From the IMG/VR virus record IMGVR_UViG_3300044621_000953, positions 1 through 37,373 of that record: a stretch of 37,373 nt of DNA. The stretch is one strand, 5' to 3'. This document shows, piece by piece, positions 1 to 37,373 of this stretch (positions are counted from its first letter, which is position 1; every line of letters begins with the position of its first letter). A program made the translations under genes and the position numbers. Source of the DNA: a virus. The notes beneath the pieces are model-generated. The model saw only the letters and a list, made by a program, of their open reading frames with translations, was not told the origin of the DNA and searched no databases.

Positions 1-1161
1 GAAGCCATCGGCGCGGAGGCTGTGAACGACCAAAAACCCTTCGCCTGCGTCTTGCGCGGACGTGCCAGGATACGCGTGCCCACCAGAGCACGCCAGCGTT
101 CCGGTCACATTGTGGGCGATCATCGTCTGGCCCTCGTCGCACGTTGTATTGACACCCTTCGCCATGCGCGCCGTGAGCGGGTTGGCGATGTCCGGAATTA
201 ATCCTCCGTCACAGTCAAAGTCGGCGCCGAGGCCACCGCCGCCAGTGCGTCTCGACGGAATCGTAGGGGCCACTTCTACGAAGTCGCTTCTCGTGCCGCT
301 ACATTGGTTAGCGCCGACCGTAAGGCTGTCGGCAAGTCTTTGCCCCGCTTCTCGGCGCGGCGCAGGATGCCCCGACAGGCTCGCCCGCTCAAATAGAACC
401 GCTGCGGCACGTCGCCAGTCTCCAAGATGGCCGACAACGAACACGCGCTGCCGTCGCTGGGCCAGGCCGAAGTGCTGAGCGTCAAGAACGCGGTAGGCGA
501 ACCCATACCCGAGTTCTGCCAGCCCTCCGAGCAGGCTTCCAAACGCCCGTCCTCCGTCTGACGACAGGACACCGGGGACGTTCTCCCAGACCACCCAGCG
601 GGGGCGATAGCGGCGAGCAATGGCAAGGTAGGTAAGGAGGAGCCCACCACGCGGATCGTCCAATCCCGCTCGGAGTCCTGCCACGCTGAAGGATTGGCAG
701 GGGGTGCCTCCGACGAGAACATCGACAGCTGACCGCCCGCATCTTTCGCAACTCCCACTGTTGGCTCCTTGGCACTCGCACAGCCCTTGGCATGGGGGGC
801 AGTCGCATTCTCCGTGGCTGGCGGCGCTGCATCGGTATTGCGCGAAGAACCGCTCGCAATGACCGCAACGGCGTGACGGTCTGCGGTGTTCAGCGTGAAC
901 ATCAGATCGAGGCTCACCCCGCTGCCACTCGGTCCCGCCCGCTCCGACCGATTCTCCATTGACCCTTGAAGCGCATAGACAGGCATCCGGCCACTCCTGA
1001 AACTTCGTCATGTCGCCCAGGTTGGGCACGGTGGGGTAGTGGTGCGCGAGCACCGCCGACGGGAACTTATCCACTTCCGCGAACGCCCACGGCGTCCAGC
1101 CGAGCGGATGCCACGCCACCGTGGCCGCTTCGATGCCACTGCACACGCTGAGGTAATTCAT
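1..1161 (-). CDS. C5 cytosine DNA methyltransferase, 3' end cut by window edge
   Basis: Transfers a methyl group from S-adenosylmethionine to C5 of cytosine in DNA. The frame is open for 387 codons from ATG 1161 to the window edge. Motifs seen in order: SAM-binding CSGIEA (residues 7-12), catalytic GTPCQSF with Cys155, ENV (193-195) and QRRQR (235-239). Low-conservation sequence, probably target recognition, follows. Residues 61-141 between motif I and the catalytic loop hold about twelve cysteines in CxxC and CxC arrangements, a probable zinc-binding insertion. The ATG overlaps the stop of the upstream 50-residue gene as ATGA. It probably protects phage DNA from host restriction or marks it for a regulatory purpose. 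The C-terminus and target site are unknown. Overlapping ORFs in other frames are shadows. Confidence 0.93.
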   Translation of the reverse strand, partial: MNYLSVCSGIEAATVAWHPLGWTPWAFAEVDKFPSAVLAHHYPTVPNLGDMTKFQEWPDACLCASRVNGESVGAGGTEWQRGEPRSDVHAEHRRPSRRCGHCERFFAQYRCSAASHGECDCPPCQGLCECQGANSGSCERCGRSAVDVLVGGTPCQSFSVAGLRAGLDDPRGGLLLTYLAIARRYRPRWVVWENVPGVLSSDGGRAFGSLLGGLAELGYGFAYRVLDAQHFGLAQRRQRVFVVGHLGDWRRAAAVLFERASLSGHPAPRREAGQRLADSLTVGANQCSGTRSDFVEVAPTIPSRRTGGGGLGADFDCDGGLIPDIANPLTARMAKGVNTTCDEGQTMIAHNVTGTLACSGGHAYPGTSAQDAGEGFLVVHSLRADGF

Positions 1162-1310
1162 GCGTTTGCCAGCTTGCGGTAATCCGCCACCAGCACGCGG
1201 AGCTGGTCGGCCGTGTAGCCACCCACCTTGCGGCCGGTCGCTTCCGCCTTGGCAAGCATCTTGGCGAGGCCCGCCGCGTTCTTCGCGTAGTGCGCTTGAA
1301 GGTTCGTCAT
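1158..1310 (-). CDS. Small 50-residue protein, predicted leaderless, coupled to the C5 methyltransferase
   Basis: Not a recognised family. The product begins MTNLQAHYAKNAAG and ends ADYRKLANA. It is Ala/Lys-rich, probably helical, and has no Cys or membrane segment. Its TGA overlaps the methyltransferase ATG (ATGA), so the two are probably co-translated. A sigma70-like promoter ends 7 bases before the ATG and there is no ribosome binding site, so the message is predicted to start at or next to the AUG. Being first in the operon and divergent from a small basic protein, it could be a regulator or partner of the methyltransferase, but that is inference from position only. Confidence 0.75.
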   Translation of the reverse strand: MTNLQAHYAKNAAGLAKMLAKAEATGRKVGGYTADQLRVLVADYRKLANA

Positions 1311-1317
1311 ACAGAAA

Positions 1318-1347
1318 ATGCTACACAACGCCATGACGCACTGTCAA
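1318..1347 (-). promoter_or_regulatory. Minus-strand sigma70-like promoter for the 50-aa/methyltransferase operon
   Basis: On the minus strand a perfect -35 TTGACA (1347-1342) is followed by an 18-base spacer and the -10 box TAGCAT (1323-1318). The ATG follows after 7 bases (TTTCTGT). With a normal -10 to start distance the transcript begins at or beside the AUG. The same layout occurs at 9783-9812 and 10200-10228. The -35 overlaps the weaker -35 of the plus-strand promoter. Confidence 0.65.
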
Positions 1348-1369
1348 CCACAATCTTTCGTGCTATGCT
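1341..1369 (+). promoter_or_regulatory. Divergent plus-strand promoter candidate
   Basis: CTGTCA (1341-1346, four of six matches to the -35 consensus), 17 bases, then TATGCT (1364-1369) preceded by TGC, which makes an extended -10. The ATG at 1380 follows after 10 bases, too close for a normal leader. The -35 shares bases 1342-1346 with the minus-strand TTGACA, so the two polymerase sites would compete or be switched together. Confidence 0.45.
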
Positions 1370-1379
1370 TCAGAGCGTT

Positions 1380-1592
1380 ATGACCACTGCCGCCCGCTCG
1401 AAAGCCGCCGCCGCGATGGGCCGCGCCCGCACCCCCGCCAAGATTGCCGCCGCCCGCTTGAACGCCGCCAAGGCCACCGCCGCCAGGATGGCGCTTACTC
1501 CCGCCCAACGCCGAGAACAGGCCCAGAAGGCCGCGCTGTCCCGCTGGGGGAAGAAGTCGGCGCTCATGCCGCCCGCCGCTTCCGCCAGGTAA
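1380..1592 (+). CDS. Small basic Ala/Arg-rich protein, the only plus-strand gene
   Basis: 70 residues, starting at ATG 1380. It contains a TPAKIAAARLNAAK segment and LTPAQRREQAQKAALSRWGKK, a pattern common in small phage and bacterial proteins ending in a KAAxxRW signature, usually of unknown function. I judge it a real gene because of that signature and because no minus-strand gene fits between 1310 and 1564. It has a similar SP/TP-x-x-AAA-RLN block to the 53-residue protein at 9614-9775. It is divergent from the methyltransferase operon and its last 29 bases overlap the end of the convergent gene at 1564. A basic protein in a divergent position could be a DNA-binding regulator, but no HTH is evident. 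Confidence 0.62.
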   Translation: MTTAARSKAAAAMGRARTPAKIAAARLNAAKATAARMALTPAQRREQAQKAALSRWGKKSALMPPAASAR

Positions 1593-1926
1593 TCTCTGGC
1601 GCTTCGCGCAGCGCCTCGCGCCAGCCCAGACGCTTGCCCGCCGTGTGCGCGTTGGCGCGAGCCGTCAGCACTTCCTTCCGCACGGCCATGATCTGCGCGT
1701 CCGTCAGCCCCACCGCCCGCATGCGCTTGATGAAGCGGCTGTAGCCGTTGGCCTTGCGGATGGCGGTGATCTTGGCCTGGTTCGCCTTGAACCACTCCGG
1801 GCCGCGCCCCTTCACGCTACAGGAATTGCAGCAGAAGCGCTGCGTCTTCCGCCACGCCTCGAACATCTTGCCGCACTCGGGCCGCTTGCACTTGATGCGG
1901 TGTGACTTCACCCGCAGACCCCCCAT
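1564..1926 (-). CDS. Zinc-finger protein, 120 residues
   Basis: Near the N-terminus KCKRPECGKMFEAWRKTQRFC is followed by CNSC, a C-x4-C...C-x2-C arrangement like treble-clef fingers of small phage proteins. The remainder is helical and basic. ATG 1926 follows the TAG of the upstream gene directly, and GGGGAGGAG supplies the ribosome binding site. The 3' end overlaps the convergent plus-strand gene by 29 bases. The sequence gives no enzyme motif. A nucleic-acid-binding role is likely from the fold and charge, nothing more. Confidence 0.8.
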   Translation of the reverse strand: MGGLRVKSHRIKCKRPECGKMFEAWRKTQRFCCNSCSVKGRGPEWFKANQAKITAIRKANGYSRFIKRMRAVGLTDAQIMAVRKEVLTARANAHTAGKRLGWREALREAPEITWRKRRAA

Positions 1927-2193
1927 CTACTCCTCCCCCCTCTCATTCCACGACGGCGGCGGCGTGAACCGATACTTCCGCGCCAGCGCCTCTAGCCCCT
2001 CCCGAATCCCCGCCATGCCCCCGAGCGCCGTCACGCGCGGCACCGGGCCGTCCACCGTGCGCCCCATCTCGGCCGCGCACGCCTCGCACCACTTCATCCC
2101 CGTGATGTCCCCGACGTAGACGGGCGCGCCTAGGTCGAGCTTCTTGCGGCAGTCGTTGCACGTCTCGCGGCCGGTGGCTTGACGGAAGGGCAT
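1927..2193 (-). CDS. Small CxxC zinc-binding protein, 88 residues
   Basis: The product begins MPFRQATGRETCNDCRKKLD and has a second pair, CEAC, about 27 residues later, forming a four-Cys zinc ribbon. A helical C-terminus follows. The start at 2193 is chosen because it overlaps the upstream TAA as TAATG. A longer in-frame extension would run deep into the upstream gene. It sits between the replication-module protein and another zinc-finger protein. Function is not recognised. Confidence 0.78.
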   Translation of the reverse strand: MPFRQATGRETCNDCRKKLDLGAPVYVGDITGMKWCEACAAEMGRTVDGPVPRVTALGGMAGIREGLEALARKYRFTPPPSWNERGEE

Positions 2194-2552
2194 TAGGCCC
2201 GCCTCCGCTGGTCCCGCTGGAATCGCCGGAACACGTCGAACGTGATCGTGTTCGTCACCGGGTCGTTGGCGTTGGCTTTCCGCCACGCGTTGAACTGCGC
2301 CATCTCGGCCTGCTCCTCGGCCGTCAGCGGGCGCTCATCTTCCCAGCGCATCCCGAGCAGCCACTTGTCGGCCATCTGCCAGTAGCGCGGATCGGGCTGC
2401 ATCACCAGTTGCCAGCCGATGGTGTCGAGGATGCGGGCGAGCAACTGCCCGTCCCCGTCGTGCTTCTTCATCGCCCAGGCGAACGCGTCACGGGCGGATT
2501 GCTTCTTTTCCCGGCGCGGGAAGTGCTGCCAGAACTCGTCGAACGCTGTCAC
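2193..2552 (-). CDS. Phage replication-module protein (replisome organiser or helicase-loader C-terminal type)
   Basis: 119 residues. FDEFWQHFPRREKKQSARDAF matches the [F/Y]-x-x-FW-x-x-[Y/F]PR-[K/R] start of a domain found at the C-terminus of phage replication initiator and loader proteins. The later PDPRYWQMADKWLLGMRWEDE matches the closing P-x-x-WL-x-x-x-RW-x-D signature. Here the domain stands alone. The ATG overlaps the helicase-methyltransferase stop (ATGA), so the two are translated together. A role in loading or organising the replicative helicase is inferred from family and neighbour. Confidence 0.7.
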   Translation of the reverse strand: MTAFDEFWQHFPRREKKQSARDAFAWAMKKHDGDGQLLARILDTIGWQLVMQPDPRYWQMADKWLLGMRWEDERPLTAEEQAEMAQFNAWRKANANDPVTNTITFDVFRRFQRDQRRRA

Positions 2553-4825
2553 GCCGTCACCTCATCGAACAACGTCGGCACCTTCCCTGCCGCTTCCGCC
2601 GACTTCAGGTTGCCCACCGCGCAGGCGTAGTAGCTCGGCTTCAATTCAAACCCGATGAACGCCCGCCCCAGTTCCAGCGCGACGTGCCCCTCGGACGCGA
2701 TGCCCATGAACGGCGAGAGCACCACATCGCCGGGGTTGCTCCAGAGCTGCACGCCGCGCCGAATCACGTCGAGCTGCAACGGGCAGATGTGCCGCTCGTC
2801 GTCGTTGTCGCGGGCGTTCCGGAATTGCAGCGTGTCGGACGGGTTGATATCCATCCAGACCGGCGAAGCGTAGCGCTGCCAGATGTTGATGCTGTTCCGC
2901 GTGGCGTCGCCCGTCATGCGCGGGCCATCCGTGCCCCGAAAGTCGTCGAGCTTCCCGGCGACCGGCTCCGGGTTGTCGCCGCGCTTCCGCATGGTCACGA
3001 GGTAGTCGGGCACGCCCTGGCGGCTCATGGCCGAGTCCTTCACGATCTGCTTGTGCAGCAGCCCGAGCGCCTTCGTGCGCTGCATCGCGGTCACGGGGTC
3101 TTTCCAGATGCAGACCTCGGAATGAAAGATGAAGCCTTCCGACTCGAACAGCCGGATCATCTCGCCCCGGAAGTCCCGAATCCCGATCACCCCGTCGCGG
3201 GCCTTCGACAGTGGCAGGTTCATGCAGTGGAAGGACACCAGCCGGCCAGGCATGAGGACGCGGTGCAGTTCCTTGACAAGGAACGCGAAGTGCGCGGCAA
3301 ACTCATCGCCGGTCTTACAGTTGCCCATGTCTCGGTCGCTGTTGCTGTAGGTGTAGAGCGAGGCGAACGGGGGCGAGAAGATCGAATAATGCACGCTGTT
3401 GTCGGCCAGCCGCCGCACGCCCTCCACGCAATCGCCCTGGTAGGCTGTCCACCCCTCGCCGCTCGTGACCGTCTCCATGTAGGGCGTCACCGTGCGCTGC
3501 ACCTGCTGCAACTGCTCCATCGTCGTCTGCCGCATGATCTCCACCATCCTCTCGGCCATCACGCCGGATTCGCGCTCCTTGCGGCGCAGATTCTCCACCA
3601 CAGCCCCCTCGGCCCAGTCGTAGACCACGTAAGCGTTCACGGCCGACGCCTGCCCGAACCGCCAGACGCGACGGATGGCCTGATAGAACGACTCGTAACT
3701 GTGCGACAGCCCCACGAACACGACCTGATGGCAGTTCTGGAAGTTCATCCCGAACCCGCAGATGGACGCCTTGCTCACCAGCACGCGAATCTCGCCGCGC
3801 TGGAAGCCGAGCATCGCCGCCTCTTTGTGCTCGTCGGTGTCGCCGCCCGTGACTTCCACCGCGCCCTGAATCTGCGCCGCCAGCGCCGACGATTCGTCGT
3901 TTAGATGGCACCAGACGATCCACTGCCCCGGCTGATTCGCCAGCGCCACAGCCTCGGCCACGCGCAGGTCCAGAGACGACCGCTGCACGGCGCGCTGGTC
4001 GCCCAACGTGAGCGCCTGATGAGCGAACAGCCCGTGCTGCCCATTGGCGTCCGTGATGGCGTCCAGCGGCGTGTGGACCACCCGCTCGTGCATCTGAAGC
4101 GTCGGCAGCAGGAACGCGCCGTCGTCGTAGCCGAGGTCGGACGGCTTCCGAATCGTCACCGCCCACGTGCAGACCCACTCCCAGAACTTGCCCTGCGCGT
4201 GGCCCTTGATGCGCCACTGGCTCGTGTCCCCGCCGTCGTGGATAAAGAACATGGCGAGCATTTCCTCGCGGGTCATCACGCCCAAGAACTCGGCATGGTT
4301 GCCCAGCTCCATGAAATCGTTCGGGGCTGGGGTCGCGGAGCACGCCAGCCGGTAGGGCGTCCACGAGAACGCGGCGAGAATGGCCGAGCGCGTCTTGCCG
4401 TCCACGGCCTTAAGGATCGACGACTCGTCGAGCACCACGCCGACGAAGTCTTTCGGGTCGAAGTGGTCAAGCTTCTGGTAGTTCGTGACTACGATGCGGG
4501 CGTCGGTGTCGCCGGGGCGCGCTGCGAAGGCCACGCCGTGAATGCCGAACTTCTCCGCCTCCCGCACGGTCTGATGGCTCACGGCCAGCGGGGCGAGGAT
4601 GAGCACGCGGCCCCCGGTGTGCTCGCAGACCTGACGCGCCCATTCGAGTTGCATGGCCGTCTTGCCCATCCCGCAATCAGCCCAGATGCAGAACCGTCCG
4701 AGCTTGCACGCCAGCGACACGATGTCGCGCTGGAACGGGAACAGGTCAGCGGCGAACGCCCCCGCCTCGAATCCGACCGCTTCCACTCGCAGCGCTTTGG
4801 CCGCGAGGAACTCCTGGTAATCCAT
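2549..4825 (-). CDS. SNF2-type helicase fused to a beta-class DNA methyltransferase
   Basis: 758 residues. The N-terminal superfamily 2 motor has FPFQRDIV near residue 29, Walker A GMGKT (52-56), DESS (133-136), SAT (163-165), GFGMNFQ (357-363) and the motif VI QAIRRVWRFGQ (382-392). The C-terminal methyltransferase has SPPF (484-487) before LSPFMGIASEG (703-713), the permuted order of beta-class N4-cytosine or N6-adenine enzymes. The SPPF form leans towards N4-cytosine. GGGGGAG precedes ATG 4825. The motor probably lets the enzyme act while travelling along DNA, as in restriction-modification systems, but no nuclease domain is present. Helicase-methylase fusions of this kind occur in phages. 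Role inferred: DNA protection or replication-linked modification. Confidence 0.9.
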   Translation of the reverse strand: MDYQEFLAAKALRVEAVGFEAGAFAADLFPFQRDIVSLACKLGRFCIWADCGMGKTAMQLEWARQVCEHTGGRVLILAPLAVSHQTVREAEKFGIHGVAFAARPGDTDARIVVTNYQKLDHFDPKDFVGVVLDESSILKAVDGKTRSAILAAFSWTPYRLACSATPAPNDFMELGNHAEFLGVMTREEMLAMFFIHDGGDTSQWRIKGHAQGKFWEWVCTWAVTIRKPSDLGYDDGAFLLPTLQMHERVVHTPLDAITDANGQHGLFAHQALTLGDQRAVQRSSLDLRVAEAVALANQPGQWIVWCHLNDESSALAAQIQGAVEVTGGDTDEHKEAAMLGFQRGEIRVLVSKASICGFGMNFQNCHQVVFVGLSHSYESFYQAIRRVWRFGQASAVNAYVVYDWAEGAVVENLRRKERESGVMAERMVEIMRQTTMEQLQQVQRTVTPYMETVTSGEGWTAYQGDCVEGVRRLADNSVHYSIFSPPFASLYTYSNSDRDMGNCKTGDEFAAHFAFLVKELHRVLMPGRLVSFHCMNLPLSKARDGVIGIRDFRGEMIRLFESEGFIFHSEVCIWKDPVTAMQRTKALGLLHKQIVKDSAMSRQGVPDYLVTMRKRGDNPEPVAGKLDDFRGTDGPRMTGDATRNSINIWQRYASPVWMDINPSDTLQFRNARDNDDERHICPLQLDVIRRGVQLWSNPGDVVLSPFMGIASEGHVALELGRAFIGFELKPSYYACAVGNLKSAEAAGKVPTLFDEVTA

Positions 4826-4915
4826 CCGTCTCCCCCTTGCGGCCTCGCTAACAACCGGCCGCGTTCACGAAAGATTCCCGAAAAAGAAACCAAAGACACG
4901 TTCCCCGTCTCCGCT

Positions 4916-4938
4916 CCCTCCCTCGCTCCCTCCCTCCC
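4916..4938 (-). other. G-quadruplex motif in the helicase-methyltransferase leader
   Basis: The minus strand has five GGG tracts separated by A, A, AGCGA and A. This fits the G3+N1-7 rule for a stable intramolecular quadruplex. It lies about 90-110 bases upstream of ATG 4825 and would be in the transcript leader if transcription starts further upstream. Confidence 0.6.
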
Positions 4939-4954
4939 TCAAGGGCAGTTACTA

Positions 4955-4970
4955 GGAAGACTGTTCTTCC
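4955..4970 (-). other. Small perfect stem-loop
   Basis: GGAAGA and TCTTCC flank a four-base loop, a perfect 6-bp stem. No T-tract follows on the minus strand, so a terminator is unlikely. It lies beside the G-quadruplex motif in the presumed leader. Confidence 0.4.
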
Positions 4971-5296
4971 GTTCACTGCTCAGCCGCGTAATGCGTCTGC
5001 CCTCTCGGTCGGTCGGTCACTCGGTCAGTCACTTCGTCGTCGATCACGAGCCTGTGTAGCCTGCTTCGTGAGGGGATCGTCCTCACGCCCACCGCCAGCG
5101 CCTCTGGCCCCCAGCTACACCGACCCGGCCCCACGTTCAACCGGCTGACCCGGCCTTCGTGAAGCGTGGTGGAACGAGTCTTACTGTGAGTGTTGCCCGC
5201 GTCCACCGACACGGCCACCGGATGAGTCAGACGGCAGGGCGATGGTGGGTCGCCTTTTCGGGATGCATTCCCTAGCCGTCCGAGATGTTCCCGACC

Positions 5297-5324
5297 ATTA
5301 TGCATGAACCTAATTTCGATGCAA
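5297..5324 (-). promoter_or_regulatory. Weak promoter candidate after the terminator
   Basis: Minus-strand TTGCAT (5324-5319), 16 bases, then CATAAT (5302-5297). The stretch is strikingly AT-rich for this genome and sits just downstream of a terminator-like hairpin, where a new promoter for the helicase operon would be expected. The -35 is poor. Confidence 0.35.
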
Positions 5325-5325
5325 C

Positions 5326-5359
5326 AGAAAAGTTGGTCCGACTCGCCCCGACTCGGACC
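5326..5359 (-). terminator. Candidate intrinsic terminator of the early operon
   Basis: On the minus strand GGTCCGA (5359-5353) pairs perfectly with TCGGACC (5341-5335) across an 11-base loop and is followed by AACTTTTCT. It lies about 60 bases beyond the HNH gene stop at 5418. The T-tract is short but stands out in GC-rich DNA. Confidence 0.55.
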
Positions 5360-5373
5360 TGGACGGCCACCCC

Positions 5374-5392
5374 ACGCCGGCACACCCGGCGT
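5374..5392 (-). terminator. Perfect 7-bp hairpin downstream of the HNH gene
   Basis: ACGCCGG and CCGGCGT flank a five-base loop 26 bases after the HNH stop. No T-tract follows on the minus strand, so it may be an RNA end-protecting or pausing hairpin rather than a terminator. A short TTTCT follows on the plus strand. Confidence 0.4.
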
Positions 5393-5417
5393 TTCTGGCG
5401 TCACCCCGCCCCGGCCC

Positions 5418-5795
5418 CTACTCTCGTAGGAGGGCGGTGAGTGATTTCCTTGGCGTGACGTCCTCGAACCGCACGACGCCATCCCCGCCACGGTCCCCCG
5501 CCACGATCTTGACGTGCCCTGAATGCACACTAGACGGCCCCTGGTGGCAGTCGTAGCACAGCGTCACGAAATCACGCGGGTCGCTGCTGTAGCGCCCGCC
5601 GTCGCCGCCCATGCCCGCATCTCGGATATGCGCGGCTTCCATGCGGAACATTCCCGCCCCACAGCGCCGGCAGCGGAAGTAGTCGCGTTGCTTGGCGCGG
5701 GCTTTCGCAATGAGCATCCGCGACTCGATCTGCCGACGACGGGCGCGGCGCTGCTTCTGGGCCGTGCCGGGGGCGGGCTTGGGCAGTGCGCTCAC
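5418..5795 (-). CDS. HNH endonuclease family protein, 125 residues
   Basis: FRCRRCG near residues 40-46, AAHIRD (54-59), then DPRDFVTLCYDCHQ (72-84), which together give the two Cys pairs and the AHI plus CxxCH pattern of HNH nucleases. The N-terminus is very basic. The start is a GTG at 5795 whose GTGA overlaps the stop of the NinB-like gene. A longer frame exists upstream but would overlap that gene for its whole length. HNH proteins in phages act in packaging, recombination or as mobile nucleases; the position in the recombination operon favours DNA processing. It is the last gene before a terminator-like hairpin. Confidence 0.82.
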   Translation of the reverse strand: MSALPKPAPGTAQKQRRARRRQIESRMLIAKARAKQRDYFRCRRCGAGMFRMEAAHIRDAGMGGDGGRYSSDPRDFVTLCYDCHQGPSSVHSGHVKIVAGDRGGDGVVRFEDVTPRKSLTALLRE

Positions 5796-6139
5796 GCCGC
5801 GTCCTCCCAGAACCGCTCCTCGGGCGAGGGCAGGTAGATGTTCAGGCTTTCCAAGCTCCACCGCCGCAACGTGTCGATGAGCTTCGTAAACTCGCCCGTA
5901 TCGAGCCCCTTGGTCGAGCCGATGATCGTGAGCCCGGTAGACAAGTCCTCCCGGCCCAACAGCTTGAGCTTTACGGCGTCGTGCATCTCCTCGGCGGTGT
6001 AGCCTAGCTCGCCGCCGAGAATCGTCATGTAGCGCCACCAGAGGGCGTTCTGCGAGTTACTGCGGCGCTTGGTCGGCTTCTCAAACTCAGCCCCGCACGA
6101 CGCGCACACCCGCGTTCCGCAGTGAGGACAGGCGGTCAT
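5792..6139 (-). CDS. NinB-like recombination protein with N-terminal zinc ribbon
   Basis: 115 residues. CPHC and CASC near the N-terminus form a zinc ribbon. The main part, KRRSNSQNALWWRYMTILGG, with GYTAEEMHDAVKLKLLG and LDTGEFTKLIDTLRRWS, resembles the small phage NinB/Orf-type recombination proteins (SxxQN..W, GYT.EE.H, .T..F...I). Lambda Orf helps load annealing proteins on SSB-coated DNA; the same role here is inferred from family resemblance and the ERF/YqaJ neighbourhood. ATG 6139 overlaps the upstream stop as ATGA. I cannot exclude a related DUF1367-type family. Confidence 0.62.
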   Translation of the reverse strand: MTACPHCGTRVCASCGAEFEKPTKRRSNSQNALWWRYMTILGGELGYTAEEMHDAVKLKLLGREDLSTGLTIIGSTKGLDTGEFTKLIDTLRRWSLESLNIYLPSPEERFWEDAA

Positions 6140-6357
6140 CGCGGCTCTTCCCAGCGCGTCGTATACGGCCACGCGTCGCCGCCGTGCCACGCGGCCAGCT
6201 CGCGCTCGAACGCTGCGAAGTTCACGTCATCATGGTAGCTCTCCCAACACGACCGGCACCACGCTTCCCCGTCCTCGTCCACGAACGCCACGGGGGCCGC
6301 GCAGAGGTCGCACGTCTCCACAGAGCAGATGCCGCAGTCGCAGACGTCGCCGGTCAT
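6136..6357 (-). CDS. Small Cys-rich zinc-binding protein, 73 residues
   Basis: The sequence has CDCGIC, CDLC and CRSC pairs within the first 45 residues, followed by an acidic and aromatic tail (WESYHDD, WHGGDAWPY). At least one zinc ribbon is likely. The start at 6357 overlaps the stop of the Lar-like gene (ATGA); an upstream ATG at 6381 would deepen the overlap. No catalytic motif and no family recognised. Confidence 0.75.
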   Translation of the reverse strand: MTGDVCDCGICSVETCDLCAAPVAFVDEDGEAWCRSCWESYHDDVNFAAFERELAAWHGGDAWPYTTRWEEPR

Positions 6358-6545
6358 CGGTAGCTCCTGCGTCGGTTCCACATGTCCTGAGCGTCATGCA
6401 AGGCCACGTTTGCGCTCACTTCGCTGTAGCACTCTGGGCCATCTGCCCCGCACGACTGACAGTGAATGTGCGCCACGGTGCCAGCGTCGAACTTGGACGA
6501 CAGGGCCACCGTCACCGTTGACCCACAGAACGGGCAGGGCATCAT
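6354..6545 (-). CDS. Lar-like restriction alleviation protein, 63 residues
   Basis: PCPFCGS at the start, HCQSCGADGPE in the middle and DMWNRR at the end give the full signature of the Lar family of phage and prophage zinc proteins: CPFCG...C..CGA.GP...A...WN.R. Rac-prophage Lar lessens host type I restriction by favouring modification. This fits with the two methyltransferases in the window, but many family members are uncharacterised, so the anti-restriction role is inferred. The start at ATG 6545 overlaps the upstream stop (ATGA). Confidence 0.8.
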   Translation of the reverse strand: MMPCPFCGSTVTVALSSKFDAGTVAHIHCQSCGADGPECYSEVSANVALHDAQDMWNRRRSYR

Positions 6546-6751
6546 GACACCGCCTCCCGCGCCTGTGCCACGGCTCGCCACGCGCTGATCCGCGCCTCAC
6601 GCTGCGCCACGATGGCCGCGTCACGCACCCGCGCCCGCTCCTGCGCCATCCGCCCGTGCTCGCCCCGCAGCCGCGCCTCGTGGCGCTCACGACGCGCTTG
6701 AAGGTCCGCGTCGAGCACGGTCGCGATGAACTCGTCACGCCTGGTCGTCAT
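6542..6751 (-). CDS. Arg/Ala-rich coiled-coil protein, 69 residues
   Basis: Starts MTTRRDEFIATVLDADLQAR and continues as one long charged helix with regular Arg, Glu and Ala. It has no Cys or membrane segment. Its start overlaps the upstream gene by 17 bases and its stop overlaps the Lar-like ATG. Family and function are not recognised. The gene is supported by tight coupling to neighbours rather than by homology. Confidence 0.6.
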   Translation of the reverse strand: MTTRRDEFIATVLDADLQARRERHEARLRGEHGRMAQERARVRDAAIVAQREARISAWRAVAQAREAVS

Positions 6752-6926
6752 CGTCCTCCCCCTTCGGTTCGTGGCGCGTGCAGCCCTCGGTGATCGGCAT
6801 CCGCCGCCCGCCGAAGGGGTAGTCCTGATTCGGCGGGGCCGCGCAGAACGCCATGCGCGGGGGCGCGTATTCCGTGTTGGCGTGGCGGCAGGTGCCGCAC
6901 GGCCCCCAGCTAGAAGGGCACGTCAT
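6735..6926 (-). CDS. Small Cys-rich protein, 63 residues
   Basis: It has CGTCRH near residues 10-15, further Cys at MAFCAAPP and GCTRHE, and an acidic tail ending EDDDDQA. A C-x2-C...C...C-x2-H site could bind one zinc ion. ATG 6926 lies inside the end of the upstream gene (17-base overlap). The acidic end is unusual among the basic neighbours. Function unknown. Confidence 0.65.
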   Translation of the reverse strand: MTCPSSWGPCGTCRHANTEYAPPRMAFCAAPPNQDYPFGGRRMPITEGCTRHEPKGEDDDDQA

Positions 6927-7152
6927 CAGACGTCACCGGCGGCTGGCCGCTACTCCACGCCGCACGCTCGTGCGGAAGTGCCTCCTCACGCGGCTTCGAC
7001 TTGAGCACGCGCCACGCCGGCCCCTTCTCGCTCGGCTTGGCGGCAAAGCACACCACCTTGACGCCGTCGATCGTGCCAGTCATGTATTCGCCTTTCGCGC
7101 CGCGCTTGAGCCACAGCGCGCCGATCTCGTCGGGGTTCTTCTCGTATGCCAT
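6910..7152 (-). CDS. DUF736-like protein with an SSB-type C-terminal tip
   Basis: 80 residues. The body, IGALWLKRGAKGEYMTG followed by VKVVCFAAKPSEKGPAWRV, resembles the DUF736 pattern of a small beta barrel (IGxLW...G..Y..G.I......V..F). The last residues, SDDVPF, match the acidic tip of bacterial single-strand binding protein (DDDIPF), which docks repair and replication partners. It follows YqaJ with a TAATG overlap and ERF just before. A single-strand-binding or SSB-mimic role in recombination is inferred from the tip and context; the body is too short to prove an OB fold by eye. Confidence 0.65.
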   Translation of the reverse strand: MAYEKNPDEIGALWLKRGAKGEYMTGTIDGVKVVCFAAKPSEKGPAWRVLKSKPREEALPHERAAWSSGQPPVTSDDVPF

Positions 7153-7808
7153 TACGCCGTCTCCTTAATGACGCTCCACCCACGGAGCGCCGCTTCTTCG
7201 GTGTCCACTTCCGCCAGGAACTTCCGCACCGCCGCCTCGTGCGCCGCGATCTCGTCGTCTTCCCGCACCAGCCGTGCGATGTAAACCTGCATCGACGCCG
7301 GCAGCGCCGGGCAGTAGCTCACGAAGTCGAGCCAGCCCGCCCCGGTCAACCACATCTGGTGCAGCAGTTGGGCGCGATGCCCCGCCGGAATCCCGCCAGC
7401 CCGCAGATACCCGACGTGATTCGCCGGGCGCGGGCACTTGATTTCCAGCAGCCCCGCGAAGTCGTTCACCACGCCATCGGGTGACGCGCCGGCCATCAGC
7501 TCCGAGTCCGCGAGGAAACCGACACGCGAGACGAGCGTGCCCGACGTCGCCTCGTAGGCCGCGAACGCCGCCGGCTCGAGGTCGATGCCGCGCTGCATAT
7601 CCTCGTTGACGAACACGTCATCCTGGGGCTGGCCGGTCAGGCGCTCGCAGACCAACTGCATCCGCAAATCCCGCCGCGCCGCTGGCTCGCCGCCGCTCTT
7701 GAGCGTGGACGTGATGTGCTTCGCGTTGCTGGCGGTCAGTCGGCCGAGACGGGCCGCAAACCACTCCTGACTGCGCTGGGGGGCGTCGATGACGCGGAAC
7801 GGTCTCAT
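7152..7808 (-). CDS. YqaJ-type viral recombinase / lambda-type 5'-3' exonuclease
   Basis: 218 residues from ATG 7808, which overlaps the ERF stop (ATGA). Motifs: SQEWFAARLGRLTAS (13-27), RGIDLEP with Glu78, GASPDG with Asp111, LLEIKCPR with Glu122 and Lys124, and HRAQLLHQMWLTG (144-156). These are the PD-(D/E)XK residues of the YqaJ/lambda exonuclease family, which resects duplex ends to leave 3' single strands. Together with the ERF gene it forms a two-component recombination system used in replication, repair or genome circularisation. Confidence 0.92.
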   Translation of the reverse strand: MRPFRVIDAPQRSQEWFAARLGRLTASNAKHITSTLKSGGEPAARRDLRMQLVCERLTGQPQDDVFVNEDMQRGIDLEPAAFAAYEATSGTLVSRVGFLADSELMAGASPDGVVNDFAGLLEIKCPRPANHVGYLRAGGIPAGHRAQLLHQMWLTGAGWLDFVSYCPALPASMQVYIARLVREDDEIAAHEAAVRKFLAEVDTEEAALRGWSVIKETA

Positions 7809-8386
7809 GCCGTCACCTTCGCCGCGTCGTCCTTGAGGGCTTCCCATCCCTTGGCGTCTACTAGCGTCATGTGGGCGCGCAATTCCGTCGGTGATTCCAG
7901 CCACTCGGTCTTGAGCGCCGCGGTGCCCTTCTTCGCCGCCGCCCTCAGATCAGCGATGAACTGCGCGTAACCGTCGGGTGCCGCCACTGGCGCAGACTGC
8001 TGGGGGGGCGTCGTCTTCCCGCTGGCCGCGTTGCCGTCGTCGTCCTCGGGGCAGACCCCCACGATGGCCGCGAGTCCGTAGCGGCGGGCGTAGGTGATGG
8101 CCGAGCCGAGGCCCTGCATGTCGCCCTTCGTGTTCAGCAGCGGCACGTAGCCGATAATCTGCTCGCCGGATTCGTGAACCAGCGTCGTCGCCAGCGCCCA
8201 CTGTCCCTCGATGAGGCACGGCGTCTGCACGATGCCGAGCCCGTTGGAGTGCAGCGCCTCTCGGCAGGCATCCCACACCGCGCCGAGGTCGGCATACTTG
8301 TTCTTGAAGTGCGGGTTCGTGCTGTCCTTCTTCGCGCCGTCGATGCGCGCCTGCGCCTTCACGAGCGCCGTTGCCAATTCCTTCAT
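7805..8386 (-). CDS. ERF-family single-strand annealing protein
   Basis: 193 residues. FKNKYADLGAVWDACREAL (27-45), GIVQTP, LATTLVH, and GLGSAITYARRYGL (about 91-104) are the hallmark blocks of the ERF family first seen in phage P22. A Pro/Ala-rich linker at about 125-135 separates a C-terminal helical domain. The protein anneals complementary single strands exposed by its exonuclease partner. It is coupled to the YqaJ gene by ATGA and overlaps the gene before it by four bases, so all three are translated together. Confidence 0.92.
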   Translation of the reverse strand: MKELATALVKAQARIDGAKKDSTNPHFKNKYADLGAVWDACREALHSNGLGIVQTPCLIEGQWALATTLVHESGEQIIGYVPLLNTKGDMQGLGSAITYARRYGLAAIVGVCPEDDDGNAASGKTTPPQQSAPVAAPDGYAQFIADLRAAAKKGTAALKTEWLESPTELRAHMTLVDAKGWEALKDDAAKVTA

Positions 8387-8580
8387 CGCGTTCCCCCTTC
8401 GATCTTGTCGAGCATCACCTCGAGCGCCGCGCCGAGCACGTCACTCGCGGACAGTTCGTCGCGCAAACAAATCCCGCAGCCTGCCTCGTTCTCGTCCACG
8501 CCATGCGGGCAGTAGGACGGCATCCGTTCGGGCCACTCGCCCTCGCGGGGGTCGGTCGCCATCACCCAGCGGTCACTCAT
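8383..8580 (-). CDS. Small zinc-binding protein, 65 residues
   Basis: It has CPHG and CGICL, separated by about nine residues, giving a possible Cys/His metal site, and a helical C-terminus (LGAALEVMLDKIEGG). It overlaps the ERF start by four bases and the upstream gene by eight. Function not recognised. The consistent coupling supports it as a gene. Confidence 0.7.
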   Translation of the reverse strand: MSDRWVMATDPREGEWPERMPSYCPHGVDENEAGCGICLRDELSASDVLGAALEVMLDKIEGGTR

Positions 8581-8779
8581 GATCCCCCTCCTTCACGAGT
8601 CGCAGCGACTCGTGCGGCACATTGAACCCCGCGCCGCGCATCGCGTCCTCCACCAGCTTGAGCACGTCGTCGATGGTCACGACGTCGCCCGAGACGGTGA
8701 CGCGCCGCTCGCCAGACAGCGCGTCGAACGTGATGGTCAGCATGTCGCCCACGCGTTCCACGAAGTCGTCGCCGCTCAT
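8573..8779 (-). CDS. Hypothetical protein, 68 residues
   Basis: Starts MSGDDFVERVGDMLTITFDA. The pattern is a short helix, beta hairpin (ITFDALSGERRVTVSGDVVTI) and helix (DDVLKLVEDAMRG). No Cys, no membrane segment and no known motif. The start overlaps the upstream stop (ATGA), and the stop overlaps the next start by eight bases. A small alpha-beta accessory protein of the recombination operon is all that can be said. Confidence 0.65.
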   Translation of the reverse strand: MSGDDFVERVGDMLTITFDALSGERRVTVSGDVVTIDDVLKLVEDAMRGAGFNVPHESLRLVKEGDHE

Positions 8780-8973
8780 CCCCGCACCTGCGGCAGTCCC
8801 GAGCTAAACCCGGCCTTCGGCGCGGCCTGGCCGAGCACCATGTGCGCCGTGTAGATGCGCGCCATCTGCTTGTTAATCTCGCTCTCGTTCGCCTGCCAGC
8901 GGGGCATCTGTGCCCGCACCGCCGCCGAGAACGTCTCGCGGTCGGTCTGTGCGTCAATCCACCATGAAGCCAT
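8776..8973 (-). CDS. Hypothetical protein, 65 residues
   Basis: Starts MASWWIDAQTDRETFSAAVR at ATG 8973, preceded by GGGAGG at good spacing. A helix around residues 10-50 is followed by a Gly/Pro-rich end. No family recognised. The ribosome binding site overlaps the end of the 28-residue membrane peptide gene just upstream. A longer frame reaches 9024 but lacks a good start. Confidence 0.65.
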   Translation of the reverse strand: MASWWIDAQTDRETFSAAVRAQMPRWQANESEINKQMARIYTAHMVLGQAAPKAGFSSGLPQVRG

Positions 8974-8975
8974 GT

Positions 8976-9062
8976 CTACCTCCCGAAGAACAGTTCCGCC
9001 GCCACCTGACACACCCACGCCCACGCGCAGATGAGGAGCACGAGGAGAAACGCCTCCGTCAT
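8976..9062 (-). CDS. 28-residue single-span membrane peptide
   Basis: ATG 9062 overlaps the upstream stop (ATGA). The peptide has a short N-terminus (MTEA), a hydrophobic stretch FLLVLLICAWAWVC and an amphipathic end, and stops at 8976. It is short enough to be missed by gene callers. It fits the gap exactly between two coupled genes. Inner-membrane insertion is likely. Its job is unknown. Confidence 0.55.
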   Translation of the reverse strand: MTEAFLLVLLICAWAWVCQVAAELFFGR

Positions 9063-9295
9063 CGCCTCACCACTACCGGGTAGTCGGTCAAAGCATCGAC
9101 AGCGACAGTGAACGTCTTGCGCGCCTTAATGCGAATCTCGCCAAGCGACTCGTAGACGCTTGCAGTCGGGTCAGGTTCGCCGCCGAAATGCCCGAGCGCG
9201 GTATACACCGCCATCGCTTCGTCCTCCGTCAGCGTGAGCACGTATTCCACGGGCGGCGTCGGCTGCACGATCTCTCGCTTCTCACACTTCGCCAT
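9059..9295 (-). CDS. Hypothetical protein, 78 residues
   Basis: Starts MAKCEKREIVQPTPPVEYVL; the body has YVLTLTEDEAMAVYTALGH, a beta strand plus helix pattern seen in many small uncharacterised phage proteins. It has a strong ribosome binding site AGGGGGAG before ATG 9295. Its stop overlaps the start of the 28-residue membrane peptide. No function recognised. Confidence 0.7.
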   Translation of the reverse strand: MAKCEKREIVQPTPPVEYVLTLTEDEAMAVYTALGHFGGEPDPTASVYESLGEIRIKARKTFTVAVDALTDYPVVVRR

Positions 9296-9303
9296 GTCTC
9301 CCC

Positions 9304-9429
9304 CTACCGCAGCACCAGCGCCGCGCCGTAACCCACCACCACACCCACCACGAACGCGATCAGCGTGCAGACCGCCATCGCCACGAGAATCACGCCGCCG
9401 TCCGGTTCCGTCGTTTCGCCTCGCTCCAT
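9304..9429 (-). CDS. 41-residue single-span membrane protein
   Basis: ATG 9429 with AGGGGGG just upstream. After a charged N-terminus (MERGETTEPDGG) comes a hydrophobic segment (VILVAMAVCTLIAFVVG) continuing into a Val/Gly/Ala-rich end. It overlaps the end of the zinc-ribbon gene by 40 bases in another frame. Two other micro membrane proteins lie at 8976 and 26109. Function unknown; in phages such peptides can be lysis, superinfection or host-envelope effectors. Confidence 0.55.
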   Translation of the reverse strand: MERGETTEPDGGVILVAMAVCTLIAFVVGVVVGYGAALVLR

Positions 9430-9617
9430 GCTGCCCCCCTGTGTCTGTTGTGCGCGGCGTGCGCGGCAGGTGTCGCCCGCAGTTGCACCGTCGCCCCGCT
9501 GCCTCTCGCTTTACCGACTTCCCGCCTCACTGCTCGCTGTGACTCGCGGCACACCACACATACCCCCGTGCGGTTGCTCAACTTCGCCGGCCGCACCCCA
9601 CAGGATCGGCATGTCAC
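9390..9617 (-). CDS. Zinc-ribbon protein, 75 residues
   Basis: CRSCG at residues 3-7 and CVVC about 17 residues later form a four-Cys ribbon. A basic helical tail follows, ending KRRNRTAA. The start is GTG 9617, whose GTGA overlaps the stop of the 53-residue gene, so expression probably depends on translation from the leaderless message. A nucleic-acid-binding role is likely from charge and zinc site; no family is recognised. Confidence 0.7.
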   Translation of the reverse strand: MTCRSCGVRPAKLSNRTGVCVVCRESQRAVRREVGKARGSGATVQLRATPAAHAAHNRHRGAAWSEAKRRNRTAA

Positions 9618-9775
9618 GCCTTCGCCTTGCGCGGCCGTCCGCCTTTTTTCCCATTGAGCCGACTTGCCGCCGCACGCTTGGGGCTCTTGGTCGATCCGGC
9701 GCGCCGCGCCATCTCGCTGACAATCGCCCGTGCGAGCGCGACTTGCTCGTCGGTGGGTTCGTTTCGCTTCACCAT
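9614..9775 (-). CDS. 53-residue basic protein with AT-hook-like tail, predicted leaderless
   Basis: Starts MVKRNEPTDEQVALARAIVS and ends in a KKGGRPRKAKA tail; GGRPRK is AT-hook-like, expected to bind the DNA minor groove. ATG 9775 lies 7 bases after a -10 box and has no ribosome binding site, so it should be translated from a leaderless mRNA. It is the first gene of the long early operon that runs to 5418. The SPKRAAASRLNGKKGG block recalls the TPAKIAAARLNAAK block of the plus-strand gene at 1380. Position and charge suggest an autoregulator or nucleoid-type protein; this is inference. Confidence 0.68.
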   Translation of the reverse strand: MVKRNEPTDEQVALARAIVSEMARRAGSTKSPKRAAASRLNGKKGGRPRKAKA

Positions 9776-9782
9776 GTCGAGC

Positions 9783-9812
9783 AGTCTAGCGCGCTAGGTT
9801 TGCGCGTGTCAA
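9783..9812 (-). promoter_or_regulatory. Strong sigma70-like promoter of the early operon
   Basis: Minus-strand TTGACA (9812-9807), 18 bases, TAGACT (9788-9783), then 7 bases to ATG 9775. The layout matches the promoter at 1318-1347 in -35 sequence, spacer length and distance to ATG. Transcription should start within a base or two of the AUG. Confidence 0.68.
9786..9797. promoter_or_regulatory. 12-bp perfect palindrome overlapping the -10 box, candidate operator
   Basis: CTAGCGCGCTAG is its own reverse complement and shares three bases with the -10 box TAGACT. A protein bound here would block the promoter. CTAGCGCG recurs at 10233-10240, just upstream of the next leaderless promoter. Confidence 0.5.
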
Positions 9813-9826
9813 CGGTTATTTCCGTT
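9811..9826. promoter_or_regulatory. Inverted repeat beside the -35 box, candidate operator
   Basis: AACGG and CCGTT flank six AT-rich bases. The repeat overlaps the -35 TTGACA by two bases and extends upstream of it, a usual position for a repressor or activator dimer site. Confidence 0.45.
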
Positions 9827-9845
9827 GTTGTGTTTTGCGTAGTCA

Positions 9846-9863
9846 TTGCGCAAATCAGCGCAA
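9846..9863. repeat. Inverted repeat across the HNH stop codon
   Basis: TTGCGC and GCGCAA flank AAATCA, a perfect 6-bp repeat covering the HNH stop codon at 9855-9857. It could form a hairpin in the HNH message that separates it from the early operon, or be a third protein site of this control region. No T-tract follows. Confidence 0.4.
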
Positions 9864-10193
9864 CGGGAACAAGCCCTGTTGAGGCGCGTCAGCGGCAGCG
9901 CTCTCGCGCTTCACCCTGCCACGCGCCCACGTCCTGACGCGGTGGCAATTAGCGCACACAACGTCGCACTTGGACGCCTCACGGATGATGGTTTCGAGCG
10001 CCGCCCCGCCAGACACCATGGCCCCAATATCGTGCGACTTGTCCACGCTGACGCGATGGTCAAAATCCATAGCGCAGGGGTGAAACGTGCCGCCACAGTC
10101 TGCGCACGGCACGGATTTCATGGCGTTCACAGCTAGCTTGATTTCGCGGCGTCGCCCCTTGAACGCTGGACGCATCGAATACGGGATAGGCAT
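9855..10193 (-). CDS. HNH-type zinc protein, 112 residues, predicted leaderless
   Basis: VPCADCGGTFHPCAMDFDHR (about residues 28-47) followed by KCDVVCANCHRVRTWAR gives the CxxC...DH...CxxCH pattern of HNH endonucleases common in phages. The N-terminus is basic. ATG 10193 has a -10 box TAAAAT six bases upstream and no Shine-Dalgarno sequence. Its own promoter, separate from the operon before it, suggests different timing. It may cut DNA during packaging or recombination, or act as a homing nuclease; the sequence cannot decide. Confidence 0.82.
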   Translation of the reverse strand: MPIPYSMRPAFKGRRREIKLAVNAMKSVPCADCGGTFHPCAMDFDHRVSVDKSHDIGAMVSGGAALETIIREASKCDVVCANCHRVRTWARGRVKRESAAADAPQQGLFPLR

Positions 10194-10231
10194 ATTGAGA
10201 TTTTACCTATAAAAACAGGCAAAATCAATAT
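10192..10231. promoter_or_regulatory. Large imperfect inverted repeat covering the HNH promoter
   Basis: On the minus strand GATTTTGCCT and AGGTAAAATC are complementary in nine of ten positions across an 8-base loop, and flanking ATATTGA/TCAATAT arms extend it with a two-base bulge. It covers both promoter boxes and is very AT-rich for this genome. It could be an operator or an RNA hairpin ending transcription from upstream. Confidence 0.5.
10200..10228 (-). promoter_or_regulatory. Promoter for the leaderless HNH gene
   Basis: Minus-strand TTGATT (10228-10223), 17 bases, TAAAAT (10205-10200), then 6 bases to ATG 10193. This is the third case in the window of a -10 box ending 6-7 bases before a start codon without a ribosome binding site. 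Confidence 0.62.
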
Positions 10232-10251
10232 CCTAGCGCGACTGATTTCCG

Positions 10252-10548
10252 CTACTCGCGGTAATAGCTCGCCCAGAGCGCCGCATACATGGCAAGGTCC
10301 GTCCGCGTGTCCGCGATGCTCTCGTTGTTCGGCGTCTTGCCCGCGCTGGTCAGCTCCCGCAGGCGCGCCAGCTTCACGCCGATAAGACTCGCGAACACAG
10401 CATCGACGCCGGTAAAGCCTTCCGCGACTTGCGCGGCCTGCCGGAAATTGGACAGCGGGTCGCCGTCTTGCGCGTAGTCGGCATTCTTGCGGGCGTGTAG
10501 TGCGTGCATCTCCCGTAGGAGCGAGTCAAAGCGCGGATTGTCTGCCAT
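10252..10548 (-). CDS. DUF1599-like protein, 98 residues
   Basis: FDSLLREMHALHARKNADYA, then DPLSNFRQAAQVAEGF and a C-terminal DTRTDLAMYAALWASYYRE, match the pattern of the DUF1599 family of small helical phage proteins (K-x-x-DY...NF...D...D.A.Y), discussed as nucleotide-metabolism associated. Lys/Asp/Glu residues on helices resemble all-alpha NTP pyrophosphatases, but the EExxE...ExxD motif is not clear. ATG 10548 follows an upstream stop at 10564 with a weak GGAA site. It ends the run of genes after the lysis module. Confidence 0.65.
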   Translation of the reverse strand: MADNPRFDSLLREMHALHARKNADYAQDGDPLSNFRQAAQVAEGFTGVDAVFASLIGVKLARLRELTSAGKTPNNESIADTRTDLAMYAALWASYYRE

Positions 10549-10563
10549 TCGAGATTCCAGAAT

Positions 10564-10911
10564 CTATGAGTCCACCATCACGGGCTTGGTCATCCGCTTG
10601 GCCGTTTTGCGATAGGCGCGATACCACCAGCGCCGCTCTTGGTCGCTCATCGCCGTGACGAGCCGCCGCGCCGTGTCGCTCACGCGCCGCTCGCCCCATC
10701 GCGGATAGCGACGGTGCAGCAGCTCGTGCAGCAGCGTGTCCACGACGTTCGGCGCGGGGTCCACGTAGACGTTCCCGGAGCTAGGCTCATACAGCCCCTC
10801 CACGAGCTCGCCGTCGCTCTGGATTTCCGCCTGGAACACGCGCCCGCGTGCGAGTTCGGCGCGCAGCTCGGTCATGAGCGTGTCGAACGTCTCGACCTTG
10901 ATAGTCCTCAC
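10564..10911 (-). CDS. Small HExxH zincin-like protein, 115 residues
   Basis: VVDTLLHELLHRRYPRWGER contains HELLH, the zinc-binding and catalytic motif of zincin metallopeptidases. It lies on a helix preceded by a strand (SGNVYVDPAP), as in minimal SprT, WLM or ImmA-type folds. A third zinc ligand cannot be fixed by eye; an acidic or His residue after RYPRWGE is expected. The start is GTG 10911 overlapping the exonuclease stop as GTGA. A phage peptidase here could process host regulators or DNA-protein crosslinks; this is open. Some HExxH phage proteins are not proteases. Confidence 0.7.
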   Translation of the reverse strand: MRTIKVETFDTLMTELRAELARGRVFQAEIQSDGELVEGLYEPSSGNVYVDPAPNVVDTLLHELLHRRYPRWGERRVSDTARRLVTAMSDQERRWWYRAYRKTAKRMTKPVMVDS

Positions 10912-11576
10912 GGCGTGTATCCTTCGGCGCGAGACGTCCCGCTATACCACTTCCTCGGCGCGGCCAGATACCCCGCCGCCAGCAGTTCCTTGCGCAGCGC
11001 GATGTGCTGTTTCACGTCGCCCACGACGCGCCGCCGCACCTCCGCCAGCCCTTCCGGCGTGAGCCGGTTCGCGGCCCGCCACTGGCTCTGGTTCATCGAC
11101 TCCTTCTTGTTCGAGAGCCGGAACATCGCGCCGAGGCTTTCCTGCGACAGACTCAGCCCCTTGGAGCGCATCATCTGGGTCTTCGTATCCTGCGCCCAGG
11201 TATCGCGCAGCGCCGGCATCCGGCACTCCATCAGCGCACCGTTGATCATCGGGAGGTCATGGCCGGTGATGTAGTGCCCCGTCACCATGTCGGCCTCGTT
11301 GTAGGCTGACACAAACTCGCGGAGGATTTCTGTCAGCGGCACCTCCCCGAGCAGGCGCACCGTGACGCGATTCGGCGCATCCGTCCACGCCCACGCAATC
11401 GCCGTGACTTCGCCCGTCGTGAAGTCGGAGCCGAGATAACTAAGCGGACGGTTTTCGATGTCGAAGTCGAGCACGCGGGGCGCGCGACTTGGCACGAGCA
11501 CGCGGGCGGGCTGCACGCGAATCGCGGGCATCTGCGGCGGGGGCTGTTTCGGCTGCACGGCGATTCGTATGAGCAT
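10908..11576 (-). CDS. DEDD-family 3'-5' exonuclease (DnaQ/RNase H fold)
   Basis: 222 residues from ATG 11576, preceded by AGGTGG. VLDFDIENRPL (35-45) is exonuclease motif I (D-x-E). Motif II resembles GHYITGHDLPMIN, and VVGDVKQHIALRK has the Asp of motif III. The order and spacing fit DEDD exonucleases. No polymerase domain is present, so it is a free-standing nuclease that could proofread, trim ends or degrade RNA. The first 30 residues are Pro-rich and overlap the preceding gene by 137 bases; ATG 11531 is another possible start but lacks a ribosome binding site. Confidence 0.78.
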   Translation of the reverse strand: MLIRIAVQPKQPPPQMPAIRVQPARVLVPSRAPRVLDFDIENRPLSYLGSDFTTGEVTAIAWAWTDAPNRVTVRLLGEVPLTEILREFVSAYNEADMVTGHYITGHDLPMINGALMECRMPALRDTWAQDTKTQMMRSKGLSLSQESLGAMFRLSNKKESMNQSQWRAANRLTPEGLAEVRRRVVGDVKQHIALRKELLAAGYLAAPRKWYSGTSRAEGYTP

Positions 11577-11769
11577 CGGCCACCTGGAGGTCAAACATCG
11601 CGCCCGCTTCCAGCCCCAGCACGGGACGGCCAGCCTTCAACGCTTCGATCTCGGGATACAGCACGTCCTCCGTCCAGTCGATCCGCTCGAAGGTCTGCCG
11701 TAGGTTGAACTCAGCGCGCCGGAGCGCCTTGAGCTTCTTTTCTGTGCGACTGTCTCTCGACAAGCTCAC
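11440..11769 (-). CDS. Hypothetical helical protein, 109 residues
   Basis: GTG 11769 has an excellent AAGGAG seven bases upstream. Residues 1-65, including LRRAEFNLRQTFERIDWTED and YPEIEALKAGRPVLGLEAG, look like a real helical protein. The last 40 residues are Arg/Ala-rich and share DNA with the exonuclease N-terminus, so that part may be a frame-overlap product. It overlaps the zinc protein by 59 bases at the start. The function is unknown. Confidence 0.55.
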   Translation of the reverse strand: MSLSRDSRTEKKLKALRRAEFNLRQTFERIDWTEDVLYPEIEALKAGRPVLGLEAGAMFDLQVADAHTNRRAAETAPAADARDSRAARPRARAKSRAPRARLRHRKPSA

Positions 11770-12082
11770 GCAGTCTCTCCTTGATGTGCGCGTTGATGCG
11801 CCGTGCGTCTTCGATGGTTCGCGCCGTCGAGTGATACTCTTGGCCGATCACGATGCGCCGCGCATTGTGTCGTCGGTTGACGGCCTTCCGCGCCTCGCCG
11901 GCGTAGTAGCGCGCATTCCGCGCCCGCCCTCCAGGTGACTGATGCACGCACCGCGCGCAGCGGCAATCCCGGTTGCGTGCGCGAGACGGCAACGCCGGCC
12001 GTTCGTGGCACACGCGACACGTTACCCGCGTTCCATCATCTGCGCCAGTCGTTCCGCTCGTGCGCCGACTTGCTTCGCCCAT
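11711..12082 (-). CDS. Zinc-finger protein overlapping the endolysin end, 123 residues
   Basis: CRVCHERPALPSRARNRDCR and CARC form a four-Cys finger near the N-terminus, followed by a long basic helix region (RNARYYAGEARKAVNRRHNAR, then RRINAHIKERLRELVERQ). This resembles phage HNH-associated or Zn-finger DNA-binding proteins. ATG 12082 is the nearest start but lies 61 bases inside the lysozyme gene and lacks a good ribosome binding site, so the true start is uncertain. It may be coupled to lysozyme translation. Confidence 0.6.
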   Translation of the reverse strand: MGEASRRTSGTTGADDGTRVTCRVCHERPALPSRARNRDCRCARCVHQSPGGRARNARYYAGEARKAVNRRHNARRIVIGQEYHSTARTIEDARRINAHIKERLRELVERQSHRKEAQGAPAR

Positions 12083-12441
12083 AGGCTCAGACGCATCCCT
12101 TCCGCCGCTGTCGTGAAGTCGCCCCGCCGCATGGCTGAAAGCGTGCGGACAAAGCCCCGGAGACGCGGCCAGCCGAGGTTGAAACACATGTTGATCAAGA
12201 CGCGCTGACGCACGGGCGACAGCGTGACCCACCACGGCACGCCCCGGTTCAGGTCGCCGATACAGAGGTCGATATCGCTCCGGAGCAGGTAGTCGATCTC
12301 GTCGTCGGACAGGCCGCGATCCGTCAGGTTCCGGCCGACGCCGATGGTCAGCTTGCCCACCGTATCGGTATAGGGAAACGGCTCCACGCCCTCGTCCCGG
12401 CGTAGCTCCGCGATCAGTGTGGCGCGCTCGGCGTCTGTCAC
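12022..12441 (-). CDS. Endolysin, GH24 phage lysozyme
   Basis: 139 residues. Cleaves the beta-1,4 bond between MurNAc and GlcNAc in peptidoglycan. The T4-lysozyme catalytic triad is present with exact spacing: Glu17 in RRDEG, Asp26 in YTDT and Thr32 in LTIGVG. VRQRVLINMCFNLGWPRLRGF is the conserved core helix of the family. Start is GTG 12441 overlapping the holin-like stop as GTGA. A long upstream extension in frame covers the holin gene and is rejected. No signal peptide, so release would depend on the holin. Confidence 0.93.
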   Translation of the reverse strand: MTDAERATLIAELRRDEGVEPFPYTDTVGKLTIGVGRNLTDRGLSDDEIDYLLRSDIDLCIGDLNRGVPWWVTLSPVRQRVLINMCFNLGWPRLRGFVRTLSAMRRGDFTTAAEGMRLSLWAKQVGARAERLAQMMERG

Positions 12442-12647
12442 GACTGCACCAGATGCACCACCATCCACGCGAGCACGGCGGCGCCGAGCCCATACGCCCA
12501 CGACAGCACGGCGATGGCTTTCTCGGCTGCACGCACGCGCCCGTTCGTGATCTTTTGCAGCTCGATGATCTGCTCGTTCTGCGCAGACAACGCGCGGAAC
12601 TTTTCGTCGAAAAAATCGCGGAGCGTCACGTGCGGCTGGTCGTCCAT
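12438..12647 (-). CDS. Holin-like membrane protein, 69 residues
   Basis: A soluble N-terminal half (HVTLRDFFDEKFRALSAQNE), a probable short coiled coil (about 12-45) and a C-terminal hydrophobic segment (AVLSWAYGLGAAVLAWMVVH). The single-span topology with a cytoplasmic N-terminal coil is seen in some small phage holins and anchor proteins. It lies directly before and overlaps the endolysin gene, so a role in endolysin release is likely. ATG 12647 overlaps the upstream stop (TGATG). It could instead be a spanin-like or DUF-type accessory protein. Confidence 0.68.
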   Translation of the reverse strand: MDDQPHVTLRDFFDEKFRALSAQNEQIIELQKITNGRVRAAEKAIAVLSWAYGLGAAVLAWMVVHLVQS

Positions 12648-13126
12648 CACGCAATCTCAAAAGTGACGGAGGCGTAAATCGCCGTGTTGTTGGTGGAGGC
12701 GTTCCAGTTGGAGGCCGAGCTGGATTTGAAAAATTCGATATACGACGCGTTGACGATGTAGCCGCCGAAGCCTTCCGTGCCGTTGTCGGAATACCAATAC
12801 ACGCCACGGGACGCGCCGATGAGCGAGACGCCACCGGGCAGTGCCACCCGGAGGCCGGTGCCGGTGCCAGCGACCGTCGTGGTGATCAGGTTCAGATGCA
12901 CATGCATCGTCTTGCCAATCACGACGTATTTGTGTAGGGCCACATCGCCCGACGCCACCGTCCACGTGATCGTGCCGCTGCCGGTGAAGTTCGCCGCGTT
13001 GAAAGACGGATTCGTCCACGCCTCGCCGATGTAGTCGCGGATCGGATTCCAGACGCTCGCGTTGTTGACAATCGTGCCGGTCGTGTTGCTGCCGTCGTCG
13101 TCGGTAATCGTGGGCCACGTCGCCAT
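12647..13126 (-). CDS. Small tail-tip or fibre protein, 159 residues
   Basis: Starts MATWPTITDDDGSNTTGTIV and continues NASVWNPIRDYIGE, a pattern seen at the N-terminus of phage tail-tip attachment proteins. The rest is beta-rich, with Thr, Ser, Asn and Gly (GTGTGLRVALPGG), like a receptor-contact beta sandwich. It follows the tail hub gene by six bases and precedes the lysis pair, the usual place for a fibre or distal tail protein. AAGGAG lies about 12 bases before ATG 13126. Receptor binding is inferred. Confidence 0.6.
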   Translation of the reverse strand: MATWPTITDDDGSNTTGTIVNNASVWNPIRDYIGEAWTNPSFNAANFTGSGTITWTVASGDVALHKYVVIGKTMHVHLNLITTTVAGTGTGLRVALPGGVSLIGASRGVYWYSDNGTEGFGGYIVNASYIEFFKSSSASNWNASTNNTAIYASVTFEIA

Positions 13127-13132
13127 GTGTGC

Positions 13133-14782
13133 TTACTCTCCTTGCAGGACTTGCCAGAGCGTGGGCCGGCGCACGGCGCCCGCGGTGATCGTGCGCTTCG
13201 GCCCCTTTGTCTGGGTCAGCGTCCCGAAGCCGTCGATGGTCATGTCGTGGACCGTGAGCGTGCCCACAATGGAATTGCCCAGCGGCTCGGCCGGGGCCGT
13301 CATCGCCACGAACACCGGCCCGCCGATTCCGTAGTGCTCCTCACGGGTCGTGAAGGTGAGCGTGGACCACTCGGAGGGGTCTCCCCGCTGTAATGCCGCC
13401 GACGCGACCGCAATCGCGCCAGCGACCGAGAGCCGTGCGTCTTCGATGGTGTGCGCGAACAGCCCGAACCCGGTGCTGCCCGTTAATGAACTCACCCGGT
13501 CAACCGCCGCCGAATTCACACGCGTCACGGCCACGCGCAGCGGCGTGCCCGCCGCCAGAAAGCGATTCGGCACGGGCGCGGACGTCACGATGAGGTTATA
13601 GAGCCCCGTGATTTCAGACAGCGTGGGGATGTCCGACGTGATCGCGCCGGGCCCAGAACTCGGAACGTGGTAGCCGTAGGCGATACTCCCGACCGTCGCC
13701 GAGAACACCCCCATCACGGATGCGCAATAGACATACTGCCCCGCGATGCCATACCAGCGCGGACTCTCGAACGGCCGGACGCTGCTGATGTTCTTCGACA
13801 CCGCCACCAGCGTCGTCGCGCCGGCCAATGTGTCGAGGAACGTGCTGGCCACCATCGTGGGCTCGAACGACTGCTCTGGCCGATAGATCAGACTCCCGAT
13901 GTGCAGGTGGTCCCCGAGCATCCACTGCTCGGTCGTGCCCGCTAGGATGTCCGCATCGACGCCCTCGTAGTTCGAGATAATCGAGGCTGTTGCAATGGGC
14001 ACCACCGCGTGTGTGTCGAGATTCACGTCCGCCAGCGTCGGCTGCATCGCGCCGAACACATGGACCCGCGTGAACACCCGCGACAAGTCCGTCACCTGAT
14101 GGCTCACGCCCCAGACATGCGCCGACGTGGACGTGATGGTGTTCGGGACGCCGGGGAGCGAGTTGATCGCCCCGAAGGCGTGGATGTCGCCCTCGTGGTC
14201 GACATACCACTCCGCATCGACGCTCTTGAACATGCGGCCGATGGCCTGTGAAATCGGCTCGCTCGGCCCCACACTAAATTGCTCCACCAGCGGTAGCGTC
14301 GGATCGATGTGGTTCGCGGTGAAGCCTAGCGACGACACATTGGGCGACGTGACCGCCAGCATCCCCTGCACCAGCGAGCGCGGCGCGAGGTTGGTGGCCG
14401 CAAAGCCAGGCACCACGCGTGACCGGTCGATGTCAAACAGCCATCCTGTCGCGTCACAGCGATACGTCGGGCGACGATCATCGTTGCGTTGCGCAACCCG
14501 TTCGGCCTTGATGAGTCGCCCCGCAAAAAGCTTATTGCTCGTCGTCCCATGGCCGAGGGTGACGACCTGCCCCGCTTGCGGGACGAACCCAGATCCCCCT
14601 TTGAAGTCGAACGAGCACCGATGCGGCTCTTCGCCCGTGTTGAGGTCGATCCGGAGCGACCCTTGAATCAGGCCAGACCGCAGCGCGGTACCGATGCGCA
14701 CAGGCGTCACATCTTTGGCAAAGTAGCCAGAGCGGAACGCCGCCGCCCGCCCCACGTTCGCAATCGCCAACATGCCCGGCAT
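13133..14782 (-). CDS. Tail hub / tail-associated protein, 549 residues
   Basis: A beta-rich protein without low-complexity repeats. Early blocks such as IDLNTGEEPHRCSFDFKGG and VTLGHGTTSNKLFAGR resemble the domains of phage hub proteins (gp27-like, Tal N-terminus). It lies directly after the tape measure gene (TGATG overlap) where siphoviruses place the distal tail and tail-associated proteins. No lysozyme or peptidase motif is visible. It probably caps the tail tube and holds the receptor-binding part. Confidence 0.68.
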   Translation of the reverse strand: MPGMLAIANVGRAAAFRSGYFAKDVTPVRIGTALRSGLIQGSLRIDLNTGEEPHRCSFDFKGGSGFVPQAGQVVTLGHGTTSNKLFAGRLIKAERVAQRNDDRRPTYRCDATGWLFDIDRSRVVPGFAATNLAPRSLVQGMLAVTSPNVSSLGFTANHIDPTLPLVEQFSVGPSEPISQAIGRMFKSVDAEWYVDHEGDIHAFGAINSLPGVPNTITSTSAHVWGVSHQVTDLSRVFTRVHVFGAMQPTLADVNLDTHAVVPIATASIISNYEGVDADILAGTTEQWMLGDHLHIGSLIYRPEQSFEPTMVASTFLDTLAGATTLVAVSKNISSVRPFESPRWYGIAGQYVYCASVMGVFSATVGSIAYGYHVPSSGPGAITSDIPTLSEITGLYNLIVTSAPVPNRFLAAGTPLRVAVTRVNSAAVDRVSSLTGSTGFGLFAHTIEDARLSVAGAIAVASAALQRGDPSEWSTLTFTTREEHYGIGGPVFVAMTAPAEPLGNSIVGTLTVHDMTIDGFGTLTQTKGPKRTITAGAVRRPTLWQVLQGE

Positions 14783-17319
14783 CAGGCCGCCACGCGCCCG
14801 CCGCGCCGCTCGATGTAGCGCACCACGGCATCCCCGATCTCCTCGACCGCATCCGACCGCGAGCCGTAGCCGCCGCCCACGCTCATATTGCCGATACTGA
14901 GCGACACGCCGCCGCGATGCACGCCAGGCGGAAGCACCGTCTCTCCGCGCCGGAGCAGCGCCGGGAACATGTCGCCGTAGCCTGGGCGTCGGAAGTCGCG
15001 GCCCGCCACGCCACCCGTGGCAAACCCCGGCGAGCCGCTGCCGTTCTGCGACTGCCCGCCGTCCGGATTGCCGCTTCCCGGATTGCCGACATCCGCATTC
15101 GCCGCGCCGGTCGCCGCGTCACGGACCTTGTTAAAGCCCTCAACCATCTCCGCGAGCTTGGCGATGAGCTCGTCGAGCTTCTTCGTCAGCTTCGACATGT
15201 CCGACTCCATCGCGGCGCCGAACTTGATCTTGGACATGTCCGTAATCTTGTTCCCATTCTCGTCCACGAGCTTGCCGGACTTGATCAGCTCCTCAATCCA
15301 CGGCTTCATGTTTTCGGGGATCGTGGTGCCGAACTTGATGGAGTCCTGCACGACCTTGCTGATTTCGTCGGCCATGCCCTCGAGGACGCCCGACATGTCC
15401 GCGCCGCCCTTCTCCATGATGGCCATCGCATCAATGATGCGCTGCGCTTCCTTGTCAATCGCGGCCTGCTGGAACGCGGGGCCGAGCTTCGTGATGTCGA
15501 GGCCGAACTCCTGCACCACCTTGTTCATCTTGTCGAAATCGACCGTAGTCGCTTTGATGAGGCTGTCGATCTGCGACTGGATGTCGTTCATCTCCTGTAG
15601 CTTCTCGTTCACCTCATCGACGGCGGCGCCGAAGTCCTTCATCGTCTTGGCGTTCAACGCCTTCTCCATCGACAGCCCGAACTTGTCGGCCTGCTTCTGA
15701 AGCTCGATGAACTGCTTGGACGAAAACTGCTCGAACACCTGCGACGTCTCCGCGTTGCGGGCGTTCTTCGCGGCCTTGCCGCCCGTGAACAGGCCCATGA
15801 ACCCGCCCGCCGCTGCGCCGATGCCCATGCCCCACGGGCCGAACATGGCCCCCATCTGCGCGCCCTGTCCGGCCATGTTGAGCGCGGCGCCGACCTTGCT
15901 ATCCGTGGGAATCAAGCGCGAGAGGAGACCGAGGCCCAGCCCCGCCATCTGCGTGCCACGCCCACGCAAGAGCCCGCCGAGCCCGCCACCGCCGACACCG
16001 GGCGCGTTCATGCCGACCGTGCCAGCGAGGCCAGAGCCGTTGGCGAACGAGATAGGCGACGCGCCCGACTGGAGGAACGGCAGCGACGCCATGAACGGCA
16101 GCGACCCGGCGTTGAACCCGCCCGGCGTGTTGGCCATGCCAAAGATCGACGCCGCCGTTGATCCCAGCGCAAACGTGCTCTGGCGGAACGGTAGCACACG
16201 CGCTCCACCGCCGCCGCTGCGAGACGGCAGGTCGATACGCCCCGGCCCGCCGAGACTGAGATTCGACGGCAAGGGGATGGCCCCGGCCGGCGTGGGCATA
16301 CCAAACCCGCCACCCGGTGAACCTGGAAGCGGCGGCGGCGCGGACACGATGCCCGGGCCGACGCCCGCCATGAAGGCCATACTCCTCGCGGCATCGCGGA
16401 GGCTATCGGCCCACTCGCGCCATTTCGCGGGGTCGAACGGGGCCAGCACGTCCCGCATGAACGCATTAAACAGCTTGGAGAGCGGCGTCAGCACGTTGGT
16501 GATGCCTTCAAGCAGCGGGGCAAACGGCACGAACACCGTGGCGAGCAACCCCTTGCCGCTGTCCATGAGCCGGTCCATCGAGTCGCTGGCGTCGTCCAGC
16601 GCCTTCACGCCGTCCTCGCTCAGCTTGGCCGTGGTCTTATCCCATTCGACGTTCAGGTCCATCAGGGTCGGCAGCAATGCGCCGCCAGACCGTCCGAGCG
16701 CGTCCATCGCCAACGCCACGCGCTGTTGCGGGTTCTCGACCTTCGCCAACGCCGCCGCGAACTCCAACATGGCCATGTCGGGGCTCATATTGATAAGCCG
16801 CTGCGTGCTGAGCCCCAGCGATTCCATCGCCCGCGCCGCCGACTTGTCCCCGCCCGCCAGTCGATTCGACAACTGGAGCGACGCGTTGGCGACCTGATCC
16901 ATCGTCGCCCCGGACAGCTTGCCGATGGTCTCGAACTTCTGAAGCGCCGTTGTGCCGATCCCCGTTGCACGGGACAAGTCAGTGAGATTGCCCGCCCAGT
17001 TCAGCGTGCTCATCACGGCCGCGCCAACCGCCGCAGGGGCCGCGAACCGCATCACCATGCCCGTGAGCGCGGACGTGCTGGCCGTCGCCTTCTGCGCGGC
17101 ATCGCCCGCTCGCGTGGTCGCGCCGCTCAGGGCGTCGAGTTCTGACGTGGCCTTCTTGCGCGCCTGTCCGTCTTTATAGGACTTCTCGAACTTCTCGGCC
17201 TTCGCAGCGGCGACGTCGGCCTTGTCGCCGGTCGCGGTGAACGCATTCGCCAGCCGTGCGAGCGCGGCTTCCGCTTCGACGCTCTCGACTTTAGCTTCTA
17301 GGACTAGCTCACGCGCCAC
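14782..17319 (-). CDS. Tape measure protein, 845 residues
   Basis: Starts at GTG 17319 after AGGAG. The N-terminus is a long helical region with Ala/Lys-rich coil (about 1-75). A hydrophobic segment near 85-110 (MRFAAPAAVGAAVMSTLNWA), a Gly/Pro-rich centre (about 340-480), a second Gly-rich hydrophobic stretch (about 480-530) and further coiled coil follow. The C-terminal SPGFATGGVAGRDFRRPGYG and LRRGETVLPPGV are typical tape measure endings. At about 0.15 nm per residue the tail would be roughly 125 nm long, an estimate from the general rule. The gene overlaps the chaperone ORF by 11 bases. Confidence 0.92.
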   Translation of the reverse strand: MARELVLEAKVESVEAEAALARLANAFTATGDKADVAAAKAEKFEKSYKDGQARKKATSELDALSGATTRAGDAAQKATASTSALTGMVMRFAAPAAVGAAVMSTLNWAGNLTDLSRATGIGTTALQKFETIGKLSGATMDQVANASLQLSNRLAGGDKSAARAMESLGLSTQRLINMSPDMAMLEFAAALAKVENPQQRVALAMDALGRSGGALLPTLMDLNVEWDKTTAKLSEDGVKALDDASDSMDRLMDSGKGLLATVFVPFAPLLEGITNVLTPLSKLFNAFMRDVLAPFDPAKWREWADSLRDAARSMAFMAGVGPGIVSAPPPLPGSPGGGFGMPTPAGAIPLPSNLSLGGPGRIDLPSRSGGGGARVLPFRQSTFALGSTAASIFGMANTPGGFNAGSLPFMASLPFLQSGASPISFANGSGLAGTVGMNAPGVGGGGLGGLLRGRGTQMAGLGLGLLSRLIPTDSKVGAALNMAGQGAQMGAMFGPWGMGIGAAAGGFMGLFTGGKAAKNARNAETSQVFEQFSSKQFIELQKQADKFGLSMEKALNAKTMKDFGAAVDEVNEKLQEMNDIQSQIDSLIKATTVDFDKMNKVVQEFGLDITKLGPAFQQAAIDKEAQRIIDAMAIMEKGGADMSGVLEGMADEISKVVQDSIKFGTTIPENMKPWIEELIKSGKLVDENGNKITDMSKIKFGAAMESDMSKLTKKLDELIAKLAEMVEGFNKVRDAATGAANADVGNPGSGNPDGGQSQNGSGSPGFATGGVAGRDFRRPGYGDMFPALLRRGETVLPPGVHRGGVSLSIGNMSVGGGYGSRSDAVEEIGDAVVRYIERRGGRVAA

Positions 17320-17710
17320 GGGGTTTCTCCTGTCGCGGATGCAGCGTGTCGTAAATCACATCGACCCGCGCCATCACGTCGTCTCGCTCGTCCTCGTCCC
17401 ACGCCCCGAACACCTGCCCCAACCACCAGTCCGCGCCCTGCATATCCCAGAGCCACCGATGGCTGGTCAGCTTCGCGTAGACGCGCCAGGCGTCCGCGTT
17501 CTCGTCGCCCAGCCCGTCCACGCGCTGTCGAAACTCGCACGTCTCACAGTCGAACACCTCCGGCTCCGACTGCACGATCTCCGGATCGGCCGCACGGCAG
17601 CACGTCGCGTGCTGCCCACGGTCTACCCACCACTCGCAGAAGCTACGCAGATGCGCGAAAGGAATCCTCGCGGCCCTCGGCCACGACCTGATTCGCGCCG
17701 GCTCGCTCAA
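17309..17710 (-). CDS. Second tail-assembly chaperone ORF, possibly made by +1 frameshift
   Basis: 133 codons counted from a TTG at 17710, overlapping the end of the first chaperone ORF by 68 bases in the +1 frame. It holds paired Cys (CEWW, ATCC, CETCEF) and a Trp-rich part (HRWLWDMQGADWWLGQVFG). Position directly before the tape measure is that of the GT part of the G/GT chaperone pair in siphoviruses. It may be translated from the TTG, with GGAAGG upstream, or fused to the first ORF by frameshifting near 17657. The sequence cannot tell which. Confidence 0.7.
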   Translation of the reverse strand: MSEPARIRSWPRAARIPFAHLRSFCEWWVDRGQHATCCRAADPEIVQSEPEVFDCETCEFRQRVDGLGDENADAWRVYAKLTSHRWLWDMQGADWWLGQVFGAWDEDERDDVMARVDVIYDTLHPRQEKPRGA

Positions 17711-18065
17711 GCAGCGCCGCCTTCCGCGACCCGTCGAGCAGCGTCTTGGCCTTCACTGGCCCGCCGCTCGTCTGCACCATATCCTCGGCCGTCACGGGCT
17801 GGCCTTTGATGAGCACCGCACCGGCGTTCCACGACGCCAACACGTAGTCGAACAGCGCCTCCCCGAAGCGCTCCGTATCGAGCACATCGGCCATGCCCTG
17901 CCCGCCCGTGGGGCGCTTCTTCGTGTGCGCCTTGCGGATCGCCTTGATGGTCTGCGGGGAGACGACACGCACCGTGTAGAGCGTGTCGTCGTCCCCGTCA
18001 TCGAGCCCCAGTTCGCTGTCCCGGATGGTCAGCGTGTCGTCCTCGTCGAGCAGCTTGATTGCCAT
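17643..18065 (-). CDS. Tail-assembly chaperone, first ORF, 140 residues
   Basis: Starts MAIKLLDEDDTLTIRDSELG, with an acidic N-terminus and helical body (VVSPQTIKAIRKAHTKK, FGEALFDYVLASWNAGA). Gene order (tail tube, this gene, overlapping ORF, tape measure) is diagnostic of the chaperone that coats the tape measure during tail assembly. GAGG precedes ATG 18065. The last codons contain a TTTC site with an upstream GAGG that could promote a +1 shift into the next ORF. Confidence 0.78.
   Translation of the reverse strand: MAIKLLDEDDTLTIRDSELGLDDGDDDTLYTVRVVSPQTIKAIRKAHTKKRPTGGQGMADVLDTERFGEALFDYVLASWNAGAVLIKGQPVTAEDMVQTSGGPVKAKTLLDGSRKAALLERAGANQVVAEGREDSFRASA
17657..17670 (-). promoter_or_regulatory. 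Candidate +1 ribosomal frameshift site
   Basis: In the first chaperone frame the minus strand reads GAG GAT TCC TTT CGC. A +1 slip of the P-site tRNA-Phe from UUU to UUC enters the second ORF. GAGG lies five bases before UUU, recalling the stimulatory Shine-Dalgarno-like element of RF2-type +1 shifts. The first frame stops at 17645-17643. Confidence 0.4.
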
Positions 18066-18086
18066 AGGTTGCCTCGTCGGTCAGTG

Positions 18087-19151
18087 CTACGCCACGAAGG
18101 CGGCGAGCGAGTTGGTCATGATGCGCGTGAGCCGGAACGGCCGTGTGAACGGCATCCCGCTCGGAGACGTCACCGCCTGCTTGGCCGTCCACGTCGCCAC
18201 CGGCTTCACCTGATTCGGGCCAGTGACGTTCGCCTGCCACGTATTCAGCTCCAGGTGCGGGAACTGATACCGGATCGTGTAGCGGTCGGTCGAATTGATG
18301 AGCGCGCCGAGCGCGGTGATGTCGGCCTTGAAATCGGTATCCGCCCTGAGCGCCTGATACAGCGAGTTCGCACTGACGGTGCTCATGCGCGGATAGGTCC
18401 ACGACAGCGTGATCTGCGGGTGCCCGTTGTCGCCGGGCTCGAAGATGAAGTCCTGCCCCGTCACATACGGCGCATCCTGCGGGCGCTCGAAGCTCCACTC
18501 GATCGCTTCGACCTGGATGGCATCCGCCGCCGTGAGCGAGCCCGCCGCCTGCGCGTTCAGTCGCACCGTCGTCTGCTTCTCAAAGACGCGATTGTCGAGC
18601 GCCTTGAACGTCGCGCCGTTGACCGTCGAGCGCGTGTTCACCGACGAGATGTTCGTCATCTGCGTGCCGAGCAGCTTGAACGACTCATCGAACACGCCGG
18701 AATCGCCGAGGCCGAAGGAGAAGCCGTAGACCTTCGCGCTGGTCAGCTCATCGACGAACTGCACCTTATCAATGGCCGTCGTCATGCCGAGCCCGTCAAT
18801 CGACGGCGCGAGGTCGATGACGTGCTGCCAGGACGTCACCTGCCCAGTGGCCGACGTCGAGAGCGTCACCGCCGCCGGCGAGCCCATCGCCAGCGCCTCG
18901 ATGATATAGCTCCAGTCATCGTAGCGCGCCCGCTGCATCAGGGTGATGTCCACGGCGGTGACGTTGCCGAAGTCGCCCGCGCCGAGGAACGCCTGCCCGA
19001 AGGCGTCATCGTCGACGCGCTGAGGCGCGTAGGTGGCCCCGCCGTCCGACGCGAAATACGCGCCCTTCGTGACGGACGCCGCCACCGCCCACGAGTTCGT
19101 GCCGTGCTTGGCGAAGGCAAACGCGCCTTCTCGTCCCGTGTATCCTGCCAT
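18087..19151 (-). CDS. Major tail tube protein, 354 residues
   Basis: Starts MAGYTGREGAFAFAKHGTNS and has a beta-rich layout with the WSY, FEPG and TLSWTYP patterns often seen in tail tube proteins with an Ig-like extension. The order (connector, terminator, this, chaperones, tape measure) is the standard siphovirus tail order. AGGAG is at good spacing before ATG 19151. It would polymerise into the tube through which DNA passes. Its length is longer than the simplest tube proteins, so an added surface domain is likely. Confidence 0.82.
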   Translation of the reverse strand: MAGYTGREGAFAFAKHGTNSWAVAASVTKGAYFASDGGATYAPQRVDDDAFGQAFLGAGDFGNVTAVDITLMQRARYDDWSYIIEALAMGSPAAVTLSTSATGQVTSWQHVIDLAPSIDGLGMTTAIDKVQFVDELTSAKVYGFSFGLGDSGVFDESFKLLGTQMTNISSVNTRSTVNGATFKALDNRVFEKQTTVRLNAQAAGSLTAADAIQVEAIEWSFERPQDAPYVTGQDFIFEPGDNGHPQITLSWTYPRMSTVSANSLYQALRADTDFKADITALGALINSTDRYTIRYQFPHLELNTWQANVTGPNQVKPVATWTAKQAVTSPSGMPFTRPFRLTRIMTNSLAAFVA

Positions 19152-19161
19152 CGTGTGTCTC

Positions 19162-19596
19162 CTAGAGCTGGGCCATATAGTTGACGGGCAGCGTCAGCCG
19201 CATCGCCAGATACGCCGTCGTCGGGTCCGCGTCCACACGCGACGCAAAGCCGCCATCGGGCACCGTGTAGATACCGCTCTCTGCTGCGCCGTCCCGCACA
19301 ATCGCCGCGCTCAGTGAATGCGAGCAGCGGAGCAAGGCCCGCCGCGTCGCGTCATAGTCGCCGTGGATTGCACGTCCCACCGTCACCGTCACGAGGTCCG
19401 TCCGCTCTTCGGTGAACGACGTCCCCCCGCGTGCCGGTTGACTCACCGTCTCCACTCGGAAGAGCGAGACGTCTTCGAACTGTTGCGCCGCGTCCCAGTC
19501 GAACCGATCCAGACGCGCCGACTCCACGAACTCGAACGGGGGGCCGAGGCAGAGCGACCGCACACGGTCCACGATGGCATCGAGCGTGGTCGCCAT
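19162..19596 (-). CDS. Tail terminator / neck protein, 144 residues
   Basis: Starts MATTLDAIVDRVRSLCLGPP at ATG 19596, which overlaps the previous stop (TGATG). A helix at the N-terminus, then beta strands (TDLVTVTVGRAIHGDY), and a C-terminal strand (TTAYLAMRLTLPVNY) fit the fold of tail terminators, small alpha-beta proteins of this length. The location between connector and tail tube supports the call. It would cap the tail tube and join it to the head. Confidence 0.65.
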   Translation of the reverse strand: MATTLDAIVDRVRSLCLGPPFEFVESARLDRFDWDAAQQFEDVSLFRVETVSQPARGGTSFTEERTDLVTVTVGRAIHGDYDATRRALLRCSHSLSAAIVRDGAAESGIYTVPDGGFASRVDADPTTAYLAMRLTLPVNYMAQL

Positions 19597-20456
19597 CAGG
19601 CGCGCTCCCATCGGAAGGGACTGCCGGCCGTGTCCCGCGTCTGCGCTTCGTCGTCGCGGTCGAGCACGTCATCGGTCGGCGCGTCCGCGTCGAACTCGCC
19701 GCCCACGAGCGCCAGCGCCCGCTGAAACGCCAGGGCGGCCTCGGTCTCGTAGTAGGTCGCCCGATCCGCCCACGGTCCATCCTGCGTCATCGGCGCTTCG
19801 CGAAAAATGGATGCCAGCACCTTGTAGGCCACCGGACCGCAGAGCACCGAGCGACGGATGGTCGTGATCTGCCCGATGCGCGCCGACGTCGGCACGGCAG
19901 ACAGCCGGAGACGGGCGTAGTAATACGGCGCCGAGTGATTCAGCGACCGCAGCACCCAGTCGTGCGGCACCGCCCAGATGACCGACCCGCCCCTCGAGAA
20001 CGGCCGGTGCGGCGTCGCCCGCGTCTCGTCGCTCACCTGCACGGCGCGCCATGCATCGCGCCAGAGTTCGACGGTCAGGGTGGAGCCCACCGTGGACACC
20101 GCGTCCAGCATGCGCACCGACACGCCGCGGAACTGCTGCGCCGAGCCGATGGCGAGATAGTCCGAGGACGCCGCGAGTGTGGCCGCCAGATCGATGTCGT
20201 CCGTCGTGGCGTTCGTGGCCGCGTCGGTGACGTCCGTGAACACGCCGGAGGTCACGCCGTAGACGACATCCGCCGTATGCCGCGTGCGGAAACGCTCCGG
20301 GGCAAACCCGGCCACGCGGAGCTGCGGCCAGAGCCAGTCCTCCAGCACTTTCGTGCGTCGCGCTTCCCAATTCTCGACGCCGAAGCGCTTGAGGATCTGG
20401 CCCTCATACGCCACGAGGTCCGAGTCATTGAGCAGATCACCGGGGTGCCAACTCAT
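19596..20456 (-). CDS. Head-tail connector-like protein, 286 residues
   Basis: Starts MSWHPGDLLNDSDLVAYEGQ and is mixed alpha-beta. The C-terminal part, AYKVLASIFREAPM with YYETEAALAFQRALALVGGE, resembles the helical end of phage head completion proteins. ATG 20456 overlaps the glycosyltransferase stop (ATGA). Position between the head genes and the tail terminator indicates a neck role. No homologue family is certain by eye; a decoration protein is the alternative. Confidence 0.55.
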   Translation of the reverse strand: MSWHPGDLLNDSDLVAYEGQILKRFGVENWEARRTKVLEDWLWPQLRVAGFAPERFRTRHTADVVYGVTSGVFTDVTDAATNATTDDIDLAATLAASSDYLAIGSAQQFRGVSVRMLDAVSTVGSTLTVELWRDAWRAVQVSDETRATPHRPFSRGGSVIWAVPHDWVLRSLNHSAPYYYARLRLSAVPTSARIGQITTIRRSVLCGPVAYKVLASIFREAPMTQDGPWADRATYYETEAALAFQRALALVGGEFDADAPTDDVLDRDDEAQTRDTAGSPFRWERA

Positions 20457-23401
20457 GCCATCACCTCGTCACGCACCGGCACCCACGGCTCGACGTCCAG
20501 CGGGATCGGCTCATAGACCCTGAGCGCCTTCTGCTGGTAGTAGTCCAGCATCGCGGGCAGATGCGCCTGCGTGCGGACCCAGAACGTCTCGGGCTTGGCG
20601 TGCCGTCCCTTCAGCCCACCCGCCATCCCGCCGAGCGCGTATTCCGTCTCGAGCGCGCCGGCCACATGTTTCACGGCCGACTCGTAGAAGGGTCGCGCGA
20701 GGAAATGCAGCCGGTGGTGCGGGTCCAAGAAATTCGTTTCGAACAGGGCGATGGCCTGCCGATACATCTCCCACACCGACGCGTCCGTCTGGCCTCGGTT
20801 CGCTTCCACGCGCCACGCTGCTTGCGTGATGAGATCGCGAATCACGAGCACGATGCCCAACTGCCGATCCGGGAACACCTGACGATCCCGCATCAGGAGC
20901 GGCAGGTTGCGCTGCGTGGACTTGACGCGCCGCACCTGTTCGGTGAGGTAACCCGTATGGGCAATCTGGACGTCGAACAACTGAAGCGCCGGCAGGATGT
21001 CGCCGTTGCAGTCGCCCATCTGCGGCTGTTCATGGACGACGCCGTAGAACTCGATGTCGGGCCGCTTGCGAAACACCCGGACGGGCGTATCCGCGTGCTT
21101 CGGGCAGTCGATCATGAGATGGTTCTGGAAGATCGCGTATCCCTTGAACGGCCCCGACTCCAGGTATTTGCGGAGCCCGCCGTGGCCGACGAGCACTTCG
21201 TCGGCGTCAATCCAGCCGAACCACTCGCCAGACGAAGCGTCCATCGTGATATTCCGCGCCTGCGAGAATCCGCCCTCAAGGCGCTGCACCGGGGGGAGCG
21301 TCAACAGCGTTGCGCCCCAGCGGTCGCAGATGTGCTCCAGTTCGGCGCGGTCATCAGAGCCGGTATCGGCCACGATGATCTCGTCGGCGATCTGCCAGAT
21401 GGACGTCAGGCAGGCGTTGAGGTCTTTGGTCGCGTTGTGCGCCAGAATGCCCCACGAGAGGCGCTGCTTCGGGCGCATGGTGCGATGCCAGTGCGCCAGC
21501 GGTCGGGGCTGGACGGGCTTCTGCGTGTGCGTGGCGTAGCGGATGATCCAGTGCCCCAGCGCCGCACCACGGGGCGAGATGCCGCAGTCGAGGTAATCGA
21601 CCGTGAACGCGTCCTGCCCGCCGAACATCTCCTGCAAATCCCGCGGGCGGTAGTGGTGGACGTGGCCGCGCTGCTTCACCATGTCCACGGGCATCATCTC
21701 GGAGAACGGCCCCGAGGGCACGGTCGCCACGACAGACACGCCAGAGCCAAGCTTGTAGGCAAGGTCGGTCATAAGCCGCGCCGATCCGGCGACGTGCTCC
21801 AAGAACTCGCCGAGGAACAGGCCGTCAGGCGCGCCCACGAGCATCAGCTCAAACTCTTCAGAGAACGCGCCCGTTTCCAAGTCGCAGACTGTGGCGTGTC
21901 GGAAATCCACGCGATCCGCGACGCCGTGCCGTTCAGCCGCCGCCTTGGCCGCGACGATGTTCTGCGCGCTGTAGTCGATGGCGACGACCGTGCGTTCCGG
22001 GTCGGCTTCCGCCAGCAGGATCGCAAACGCCCCGTTGCCGCAGGCCAGATCAAGAATGCGCTTCTTGCCCTCGAACGCCTGCACCACCGCCGCGTGCCGC
22101 GCCTGCTTGTGCGTGGTCATCTCGGCTTCGGGGTCGAGTGCGAACTTCCCGTAAGCTTCCGCGCCCTGTTCCTCGCCGCGAATCACGCGCATGGCGTCCG
22201 CGATCTGCGCCTGATCGGTCATCAGAGGCAGGGCGGCGCAGTAGTCGTCTTCATGCACGAGGGCGTCGATGATGCGCTCCGTGTTGGCGCTGCGCGTCGT
22301 GAAGCGGTCCCACACGTGCGATTCCCACTCGGCGGCGATGGCGTCGTAGGTGTAGGACTGGACGTGCTGAAGGCCATTCCATACGCCCATCTTCTCGCCG
22401 TGCTTGAGCACCATCGCCACGGTATCGATGCTCTCTGCCTGATACTCGGGCGACATCGCGTCACCCTTGACGTGGTATGCGGCCGGGGCCGTCTCCGGCA
22501 GCGCGCCCTTGTAGCTGCACACGATGGGCGTGCCGCACGCCTGCGCTTCGATGGCCGCGATGCAGGACGTCTCCGCGAAGTCCACGACGCCCGGATACCA
22601 CATGACCGAGGCCGACGCGAGGGCGCGATAGAGTTCCGGCTTGGCCAGCTGGCCGAGCGAGACAATCCCGCCAACTTCCGCGTTCACGCGGGCGATCTCG
22701 CGGTCGTAGGCTTCGACCATCGCCTTGACGTTCGAGCCCTCGCCGTCATACATCGACTGGTAGCGGCAGATGTGCAGCTCCGCATCAGGGACGCGGCGCT
22801 TCAGTTCCGGCCACATCGCGAGAATCGGCGTCATCGCCCGTTCGGGGCGGCTGATGTGGATGATGCGATTCGGCACGCGCTCCACGTCAGTCGGCACGAG
22901 GGCCGCGTCGAAGCCGTTCTTCGTCACCCAGCCGAGCGGGGCCAACTCAGGAGCCACGCCTTCCCACTGCTTGCGGTGATACTCGGAGACGTAGGCGATC
23001 TCGTCATACGCCCACGAGAGCGCCATGAGCTGCTTCTTCACGTCGCCGTCAGGCCCGCCCGTGAGCATGTCCTGATTCCACAGCATCCGGTAGCGCGCCT
23101 GCACGCCGAGCGAGAACACGTGCGGCTGGCGCAGCGACACGAACACGTCGGCGTCGATGAGCTTCTGCGCGGTCGGCAAGTCTTCCGAGGCGATCCAGCG
23201 CACGCCGTGCGCGTCGGTGTCCGGCACGTCGGAGGAGAGCTTCGTCGCCGCGATGAACACGTCATGACCGCGCCGCGTGAGCGCCCGCGCCAGTCCGAGG
23301 CAGGCCGACTCCGATCCACCGAGGGACGTCTTGCCGGCGACGACATCGGCCGTCATCGGCACGCTGTCCACGTGGAACAGCCAGGTCAGGCGGTTACTCA
23401 T
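20453..23401 (-). CDS. Trifunctional glycosyltransferase-methyltransferase-glycosyltransferase
   Basis: 982 residues from ATG 23401, which overlaps the upstream gene by eight bases. Residues 1-390 are a GT-B glycosyltransferase: GGSESACLGLARAL (28-41), ISRPERAM (183-190) and FAETSCIAAIEAQACGTP (275-292). Residues 440-620 are a class I SAM methyltransferase with DLACGNGAFA (451-460). From 648 a GT2 domain follows: ILAHNATKDLNACL, ADTGSDD (678-684), GGFSQARN and IDADE (731-735). A helical region, about 850 on, ends it. It probably builds and caps a sugar on virion or host-surface molecules. Setting within the capsid-to-tail operon points to virion glycosylation. It has no signal peptide or membrane segment. 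The 966-codon plus-strand ORF is a shadow. Confidence 0.88.
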   Translation of the reverse strand: MSNRLTWLFHVDSVPMTADVVAGKTSLGGSESACLGLARALTRRGHDVFIAATKLSSDVPDTDAHGVRWIASEDLPTAQKLIDADVFVSLRQPHVFSLGVQARYRMLWNQDMLTGGPDGDVKKQLMALSWAYDEIAYVSEYHRKQWEGVAPELAPLGWVTKNGFDAALVPTDVERVPNRIIHISRPERAMTPILAMWPELKRRVPDAELHICRYQSMYDGEGSNVKAMVEAYDREIARVNAEVGGIVSLGQLAKPELYRALASASVMWYPGVVDFAETSCIAAIEAQACGTPIVCSYKGALPETAPAAYHVKGDAMSPEYQAESIDTVAMVLKHGEKMGVWNGLQHVQSYTYDAIAAEWESHVWDRFTTRSANTERIIDALVHEDDYCAALPLMTDQAQIADAMRVIRGEEQGAEAYGKFALDPEAEMTTHKQARHAAVVQAFEGKKRILDLACGNGAFAILLAEADPERTVVAIDYSAQNIVAAKAAAERHGVADRVDFRHATVCDLETGAFSEEFELMLVGAPDGLFLGEFLEHVAGSARLMTDLAYKLGSGVSVVATVPSGPFSEMMPVDMVKQRGHVHHYRPRDLQEMFGGQDAFTVDYLDCGISPRGAALGHWIIRYATHTQKPVQPRPLAHWHRTMRPKQRLSWGILAHNATKDLNACLTSIWQIADEIIVADTGSDDRAELEHICDRWGATLLTLPPVQRLEGGFSQARNITMDASSGEWFGWIDADEVLVGHGGLRKYLESGPFKGYAIFQNHLMIDCPKHADTPVRVFRKRPDIEFYGVVHEQPQMGDCNGDILPALQLFDVQIAHTGYLTEQVRRVKSTQRNLPLLMRDRQVFPDRQLGIVLVIRDLITQAAWRVEANRGQTDASVWEMYRQAIALFETNFLDPHHRLHFLARPFYESAVKHVAGALETEYALGGMAGGLKGRHAKPETFWVRTQAHLPAMLDYYQQKALRVYEPIPLDVEPWVPVRDEVMA

Positions 23402-23588
23402 GCGCCGCCTCGTCTTTCCGGGGGCGACCGGGGCCGCGCTTCTCGTCAAGGCGCGCCTTGAGCGACGCAATCTCGTCGTCCTTCTTCGCCACCAGCGCAC
23501 ACAGGTAGTCAGTCCAGTCGCGGAATCTGGAGTCGCGGATATCGCTCGGCGACTTCAGCCGCCGCATTTCGTCGAGTATCGGGTCCAT
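23394..23588 (-). CDS. Small protein with AT-hook-like motif, 64 residues
   Basis: Starts MDPILDEMRRLKSPSDIRDS and has a helical coil (LVAKKDDEIASLKARLDEKR) and RGPGRPRKDEAAHE at the end. The GPGRPRK motif resembles an AT-hook; related tails occur in the small terminase and in the 53-residue early protein. GTG 23597 is another possible start. It overlaps the glycosyltransferase gene by eight bases (ATGAGTAA). It could bind DNA or assist the large enzyme; undetermined. Confidence 0.65.
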   Translation of the reverse strand: MDPILDEMRRLKSPSDIRDSRFRDWTDYLCALVAKKDDEIASLKARLDEKRGPGRPRKDEAAHE

Positions 23589-23622
23589 GTATCTCACTGC
23601 CTCAAGTGAGGTTGGTAAGGTG

Positions 23623-23650
23623 CCCGGTGCCGGACGAATCCGACACCGGG
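23623..23650 (-). terminator. Strong 12-bp hairpin after the major capsid gene
   Basis: On the minus strand CCCGGTGTCGGA pairs with TCCGGCACCGGG (one G-T pair) around a TTCG loop. It lies about 60 bases after the capsid stop. No T-run follows, so it may attenuate transcription or protect the capsid mRNA from 3' decay rather than act as a full terminator. It would set higher capsid than downstream expression. Confidence 0.6.
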
Positions 23651-23711
23651 CGTGGGCACAGCAGCCACCGTCGAGGCTACGGCGTCGGCCGTGCCATCTC
23701 GGGGGTATGCA

Positions 23712-24869
23712 TTACCGGATGCGCGCCATCGCGTTCTGGTGATGCACTTCGAGCGTGTATTCGCCCGTGAGCAGCGACTTCTCGTTGTCGCCCGCCTTCG
23801 CCATCGCCTCGATCGAGAACGACCGGCCCTGCAACGGCACGACCTTCACGCGCTCACGCGGGATGATCAGCGCCTCGTCGTTGCCGAGCGCACGGGCGAG
23901 GATGACTTCCGCCGAGCCGAACGGCCCACGGTAGCGACGAATCACCCGCTTGAATTCCTCAAGCTGGTTGCTGTCTTCGACGCGGGTGTCGTTCAGGTCC
24001 GAAATCGCGCGGTAGCGGTTCCGGCCGGCGACGATGGCCCACGTCTCATTCGGTGAACCGCCCTGGTCGAAGATGTTCGAGAAGGCATCGCCGATGTAGA
24101 GGTGCGGGTTCGCCGTGAAGGACGACGCCACCACCGTCGAGTTGATCGTGGTCAGGAACGTCCGCAGTCCCTGCATCGTGCGGGTCTCACCGAGGCCCGT
24201 GGCCTGCGAGAACGTGCCGAGCGAGTTCACGCCGTTGAGCACGCCGCGCAGCACTTCGTTCTCGAGGCCCCACAGCATCTGCGTGAGCGCCTTCGCCTGC
24301 GCCGACGCGTAGCCGTCGTTGCCGTAGAGCTCGAGCGCCATGTCGGTGCCGCTCATCGCCACCTCGGCGCGGAACAGCCCCACGGTGTTCGCGAGACGCG
24401 TGCCGAGACGACGCACGGACGAGCCGTTGTGGTCGCCGCCTTCCACGCCCGCGAAGGCGCGCACGTAGAACTCACCGCCCGCCACGAGCGAGCCGATGGT
24501 GCCGCTCGGCCCGTAGCCGCGAGAGACGAGAATCGAGTTCGGGCCGGGAATGCTCGTGATCTGGAGCACTTCGGCCGAGACTTCGTTCTCGAGCAGCGTG
24601 CCCACGGTCAGCGCAAGGCCGAGCCCGTTGATCTGGATGCCCGTCGCCGCCGTGGCCGAGTTCACCGCCGTCGAGGCGATGATCCGGTTCGGGACGAGGA
24701 AGTCCTGAAAGTATTCGTGACGGGTGGAGAAGGCGAAGACGCTCGAATCCCCGAGGAAGTCGAGCAGCGCCGTCTCCTTGGGGGAGAGCGCCGCCACCGC
24801 AGCGGCGACATCCTCCTGCACCTGGTTGGCAGTGAAGCGTTCGTTGGACGAGAGGCCGGTAAACGGCAT
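23712..24869 (-). CDS. Major capsid protein, SU10/DUF5309 type
   Basis: 385 residues. KETALLDFLGDSSVFAFSTR (about 30-49), EYFQDFLV, SRGYGPSGTIGSLVAGG, LANTVGLFRAEVAMSGTDMA, YASAQAKALTQMLWGLENEV and ETRTMQGLRTFL follow the block pattern of the SU10-like (DUF5309) HK97-fold capsids. It is preceded by a probable scaffold gene and has AAGGAG upstream of ATG 24869. It would form the icosahedral shell. A hairpin follows the gene. The call rests on block pattern and gene order. Confidence 0.87.
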   Translation of the reverse strand: MPFTGLSSNERFTANQVQEDVAAAVAALSPKETALLDFLGDSSVFAFSTRHEYFQDFLVPNRIIASTAVNSATAATGIQINGLGLALTVGTLLENEVSAEVLQITSIPGPNSILVSRGYGPSGTIGSLVAGGEFYVRAFAGVEGGDHNGSSVRRLGTRLANTVGLFRAEVAMSGTDMALELYGNDGYASAQAKALTQMLWGLENEVLRGVLNGVNSLGTFSQATGLGETRTMQGLRTFLTTINSTVVASSFTANPHLYIGDAFSNIFDQGGSPNETWAIVAGRNRYRAISDLNDTRVEDSNQLEEFKRVIRRYRGPFGSAEVILARALGNDEALIIPRERVKVVPLQGRSFSIEAMAKAGDNEKSLLTGEYTLEVHHQNAMARIR

Positions 24870-24881
24870 GAGTGTAGCTCC

Positions 24882-25598
24882 TTACGTGCGACTGGTCGCA
24901 GCCTTGAGAAGTGCGCCGATGTTCGCCTCGGTCGGATTCTCGGCCACTTTGGCCCGAGCGTCTGACCGCGCATCGCCGGCGACAGGCGGGCGCCCCGCAA
25001 ACGTCGTCCCACCGGGCGCTTTGCCCCCCTTGGCCGGGGCCACCGCGACGTGATGGGCGTGCGTTTTCAGGTAGTCCGCCACCAAACCCTCGATCGTCAC
25101 GCGCTGGCCCTTGTCGTCGACGCGAGGTTTCCCATCCGCGTCCTTGACAAATTCCGTGAGTGTGTCGTCGAGGTCTACTTCCGCGCCCAGCAGGCGCTCC
25201 AGTTCGTCCAGGCTCTCGGCACGCGCCCCAGAGGTCGCCGCCGCCGCCCGAATGCTTTTGGCCACCGACTCGCGCACGCGTTTCACCGCCGCCGATGTCT
25301 TGGCCTGTTCCGCCGCAATCAGCTCGGCGTTCTTCTTGTCGCGCAGGCTGAGGGCTTCCTCGTAGCGCTTGTCGCGTTCGAGCACGCCGATTTCGAGCTC
25401 GTCGGCCTGCTTGGCGCGCTGGCGCAGTTTCTCGATCTCGACCGGATCGGCCAGATGAGGGGACAGGGCCTTCTCGGTCTTGTCCGCGCCCTTCTTGTAG
25501 GCTTCGTCGATGCGCTTATCGAGAAATCGCTGCAACTGTTCCGGCAGCGTCTTAATGCCGCCGCTTTCGTCGAGTTCGACCGTCAACGTATCCGCCAT
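24882..25598 (-). CDS. Probable head scaffold protein, 238 residues
   Basis: Starts MADTLTVELDESGGIKTLPE. It is strongly charged, with a long coiled coil at about 20-125 (LRQRAKQADELEIGVLERDK, then AAVKRVRESVAKSIRAAAAT) and a Gly/Ala/Pro-rich C-terminal part with a final basic helix. No Cys. These are features of scaffolds, which lie directly upstream of the capsid gene and guide shell assembly. AAGGAG precedes ATG 25598. No protease gene is seen, so scaffold removal without cleavage is likely. Confidence 0.8.
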   Translation of the reverse strand: MADTLTVELDESGGIKTLPEQLQRFLDKRIDEAYKKGADKTEKALSPHLADPVEIEKLRQRAKQADELEIGVLERDKRYEEALSLRDKKNAELIAAEQAKTSAAVKRVRESVAKSIRAAAATSGARAESLDELERLLGAEVDLDDTLTEFVKDADGKPRVDDKGQRVTIEGLVADYLKTHAHHVAVAPAKGGKAPGGTTFAGRPPVAGDARSDARAKVAENPTEANIGALLKAATSRT

Positions 25599-25609
25599 CT
25601 GGCGTCTCC

Positions 25610-25813
25610 TTACGCGTTCCCGCGCTGTAAGCGCGTCGTGATGCGGCTTTGAAGCAGCCGCGTAATGGCCTCGGCATCGCCGGGGCCGACGTTGAAAAAG
25701 TCACGCACCACGCGGGACTTGCCCGCGCCCGTCACGGCGTGATAGATCGCCTTCTGCTGCGGACTGATGGCCCGCGAGCGTTGAATCAGCGTCGGTCCCT
25801 TGCGCTTGGCCAT
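25610..25813 (-). CDS. Basic hypothetical protein, 67 residues
   Basis: Starts MAKRKGPTLIQRSRAISPQQ and has basic helices (GAGKSRVVRDFFNVGPGDAE). ATG 25813 overlaps the stop of the previous gene (TAATG). The GAGKS string superficially resembles a P-loop, but the protein is too short for an ATPase and lacks other motifs. Unrecognised; it is encoded in the head operon between head-completion and scaffold genes. Confidence 0.7.
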   Translation of the reverse strand: MAKRKGPTLIQRSRAISPQQKAIYHAVTGAGKSRVVRDFFNVGPGDAEAITRLLQSRITTRLQRGNA

Positions 25814-26112
25814 TAGCGGGCGAAGCTCAAGGTGACGGACTTTGCGTCCGGGGCGACATCGATCGTGATGGCGCGCAGCATCTCGCCGCTCACCGTCAGG
25901 TCTACGCCACCCGTGCCAACTCCGGCTTCGCGCTTGGTCTTCGCGTAGCCGTCTGAATACGCGGCGAACGGTTGCCCCGACGCATCCACGCCACGGGCCG
26001 TCCGTTCGATGATCCGCTGCCGGAGCATCTGTCCGACAGCGGCCATGTCCTCACGCGTCACAATGGACACGTCCTTGAGGTCGAGATTCACGCGACGCAC
26101 GGTGAAGCTCAT
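25813..26112 (-). CDS. Head morphogenesis accessory protein, 99 residues
   Basis: Starts MSFTVRRVNLDLKDVSIVTR. GQMLRQRIIERTARGVDASGQPFAAYS followed by GYAKTKREAG and LTVSGEMLRAI follows the pattern of phage virion-morphogenesis proteins (I..R...G.D..G..F..YS..Y...K...G). ATG 26112 has a GAGGG site and overlaps the micro membrane protein stop (ATGA). A longer in-frame extension covers neighbouring genes and is rejected. Likely a head-tail joining component. Confidence 0.7.
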   Translation of the reverse strand: MSFTVRRVNLDLKDVSIVTREDMAAVGQMLRQRIIERTARGVDASGQPFAAYSDGYAKTKREAGVGTGGVDLTVSGEMLRAITIDVAPDAKSVTLSFAR

Positions 26113-26210
26113 GCATCCCTCAGCACGCGCCAGAACGCCCACAGGACCGCACCCGCGAACACGACGCCCGCCACGGCGAGCGTGATGACGAACGCCACGA
26201 GCGCGTCCAT
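26109..26210 (-). CDS. 33-residue single-span membrane protein in the head operon
   Basis: The sequence starts MDALVAFVITLAVAGVVFAG and continues with Val, Leu, Trp and Phe to a short basic end (FWRVLRDA). ATG 26210 overlaps the MuF-like stop (TGATG), and its TGA overlaps the next ATG (ATGA), so the peptide is coupled on both sides. A single transmembrane helix is clear. Its role is unknown; possibilities include a tail- or membrane-associated assembly factor or an early host-envelope effector. Confidence 0.68.
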   Translation of the reverse strand: MDALVAFVITLAVAGVVFAGAVLWAFWRVLRDA

Positions 26211-27082
26211 CACGCGGCACTCCGCTGCGTCTTCCGCCCCGCCTTGAACGCTCGCGCACGATCCACGCGCTCCCCGAATCCCGGCGCACGCGTGCCCGTA
26301 TCCGCGAGCGCGATGAGTTCTGGATCGGACACGGCCATCCAGCTATGCCGGCAGTTGTAGCCCCCGCCCGTGATGAACGGATTCGGCAACTGGCCGTTAT
26401 CGAGCGCTTCAATCGCCGGCTGCGTGCGCACCATGCCGATCTGCGACAGGCACCACTCGCGCACCATGCCATCCACCGGCCCGACATAGAGATACGCCTG
26501 CTGGTCGTCGGCTGTCGGTTCCGCCGCGACAATCTGCCGGCCGACGATGCTCACCTGCGTGTCGAACAACGTCTGCGCCTGGGCGCGAGACTTCTCGATC
26601 GCCTTCGCCAGCACGCCGACAATCTCCGAGACAGGGCGGTCGGTGTAGACCGAGAACATGGCCGAGCGCCAGACCTGGTGCGCCAGCGTCTCCCCGACGC
26701 CCAATAGGTCGGCCCGCATGAGTTCCGCCAGCACGCGCAGCCGTTCGGGCGACACACGCCCCATCGCCGCGCCCTGCGTGACGATCCGGCCCGTCGCTGT
26801 CGCCGCCATGCGCTCTACGGCATCGAGGCTGGCACGGGTAATGAGCGCCGAATAGCCCGACGCTTCGAGCGCCTTGCGGATTTCCGTGCGGAGCGTGAGC
26901 AGCCGCCCGACACGCGCCAGCACGCCCCTGCGGCCCTCACGCACACCAGCGACAAGGCCGAGCAGGTCACGCTCGAGCGCGGCCAGCACGCGGCCGAGTT
27001 CTCGCGAGAAGCGCGCCGATTCTGTGTCTGCAAGCGACGCGAAGGCTTGGCCGATAAGTTGGAGGCGATCCTGTTCCGCCAT
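26210..27082 (-). CDS. MuF/SPP1 gp7-like minor head protein, 290 residues
   Basis: A helical protein with conserved C-terminal block: NPFITGGGYNCRHSWMAVSD (about 235-254), the Cys/His signature of Mu F-type head morphogenesis proteins. A DGMVREWC block with TQPAIEAL precedes it. The protein follows the portal with a TAATG overlap, as usual. In other phages such proteins sit inside the head near the portal and may be injected with DNA. A C-terminal toxin fusion, seen in some MuF families, is absent here. Confidence 0.88.
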   Translation of the reverse strand: MAEQDRLQLIGQAFASLADTESARFSRELGRVLAALERDLLGLVAGVREGRRGVLARVGRLLTLRTEIRKALEASGYSALITRASLDAVERMAATATGRIVTQGAAMGRVSPERLRVLAELMRADLLGVGETLAHQVWRSAMFSVYTDRPVSEIVGVLAKAIEKSRAQAQTLFDTQVSIVGRQIVAAEPTADDQQAYLYVGPVDGMVREWCLSQIGMVRTQPAIEALDNGQLPNPFITGGGYNCRHSWMAVSDPELIALADTGTRAPGFGERVDRARAFKAGRKTQRSAA

Positions 27083-28719
27083 TACGCGGACGCCTCCTCG
27101 TCGTCAGCCTCGTCGTCCTCGGGCTCGTCCAGCATCGGCGGTTCGCCCGGATCACCGTCGCCCTGCGCAGACGGGAACCGCATCGCCATCATCTCGCGCT
27201 CGCGCTGGTCGGCCGACTTGAACTCCATCGCGGAAATTTCCTTCTCGATGGTGTCCGCGACCGACTGCGGCAGATTCGGCAGCAGCTTCGGCACCGCCCG
27301 CTTCTTCATTTCCTTCGTCGCCGTCTCGCCCAGCTCCAACGCGATGCCCTGCGTCACGGCCTCCAGCTCGTCGAGCAGGCCCGCCACGTCGAAGTCGTCG
27401 GGGTAGCTGATAATCGGCTGGTCCGCGTCCCACTGCGCCTGCCACCGTTCCCCGTAGTGAGCGCGATAGACCAGCTTTGCCAGCGAGACCTCGGCGGCTT
27501 CGCATTCGGCCGCGTAGCCTGCGAGCATCTGGTGGAGGTCTTCCTTCTTGAGCCTGCGGCTATCGCCTGACTCGGTGTCTCGGCTATCGCTCTCCCAGCC
27601 GATGACCGCGAGCCGGTAGATGAGGCGCACGAGCCGGTCGATGTGCTCGTGATACACCTGAACGTTCGTGCCGTCAGGGCTCACGTAGTTAATCGGCGCC
27701 GACGAGAACACCACGTTCTGCGTGCCCGACGTCTGCCCGAGCAGCGTGCTCTCGCGCTCGATGCTGCCGTCGCCGCCAAGCGGGACATTGAGCAGCGCAA
27801 ACGTCTGATTCCGCAGCAGTTCCCGCACTTCGCTGGTGAGGTTGTAGAGGTCGATGTAGAGCGCCGGATCGCCGAGCACCGAGCGGCCAATCGTCGGCGC
27901 GAGGGACCGACGACGGGCATACAGCACGACCACCGGCAGCGCGCCGAAGCCGTGGTTGCCCTCTTCGATGTCCGCGCCCTTCGCCGGCCGCAGCCCGCGC
28001 CCAGGCACGCCGAGCTTTTCGAGCGGCGTGATCGTCCAGCCGGCGTCCGTGACCGTCCGCACCTGCGAGAGAATCGCCGACGCGGGCGTGTCGAAGCTGT
28101 CGCGCCTGACCGCTTCCAGTAGCCGGACGGCCGTGAGCCCGCCGAGGTCATCGGTGAGCCAGTCGATCAGGTCGAGCGGCGTATACCCCCGCAGGACCAC
28201 CGGAGGCTGGTCCGCGGCCGTGGCGCCCGTCTCGCCCATGCGGTCGGCCATGATGACCGTGTGGCCGAAAACCGCGGCCGACGTCCACTGCTCAGGCATC
28301 ACCGCATTGATGGAGTGACTGAGCCCGTCTGCGTTCTCCCAGAAGGCGCGCAGCGGGTTGTTCGCGTCGATGCGCTCTGGGTCTGCAAAGCCACGCGTCG
28401 CCGCCTTGCGGAACAGCGCCGACTTGAGCTGTTCGATCAGCGTGGCCGCGATGTTCTCGTAACGGGCAATGCGCCGCCGTGCCTTGAGCTTCGGGCTGGC
28501 CTGCGTCGGGTTCGGATTGGCGACCCACTTCCCATCGACGAGGATAGAGTGGTCCAGCCATTCGCGGGGATGCGCGTAGAGATACGGCCGTGTCGTATCG
28601 ACAAAGCCGCCGCCGCCCTCATACACGTCGAGCAACTGCTGCCAGAGCGGTTGCCAGACGATATACGCCGGGTGCGGGGCAATCGCCTGCCGAGCGAGCG
28701 GAACATCCTGACGCGCCAC
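27082..28719 (-). CDS. Portal protein, 545 residues
   Basis: The dodecameric channel at the head vertex. ARRRIARYENIAATLIEQLK (about 80-99), LRGYTPLDLIDW (about 168-179), GNHGFGALPVVVLYA and YIDLYNLTSEVRELLRNQT follow the pattern of DUF4055-type phage portals. The C-terminal region is helical and ends in a very acidic tail (DEPEDDEADDEEASA). It is placed between terminase and MuF-like genes. The start is GTG 28719, with an in-frame stop two codons upstream and no clear Shine-Dalgarno sequence. A later start would truncate the protein. Confidence 0.85.
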   Translation of the reverse strand: MARQDVPLARQAIAPHPAYIVWQPLWQQLLDVYEGGGGFVDTTRPYLYAHPREWLDHSILVDGKWVANPNPTQASPKLKARRRIARYENIAATLIEQLKSALFRKAATRGFADPERIDANNPLRAFWENADGLSHSINAVMPEQWTSAAVFGHTVIMADRMGETGATAADQPPVVLRGYTPLDLIDWLTDDLGGLTAVRLLEAVRRDSFDTPASAILSQVRTVTDAGWTITPLEKLGVPGRGLRPAKGADIEEGNHGFGALPVVVLYARRRSLAPTIGRSVLGDPALYIDLYNLTSEVRELLRNQTFALLNVPLGGDGSIERESTLLGQTSGTQNVVFSSAPINYVSPDGTNVQVYHEHIDRLVRLIYRLAVIGWESDSRDTESGDSRRLKKEDLHQMLAGYAAECEAAEVSLAKLVYRAHYGERWQAQWDADQPIISYPDDFDVAGLLDELEAVTQGIALELGETATKEMKKRAVPKLLPNLPQSVADTIEKEISAMEFKSADQREREMMAMRFPSAQGDGDPGEPPMLDEPEDDEADDEEASA

Positions 28720-28746
28720 GTATCACGTAGCATGTCACCGCGTCAA

Positions 28747-28962
28747 TTAGTGCGTGTCTAATCCGCTAGACTCGCGCATCGGCACGGCAATCGACGCCAC
28801 GCGCAACACGGCGCACAGGGCGAACAGGCTACTCGTGAGCACAGGCCGTCCGGACAGCGCGTTGAAGAACGTCGCCCGCGAGACGCCTGCCTCGGTGCAG
28901 ATGTCGATCGCGGGGCGGTGGGAGGCGAGATAGGCGGCGCGGAGCTGTTCGCGGATCGTCAT
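28747..28962 (-). CDS. Small helix-turn-helix protein between TerL and portal, 71 residues
   Basis: MTIREQLRAAYLASHRPAID then ICTEAGVSRATFFNALSGR fits a helix-turn-helix (EAGVSRATFFNALSG: turn Gly, small residues on the recognition helix), followed by a hydrophobic C-terminal helix (LFALCAVLRVASIAVP). It overlaps the TerL stop as ATGA. A regulator in this position is uncommon; it may control late genes or be a small DNA-binding packaging helper. The longer frame from 29034 is not needed. Confidence 0.72.
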   Translation of the reverse strand: MTIREQLRAAYLASHRPAIDICTEAGVSRATFFNALSGRPVLTSSLFALCAVLRVASIAVPMRESSGLDTH

Positions 28963-30248
28963 ACCATCAACTGCGGCAGATACGCCGCGCCTCCCGTGGT
29001 TTTCGTCACTGGTGGCCATTCCCGATGCACCCAATAGCCGAACGCGGACGAGATGTGCGTGAGCATGGGGTTGCTCTTCTGGTCCTCGACGCCCGACTCG
29101 TCGAACACCACCTGCTCCAAGTCCGCGATGAGCTTCACGTTGGCCGGGTCGATCACCGCATGCCTCCTGCCATCAGACGTGCAGAACCGGCTATTGACCG
29201 CCGCATAGCGGTCCCGGACATGGGGATTGGCCCGTGGGACGTGCCACGACGCCAGCGGGAACACTTCCCGCACCGCCGCATGGTCCGATGGGCCGGTCGT
29301 TTTCGCGCTCGCCCCAGAGGCGTCGGCGTAGATACGCACCTCCCCCCGGAAGTCGGCCATGTCCAGCAGCCGCCGCGCCTGCATGGCGCTCGCCCGTGTC
29401 GCCTCCCCGCCCGCGTGCGTGACGAACACTTCCCGCCACACGCGCACCTCGTCCTGGTATTGCTGCCCGATCACCGCCGTGGCCGGGTTGACGTTGAAGT
29501 CGAACCCGATCCGCACCGGTAGGTGATGATCCAGCGCCACCGGCCGCACGTCCTTGCTGCGCTCGAACGCGTAGTAAATCCGGCCCGCCATCGCCTCGAA
29601 GGACGCCTCAAACTCCTGCCGAAACGTGCGCTCGTCCATGTCCCGCCGAGCGGCTTCAATCTCGGTCGGGTCGATAAACGGGTTATCGACGGTGCGGAAC
29701 TGCCACGAGGCCCACTCGATATCCTTCTCGTCGCTGGACTGTCCACGGAGAAAGGCGTCATACAGGTGGTTGTAGCTCTTGGGCGTGCCGATGAAGTCGG
29801 CCCAGCCCTTGCCATCAGCCAGCGCCGGCCGGATCGCTTCCGTCCACGCTTCCAGCTTCACGTCCGCGAACTCGTCGAACACCGCTCCGGCGAGCTTGCG
29901 TCCGCGCAGCTTGTCGGGGTCTTCCGCCCCGTGGAGCTGAATCTCCCCGCCACCTTTGAACACCAGCCGCAGCTCCGTCTCCATCGGGTCGCCGGCTAAC
30001 CATGAGGGGTGGATCGCCGCCTTGAGGTCCGACCACATAATGTCCTTGGCCATGATGCGGGTCGGCGCGATATACCAGTAACGCCCCGGCACTTTGAGCG
30101 CGCCCGCAATCAGCCGTGCGCGGCTGAGATACGTCTTGCCCGTTCTGCGCCCTGCGACCATCGCCTTGAAGCGAGCAGGCGAGCGATGGACCGCCGCCTG
30201 CCCCTTGTGGAGCGACAGCCGGACGGCGTTACTGGGGGTCTCGGTCAT
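28959..30248 (-). CDS. terL: Terminase large subunit
   Basis: 429 residues. The N-terminal ATPase has Walker A AGRRTGKT (32-39) and Walker B AVFDE (122-126). GTPKS (154-158) marks motif III. The nuclease domain has FDFNVNP with Asp250 and IYADASG with Asp309. The third nuclease motif reads THISSAFGYW, where related proteins usually have Asp after HIS; here it is Ser. The His that can also bind metal is retained. This enzyme pumps DNA into the head and cuts it. It overlaps the small terminase by 20 bases. Confidence 0.92.
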   Translation of the reverse strand: MTETPSNAVRLSLHKGQAAVHRSPARFKAMVAGRRTGKTYLSRARLIAGALKVPGRYWYIAPTRIMAKDIMWSDLKAAIHPSWLAGDPMETELRLVFKGGGEIQLHGAEDPDKLRGRKLAGAVFDEFADVKLEAWTEAIRPALADGKGWADFIGTPKSYNHLYDAFLRGQSSDEKDIEWASWQFRTVDNPFIDPTEIEAARRDMDERTFRQEFEASFEAMAGRIYYAFERSKDVRPVALDHHLPVRIGFDFNVNPATAVIGQQYQDEVRVWREVFVTHAGGEATRASAMQARRLLDMADFRGEVRIYADASGASAKTTGPSDHAAVREVFPLASWHVPRANPHVRDRYAAVNSRFCTSDGRRHAVIDPANVKLIADLEQVVFDESGVEDQKSNPMLTHISSAFGYWVHREWPPVTKTTGGAAYLPQLMV

Positions 30249-30495
30249 CCACGGTGTCGATCACCAGCGGAGCCGGCGTCTCTATCTGCATGATCTTCGG
30301 CACCGCCCCCAGCACGCGGGCGAGGATTTCCCGGTCGAGCGTGGCGTCGCCCTTGATGGCGCGTTCGCGAAGACTGTCCTGATACTCCGGACTGTCCGCG
30401 ATGTCCTTGAGGAGCTGCGTGAACAAGAGCTTGGACTTGTTGACGCTGCCTTTCGGACGCCCAGGTCCTGGACCCGTCAGCTTATGTCGTGCCAT
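30229..30495 (-). CDS. Probable terminase small subunit, 88 residues
   Basis: Starts MARHKLTGPGPGRPKGSVNK, a GPGRPKGS AT-hook-like motif typical of small phage proteins upstream of terminase (DUF5681-like). A helical region (LLKDIADSPEYQDSLRERAI) and an acidic end (IDTVDDRDPQ) follow. It lies directly before the large subunit with a 20-base overlap, which is the main reason for the name. It is shorter than many small subunits and lacks a recognisable HTH, so another DNA-binding role is possible. Confidence 0.65.
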   Translation of the reverse strand: MARHKLTGPGPGRPKGSVNKSKLLFTQLLKDIADSPEYQDSLRERAIKGDATLDREILARVLGAVPKIMQIETPAPLVIDTVDDRDPQ

Positions 30496-30498
30496 GCG

Positions 30499-30518
30499 TT
30501 ATCCATTGTTTTGGATAA
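30499..30518 (-). other. Hairpin just before the small terminase start
   Basis: TTATCC and GGATAA flank an 8-base loop, 3 bases before ATG 30495 on the minus strand. GGAT could serve as the ribosome binding site, so the hairpin would hide it. It may tune terminase translation or be part of a packaging-linked control. Confidence 0.4.
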
Positions 30519-30530
30519 TTGACTGAGGCA

Positions 30531-30899
30531 TTACGTCCGATGCGCGGACTGCTGGAGCAGGACCGTGCCCGTGGTCAGCACGGTCTCGCTGCCGGCGTCC
30601 GTGCGTTTGAGCTCGTGGACGTAGGTCCGTGCCGGTAGATGATCGGTGTCGGTGTCGGCAATCGTCACCGTGCAGATGCCACTTGCCGGCGTGGTCAGCG
30701 TGATCCCGCTGCTCGTCGTCTTGGTCAGCGCCGCCTCCGCGTCGGGGTCGGCGAGCGTCTTCTTCCACACGTAGCTCAGCGCCCAGCCGGTGATGTCCTG
30801 CGGCGTGGCACCGTCGGCCTGATAGACGGTGATGGTCAGCGTCTTATCCTCGCCCGTGTAGAGGTCGTCGTCTGCGGTGATGTCGTCGCGGATGGCCAT
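30531..30899 (-). CDS. Beta-sandwich virion protein, 122 residues
   Basis: Starts MAIRDDITADDDLYTGEDKT and contains LTITVYQADGATPQDITGWA, like the BppU-type or Ig-like N-terminal modules in siphovirus baseplate and appendage proteins, then LPARTYVHELKRTDAGSE. These are all beta strands with TGW. It sits in the appendage block preceding the terminase. A small structural role is inferred. Confidence 0.62.
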   Translation of the reverse strand: MAIRDDITADDDLYTGEDKTLTITVYQADGATPQDITGWALSYVWKKTLADPDAEAALTKTTSSGITLTTPASGICTVTIADTDTDHLPARTYVHELKRTDAGSETVLTTGTVLLQQSAHRT

Positions 30900-30900
30900 G

Positions 30901-31122
30901 CTAGTCTCCCAGCCGTGCGCCGGCTGCGCGCGCGCCGAGCCCGATCAGCTTGGCGCGGAAGTGACGGCGTCCGCACACGCGCACGCCATCGAGCTCGACG
31001 AGCCCGTCCGCCGCCGGCGCGACGCACTGCCGGATCGTCAGTTGCGGTGTGTCTTCGACGAGGCGCAGATTGCTGCCGGTCTGGCAGCACTCGCGCACCT
31101 CGCCCGCCGTGATGGTCGCCAT
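30901..31122 (-). CDS. Hypothetical protein, 73 residues
   Basis: Starts MATITAGEVRECCQTGSNLR. A few Cys residues (ECC, RQC, VCGRRH) occur without a paired zinc pattern; the C-terminus is Ala/Gly/Arg-rich. ATG 31122 overlaps the stop of the previous gene (TAATG). No family recognised. Coupled to virion genes on both sides. Confidence 0.6.
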   Translation of the reverse strand: MATITAGEVRECCQTGSNLRLVEDTPQLTIRQCVAPAADGLVELDGVRVCGRRHFRAKLIGLGARAAGARLGD

Positions 31123-31541
31123 TAGGCGATCGTCATCAGGCCCGACGCGCCGAAGTCGGCCGTGAACGTCTCGCCGCTCGCGAGGGTGATCGACGAGCCG
31201 TAGTCCCAGTATTCGATGAGCGGATCGGCCGGGCTCGTCGGCGTGTCGTTGTAGGCGACGACGTAGCGGAAGGGGCCGACGCTGCCGCTCGCGGTGAACA
31301 CGACATCCACGGCCGTCACGGTGGTCGTGCCGCCCGTGCGGCTCGTCGCGTTCTGCGTGTCCGCGCCGCCGGCGGTGTAGCCATTGCCGGCGCTGATCTC
31401 CGTGATGTTGGCGAACACGGTATTCGTGGCCGCGTTCGGCGCCGTGTTGCTCAGGGCGATCTTGATTGTGTCGGTGTCGAGGTTGTGGACTTTCTCGGCC
31501 AGGTGCTCGGAAAACGTCTCAAACTTGATTGCTGAAGCCAT
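31122..31541 (-). CDS. Virion structural protein of a common phage type, 139 residues
   Basis: Starts MASAIKFETFSEHLAEKVHN. DTIKIALSNTAPNAATNTVF, then AEISAGNGYTAGG-like and FRYVVAYNDTPTSP patterns, recall a small beta-rich structural protein found in many siphoviruses. AGGAG lies before ATG 31541. It may decorate the head or tail; its precise position is unknown. Confidence 0.68.
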   Translation of the reverse strand: MASAIKFETFSEHLAEKVHNLDTDTIKIALSNTAPNAATNTVFANITEISAGNGYTAGGADTQNATSRTGGTTTVTAVDVVFTASGSVGPFRYVVAYNDTPTSPADPLIEYWDYGSSITLASGETFTADFGASGLMTIA

Positions 31542-31550
31542 CGTGATCTC

Positions 31551-32420
31551 CTACTGAATCGATCCAGTCACTGCACACACGGACACCGACGATCCCGTCA
31601 GTGTCACACTCTCACGCGACGATCCGGTGAGCGCCACGGGCGCCGAGACGCGGCCTCGCACCGTCACGACGCCCACCACTTGCCCCGTGCGCGGGAAACT
31701 CACATCGGCGCCGGTCACACTGATCGTCGCGGCGTCGAGCGTGAGCGCCCGCCCGCGTGCGAACAGCAGCGCCGCGCCGGTCGTGGTCACGGAGGCCGCG
31801 TCGAGCGCGAGGCGTGTCGCTCGCGCAAGCGTCACGTCCTGCGCGGCGACCGTGACGGCGGCGGCGTCGAGCCCCAGCGCCCTGGTTGCGACCGTGTCGA
31901 CGTCCTGCGCCGTGACCGTGTAGCTCGCGGCGTCGAGCGCGAGCCGCCGCGCCGCGACCGTGCCGACGTCCTGCGCCGTGACCGTGTAGGTCGCCGGATC
32001 AAGCGTCAGGGCGTAGTTGCCAGACTTGACCAGCCCGACATCTTGCGCCGTGACCGCATAGGTCGCCGCATCCAGCGCCAGCACTCGCGCCGCACGCGTG
32101 CCGACATCCTGTGCCGTGACCGTATAGGTCGCGGGGTCGAGCCCGAGCCGCCGTGCCGCGGCTGTGCCCACATCCTGCGCCGTCAGCGCGACGGACGACG
32201 CCTCGAGCCCGAGCGCCCGCCCGACTCTCGTGTCGACATCCTGCGCGGTCAGCGCGAGTGTTGCCGCATCACACGCGAGCGTGTAGGCGGCGGACGAGGC
32301 CGCGCCTGGTAGCGGTATCCGCCACTGGTCATCGTCACCGTCGCCGACGAGGCGCCAGAGGCGTGCGCCAGTGAGGCGCCCGACCTGCGCCTCGCCGGGC
32401 GACAGTAGCGTGAGCAGCAT
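31551..32420 (-). CDS. Protein built of 22-residue repeats, probable virion appendage
   Basis: 289 residues. A short N-terminal part (WRLVGDGDDDQWRIPLPG) leads into about nine 22-residue units of the form LxLDAATYTVTAQDVGTxAA. The units alternate short beta strands (ATYTVTAQDV) with a basic turn (AARR). The C-terminus is different and ends in Thr/Ser/Val-rich strands. Such regular beta repeats are found in phage tail proteins and would make an elongated rod or stacked sheet. Units 1-7 are closely similar in DNA; the last two have drifted. The function is inferred from context. Confidence 0.7.
   Translation of the reverse strand: MLLTLLSPGEAQVGRLTGARLWRLVGDGDDDQWRIPLPGAASSAAYTLACDAATLALTAQDVDTRVGRALGLEASSVALTAQDVGTAAARRLGLDPATYTVTAQDVGTRAARVLALDAATYAVTAQDVGLVKSGNYALTLDPATYTVTAQDVGTVAARRLALDAASYTVTAQDVDTVATRALGLDAAAVTVAAQDVTLARATRLALDAASVTTTGAALLFARGRALTLDAATISVTGADVSFPRTGQVVGVVTVRGRVSAPVALTGSSRESVTLTGSSVSVCAVTGSIQ
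31683..32282 (-). repeat. Nine 66-bp tandem repeats encoding 22-residue units
   Basis: Period 66 bases within the repeat protein. The most constant part encodes TVTAQDVGT. Between units the encoded linker varies (RAARV, AARR, VATR). One unit is two residues longer (LVKSGNYA). The array could expand or contract by recombination. Confidence 0.7.
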
Positions 32421-32426
32421 GACGGA

Positions 32427-32600
32427 CTACTGGCCGGCGAGCAGCGCCTGGATTGATTGCATCGTGCTTTCGGTCTCCGCGAGGTCGGCATCGACCTGCA
32501 CGACCTGCTGGAGCTGGCCCGCCGAGACCGCGAGCACGCGCTCATTCCTGAGCGCCGTGACGCGGTGGCCGAGGATCGTCAGAATGTCATCAAGCGTCAT
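32427..32600 (-). CDS. Small helical protein, 57 residues
   Basis: MTLDDILTILGHRVTALRNE then LAVSAGQLQQVVQVDADLAE and a final helix (TMQSIQALLAGQ). The start at 32600 has AGGAG at good spacing; the longer in-frame start at 32639 would lie inside the 881-residue gene. A short all-helical coil might trimerise. Phage appendages often contain such oligomerisation helices; this is inference. Confidence 0.65.
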   Translation of the reverse strand: MTLDDILTILGHRVTALRNERVLAVSAGQLQQVVQVDADLAETESTMQSIQALLAGQ

Positions 32601-32611
32601 GTGACGATCTC

Positions 32612-35257
32612 CTACCAGTAGAGCAGGCAGCGGAAGCACTCGGCGAACGAGGCGCGGTTCAGCCAGAGATACTTCAGCCCGTCCTTCGTCGTGAAAATCT
32701 CCATGCGGTTGCCGATCACCGCGGTCGGCGCGGCGTAGGGATACATGCTCGCGCCGTTCACCTTGCCGGTGACGACATCCAAGCTGTAGACGCGCTGCGT
32801 GGCGTCCTTGTGGATGTAAATGCGGTCGCCGCCGTCGTAGGCCGTCATGGAGCCGGTGGTGAAAGTCTCCGTGAGCGGCGCGGTGTTGATCACTCTGATG
32901 CGATCAGTCGCGAGGTCCACGCGCTCAAAGCCATACGCGCCGCCGCCGCGCAGGATGAACATGTAGCGACCACGCAGCGCCTCGCTCGACGTGCCGAAGG
33001 CCCAATTCGCATTGGTGCCGGTGCCCTTCGCATTGCCCTCGAGGATCGCGTATTGGGTGACGGCCGTCACTGGCAGGGTGATCGTGGCGACGGTCAGCGT
33101 GTTGCTCGTGTTCGACGCGATGATCACCTCGATGGGACCACCCGACGTAAGCACGCGCACACGCCGCCCGGCGTAGATGTTCACGGTCCAACTCTTCGAC
33201 GTGTCCTGAATCGTCGTCGTGCTCTGCGTGCCTGTCGCGACACCGAAATCGAGCGTGCCGATCGCGTCACCGCGCGCGATGCTGTAGCGGCTCACGCCGT
33301 TCGTCGGGGCGGTGACGGTCGCGGCGAAGGTCAGCGTGGTGGCCGTGTTGCTCGTGATGCGGACCACCTGCCCTGCGGCCGAGCCCGAGGCCGCGGTGAT
33401 AGCCGCCGTGTTCATGTAGGCCAGCCTGCCCGCGTGCTCGTTTGTCGTCCAGCTTTTCGTCAGGTCGGTGAGCGTCGTCGTCGACTGTGAACCCGTCAGC
33501 GTGCTCGAGGCGGGCGTGCCCGCCATCGTGTAGGTGAACGTCGTCGCACTCGCCACTGTGGCGATTGCCACATTCGTCACGTTGTAATTCGCGTCGGTCG
33601 CGCCGCGCACCGTGACAAGATCACCCACGCGGAACTGATGCGCGTGTGCGGTCGTGACGGTCGCCGTGGTCGTGACGTTCGACAGTGACGCAATCGCCAC
33701 CGGCTGATGCCCGCCGACCGTCGCCGCGGCGTTGCGCGCGATGCCGTAGTCGATCTGCCGCCCGAACGTGGCCACCTGCGAATCCATGTTGTGCATGAGG
33801 ATCGCCGCGTTGCCGCCAGAGACGAGATAGAGCGTGTCCGGGTTGGCCTGAATCGCGAACACCGACGTGCTATCGGGTGTCGTCGTCCATGCCTGCTGCA
33901 CGGTCAGCACCGTCGCCGTGTTGCTGGCGATGATGCGCGTCTGCCCGATGCCGGTGCCGTGCAGGATGCGCACGACGTAATTGGTCCAGCGGTTCGTGGC
34001 CCACGCCTTCGTGGAGTCCGTGATCGTGGTGGATGCGCCCGACGTCGCCACGCCTGCGTCGAAGCCGAGGATCAGGTAGCGGCTCGTCGTGTCTGGCGCG
34101 GTGCCCGCGCTGCTCCAGGTCAACGTGGTGCCCGTATTGCTGGCGATCTGGCGCATCTGGCCCGCCGCCGTGCCTGAGAAGACGAACACCCAGTAGCCCG
34201 CCCACTGATTCGTGCGCCACGCGGCGAAGTCCACGCCGTGTGCAGCATCCACGAGCGTCGTCGTGCTCCCGCCCGTCGCAACGCCACGCTCCCAGATCGA
34301 CGAGGTTTCGGTCGCGCGCTCGATTGAGAGGTCCGTGAGCGCCGCCACGTAGTTGTTCGTATACGCGGGCAGGACATACCACGAATCCGTGAGGACGTCA
34401 TACGCCTGCATCGAGTAGAACGGCGCGGCCGGTGTGGCCGTCGTGCCGCCGCCGCTGCCGAGCAGCACCATGCCCGACTGAATGCGATAGACCGACGTCG
34501 TATCGGGCGTCGTGGCCCACGCGCTATCGACCGTGAGCACCTGCGACTCGATGGCGTAGGTCGTCTGCGAGCCCGCCGTCGCGGAGATGGCCGGCGCGAA
34601 GATCGCCGGGTTGTGGAACGGCTTGCTCATCTGCGTCGAATCGCCGATGGTCAGCACGGTGCCCGTGTTGCTCAGGATGCGGCGAATCTGGCCCGCGCTG
34701 CCCGCAGGCGTGTTCGCGACGCGCAGCGTATACCCCGCCCACGCATTGCCACCCCACGCCTTCGTCGAGTCGGTCAGCGTGATGCCACCGAGCGCGTTCG
34801 CCACTGCCGTCGCGATGCCGCTGTCCGCGATGACGGGGTCCGCTGCCGCCGTGATCGTGCGCCGCTGCCCCGCGCCCGTGCCCGACACGATGACCACGTC
34901 ATAGCCGACCATGCTGGCCTGCGTGACTGCCGCGACGGTCAGCGTGGTGGACGTGGCCGCGATGACGCGATCCTCGGGACCGAGTGTGCCCGCGAACTTC
35001 ATCGCAGTCATCGTCGCCGGCGTGAACGGCGGCGACTGGAGCTGCTGATACATGTCCGTCCACGTGTCATACCTGACGAACTGCGTGCCCGAGATCAAGT
35101 AATAGAGATACCGACCGTATTCGGACGCGAGGAAGTTGCCGTTGTCGGCGCTGCACGACGACGAAAGCGCCGACGATACGGCTGGCGCAAATCGCGTCCA
35201 CTCCCACGTCGGGAGGTCTACGGCCTGCGTGAGCGTGTTCTTGTTGAGGGCGGGCAT
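32612..35257 (-). CDS. Large repeat-rich virion protein, 881 residues
   Basis: Starts MPALNKNTLTQAVDLPTWEW with AAGGAG upstream. About six units of roughly 90-100 residues follow, each with a DSTKAW core, GTxxGQxRxI, SNTxTxLTV and WTTTPDSTSVFxI-like ending. The whole is Thr/Ser/Ala-rich and beta-structured. This is typical of long phage appendage or capsid fibre proteins. The C-terminus (YGFERVDLATDRIRVINTAP, then KDGLKYLWLNRASF) is different and may carry an enzymatic or attachment function. No catalytic motif was recognised. Confidence 0.75.
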   Translation of the reverse strand: MPALNKNTLTQAVDLPTWEWTRFAPAVSSALSSSCSADNGNFLASEYGRYLYYLISGTQFVRYDTWTDMYQQLQSPPFTPATMTAMKFAGTLGPEDRVIAATSTTLTVAAVTQASMVGYDVVIVSGTGAGQRRTITAAADPVIADSGIATAVANALGGITLTDSTKAWGGNAWAGYTLRVANTPAGSAGQIRRILSNTGTVLTIGDSTQMSKPFHNPAIFAPAISATAGSQTTYAIESQVLTVDSAWATTPDTTSVYRIQSGMVLLGSGGGTTATPAAPFYSMQAYDVLTDSWYVLPAYTNNYVAALTDLSIERATETSSIWERGVATGGSTTTLVDAAHGVDFAAWRTNQWAGYWVFVFSGTAAGQMRQIASNTGTTLTWSSAGTAPDTTSRYLILGFDAGVATSGASTTITDSTKAWATNRWTNYVVRILHGTGIGQTRIIASNTATVLTVQQAWTTTPDSTSVFAIQANPDTLYLVSGGNAAILMHNMDSQVATFGRQIDYGIARNAAATVGGHQPVAIASLSNVTTTATVTTAHAHQFRVGDLVTVRGATDANYNVTNVAIATVASATTFTYTMAGTPASSTLTGSQSTTTLTDLTKSWTTNEHAGRLAYMNTAAITAASGSAAGQVVRITSNTATTLTFAATVTAPTNGVSRYSIARGDAIGTLDFGVATGTQSTTTIQDTSKSWTVNIYAGRRVRVLTSGGPIEVIIASNTSNTLTVATITLPVTAVTQYAILEGNAKGTGTNANWAFGTSSEALRGRYMFILRGGGAYGFERVDLATDRIRVINTAPLTETFTTGSMTAYDGGDRIYIHKDATQRVYSLDVVTGKVNGASMYPYAAPTAVIGNRMEIFTTKDGLKYLWLNRASFAECFRCLLYW

Positions 35258-35272
35258 GATGCTCCTTTAGTC

Positions 35273-35716
35273 CTAGACGAACTCGAGACGCGCGCGAATC
35301 GACTGCGCGTAAACACTCTTCGCGGCGTTGATCCACTGCTCGCGGTCCATGCCGGCGATGGCGGTGGCATTCGCAAGCGTGGTCACGGTGGTCACGGTGG
35401 TCACGGTAGTCACGCCCGTGACCGTCGTGACGGTCGGCAGCGTGACACCGGCTGGAATCGTATCGAGCGCGATGCGCTGGCGCTGCTGCTGGTCCACAAC
35501 CGCATTGCTCTCGAGCAGCTTGACGATACGCGACAGCATGACGACGAGGTCATCCGTGCGTGAGACGACGGCCGGCAACGGCGCGCTGTCGCTCGCATCC
35601 GTGGCGCTGCCATCGGGGCCGTGCGCCAGCTTCACGCGCTGATAGAGCGCGCCGCCGATGTCATCCGCCGCGATGGTCGCGCCCGCGCCTGGCGTATATC
35701 CGATGTTGTCTGCCAT
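35273..35716 (-). CDS. Virion protein with TVTTV repeat, 147 residues
   Basis: Starts MADNIGYTPGAGATIAADDI, then GGALYQRVKLAHGPDG, the N-terminus of a widespread phage structural protein of unknown role. TVTTVTGVTTVTTVTTVTTL follows at about 95-115, with a helical end (INAAKSVYAQSIRARLEFV). The Thr/Val repeat probably forms a beta strand stack or linker. Three bases separate it from the gene before it. Confidence 0.75.
   Translation of the reverse strand: MADNIGYTPGAGATIAADDIGGALYQRVKLAHGPDGSATDASDSAPLPAVVSRTDDLVVMLSRIVKLLESNAVVDQQQRQRIALDTIPAGVTLPTVTTVTGVTTVTTVTTVTTLANATAIAGMDREQWINAAKSVYAQSIRARLEFV
35379..35414 (-). repeat. Four 9-bp tandem repeats encoding Thr-Val-Thr
   Basis: Plus-strand GTGGTCACG occurs three times in exact tandem and once as GTAGTCACG. 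It lies in the Thr/Val part of the 147-residue protein and could change length by slippage in steps of three codons. Confidence 0.75.
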
Positions 35717-35718
35717 GA

Positions 35719-36384
35719 CTAGCTGTCCCTCCCAACCGGCTGCACGATGGTCCGCGTCGCGCCGTCAATCGTGGCCGTGATGATCGCGAGGTAGGCCGCG
35801 CCCGACACCGAGCGGTTACTGCCGGTGGCGTCGAAGCGGTAGTAGCCGATGGAACCACCGAAGTCGGTCAGCGTCTGCCCCGTGAACAGGTCGGAGCCAT
35901 CCGACGCGAGCACGACGCGAATCTGCGGCGACGTGATGCCCGTCGTCAGCGCCTGCCCGTTTTTCAGGAACGCGACGACATAGCGATCCGCCGGCGTGCC
36001 GGCCGCGTTGTCATCGATCATCCAGACGCGCGCGCCGTAGACGTTGCCGTAGCGTTCGATCGAGAAATGCGCGAGCACCGCATTGACGCTCTGGCCGTCA
36101 ATCGTCGCGCCCTGCAGCACCACCTGATATTCCGAGCCCGCCGCGTAGAAGCCCGCGTCGGTGTTGTCGCTCAGGTCAATCGTCGCGTGATGCACGCCTG
36201 TCAGCGAGTCGAAGTCCTCGGTGTCGGTGATGCCCGCACTCGACGTGCGCTGCGTGACCGAGCTGCCTTTGTAGATGCGCAGCGACCCGTTCGTCGCCCG
36301 CGTGATGCTGGCCCCGTTCGCGCCGTTCGATGCCCACTTGAGCTGCACCGTCGCGCCGACGGCAAAATCTCCGAGATAGACCAT
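35719..36384 (-). CDS. Beta-rich virion protein, 221 residues
   Basis: Starts MVYLGDFAVGATVQLKWASN. The first 90 residues (ATVQLKWASNGANGASITRA...GVHHATIDLSD...AGSEYQVVLQG) look like an Ig-like module; a second half (YVVAFLKNGQALTTGITSPQ, GSIGYYRFDATGSNR) is another beta domain. This layout is common in siphovirus tail appendages. Start ATG 36384 is separated from the upstream stop by three bases. Confidence 0.68.
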   Translation of the reverse strand: MVYLGDFAVGATVQLKWASNGANGASITRATNGSLRIYKGSSVTQRTSSAGITDTEDFDSLTGVHHATIDLSDNTDAGFYAAGSEYQVVLQGATIDGQSVNAVLAHFSIERYGNVYGARVWMIDDNAAGTPADRYVVAFLKNGQALTTGITSPQIRVVLASDGSDLFTGQTLTDFGGSIGYYRFDATGSNRSVSGAAYLAIITATIDGATRTIVQPVGRDS

Positions 36385-36387
36385 GAG

Positions 36388-37059
36388 TTATGCCGCCAAT
36401 CTGTTGCGCCGATGCCCAGCCGTGGCCCCGCCACCGACGAGCGGGCTGGCAGTGACGACATCCGTTTTGAAGGTCGCGCAGATCGCGCCCCATCCGTCGC
36501 TGCTGCTATACGTGCCCGATGCGGTGAACGCCGCCGCGCTCGTCGCGTTCTGGTCTATGACGTGAATACGCTCGTCGGCCTGCTCATGTCGCGTGGTCCA
36601 CGGCGCGCCCGGCCCCGTGAACGTGACGCCGTTGAACTCGGTCGTAAAGCAGCCGATCACCAGCGAGACCGCCGCCGTCGTCGTGCCCGTCGCGCCGCTG
36701 CTCGGCGAGGTGCCGGTGCCTGCCGCCTCGGCATACTGGTCGAGAATCTGCCCCGTCTCGTCGTATTCCCCGATCCACGTGCGGATCACGTCGTAGGTGC
36801 CAGAGACCGATGGCGTCACCGTCGTGGAGCCGCCCGTCGCGGAGTAGCAGACCCAGAGTGACAGTTCACGAGGCGTGCCGGGTGTTTCGATACGCCCGAC
36901 ATTCTCCCACGTCCCGCCACCGCTCACGCTCGTGACGCTGACTTCGACGCTCACGCTGACCGAGAACACCGCCAGCAGTGTATTCCCTGCTGCGACCGAC
37001 GAGTCATAGGCTAGCCCGCCGGAAAACAACTGCGTCTGGTTGCGCTGGACGAACGCCAT
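36388..37059 (-). CDS. Beta-sandwich virion protein, 223 residues
   Basis: Starts MAFVQRNQTQLFSGGLAYDS, then a pattern AAGNTLLAVFSVSVS and WENVGRI, as in beta-sandwich (concanavalin- or Ig-like) surface domains of phages. Thr/Ser/Gly-rich throughout, with a final basic tail (GHRRNRLAA). GGAA lies before ATG 37059. A sugar-binding or decoration role is possible but not shown. Confidence 0.65.
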   Translation of the reverse strand: MAFVQRNQTQLFSGGLAYDSSVAAGNTLLAVFSVSVSVEVSVTSVSGGGTWENVGRIETPGTPRELSLWVCYSATGGSTTVTPSVSGTYDVIRTWIGEYDETGQILDQYAEAAGTGTSPSSGATGTTTAAVSLVIGCFTTEFNGVTFTGPGAPWTTRHEQADERIHVIDQNATSAAAFTASGTYSSSDGWGAICATFKTDVVTASPLVGGGATAGHRRNRLAA

Positions 37060-37060
37060 G

Positions 37061-37366
37061 CTATTTCCGGGGCACCGTCACCGTGAACGTCGCGCCGACC
37101 GGAAGCGACGTCACCGGCCCGTTCGTGTCGCAGCGCACCGTGCGCCGGACATCGCCGTCTGCGTAGCTGCTCGGCGTGCCCGTGACCGCGCACGTATACG
37201 AGGCGCTCGAGACCGGAGGCGTGACCGCGCCACCCTGCGTCATCGTGCCCTCACGCATCGAGCCGACACCACCCGTGCCGGCATCGCTGAATACCTGCAC
37301 GCCCTGCCAGTAGACGTGATTGGCCGCGTCATGCGACCAGCCCGCGTTGTCCGACCAGTTCGACAT
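37061..37366 (-). CDS. Hypothetical virion-region protein, 101 residues
   Basis: Starts MSNWSDNAGWSHDAANHVYW. Beta-rich, Thr/Ser/Gly/Val content like neighbouring appendage proteins. ATG 37366 is only seven bases from the window edge, so the upstream gene and ribosome binding site cannot be seen. One base separates its stop from the next start. No family recognised. Confidence 0.6.
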   Translation of the reverse strand: MSNWSDNAGWSHDAANHVYWQGVQVFSDAGTGGVGSMREGTMTQGGAVTPPVSSASYTCAVTGTPSSYADGDVRRTVRCDTNGPVTSLPVGATFTVTVPRK

Positions 37367-37373
37367 GAACGCG

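Follow-up and report, generated by a model that had tools for sequence, protein, structure and literature searches.

Is the tight cluster of inverted repeats around one viral promoter an autoregulated genetic switch, as it appears at first sight? The question is raised by 81 bases (positions 9783–9863) of IMG/VR virus record IMGVR_UViG_3300044621_000953, which was analysed whole and is here called the window (37,373 bp, linear, 66% G+C). An initial annotation, made from the sequence alone, had placed in these bases a promoter, a perfect 12-bp palindrome overlapping its -10 box, an AACGG-N6-CCGTT repeat at its -35 box and a TTGCGC-N6-GCGCAA repeat at the preceding stop codon. All four elements are present (Table 1), the arms of the -35 repeat being 6 bp, one longer than claimed. 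Our analysis indicates that the locus is genuinely regulatory and that its -10 box probably carries an operator; the reading as an autoregulated switch is only partly supported, autoregulation being a property that we infer.

All genes assignable in the window lie on the minus strand. Genes for terminase, portal, major head protein and tape measure occupy the higher coordinates, and recombination- or replication-type genes the lower ones (an Erf-like annealing protein, a RecE-like exonuclease, a helicase-methyltransferase and a cytosine methyltransferase); the linear record is probably a fragment. The promoter and repeats sit in a 79-bp gap between an HNH endonuclease gene and the gene of a 53-aa basic protein. 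Along the minus strand, the HNH stop lies within TTGCGC-N6-GCGCAA, followed by CAACGG-N6-CCGTTG, the -35 box TTGACA, an 18-bp spacer with CTAGCGCGCTAG, the -10 box TAGACT, 7 nt and the ATG. A 70-residue protein had also been put forward as a gene product; the conserved frame here is that of the 75-aa gene, and the 70-aa ORF (9511–9723, TTG start), rejected as a gene or second regulator, is probably not a gene.

Table 1 Positions of the features discussed, in coordinates of the window
Feature	Position	Strand	Remarks
Sigma-70-type promoter	9783–9812	minus	-35 TTGACA 9812–9807, 18-bp spacer, -10 TAGACT 9788–9783; 10/12 consensus matches
HNH gene promoter, TTGATT-17-TAAAAT	10200–10228	minus	Second promoter; 9/12 consensus matches
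Third promoter of leaderless type, TTGACA-18-TAGCAT	1318–1347	minus	7 nt before ATG at 1310 (50-aa protein)
Perfect palindrome CTAGCGCGCTAG	9786–9797		Overlaps spacer and -10 box (last three bases start TAGACT); single copy in record
Inverted repeat CAACGG-TTATTT-CCGTTG	9810–9827		6-bp arms; last bases overlap -35 box
Inverted repeat TTGCGC-AAATCA-GCGCAA	9846–9863		Spans HNH stop codon
Half-site CTAGCGCG	10233–10240		Just upstream of -35 box of HNH promoter
HNH endonuclease gene, 112 aa	9855–10193	minus	PHROG 3106, E 1.5e-26; upstream gene of cassette; predicted leaderless
53-aa basic protein gene	9614–9775	minus	GKKGGRPRK tail; first gene behind promoter; predicted leaderless start, no Shine-Dalgarno sequence
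75-aa protein gene	9390–9617	minus	Conserved next gene of early operon; Identity 88% in G001; in G003, 56% across 45 aa
Exchangeable cassette (HNH and 53-aa genes)	9604–10251	minus	About 650 bp; replaced in L161, both flanks 96–98% identical

Several further features of the window were recorded. An int-alpA RNA of Rfam (RF02996) is matched at 5215–5282 on the minus strand (44.5 bits against a gathering score of 35.8), and a Lar-like restriction alleviation protein at 6354–6581 minus (PHROG 599, E 2.2e-9), in the same record as DNA methyltransferase genes at 1–1161 and 2549–4825. The latter is a single 758-aa ORF on the minus strand, the first part of which matches DNA helicase families and the last part DNA methyltransferase families. 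Five copies of AGGGAG, counting both strands, lie within 75 bp at 4914–4990, and the rest of the record has none. Amid the structural genes, a 1015-aa ORF (20453–23500 minus) combines two glycosyltransferase-like parts and one methyltransferase-like part.

The promoter fits a housekeeping sigma factor and is predicted to be active. In a consensus scan it ranks among the three best sense-strand promoters of the record, and the 5.2 kb between 8000 and 13200, where 0.6 promoter-like sites would be expected, hold just this one and one other. Its -10 box ends 7 nt before the ATG of the 53-aa gene at 9775, with no Shine-Dalgarno sequence, which is the arrangement of leaderless promoters (-10 box 5–8 nt before the start codon). 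This spacing had escaped the initial annotation, as had the HNH promoter, where the -10 box sits 6 nt before the ATG at 10193. The transcription start is expected to coincide with the A of the ATG at 9775 or to lie beside it, and the mRNA of the 53-aa gene should be leaderless.

The same design recurs. Only three sense-strand promoters with at least 9 of 12 consensus matches exist in the record (at 9812, 10228 and 1347), each with an ATG 6–7 nt past the -10 box, and among 34 gene starts examined just these three have TAnnnT at leaderless distance. A Shine-Dalgarno core is found at none of the three, and many other genes of the record have one. For the 58-aa ORF at 1158–1334 minus, the start is probably the ATG at 1310 instead, giving a leaderless gene of 50 aa. 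The closest relative (locus L161, in the 22-kb record G001) and locus L162 share TTGACG-18-TAGAAT-6-ATG; in a more distant relative, record G003 (locus L163), a Cro-like gene is preceded by TTGACG-18-AATACT-7-ATG and a 118-aa ORF by TTGACA-17-TAGAAT-6-ATG, with one more sense-strand site placing a GTG at 9 rather than 6–7 nt. Judged by sequence alone, the locus is most regular in its leaderless messages, and such messages are suggested for the early promoters of this uncultured phage group.

Whether the repeats are more than chance was examined against shuffled sequence. None of 2000 dinucleotide shuffles of the same 81 bp held three inverted repeats (shuffle mean 0.12) at a threshold of arms of at least 6 bp and loops of at most 8, which was set after the repeats had been seen. 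About 0.06% of all 81-bp positions in the record hold three such repeats, some of them at other places; the whole record has 103 such repeats, fewer than the 140 in its shuffles. A lone perfect 12-bp palindrome is unremarkable, as the record holds seven even palindromes of at least 12 bp. The excess over shuffles therefore gives moderate support to a cluster that did not arise by chance, the threshold having been chosen after the fact. Further support comes from half-sites. TTGCG or CGCAA occurs five times in 9800–9863, a cluster that ranks fourth among the 5-mer clusters of the record, and the half-site CTAGCGCG, which had been noted at 10233 and is real, is confined to two loci in the 37-kb record, both at promoters of the HNH and 53-aa genes. 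This confinement suggests a binder specific to the cassette.

These figures also bear on the view that the palindromes are incidental, the locus having a strong leaderless promoter, constitutively on early in infection, that lies in a somewhat self-complementary, AT-richer gap. The post hoc thresholds, the other palindromes and the few other three-repeat stretches in the record would suit it, as would the absence of CTAGCGCGCTAG, even with one mismatch, from G001, G002 and G003. We nevertheless hold it to be unlikely, given the shuffles, the TTGCG half-site cluster and the overlap of two of the three repeats with promoter boxes. We regard CTAGCGCGCTAG at the -10 box as a probable operator and CAACGG-N6-CCGTTG as a possible second binding site. 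No near match to the region was found in cultured phages. A search for TTGACA-N9-12-CTAGCGCGCTAG in other phages gave nine stretches of two sequence types only, none before a tail-family gene (see below), and these were taken as chance.

The repeat at the HNH stop may be a binding site or may form a hairpin where the HNH message ends, of which the hairpin appears more likely. The read-through RNA of 9776–9870 (minus strand) folds better than its shuffles by 3.7 standard deviations (z -3.7), and L161 has a strong hairpin at the equivalent place, just past the preceding stop. Both observations would also fit an account in which the repeats act not as DNA operators but as RNA hairpins that terminate or protect the HNH message and control read-through. 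That account is decidedly unlikely: a scan yielded no minus-strand terminator at the locus, no T-run follows the hairpins on that strand, and the predicted start comes after the -10 palindrome, which is hence outside the leaderless message.

Comparison with relatives places the locus in a segment that is exchanged. L161 is 97.6% identical to the window over 10252–12658 and 96.4% over 6542–9603. In place of 9604–10251 it carries about 647 bp of other sequence, with ORFs of 49, 79 and 49 aa and another leaderless promoter and without the palindromes of the window; the beginning of this other cassette is also present in L162. The last ORF of the L161 cassette, directly before the conserved 75-aa gene, encodes LGRRGGLKKSQRKTDAARANAKRPRPRKAA, which looks like a divergent relative of the 53-aa protein's tail family; it abuts the previous ORF and has no promoter of the leaderless kind of its own. 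The initial annotation had tied its reading to conservation of the palindromes in relatives that keep the coding sequences. This is in part contradicted, since the closest relative has near-identical flanks, retains a gene of the tail family ahead of the 75-aa gene and lacks CTAGCGCGCTAG in its entire record, yet it is the whole cassette that was exchanged and not the operator alone.

In G003, whose 98- and 115-aa genes are 76–81% identical to those of the window at the protein level, the same place is taken by a pair of HTH genes on one strand with an 88-aa HTH gene diverging from them, followed downstream by homologues of the 75-, 82-, 65- and 68-aa genes of the window. By this synteny, the 53-aa gene stands where G003 has its Cro-like gene. 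We read 9604–10251 as an exchangeable control cassette of the phage group, swapped as a unit; no relative with the same HNH and 53-aa cassette was found. Together with the leaderless geometry, cassette exchange is the best supported part of our reading. Related phages exchange a whole control cassette at one place, which may hold an HTH switch, a small-protein cassette or an HNH gene with a tail protein, and the site marks a regulatory locus of this uncultured group.

The 53-aa protein had been described as small and basic with an AT-hook-like tail. Its C-terminal half, AGSTKSPKRAAASRLNGKKGGRPRK, recurs as a tail in many phage and bacterial proteins, with G27, N41, K43, R47 and P48 invariant in an alignment of 20 sequences. 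The bacterial DUF2442 proteins L202 and L209 (matches to PF10387) end in LGRxGGxxKSxxKAAAARxNGKKGGRPRK, and plasmid proteins annotated as DUF2442 carry the same tail. By sequence, the 53-aa protein is this basic tail in free-standing form, the tail with which many DUF2442 (DhiA-type antitoxin) proteins end. In phages, the tail stands before an HTH domain (L069), after a putative ribbon-helix-helix domain (L019, called by appearance, no Pfam match) or alone. As to an AT-hook, a GRP core is seen by eye; the Pfam AT_hook profile gave no match at E<=0.1, the motif being too short for a reliable profile.

AlphaFold2 modelled the 53-aa protein as helices at residues 9–28 and 32–41 with an unstructured tail (pLDDT 79, pTM 0.40). 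Pfam and PHROGs gave it no meaningful match, neither to PF10387 nor to a known DNA-binding family. A comparison with solved structures returned one repeat protein (8erw) with no single stretch significant and was set aside, and the strings NGKKGGRP and AACCTA-N-TAGGTT led to nothing relevant in the literature. From the company that its family keeps, a DNA-binding role is plausible. The L069 gene (2962–3381), in which the tail module is fused to the HTH, lies behind TCGACA-AAAACCTAAGTAGGTTG-TAACCT and is a good candidate for the tail as part of a repressor.

Several stand-alone tail genes elsewhere have a perfect or near-perfect palindrome, different in sequence from CTAGCGCGCTAG, filling the gap between the -35 and -10 boxes. 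One example is L059 (TTGACA-AAACCTAACAGATAGGT-TATACT-6-ATG); others are L014, L035, L039, L058, L060, L061, L069 and L229, the last from a spirochaete genome. A shared family operator, AACCYA-N4-6-TRGGTT, was considered and rejected, its bulk frequency in phages being no higher than that of an arbitrary control palindrome; it is kept as a lead only. Matches of at least 9/10 occur in 6 of 42 tail-family upstream regions against 1.2% of control ORFs, a post hoc enrichment of a motif picked from the same sequences, and a motif-free test was weak (3/9 against 21/230, P 0.05). The window has one good half of the motif (AAACCTA-GCGCGC-TAGACT, 8/10 by eye, a score of at least 8 being reached by 6.6% of control regions). 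In phages generally, TTGACA-AAACCTA-N-TAGGT has 15 distinct sites, 13 with a -10 box at the right distance, before many unrelated genes, and the control palindrome has 20, 14 with a -10 box. It is safe to say that phages commonly place a palindrome between the promoter boxes and that its sequence takes many different forms. This fits the reading of CTAGCGCGCTAG as an operator and does not identify its binder. Quite different spacer palindromes were likewise readily found in IMG/VR phage promoters (L174–L192 and L249–L274), and phages might be grouped by type of operator in a systematic survey.

The operator could be real and be read by a protein encoded outside the cassette, either a repressor of the host or a regulator that the phage encodes on a missing part of the genome, with the 53-aa protein just the first early gene product, for example of host-takeover or nucleoid type. 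Spacer palindromes before so many unrelated genes would agree with this, as would a record that is linear and may be incomplete; the confinement of CTAGCGCG to the two cassette promoters speaks for a local binder instead, and we consider an outside reader somewhat unlikely.

The explanation that we prefer as a whole, to which we give about an even chance, is a leaderless early promoter in an exchangeable cassette, with CTAGCGCGCTAG as its operator and a cassette-encoded binder, opening the early and recombination genes of a siphophage-like virus. A housekeeping-type promoter would start a leaderless message with the 53-aa gene, behind which come other genes, Shine-Dalgarno sequences preceding many of them. 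Binding of a protein at CTAGCGCGCTAG would mask the -10 box and exclude RNA polymerase. The likeliest binder would be encoded in the cassette, with the 53-aa tail protein as first candidate; were it to bind, a negative autoregulatory loop would limit early transcription, and the CTAGCGCG half-site at the HNH promoter would be a weaker second target. The repeat at the HNH stop would more likely form a hairpin closing the HNH message. Against this explanation stand the mutual differences of the palindromes, their absence from the closest relative, the post hoc repeat statistics and the lack of a known DNA-binding family for the 53-aa protein, whose AT-hook-like tail would favour AT-rich DNA over CTAGCGCGCTAG.

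A bolder generalisation is that stand-alone GKKGGRPRK-tail proteins (about 50 aa, two helices and a GRP tail) are widespread, unnamed minimal phage autorepressors that bind palindromes inside their own, often leaderless, promoters, one of which here replaced a Cro/CI switch. We think this improbable; if autorepression by tail proteins proves true, it would assign a function to a large number of phage ORFs that lack annotation. The locus offers a small and readily testable candidate pair of protein and operator.

Among known systems, AT-hook proteins have a flexible tail in which basic residues surround a GRP core. A core of this kind is seen by eye in the basic tail of the 53-aa protein, as a single motif and with no Pfam match. 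Phage regulators can be translated from leaderless mRNAs, as is lambda cI from PRM, with the -10 box 6–7 nt before the ATG and no Shine-Dalgarno sequence, as in the window; here the design is read from sequence, and several promoters of the record and its relatives share it. DhiTA is a DUF4160/DUF2442 toxin-antitoxin system whose antitoxin DhiA belongs to the DUF2442 (PF10387) family (PMC8198452). DUF2442/DhiA proteins have the basic C-terminal tail in common with the 53-aa protein, the tail not being a defining part of PF10387; the domain itself is missing from the 53-aa protein, next to which no DUF4160 partner was seen. The closest comparison is with the lambda-type CI/Cro switch, as in G003 (L163/L171). 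A bistable switch is not indicated in the window, since nothing diverges (8000–13200 has only minus-strand promoter-like sites) and no HTH repressor or regulator family was found among the record proteins scanned, which were part of the ORFs of a possibly incomplete record; nor are there repeated copies of one operator, the three palindromes differing. What the locus does share with the G003 switch is a good promoter at the head of the early operon, the same syntenic position between the 98-aa gene and that operon, a leaderless first early gene, and a palindrome at the promoter, which in G003 is TGAAAT-N5-ATTTCA and covers it.
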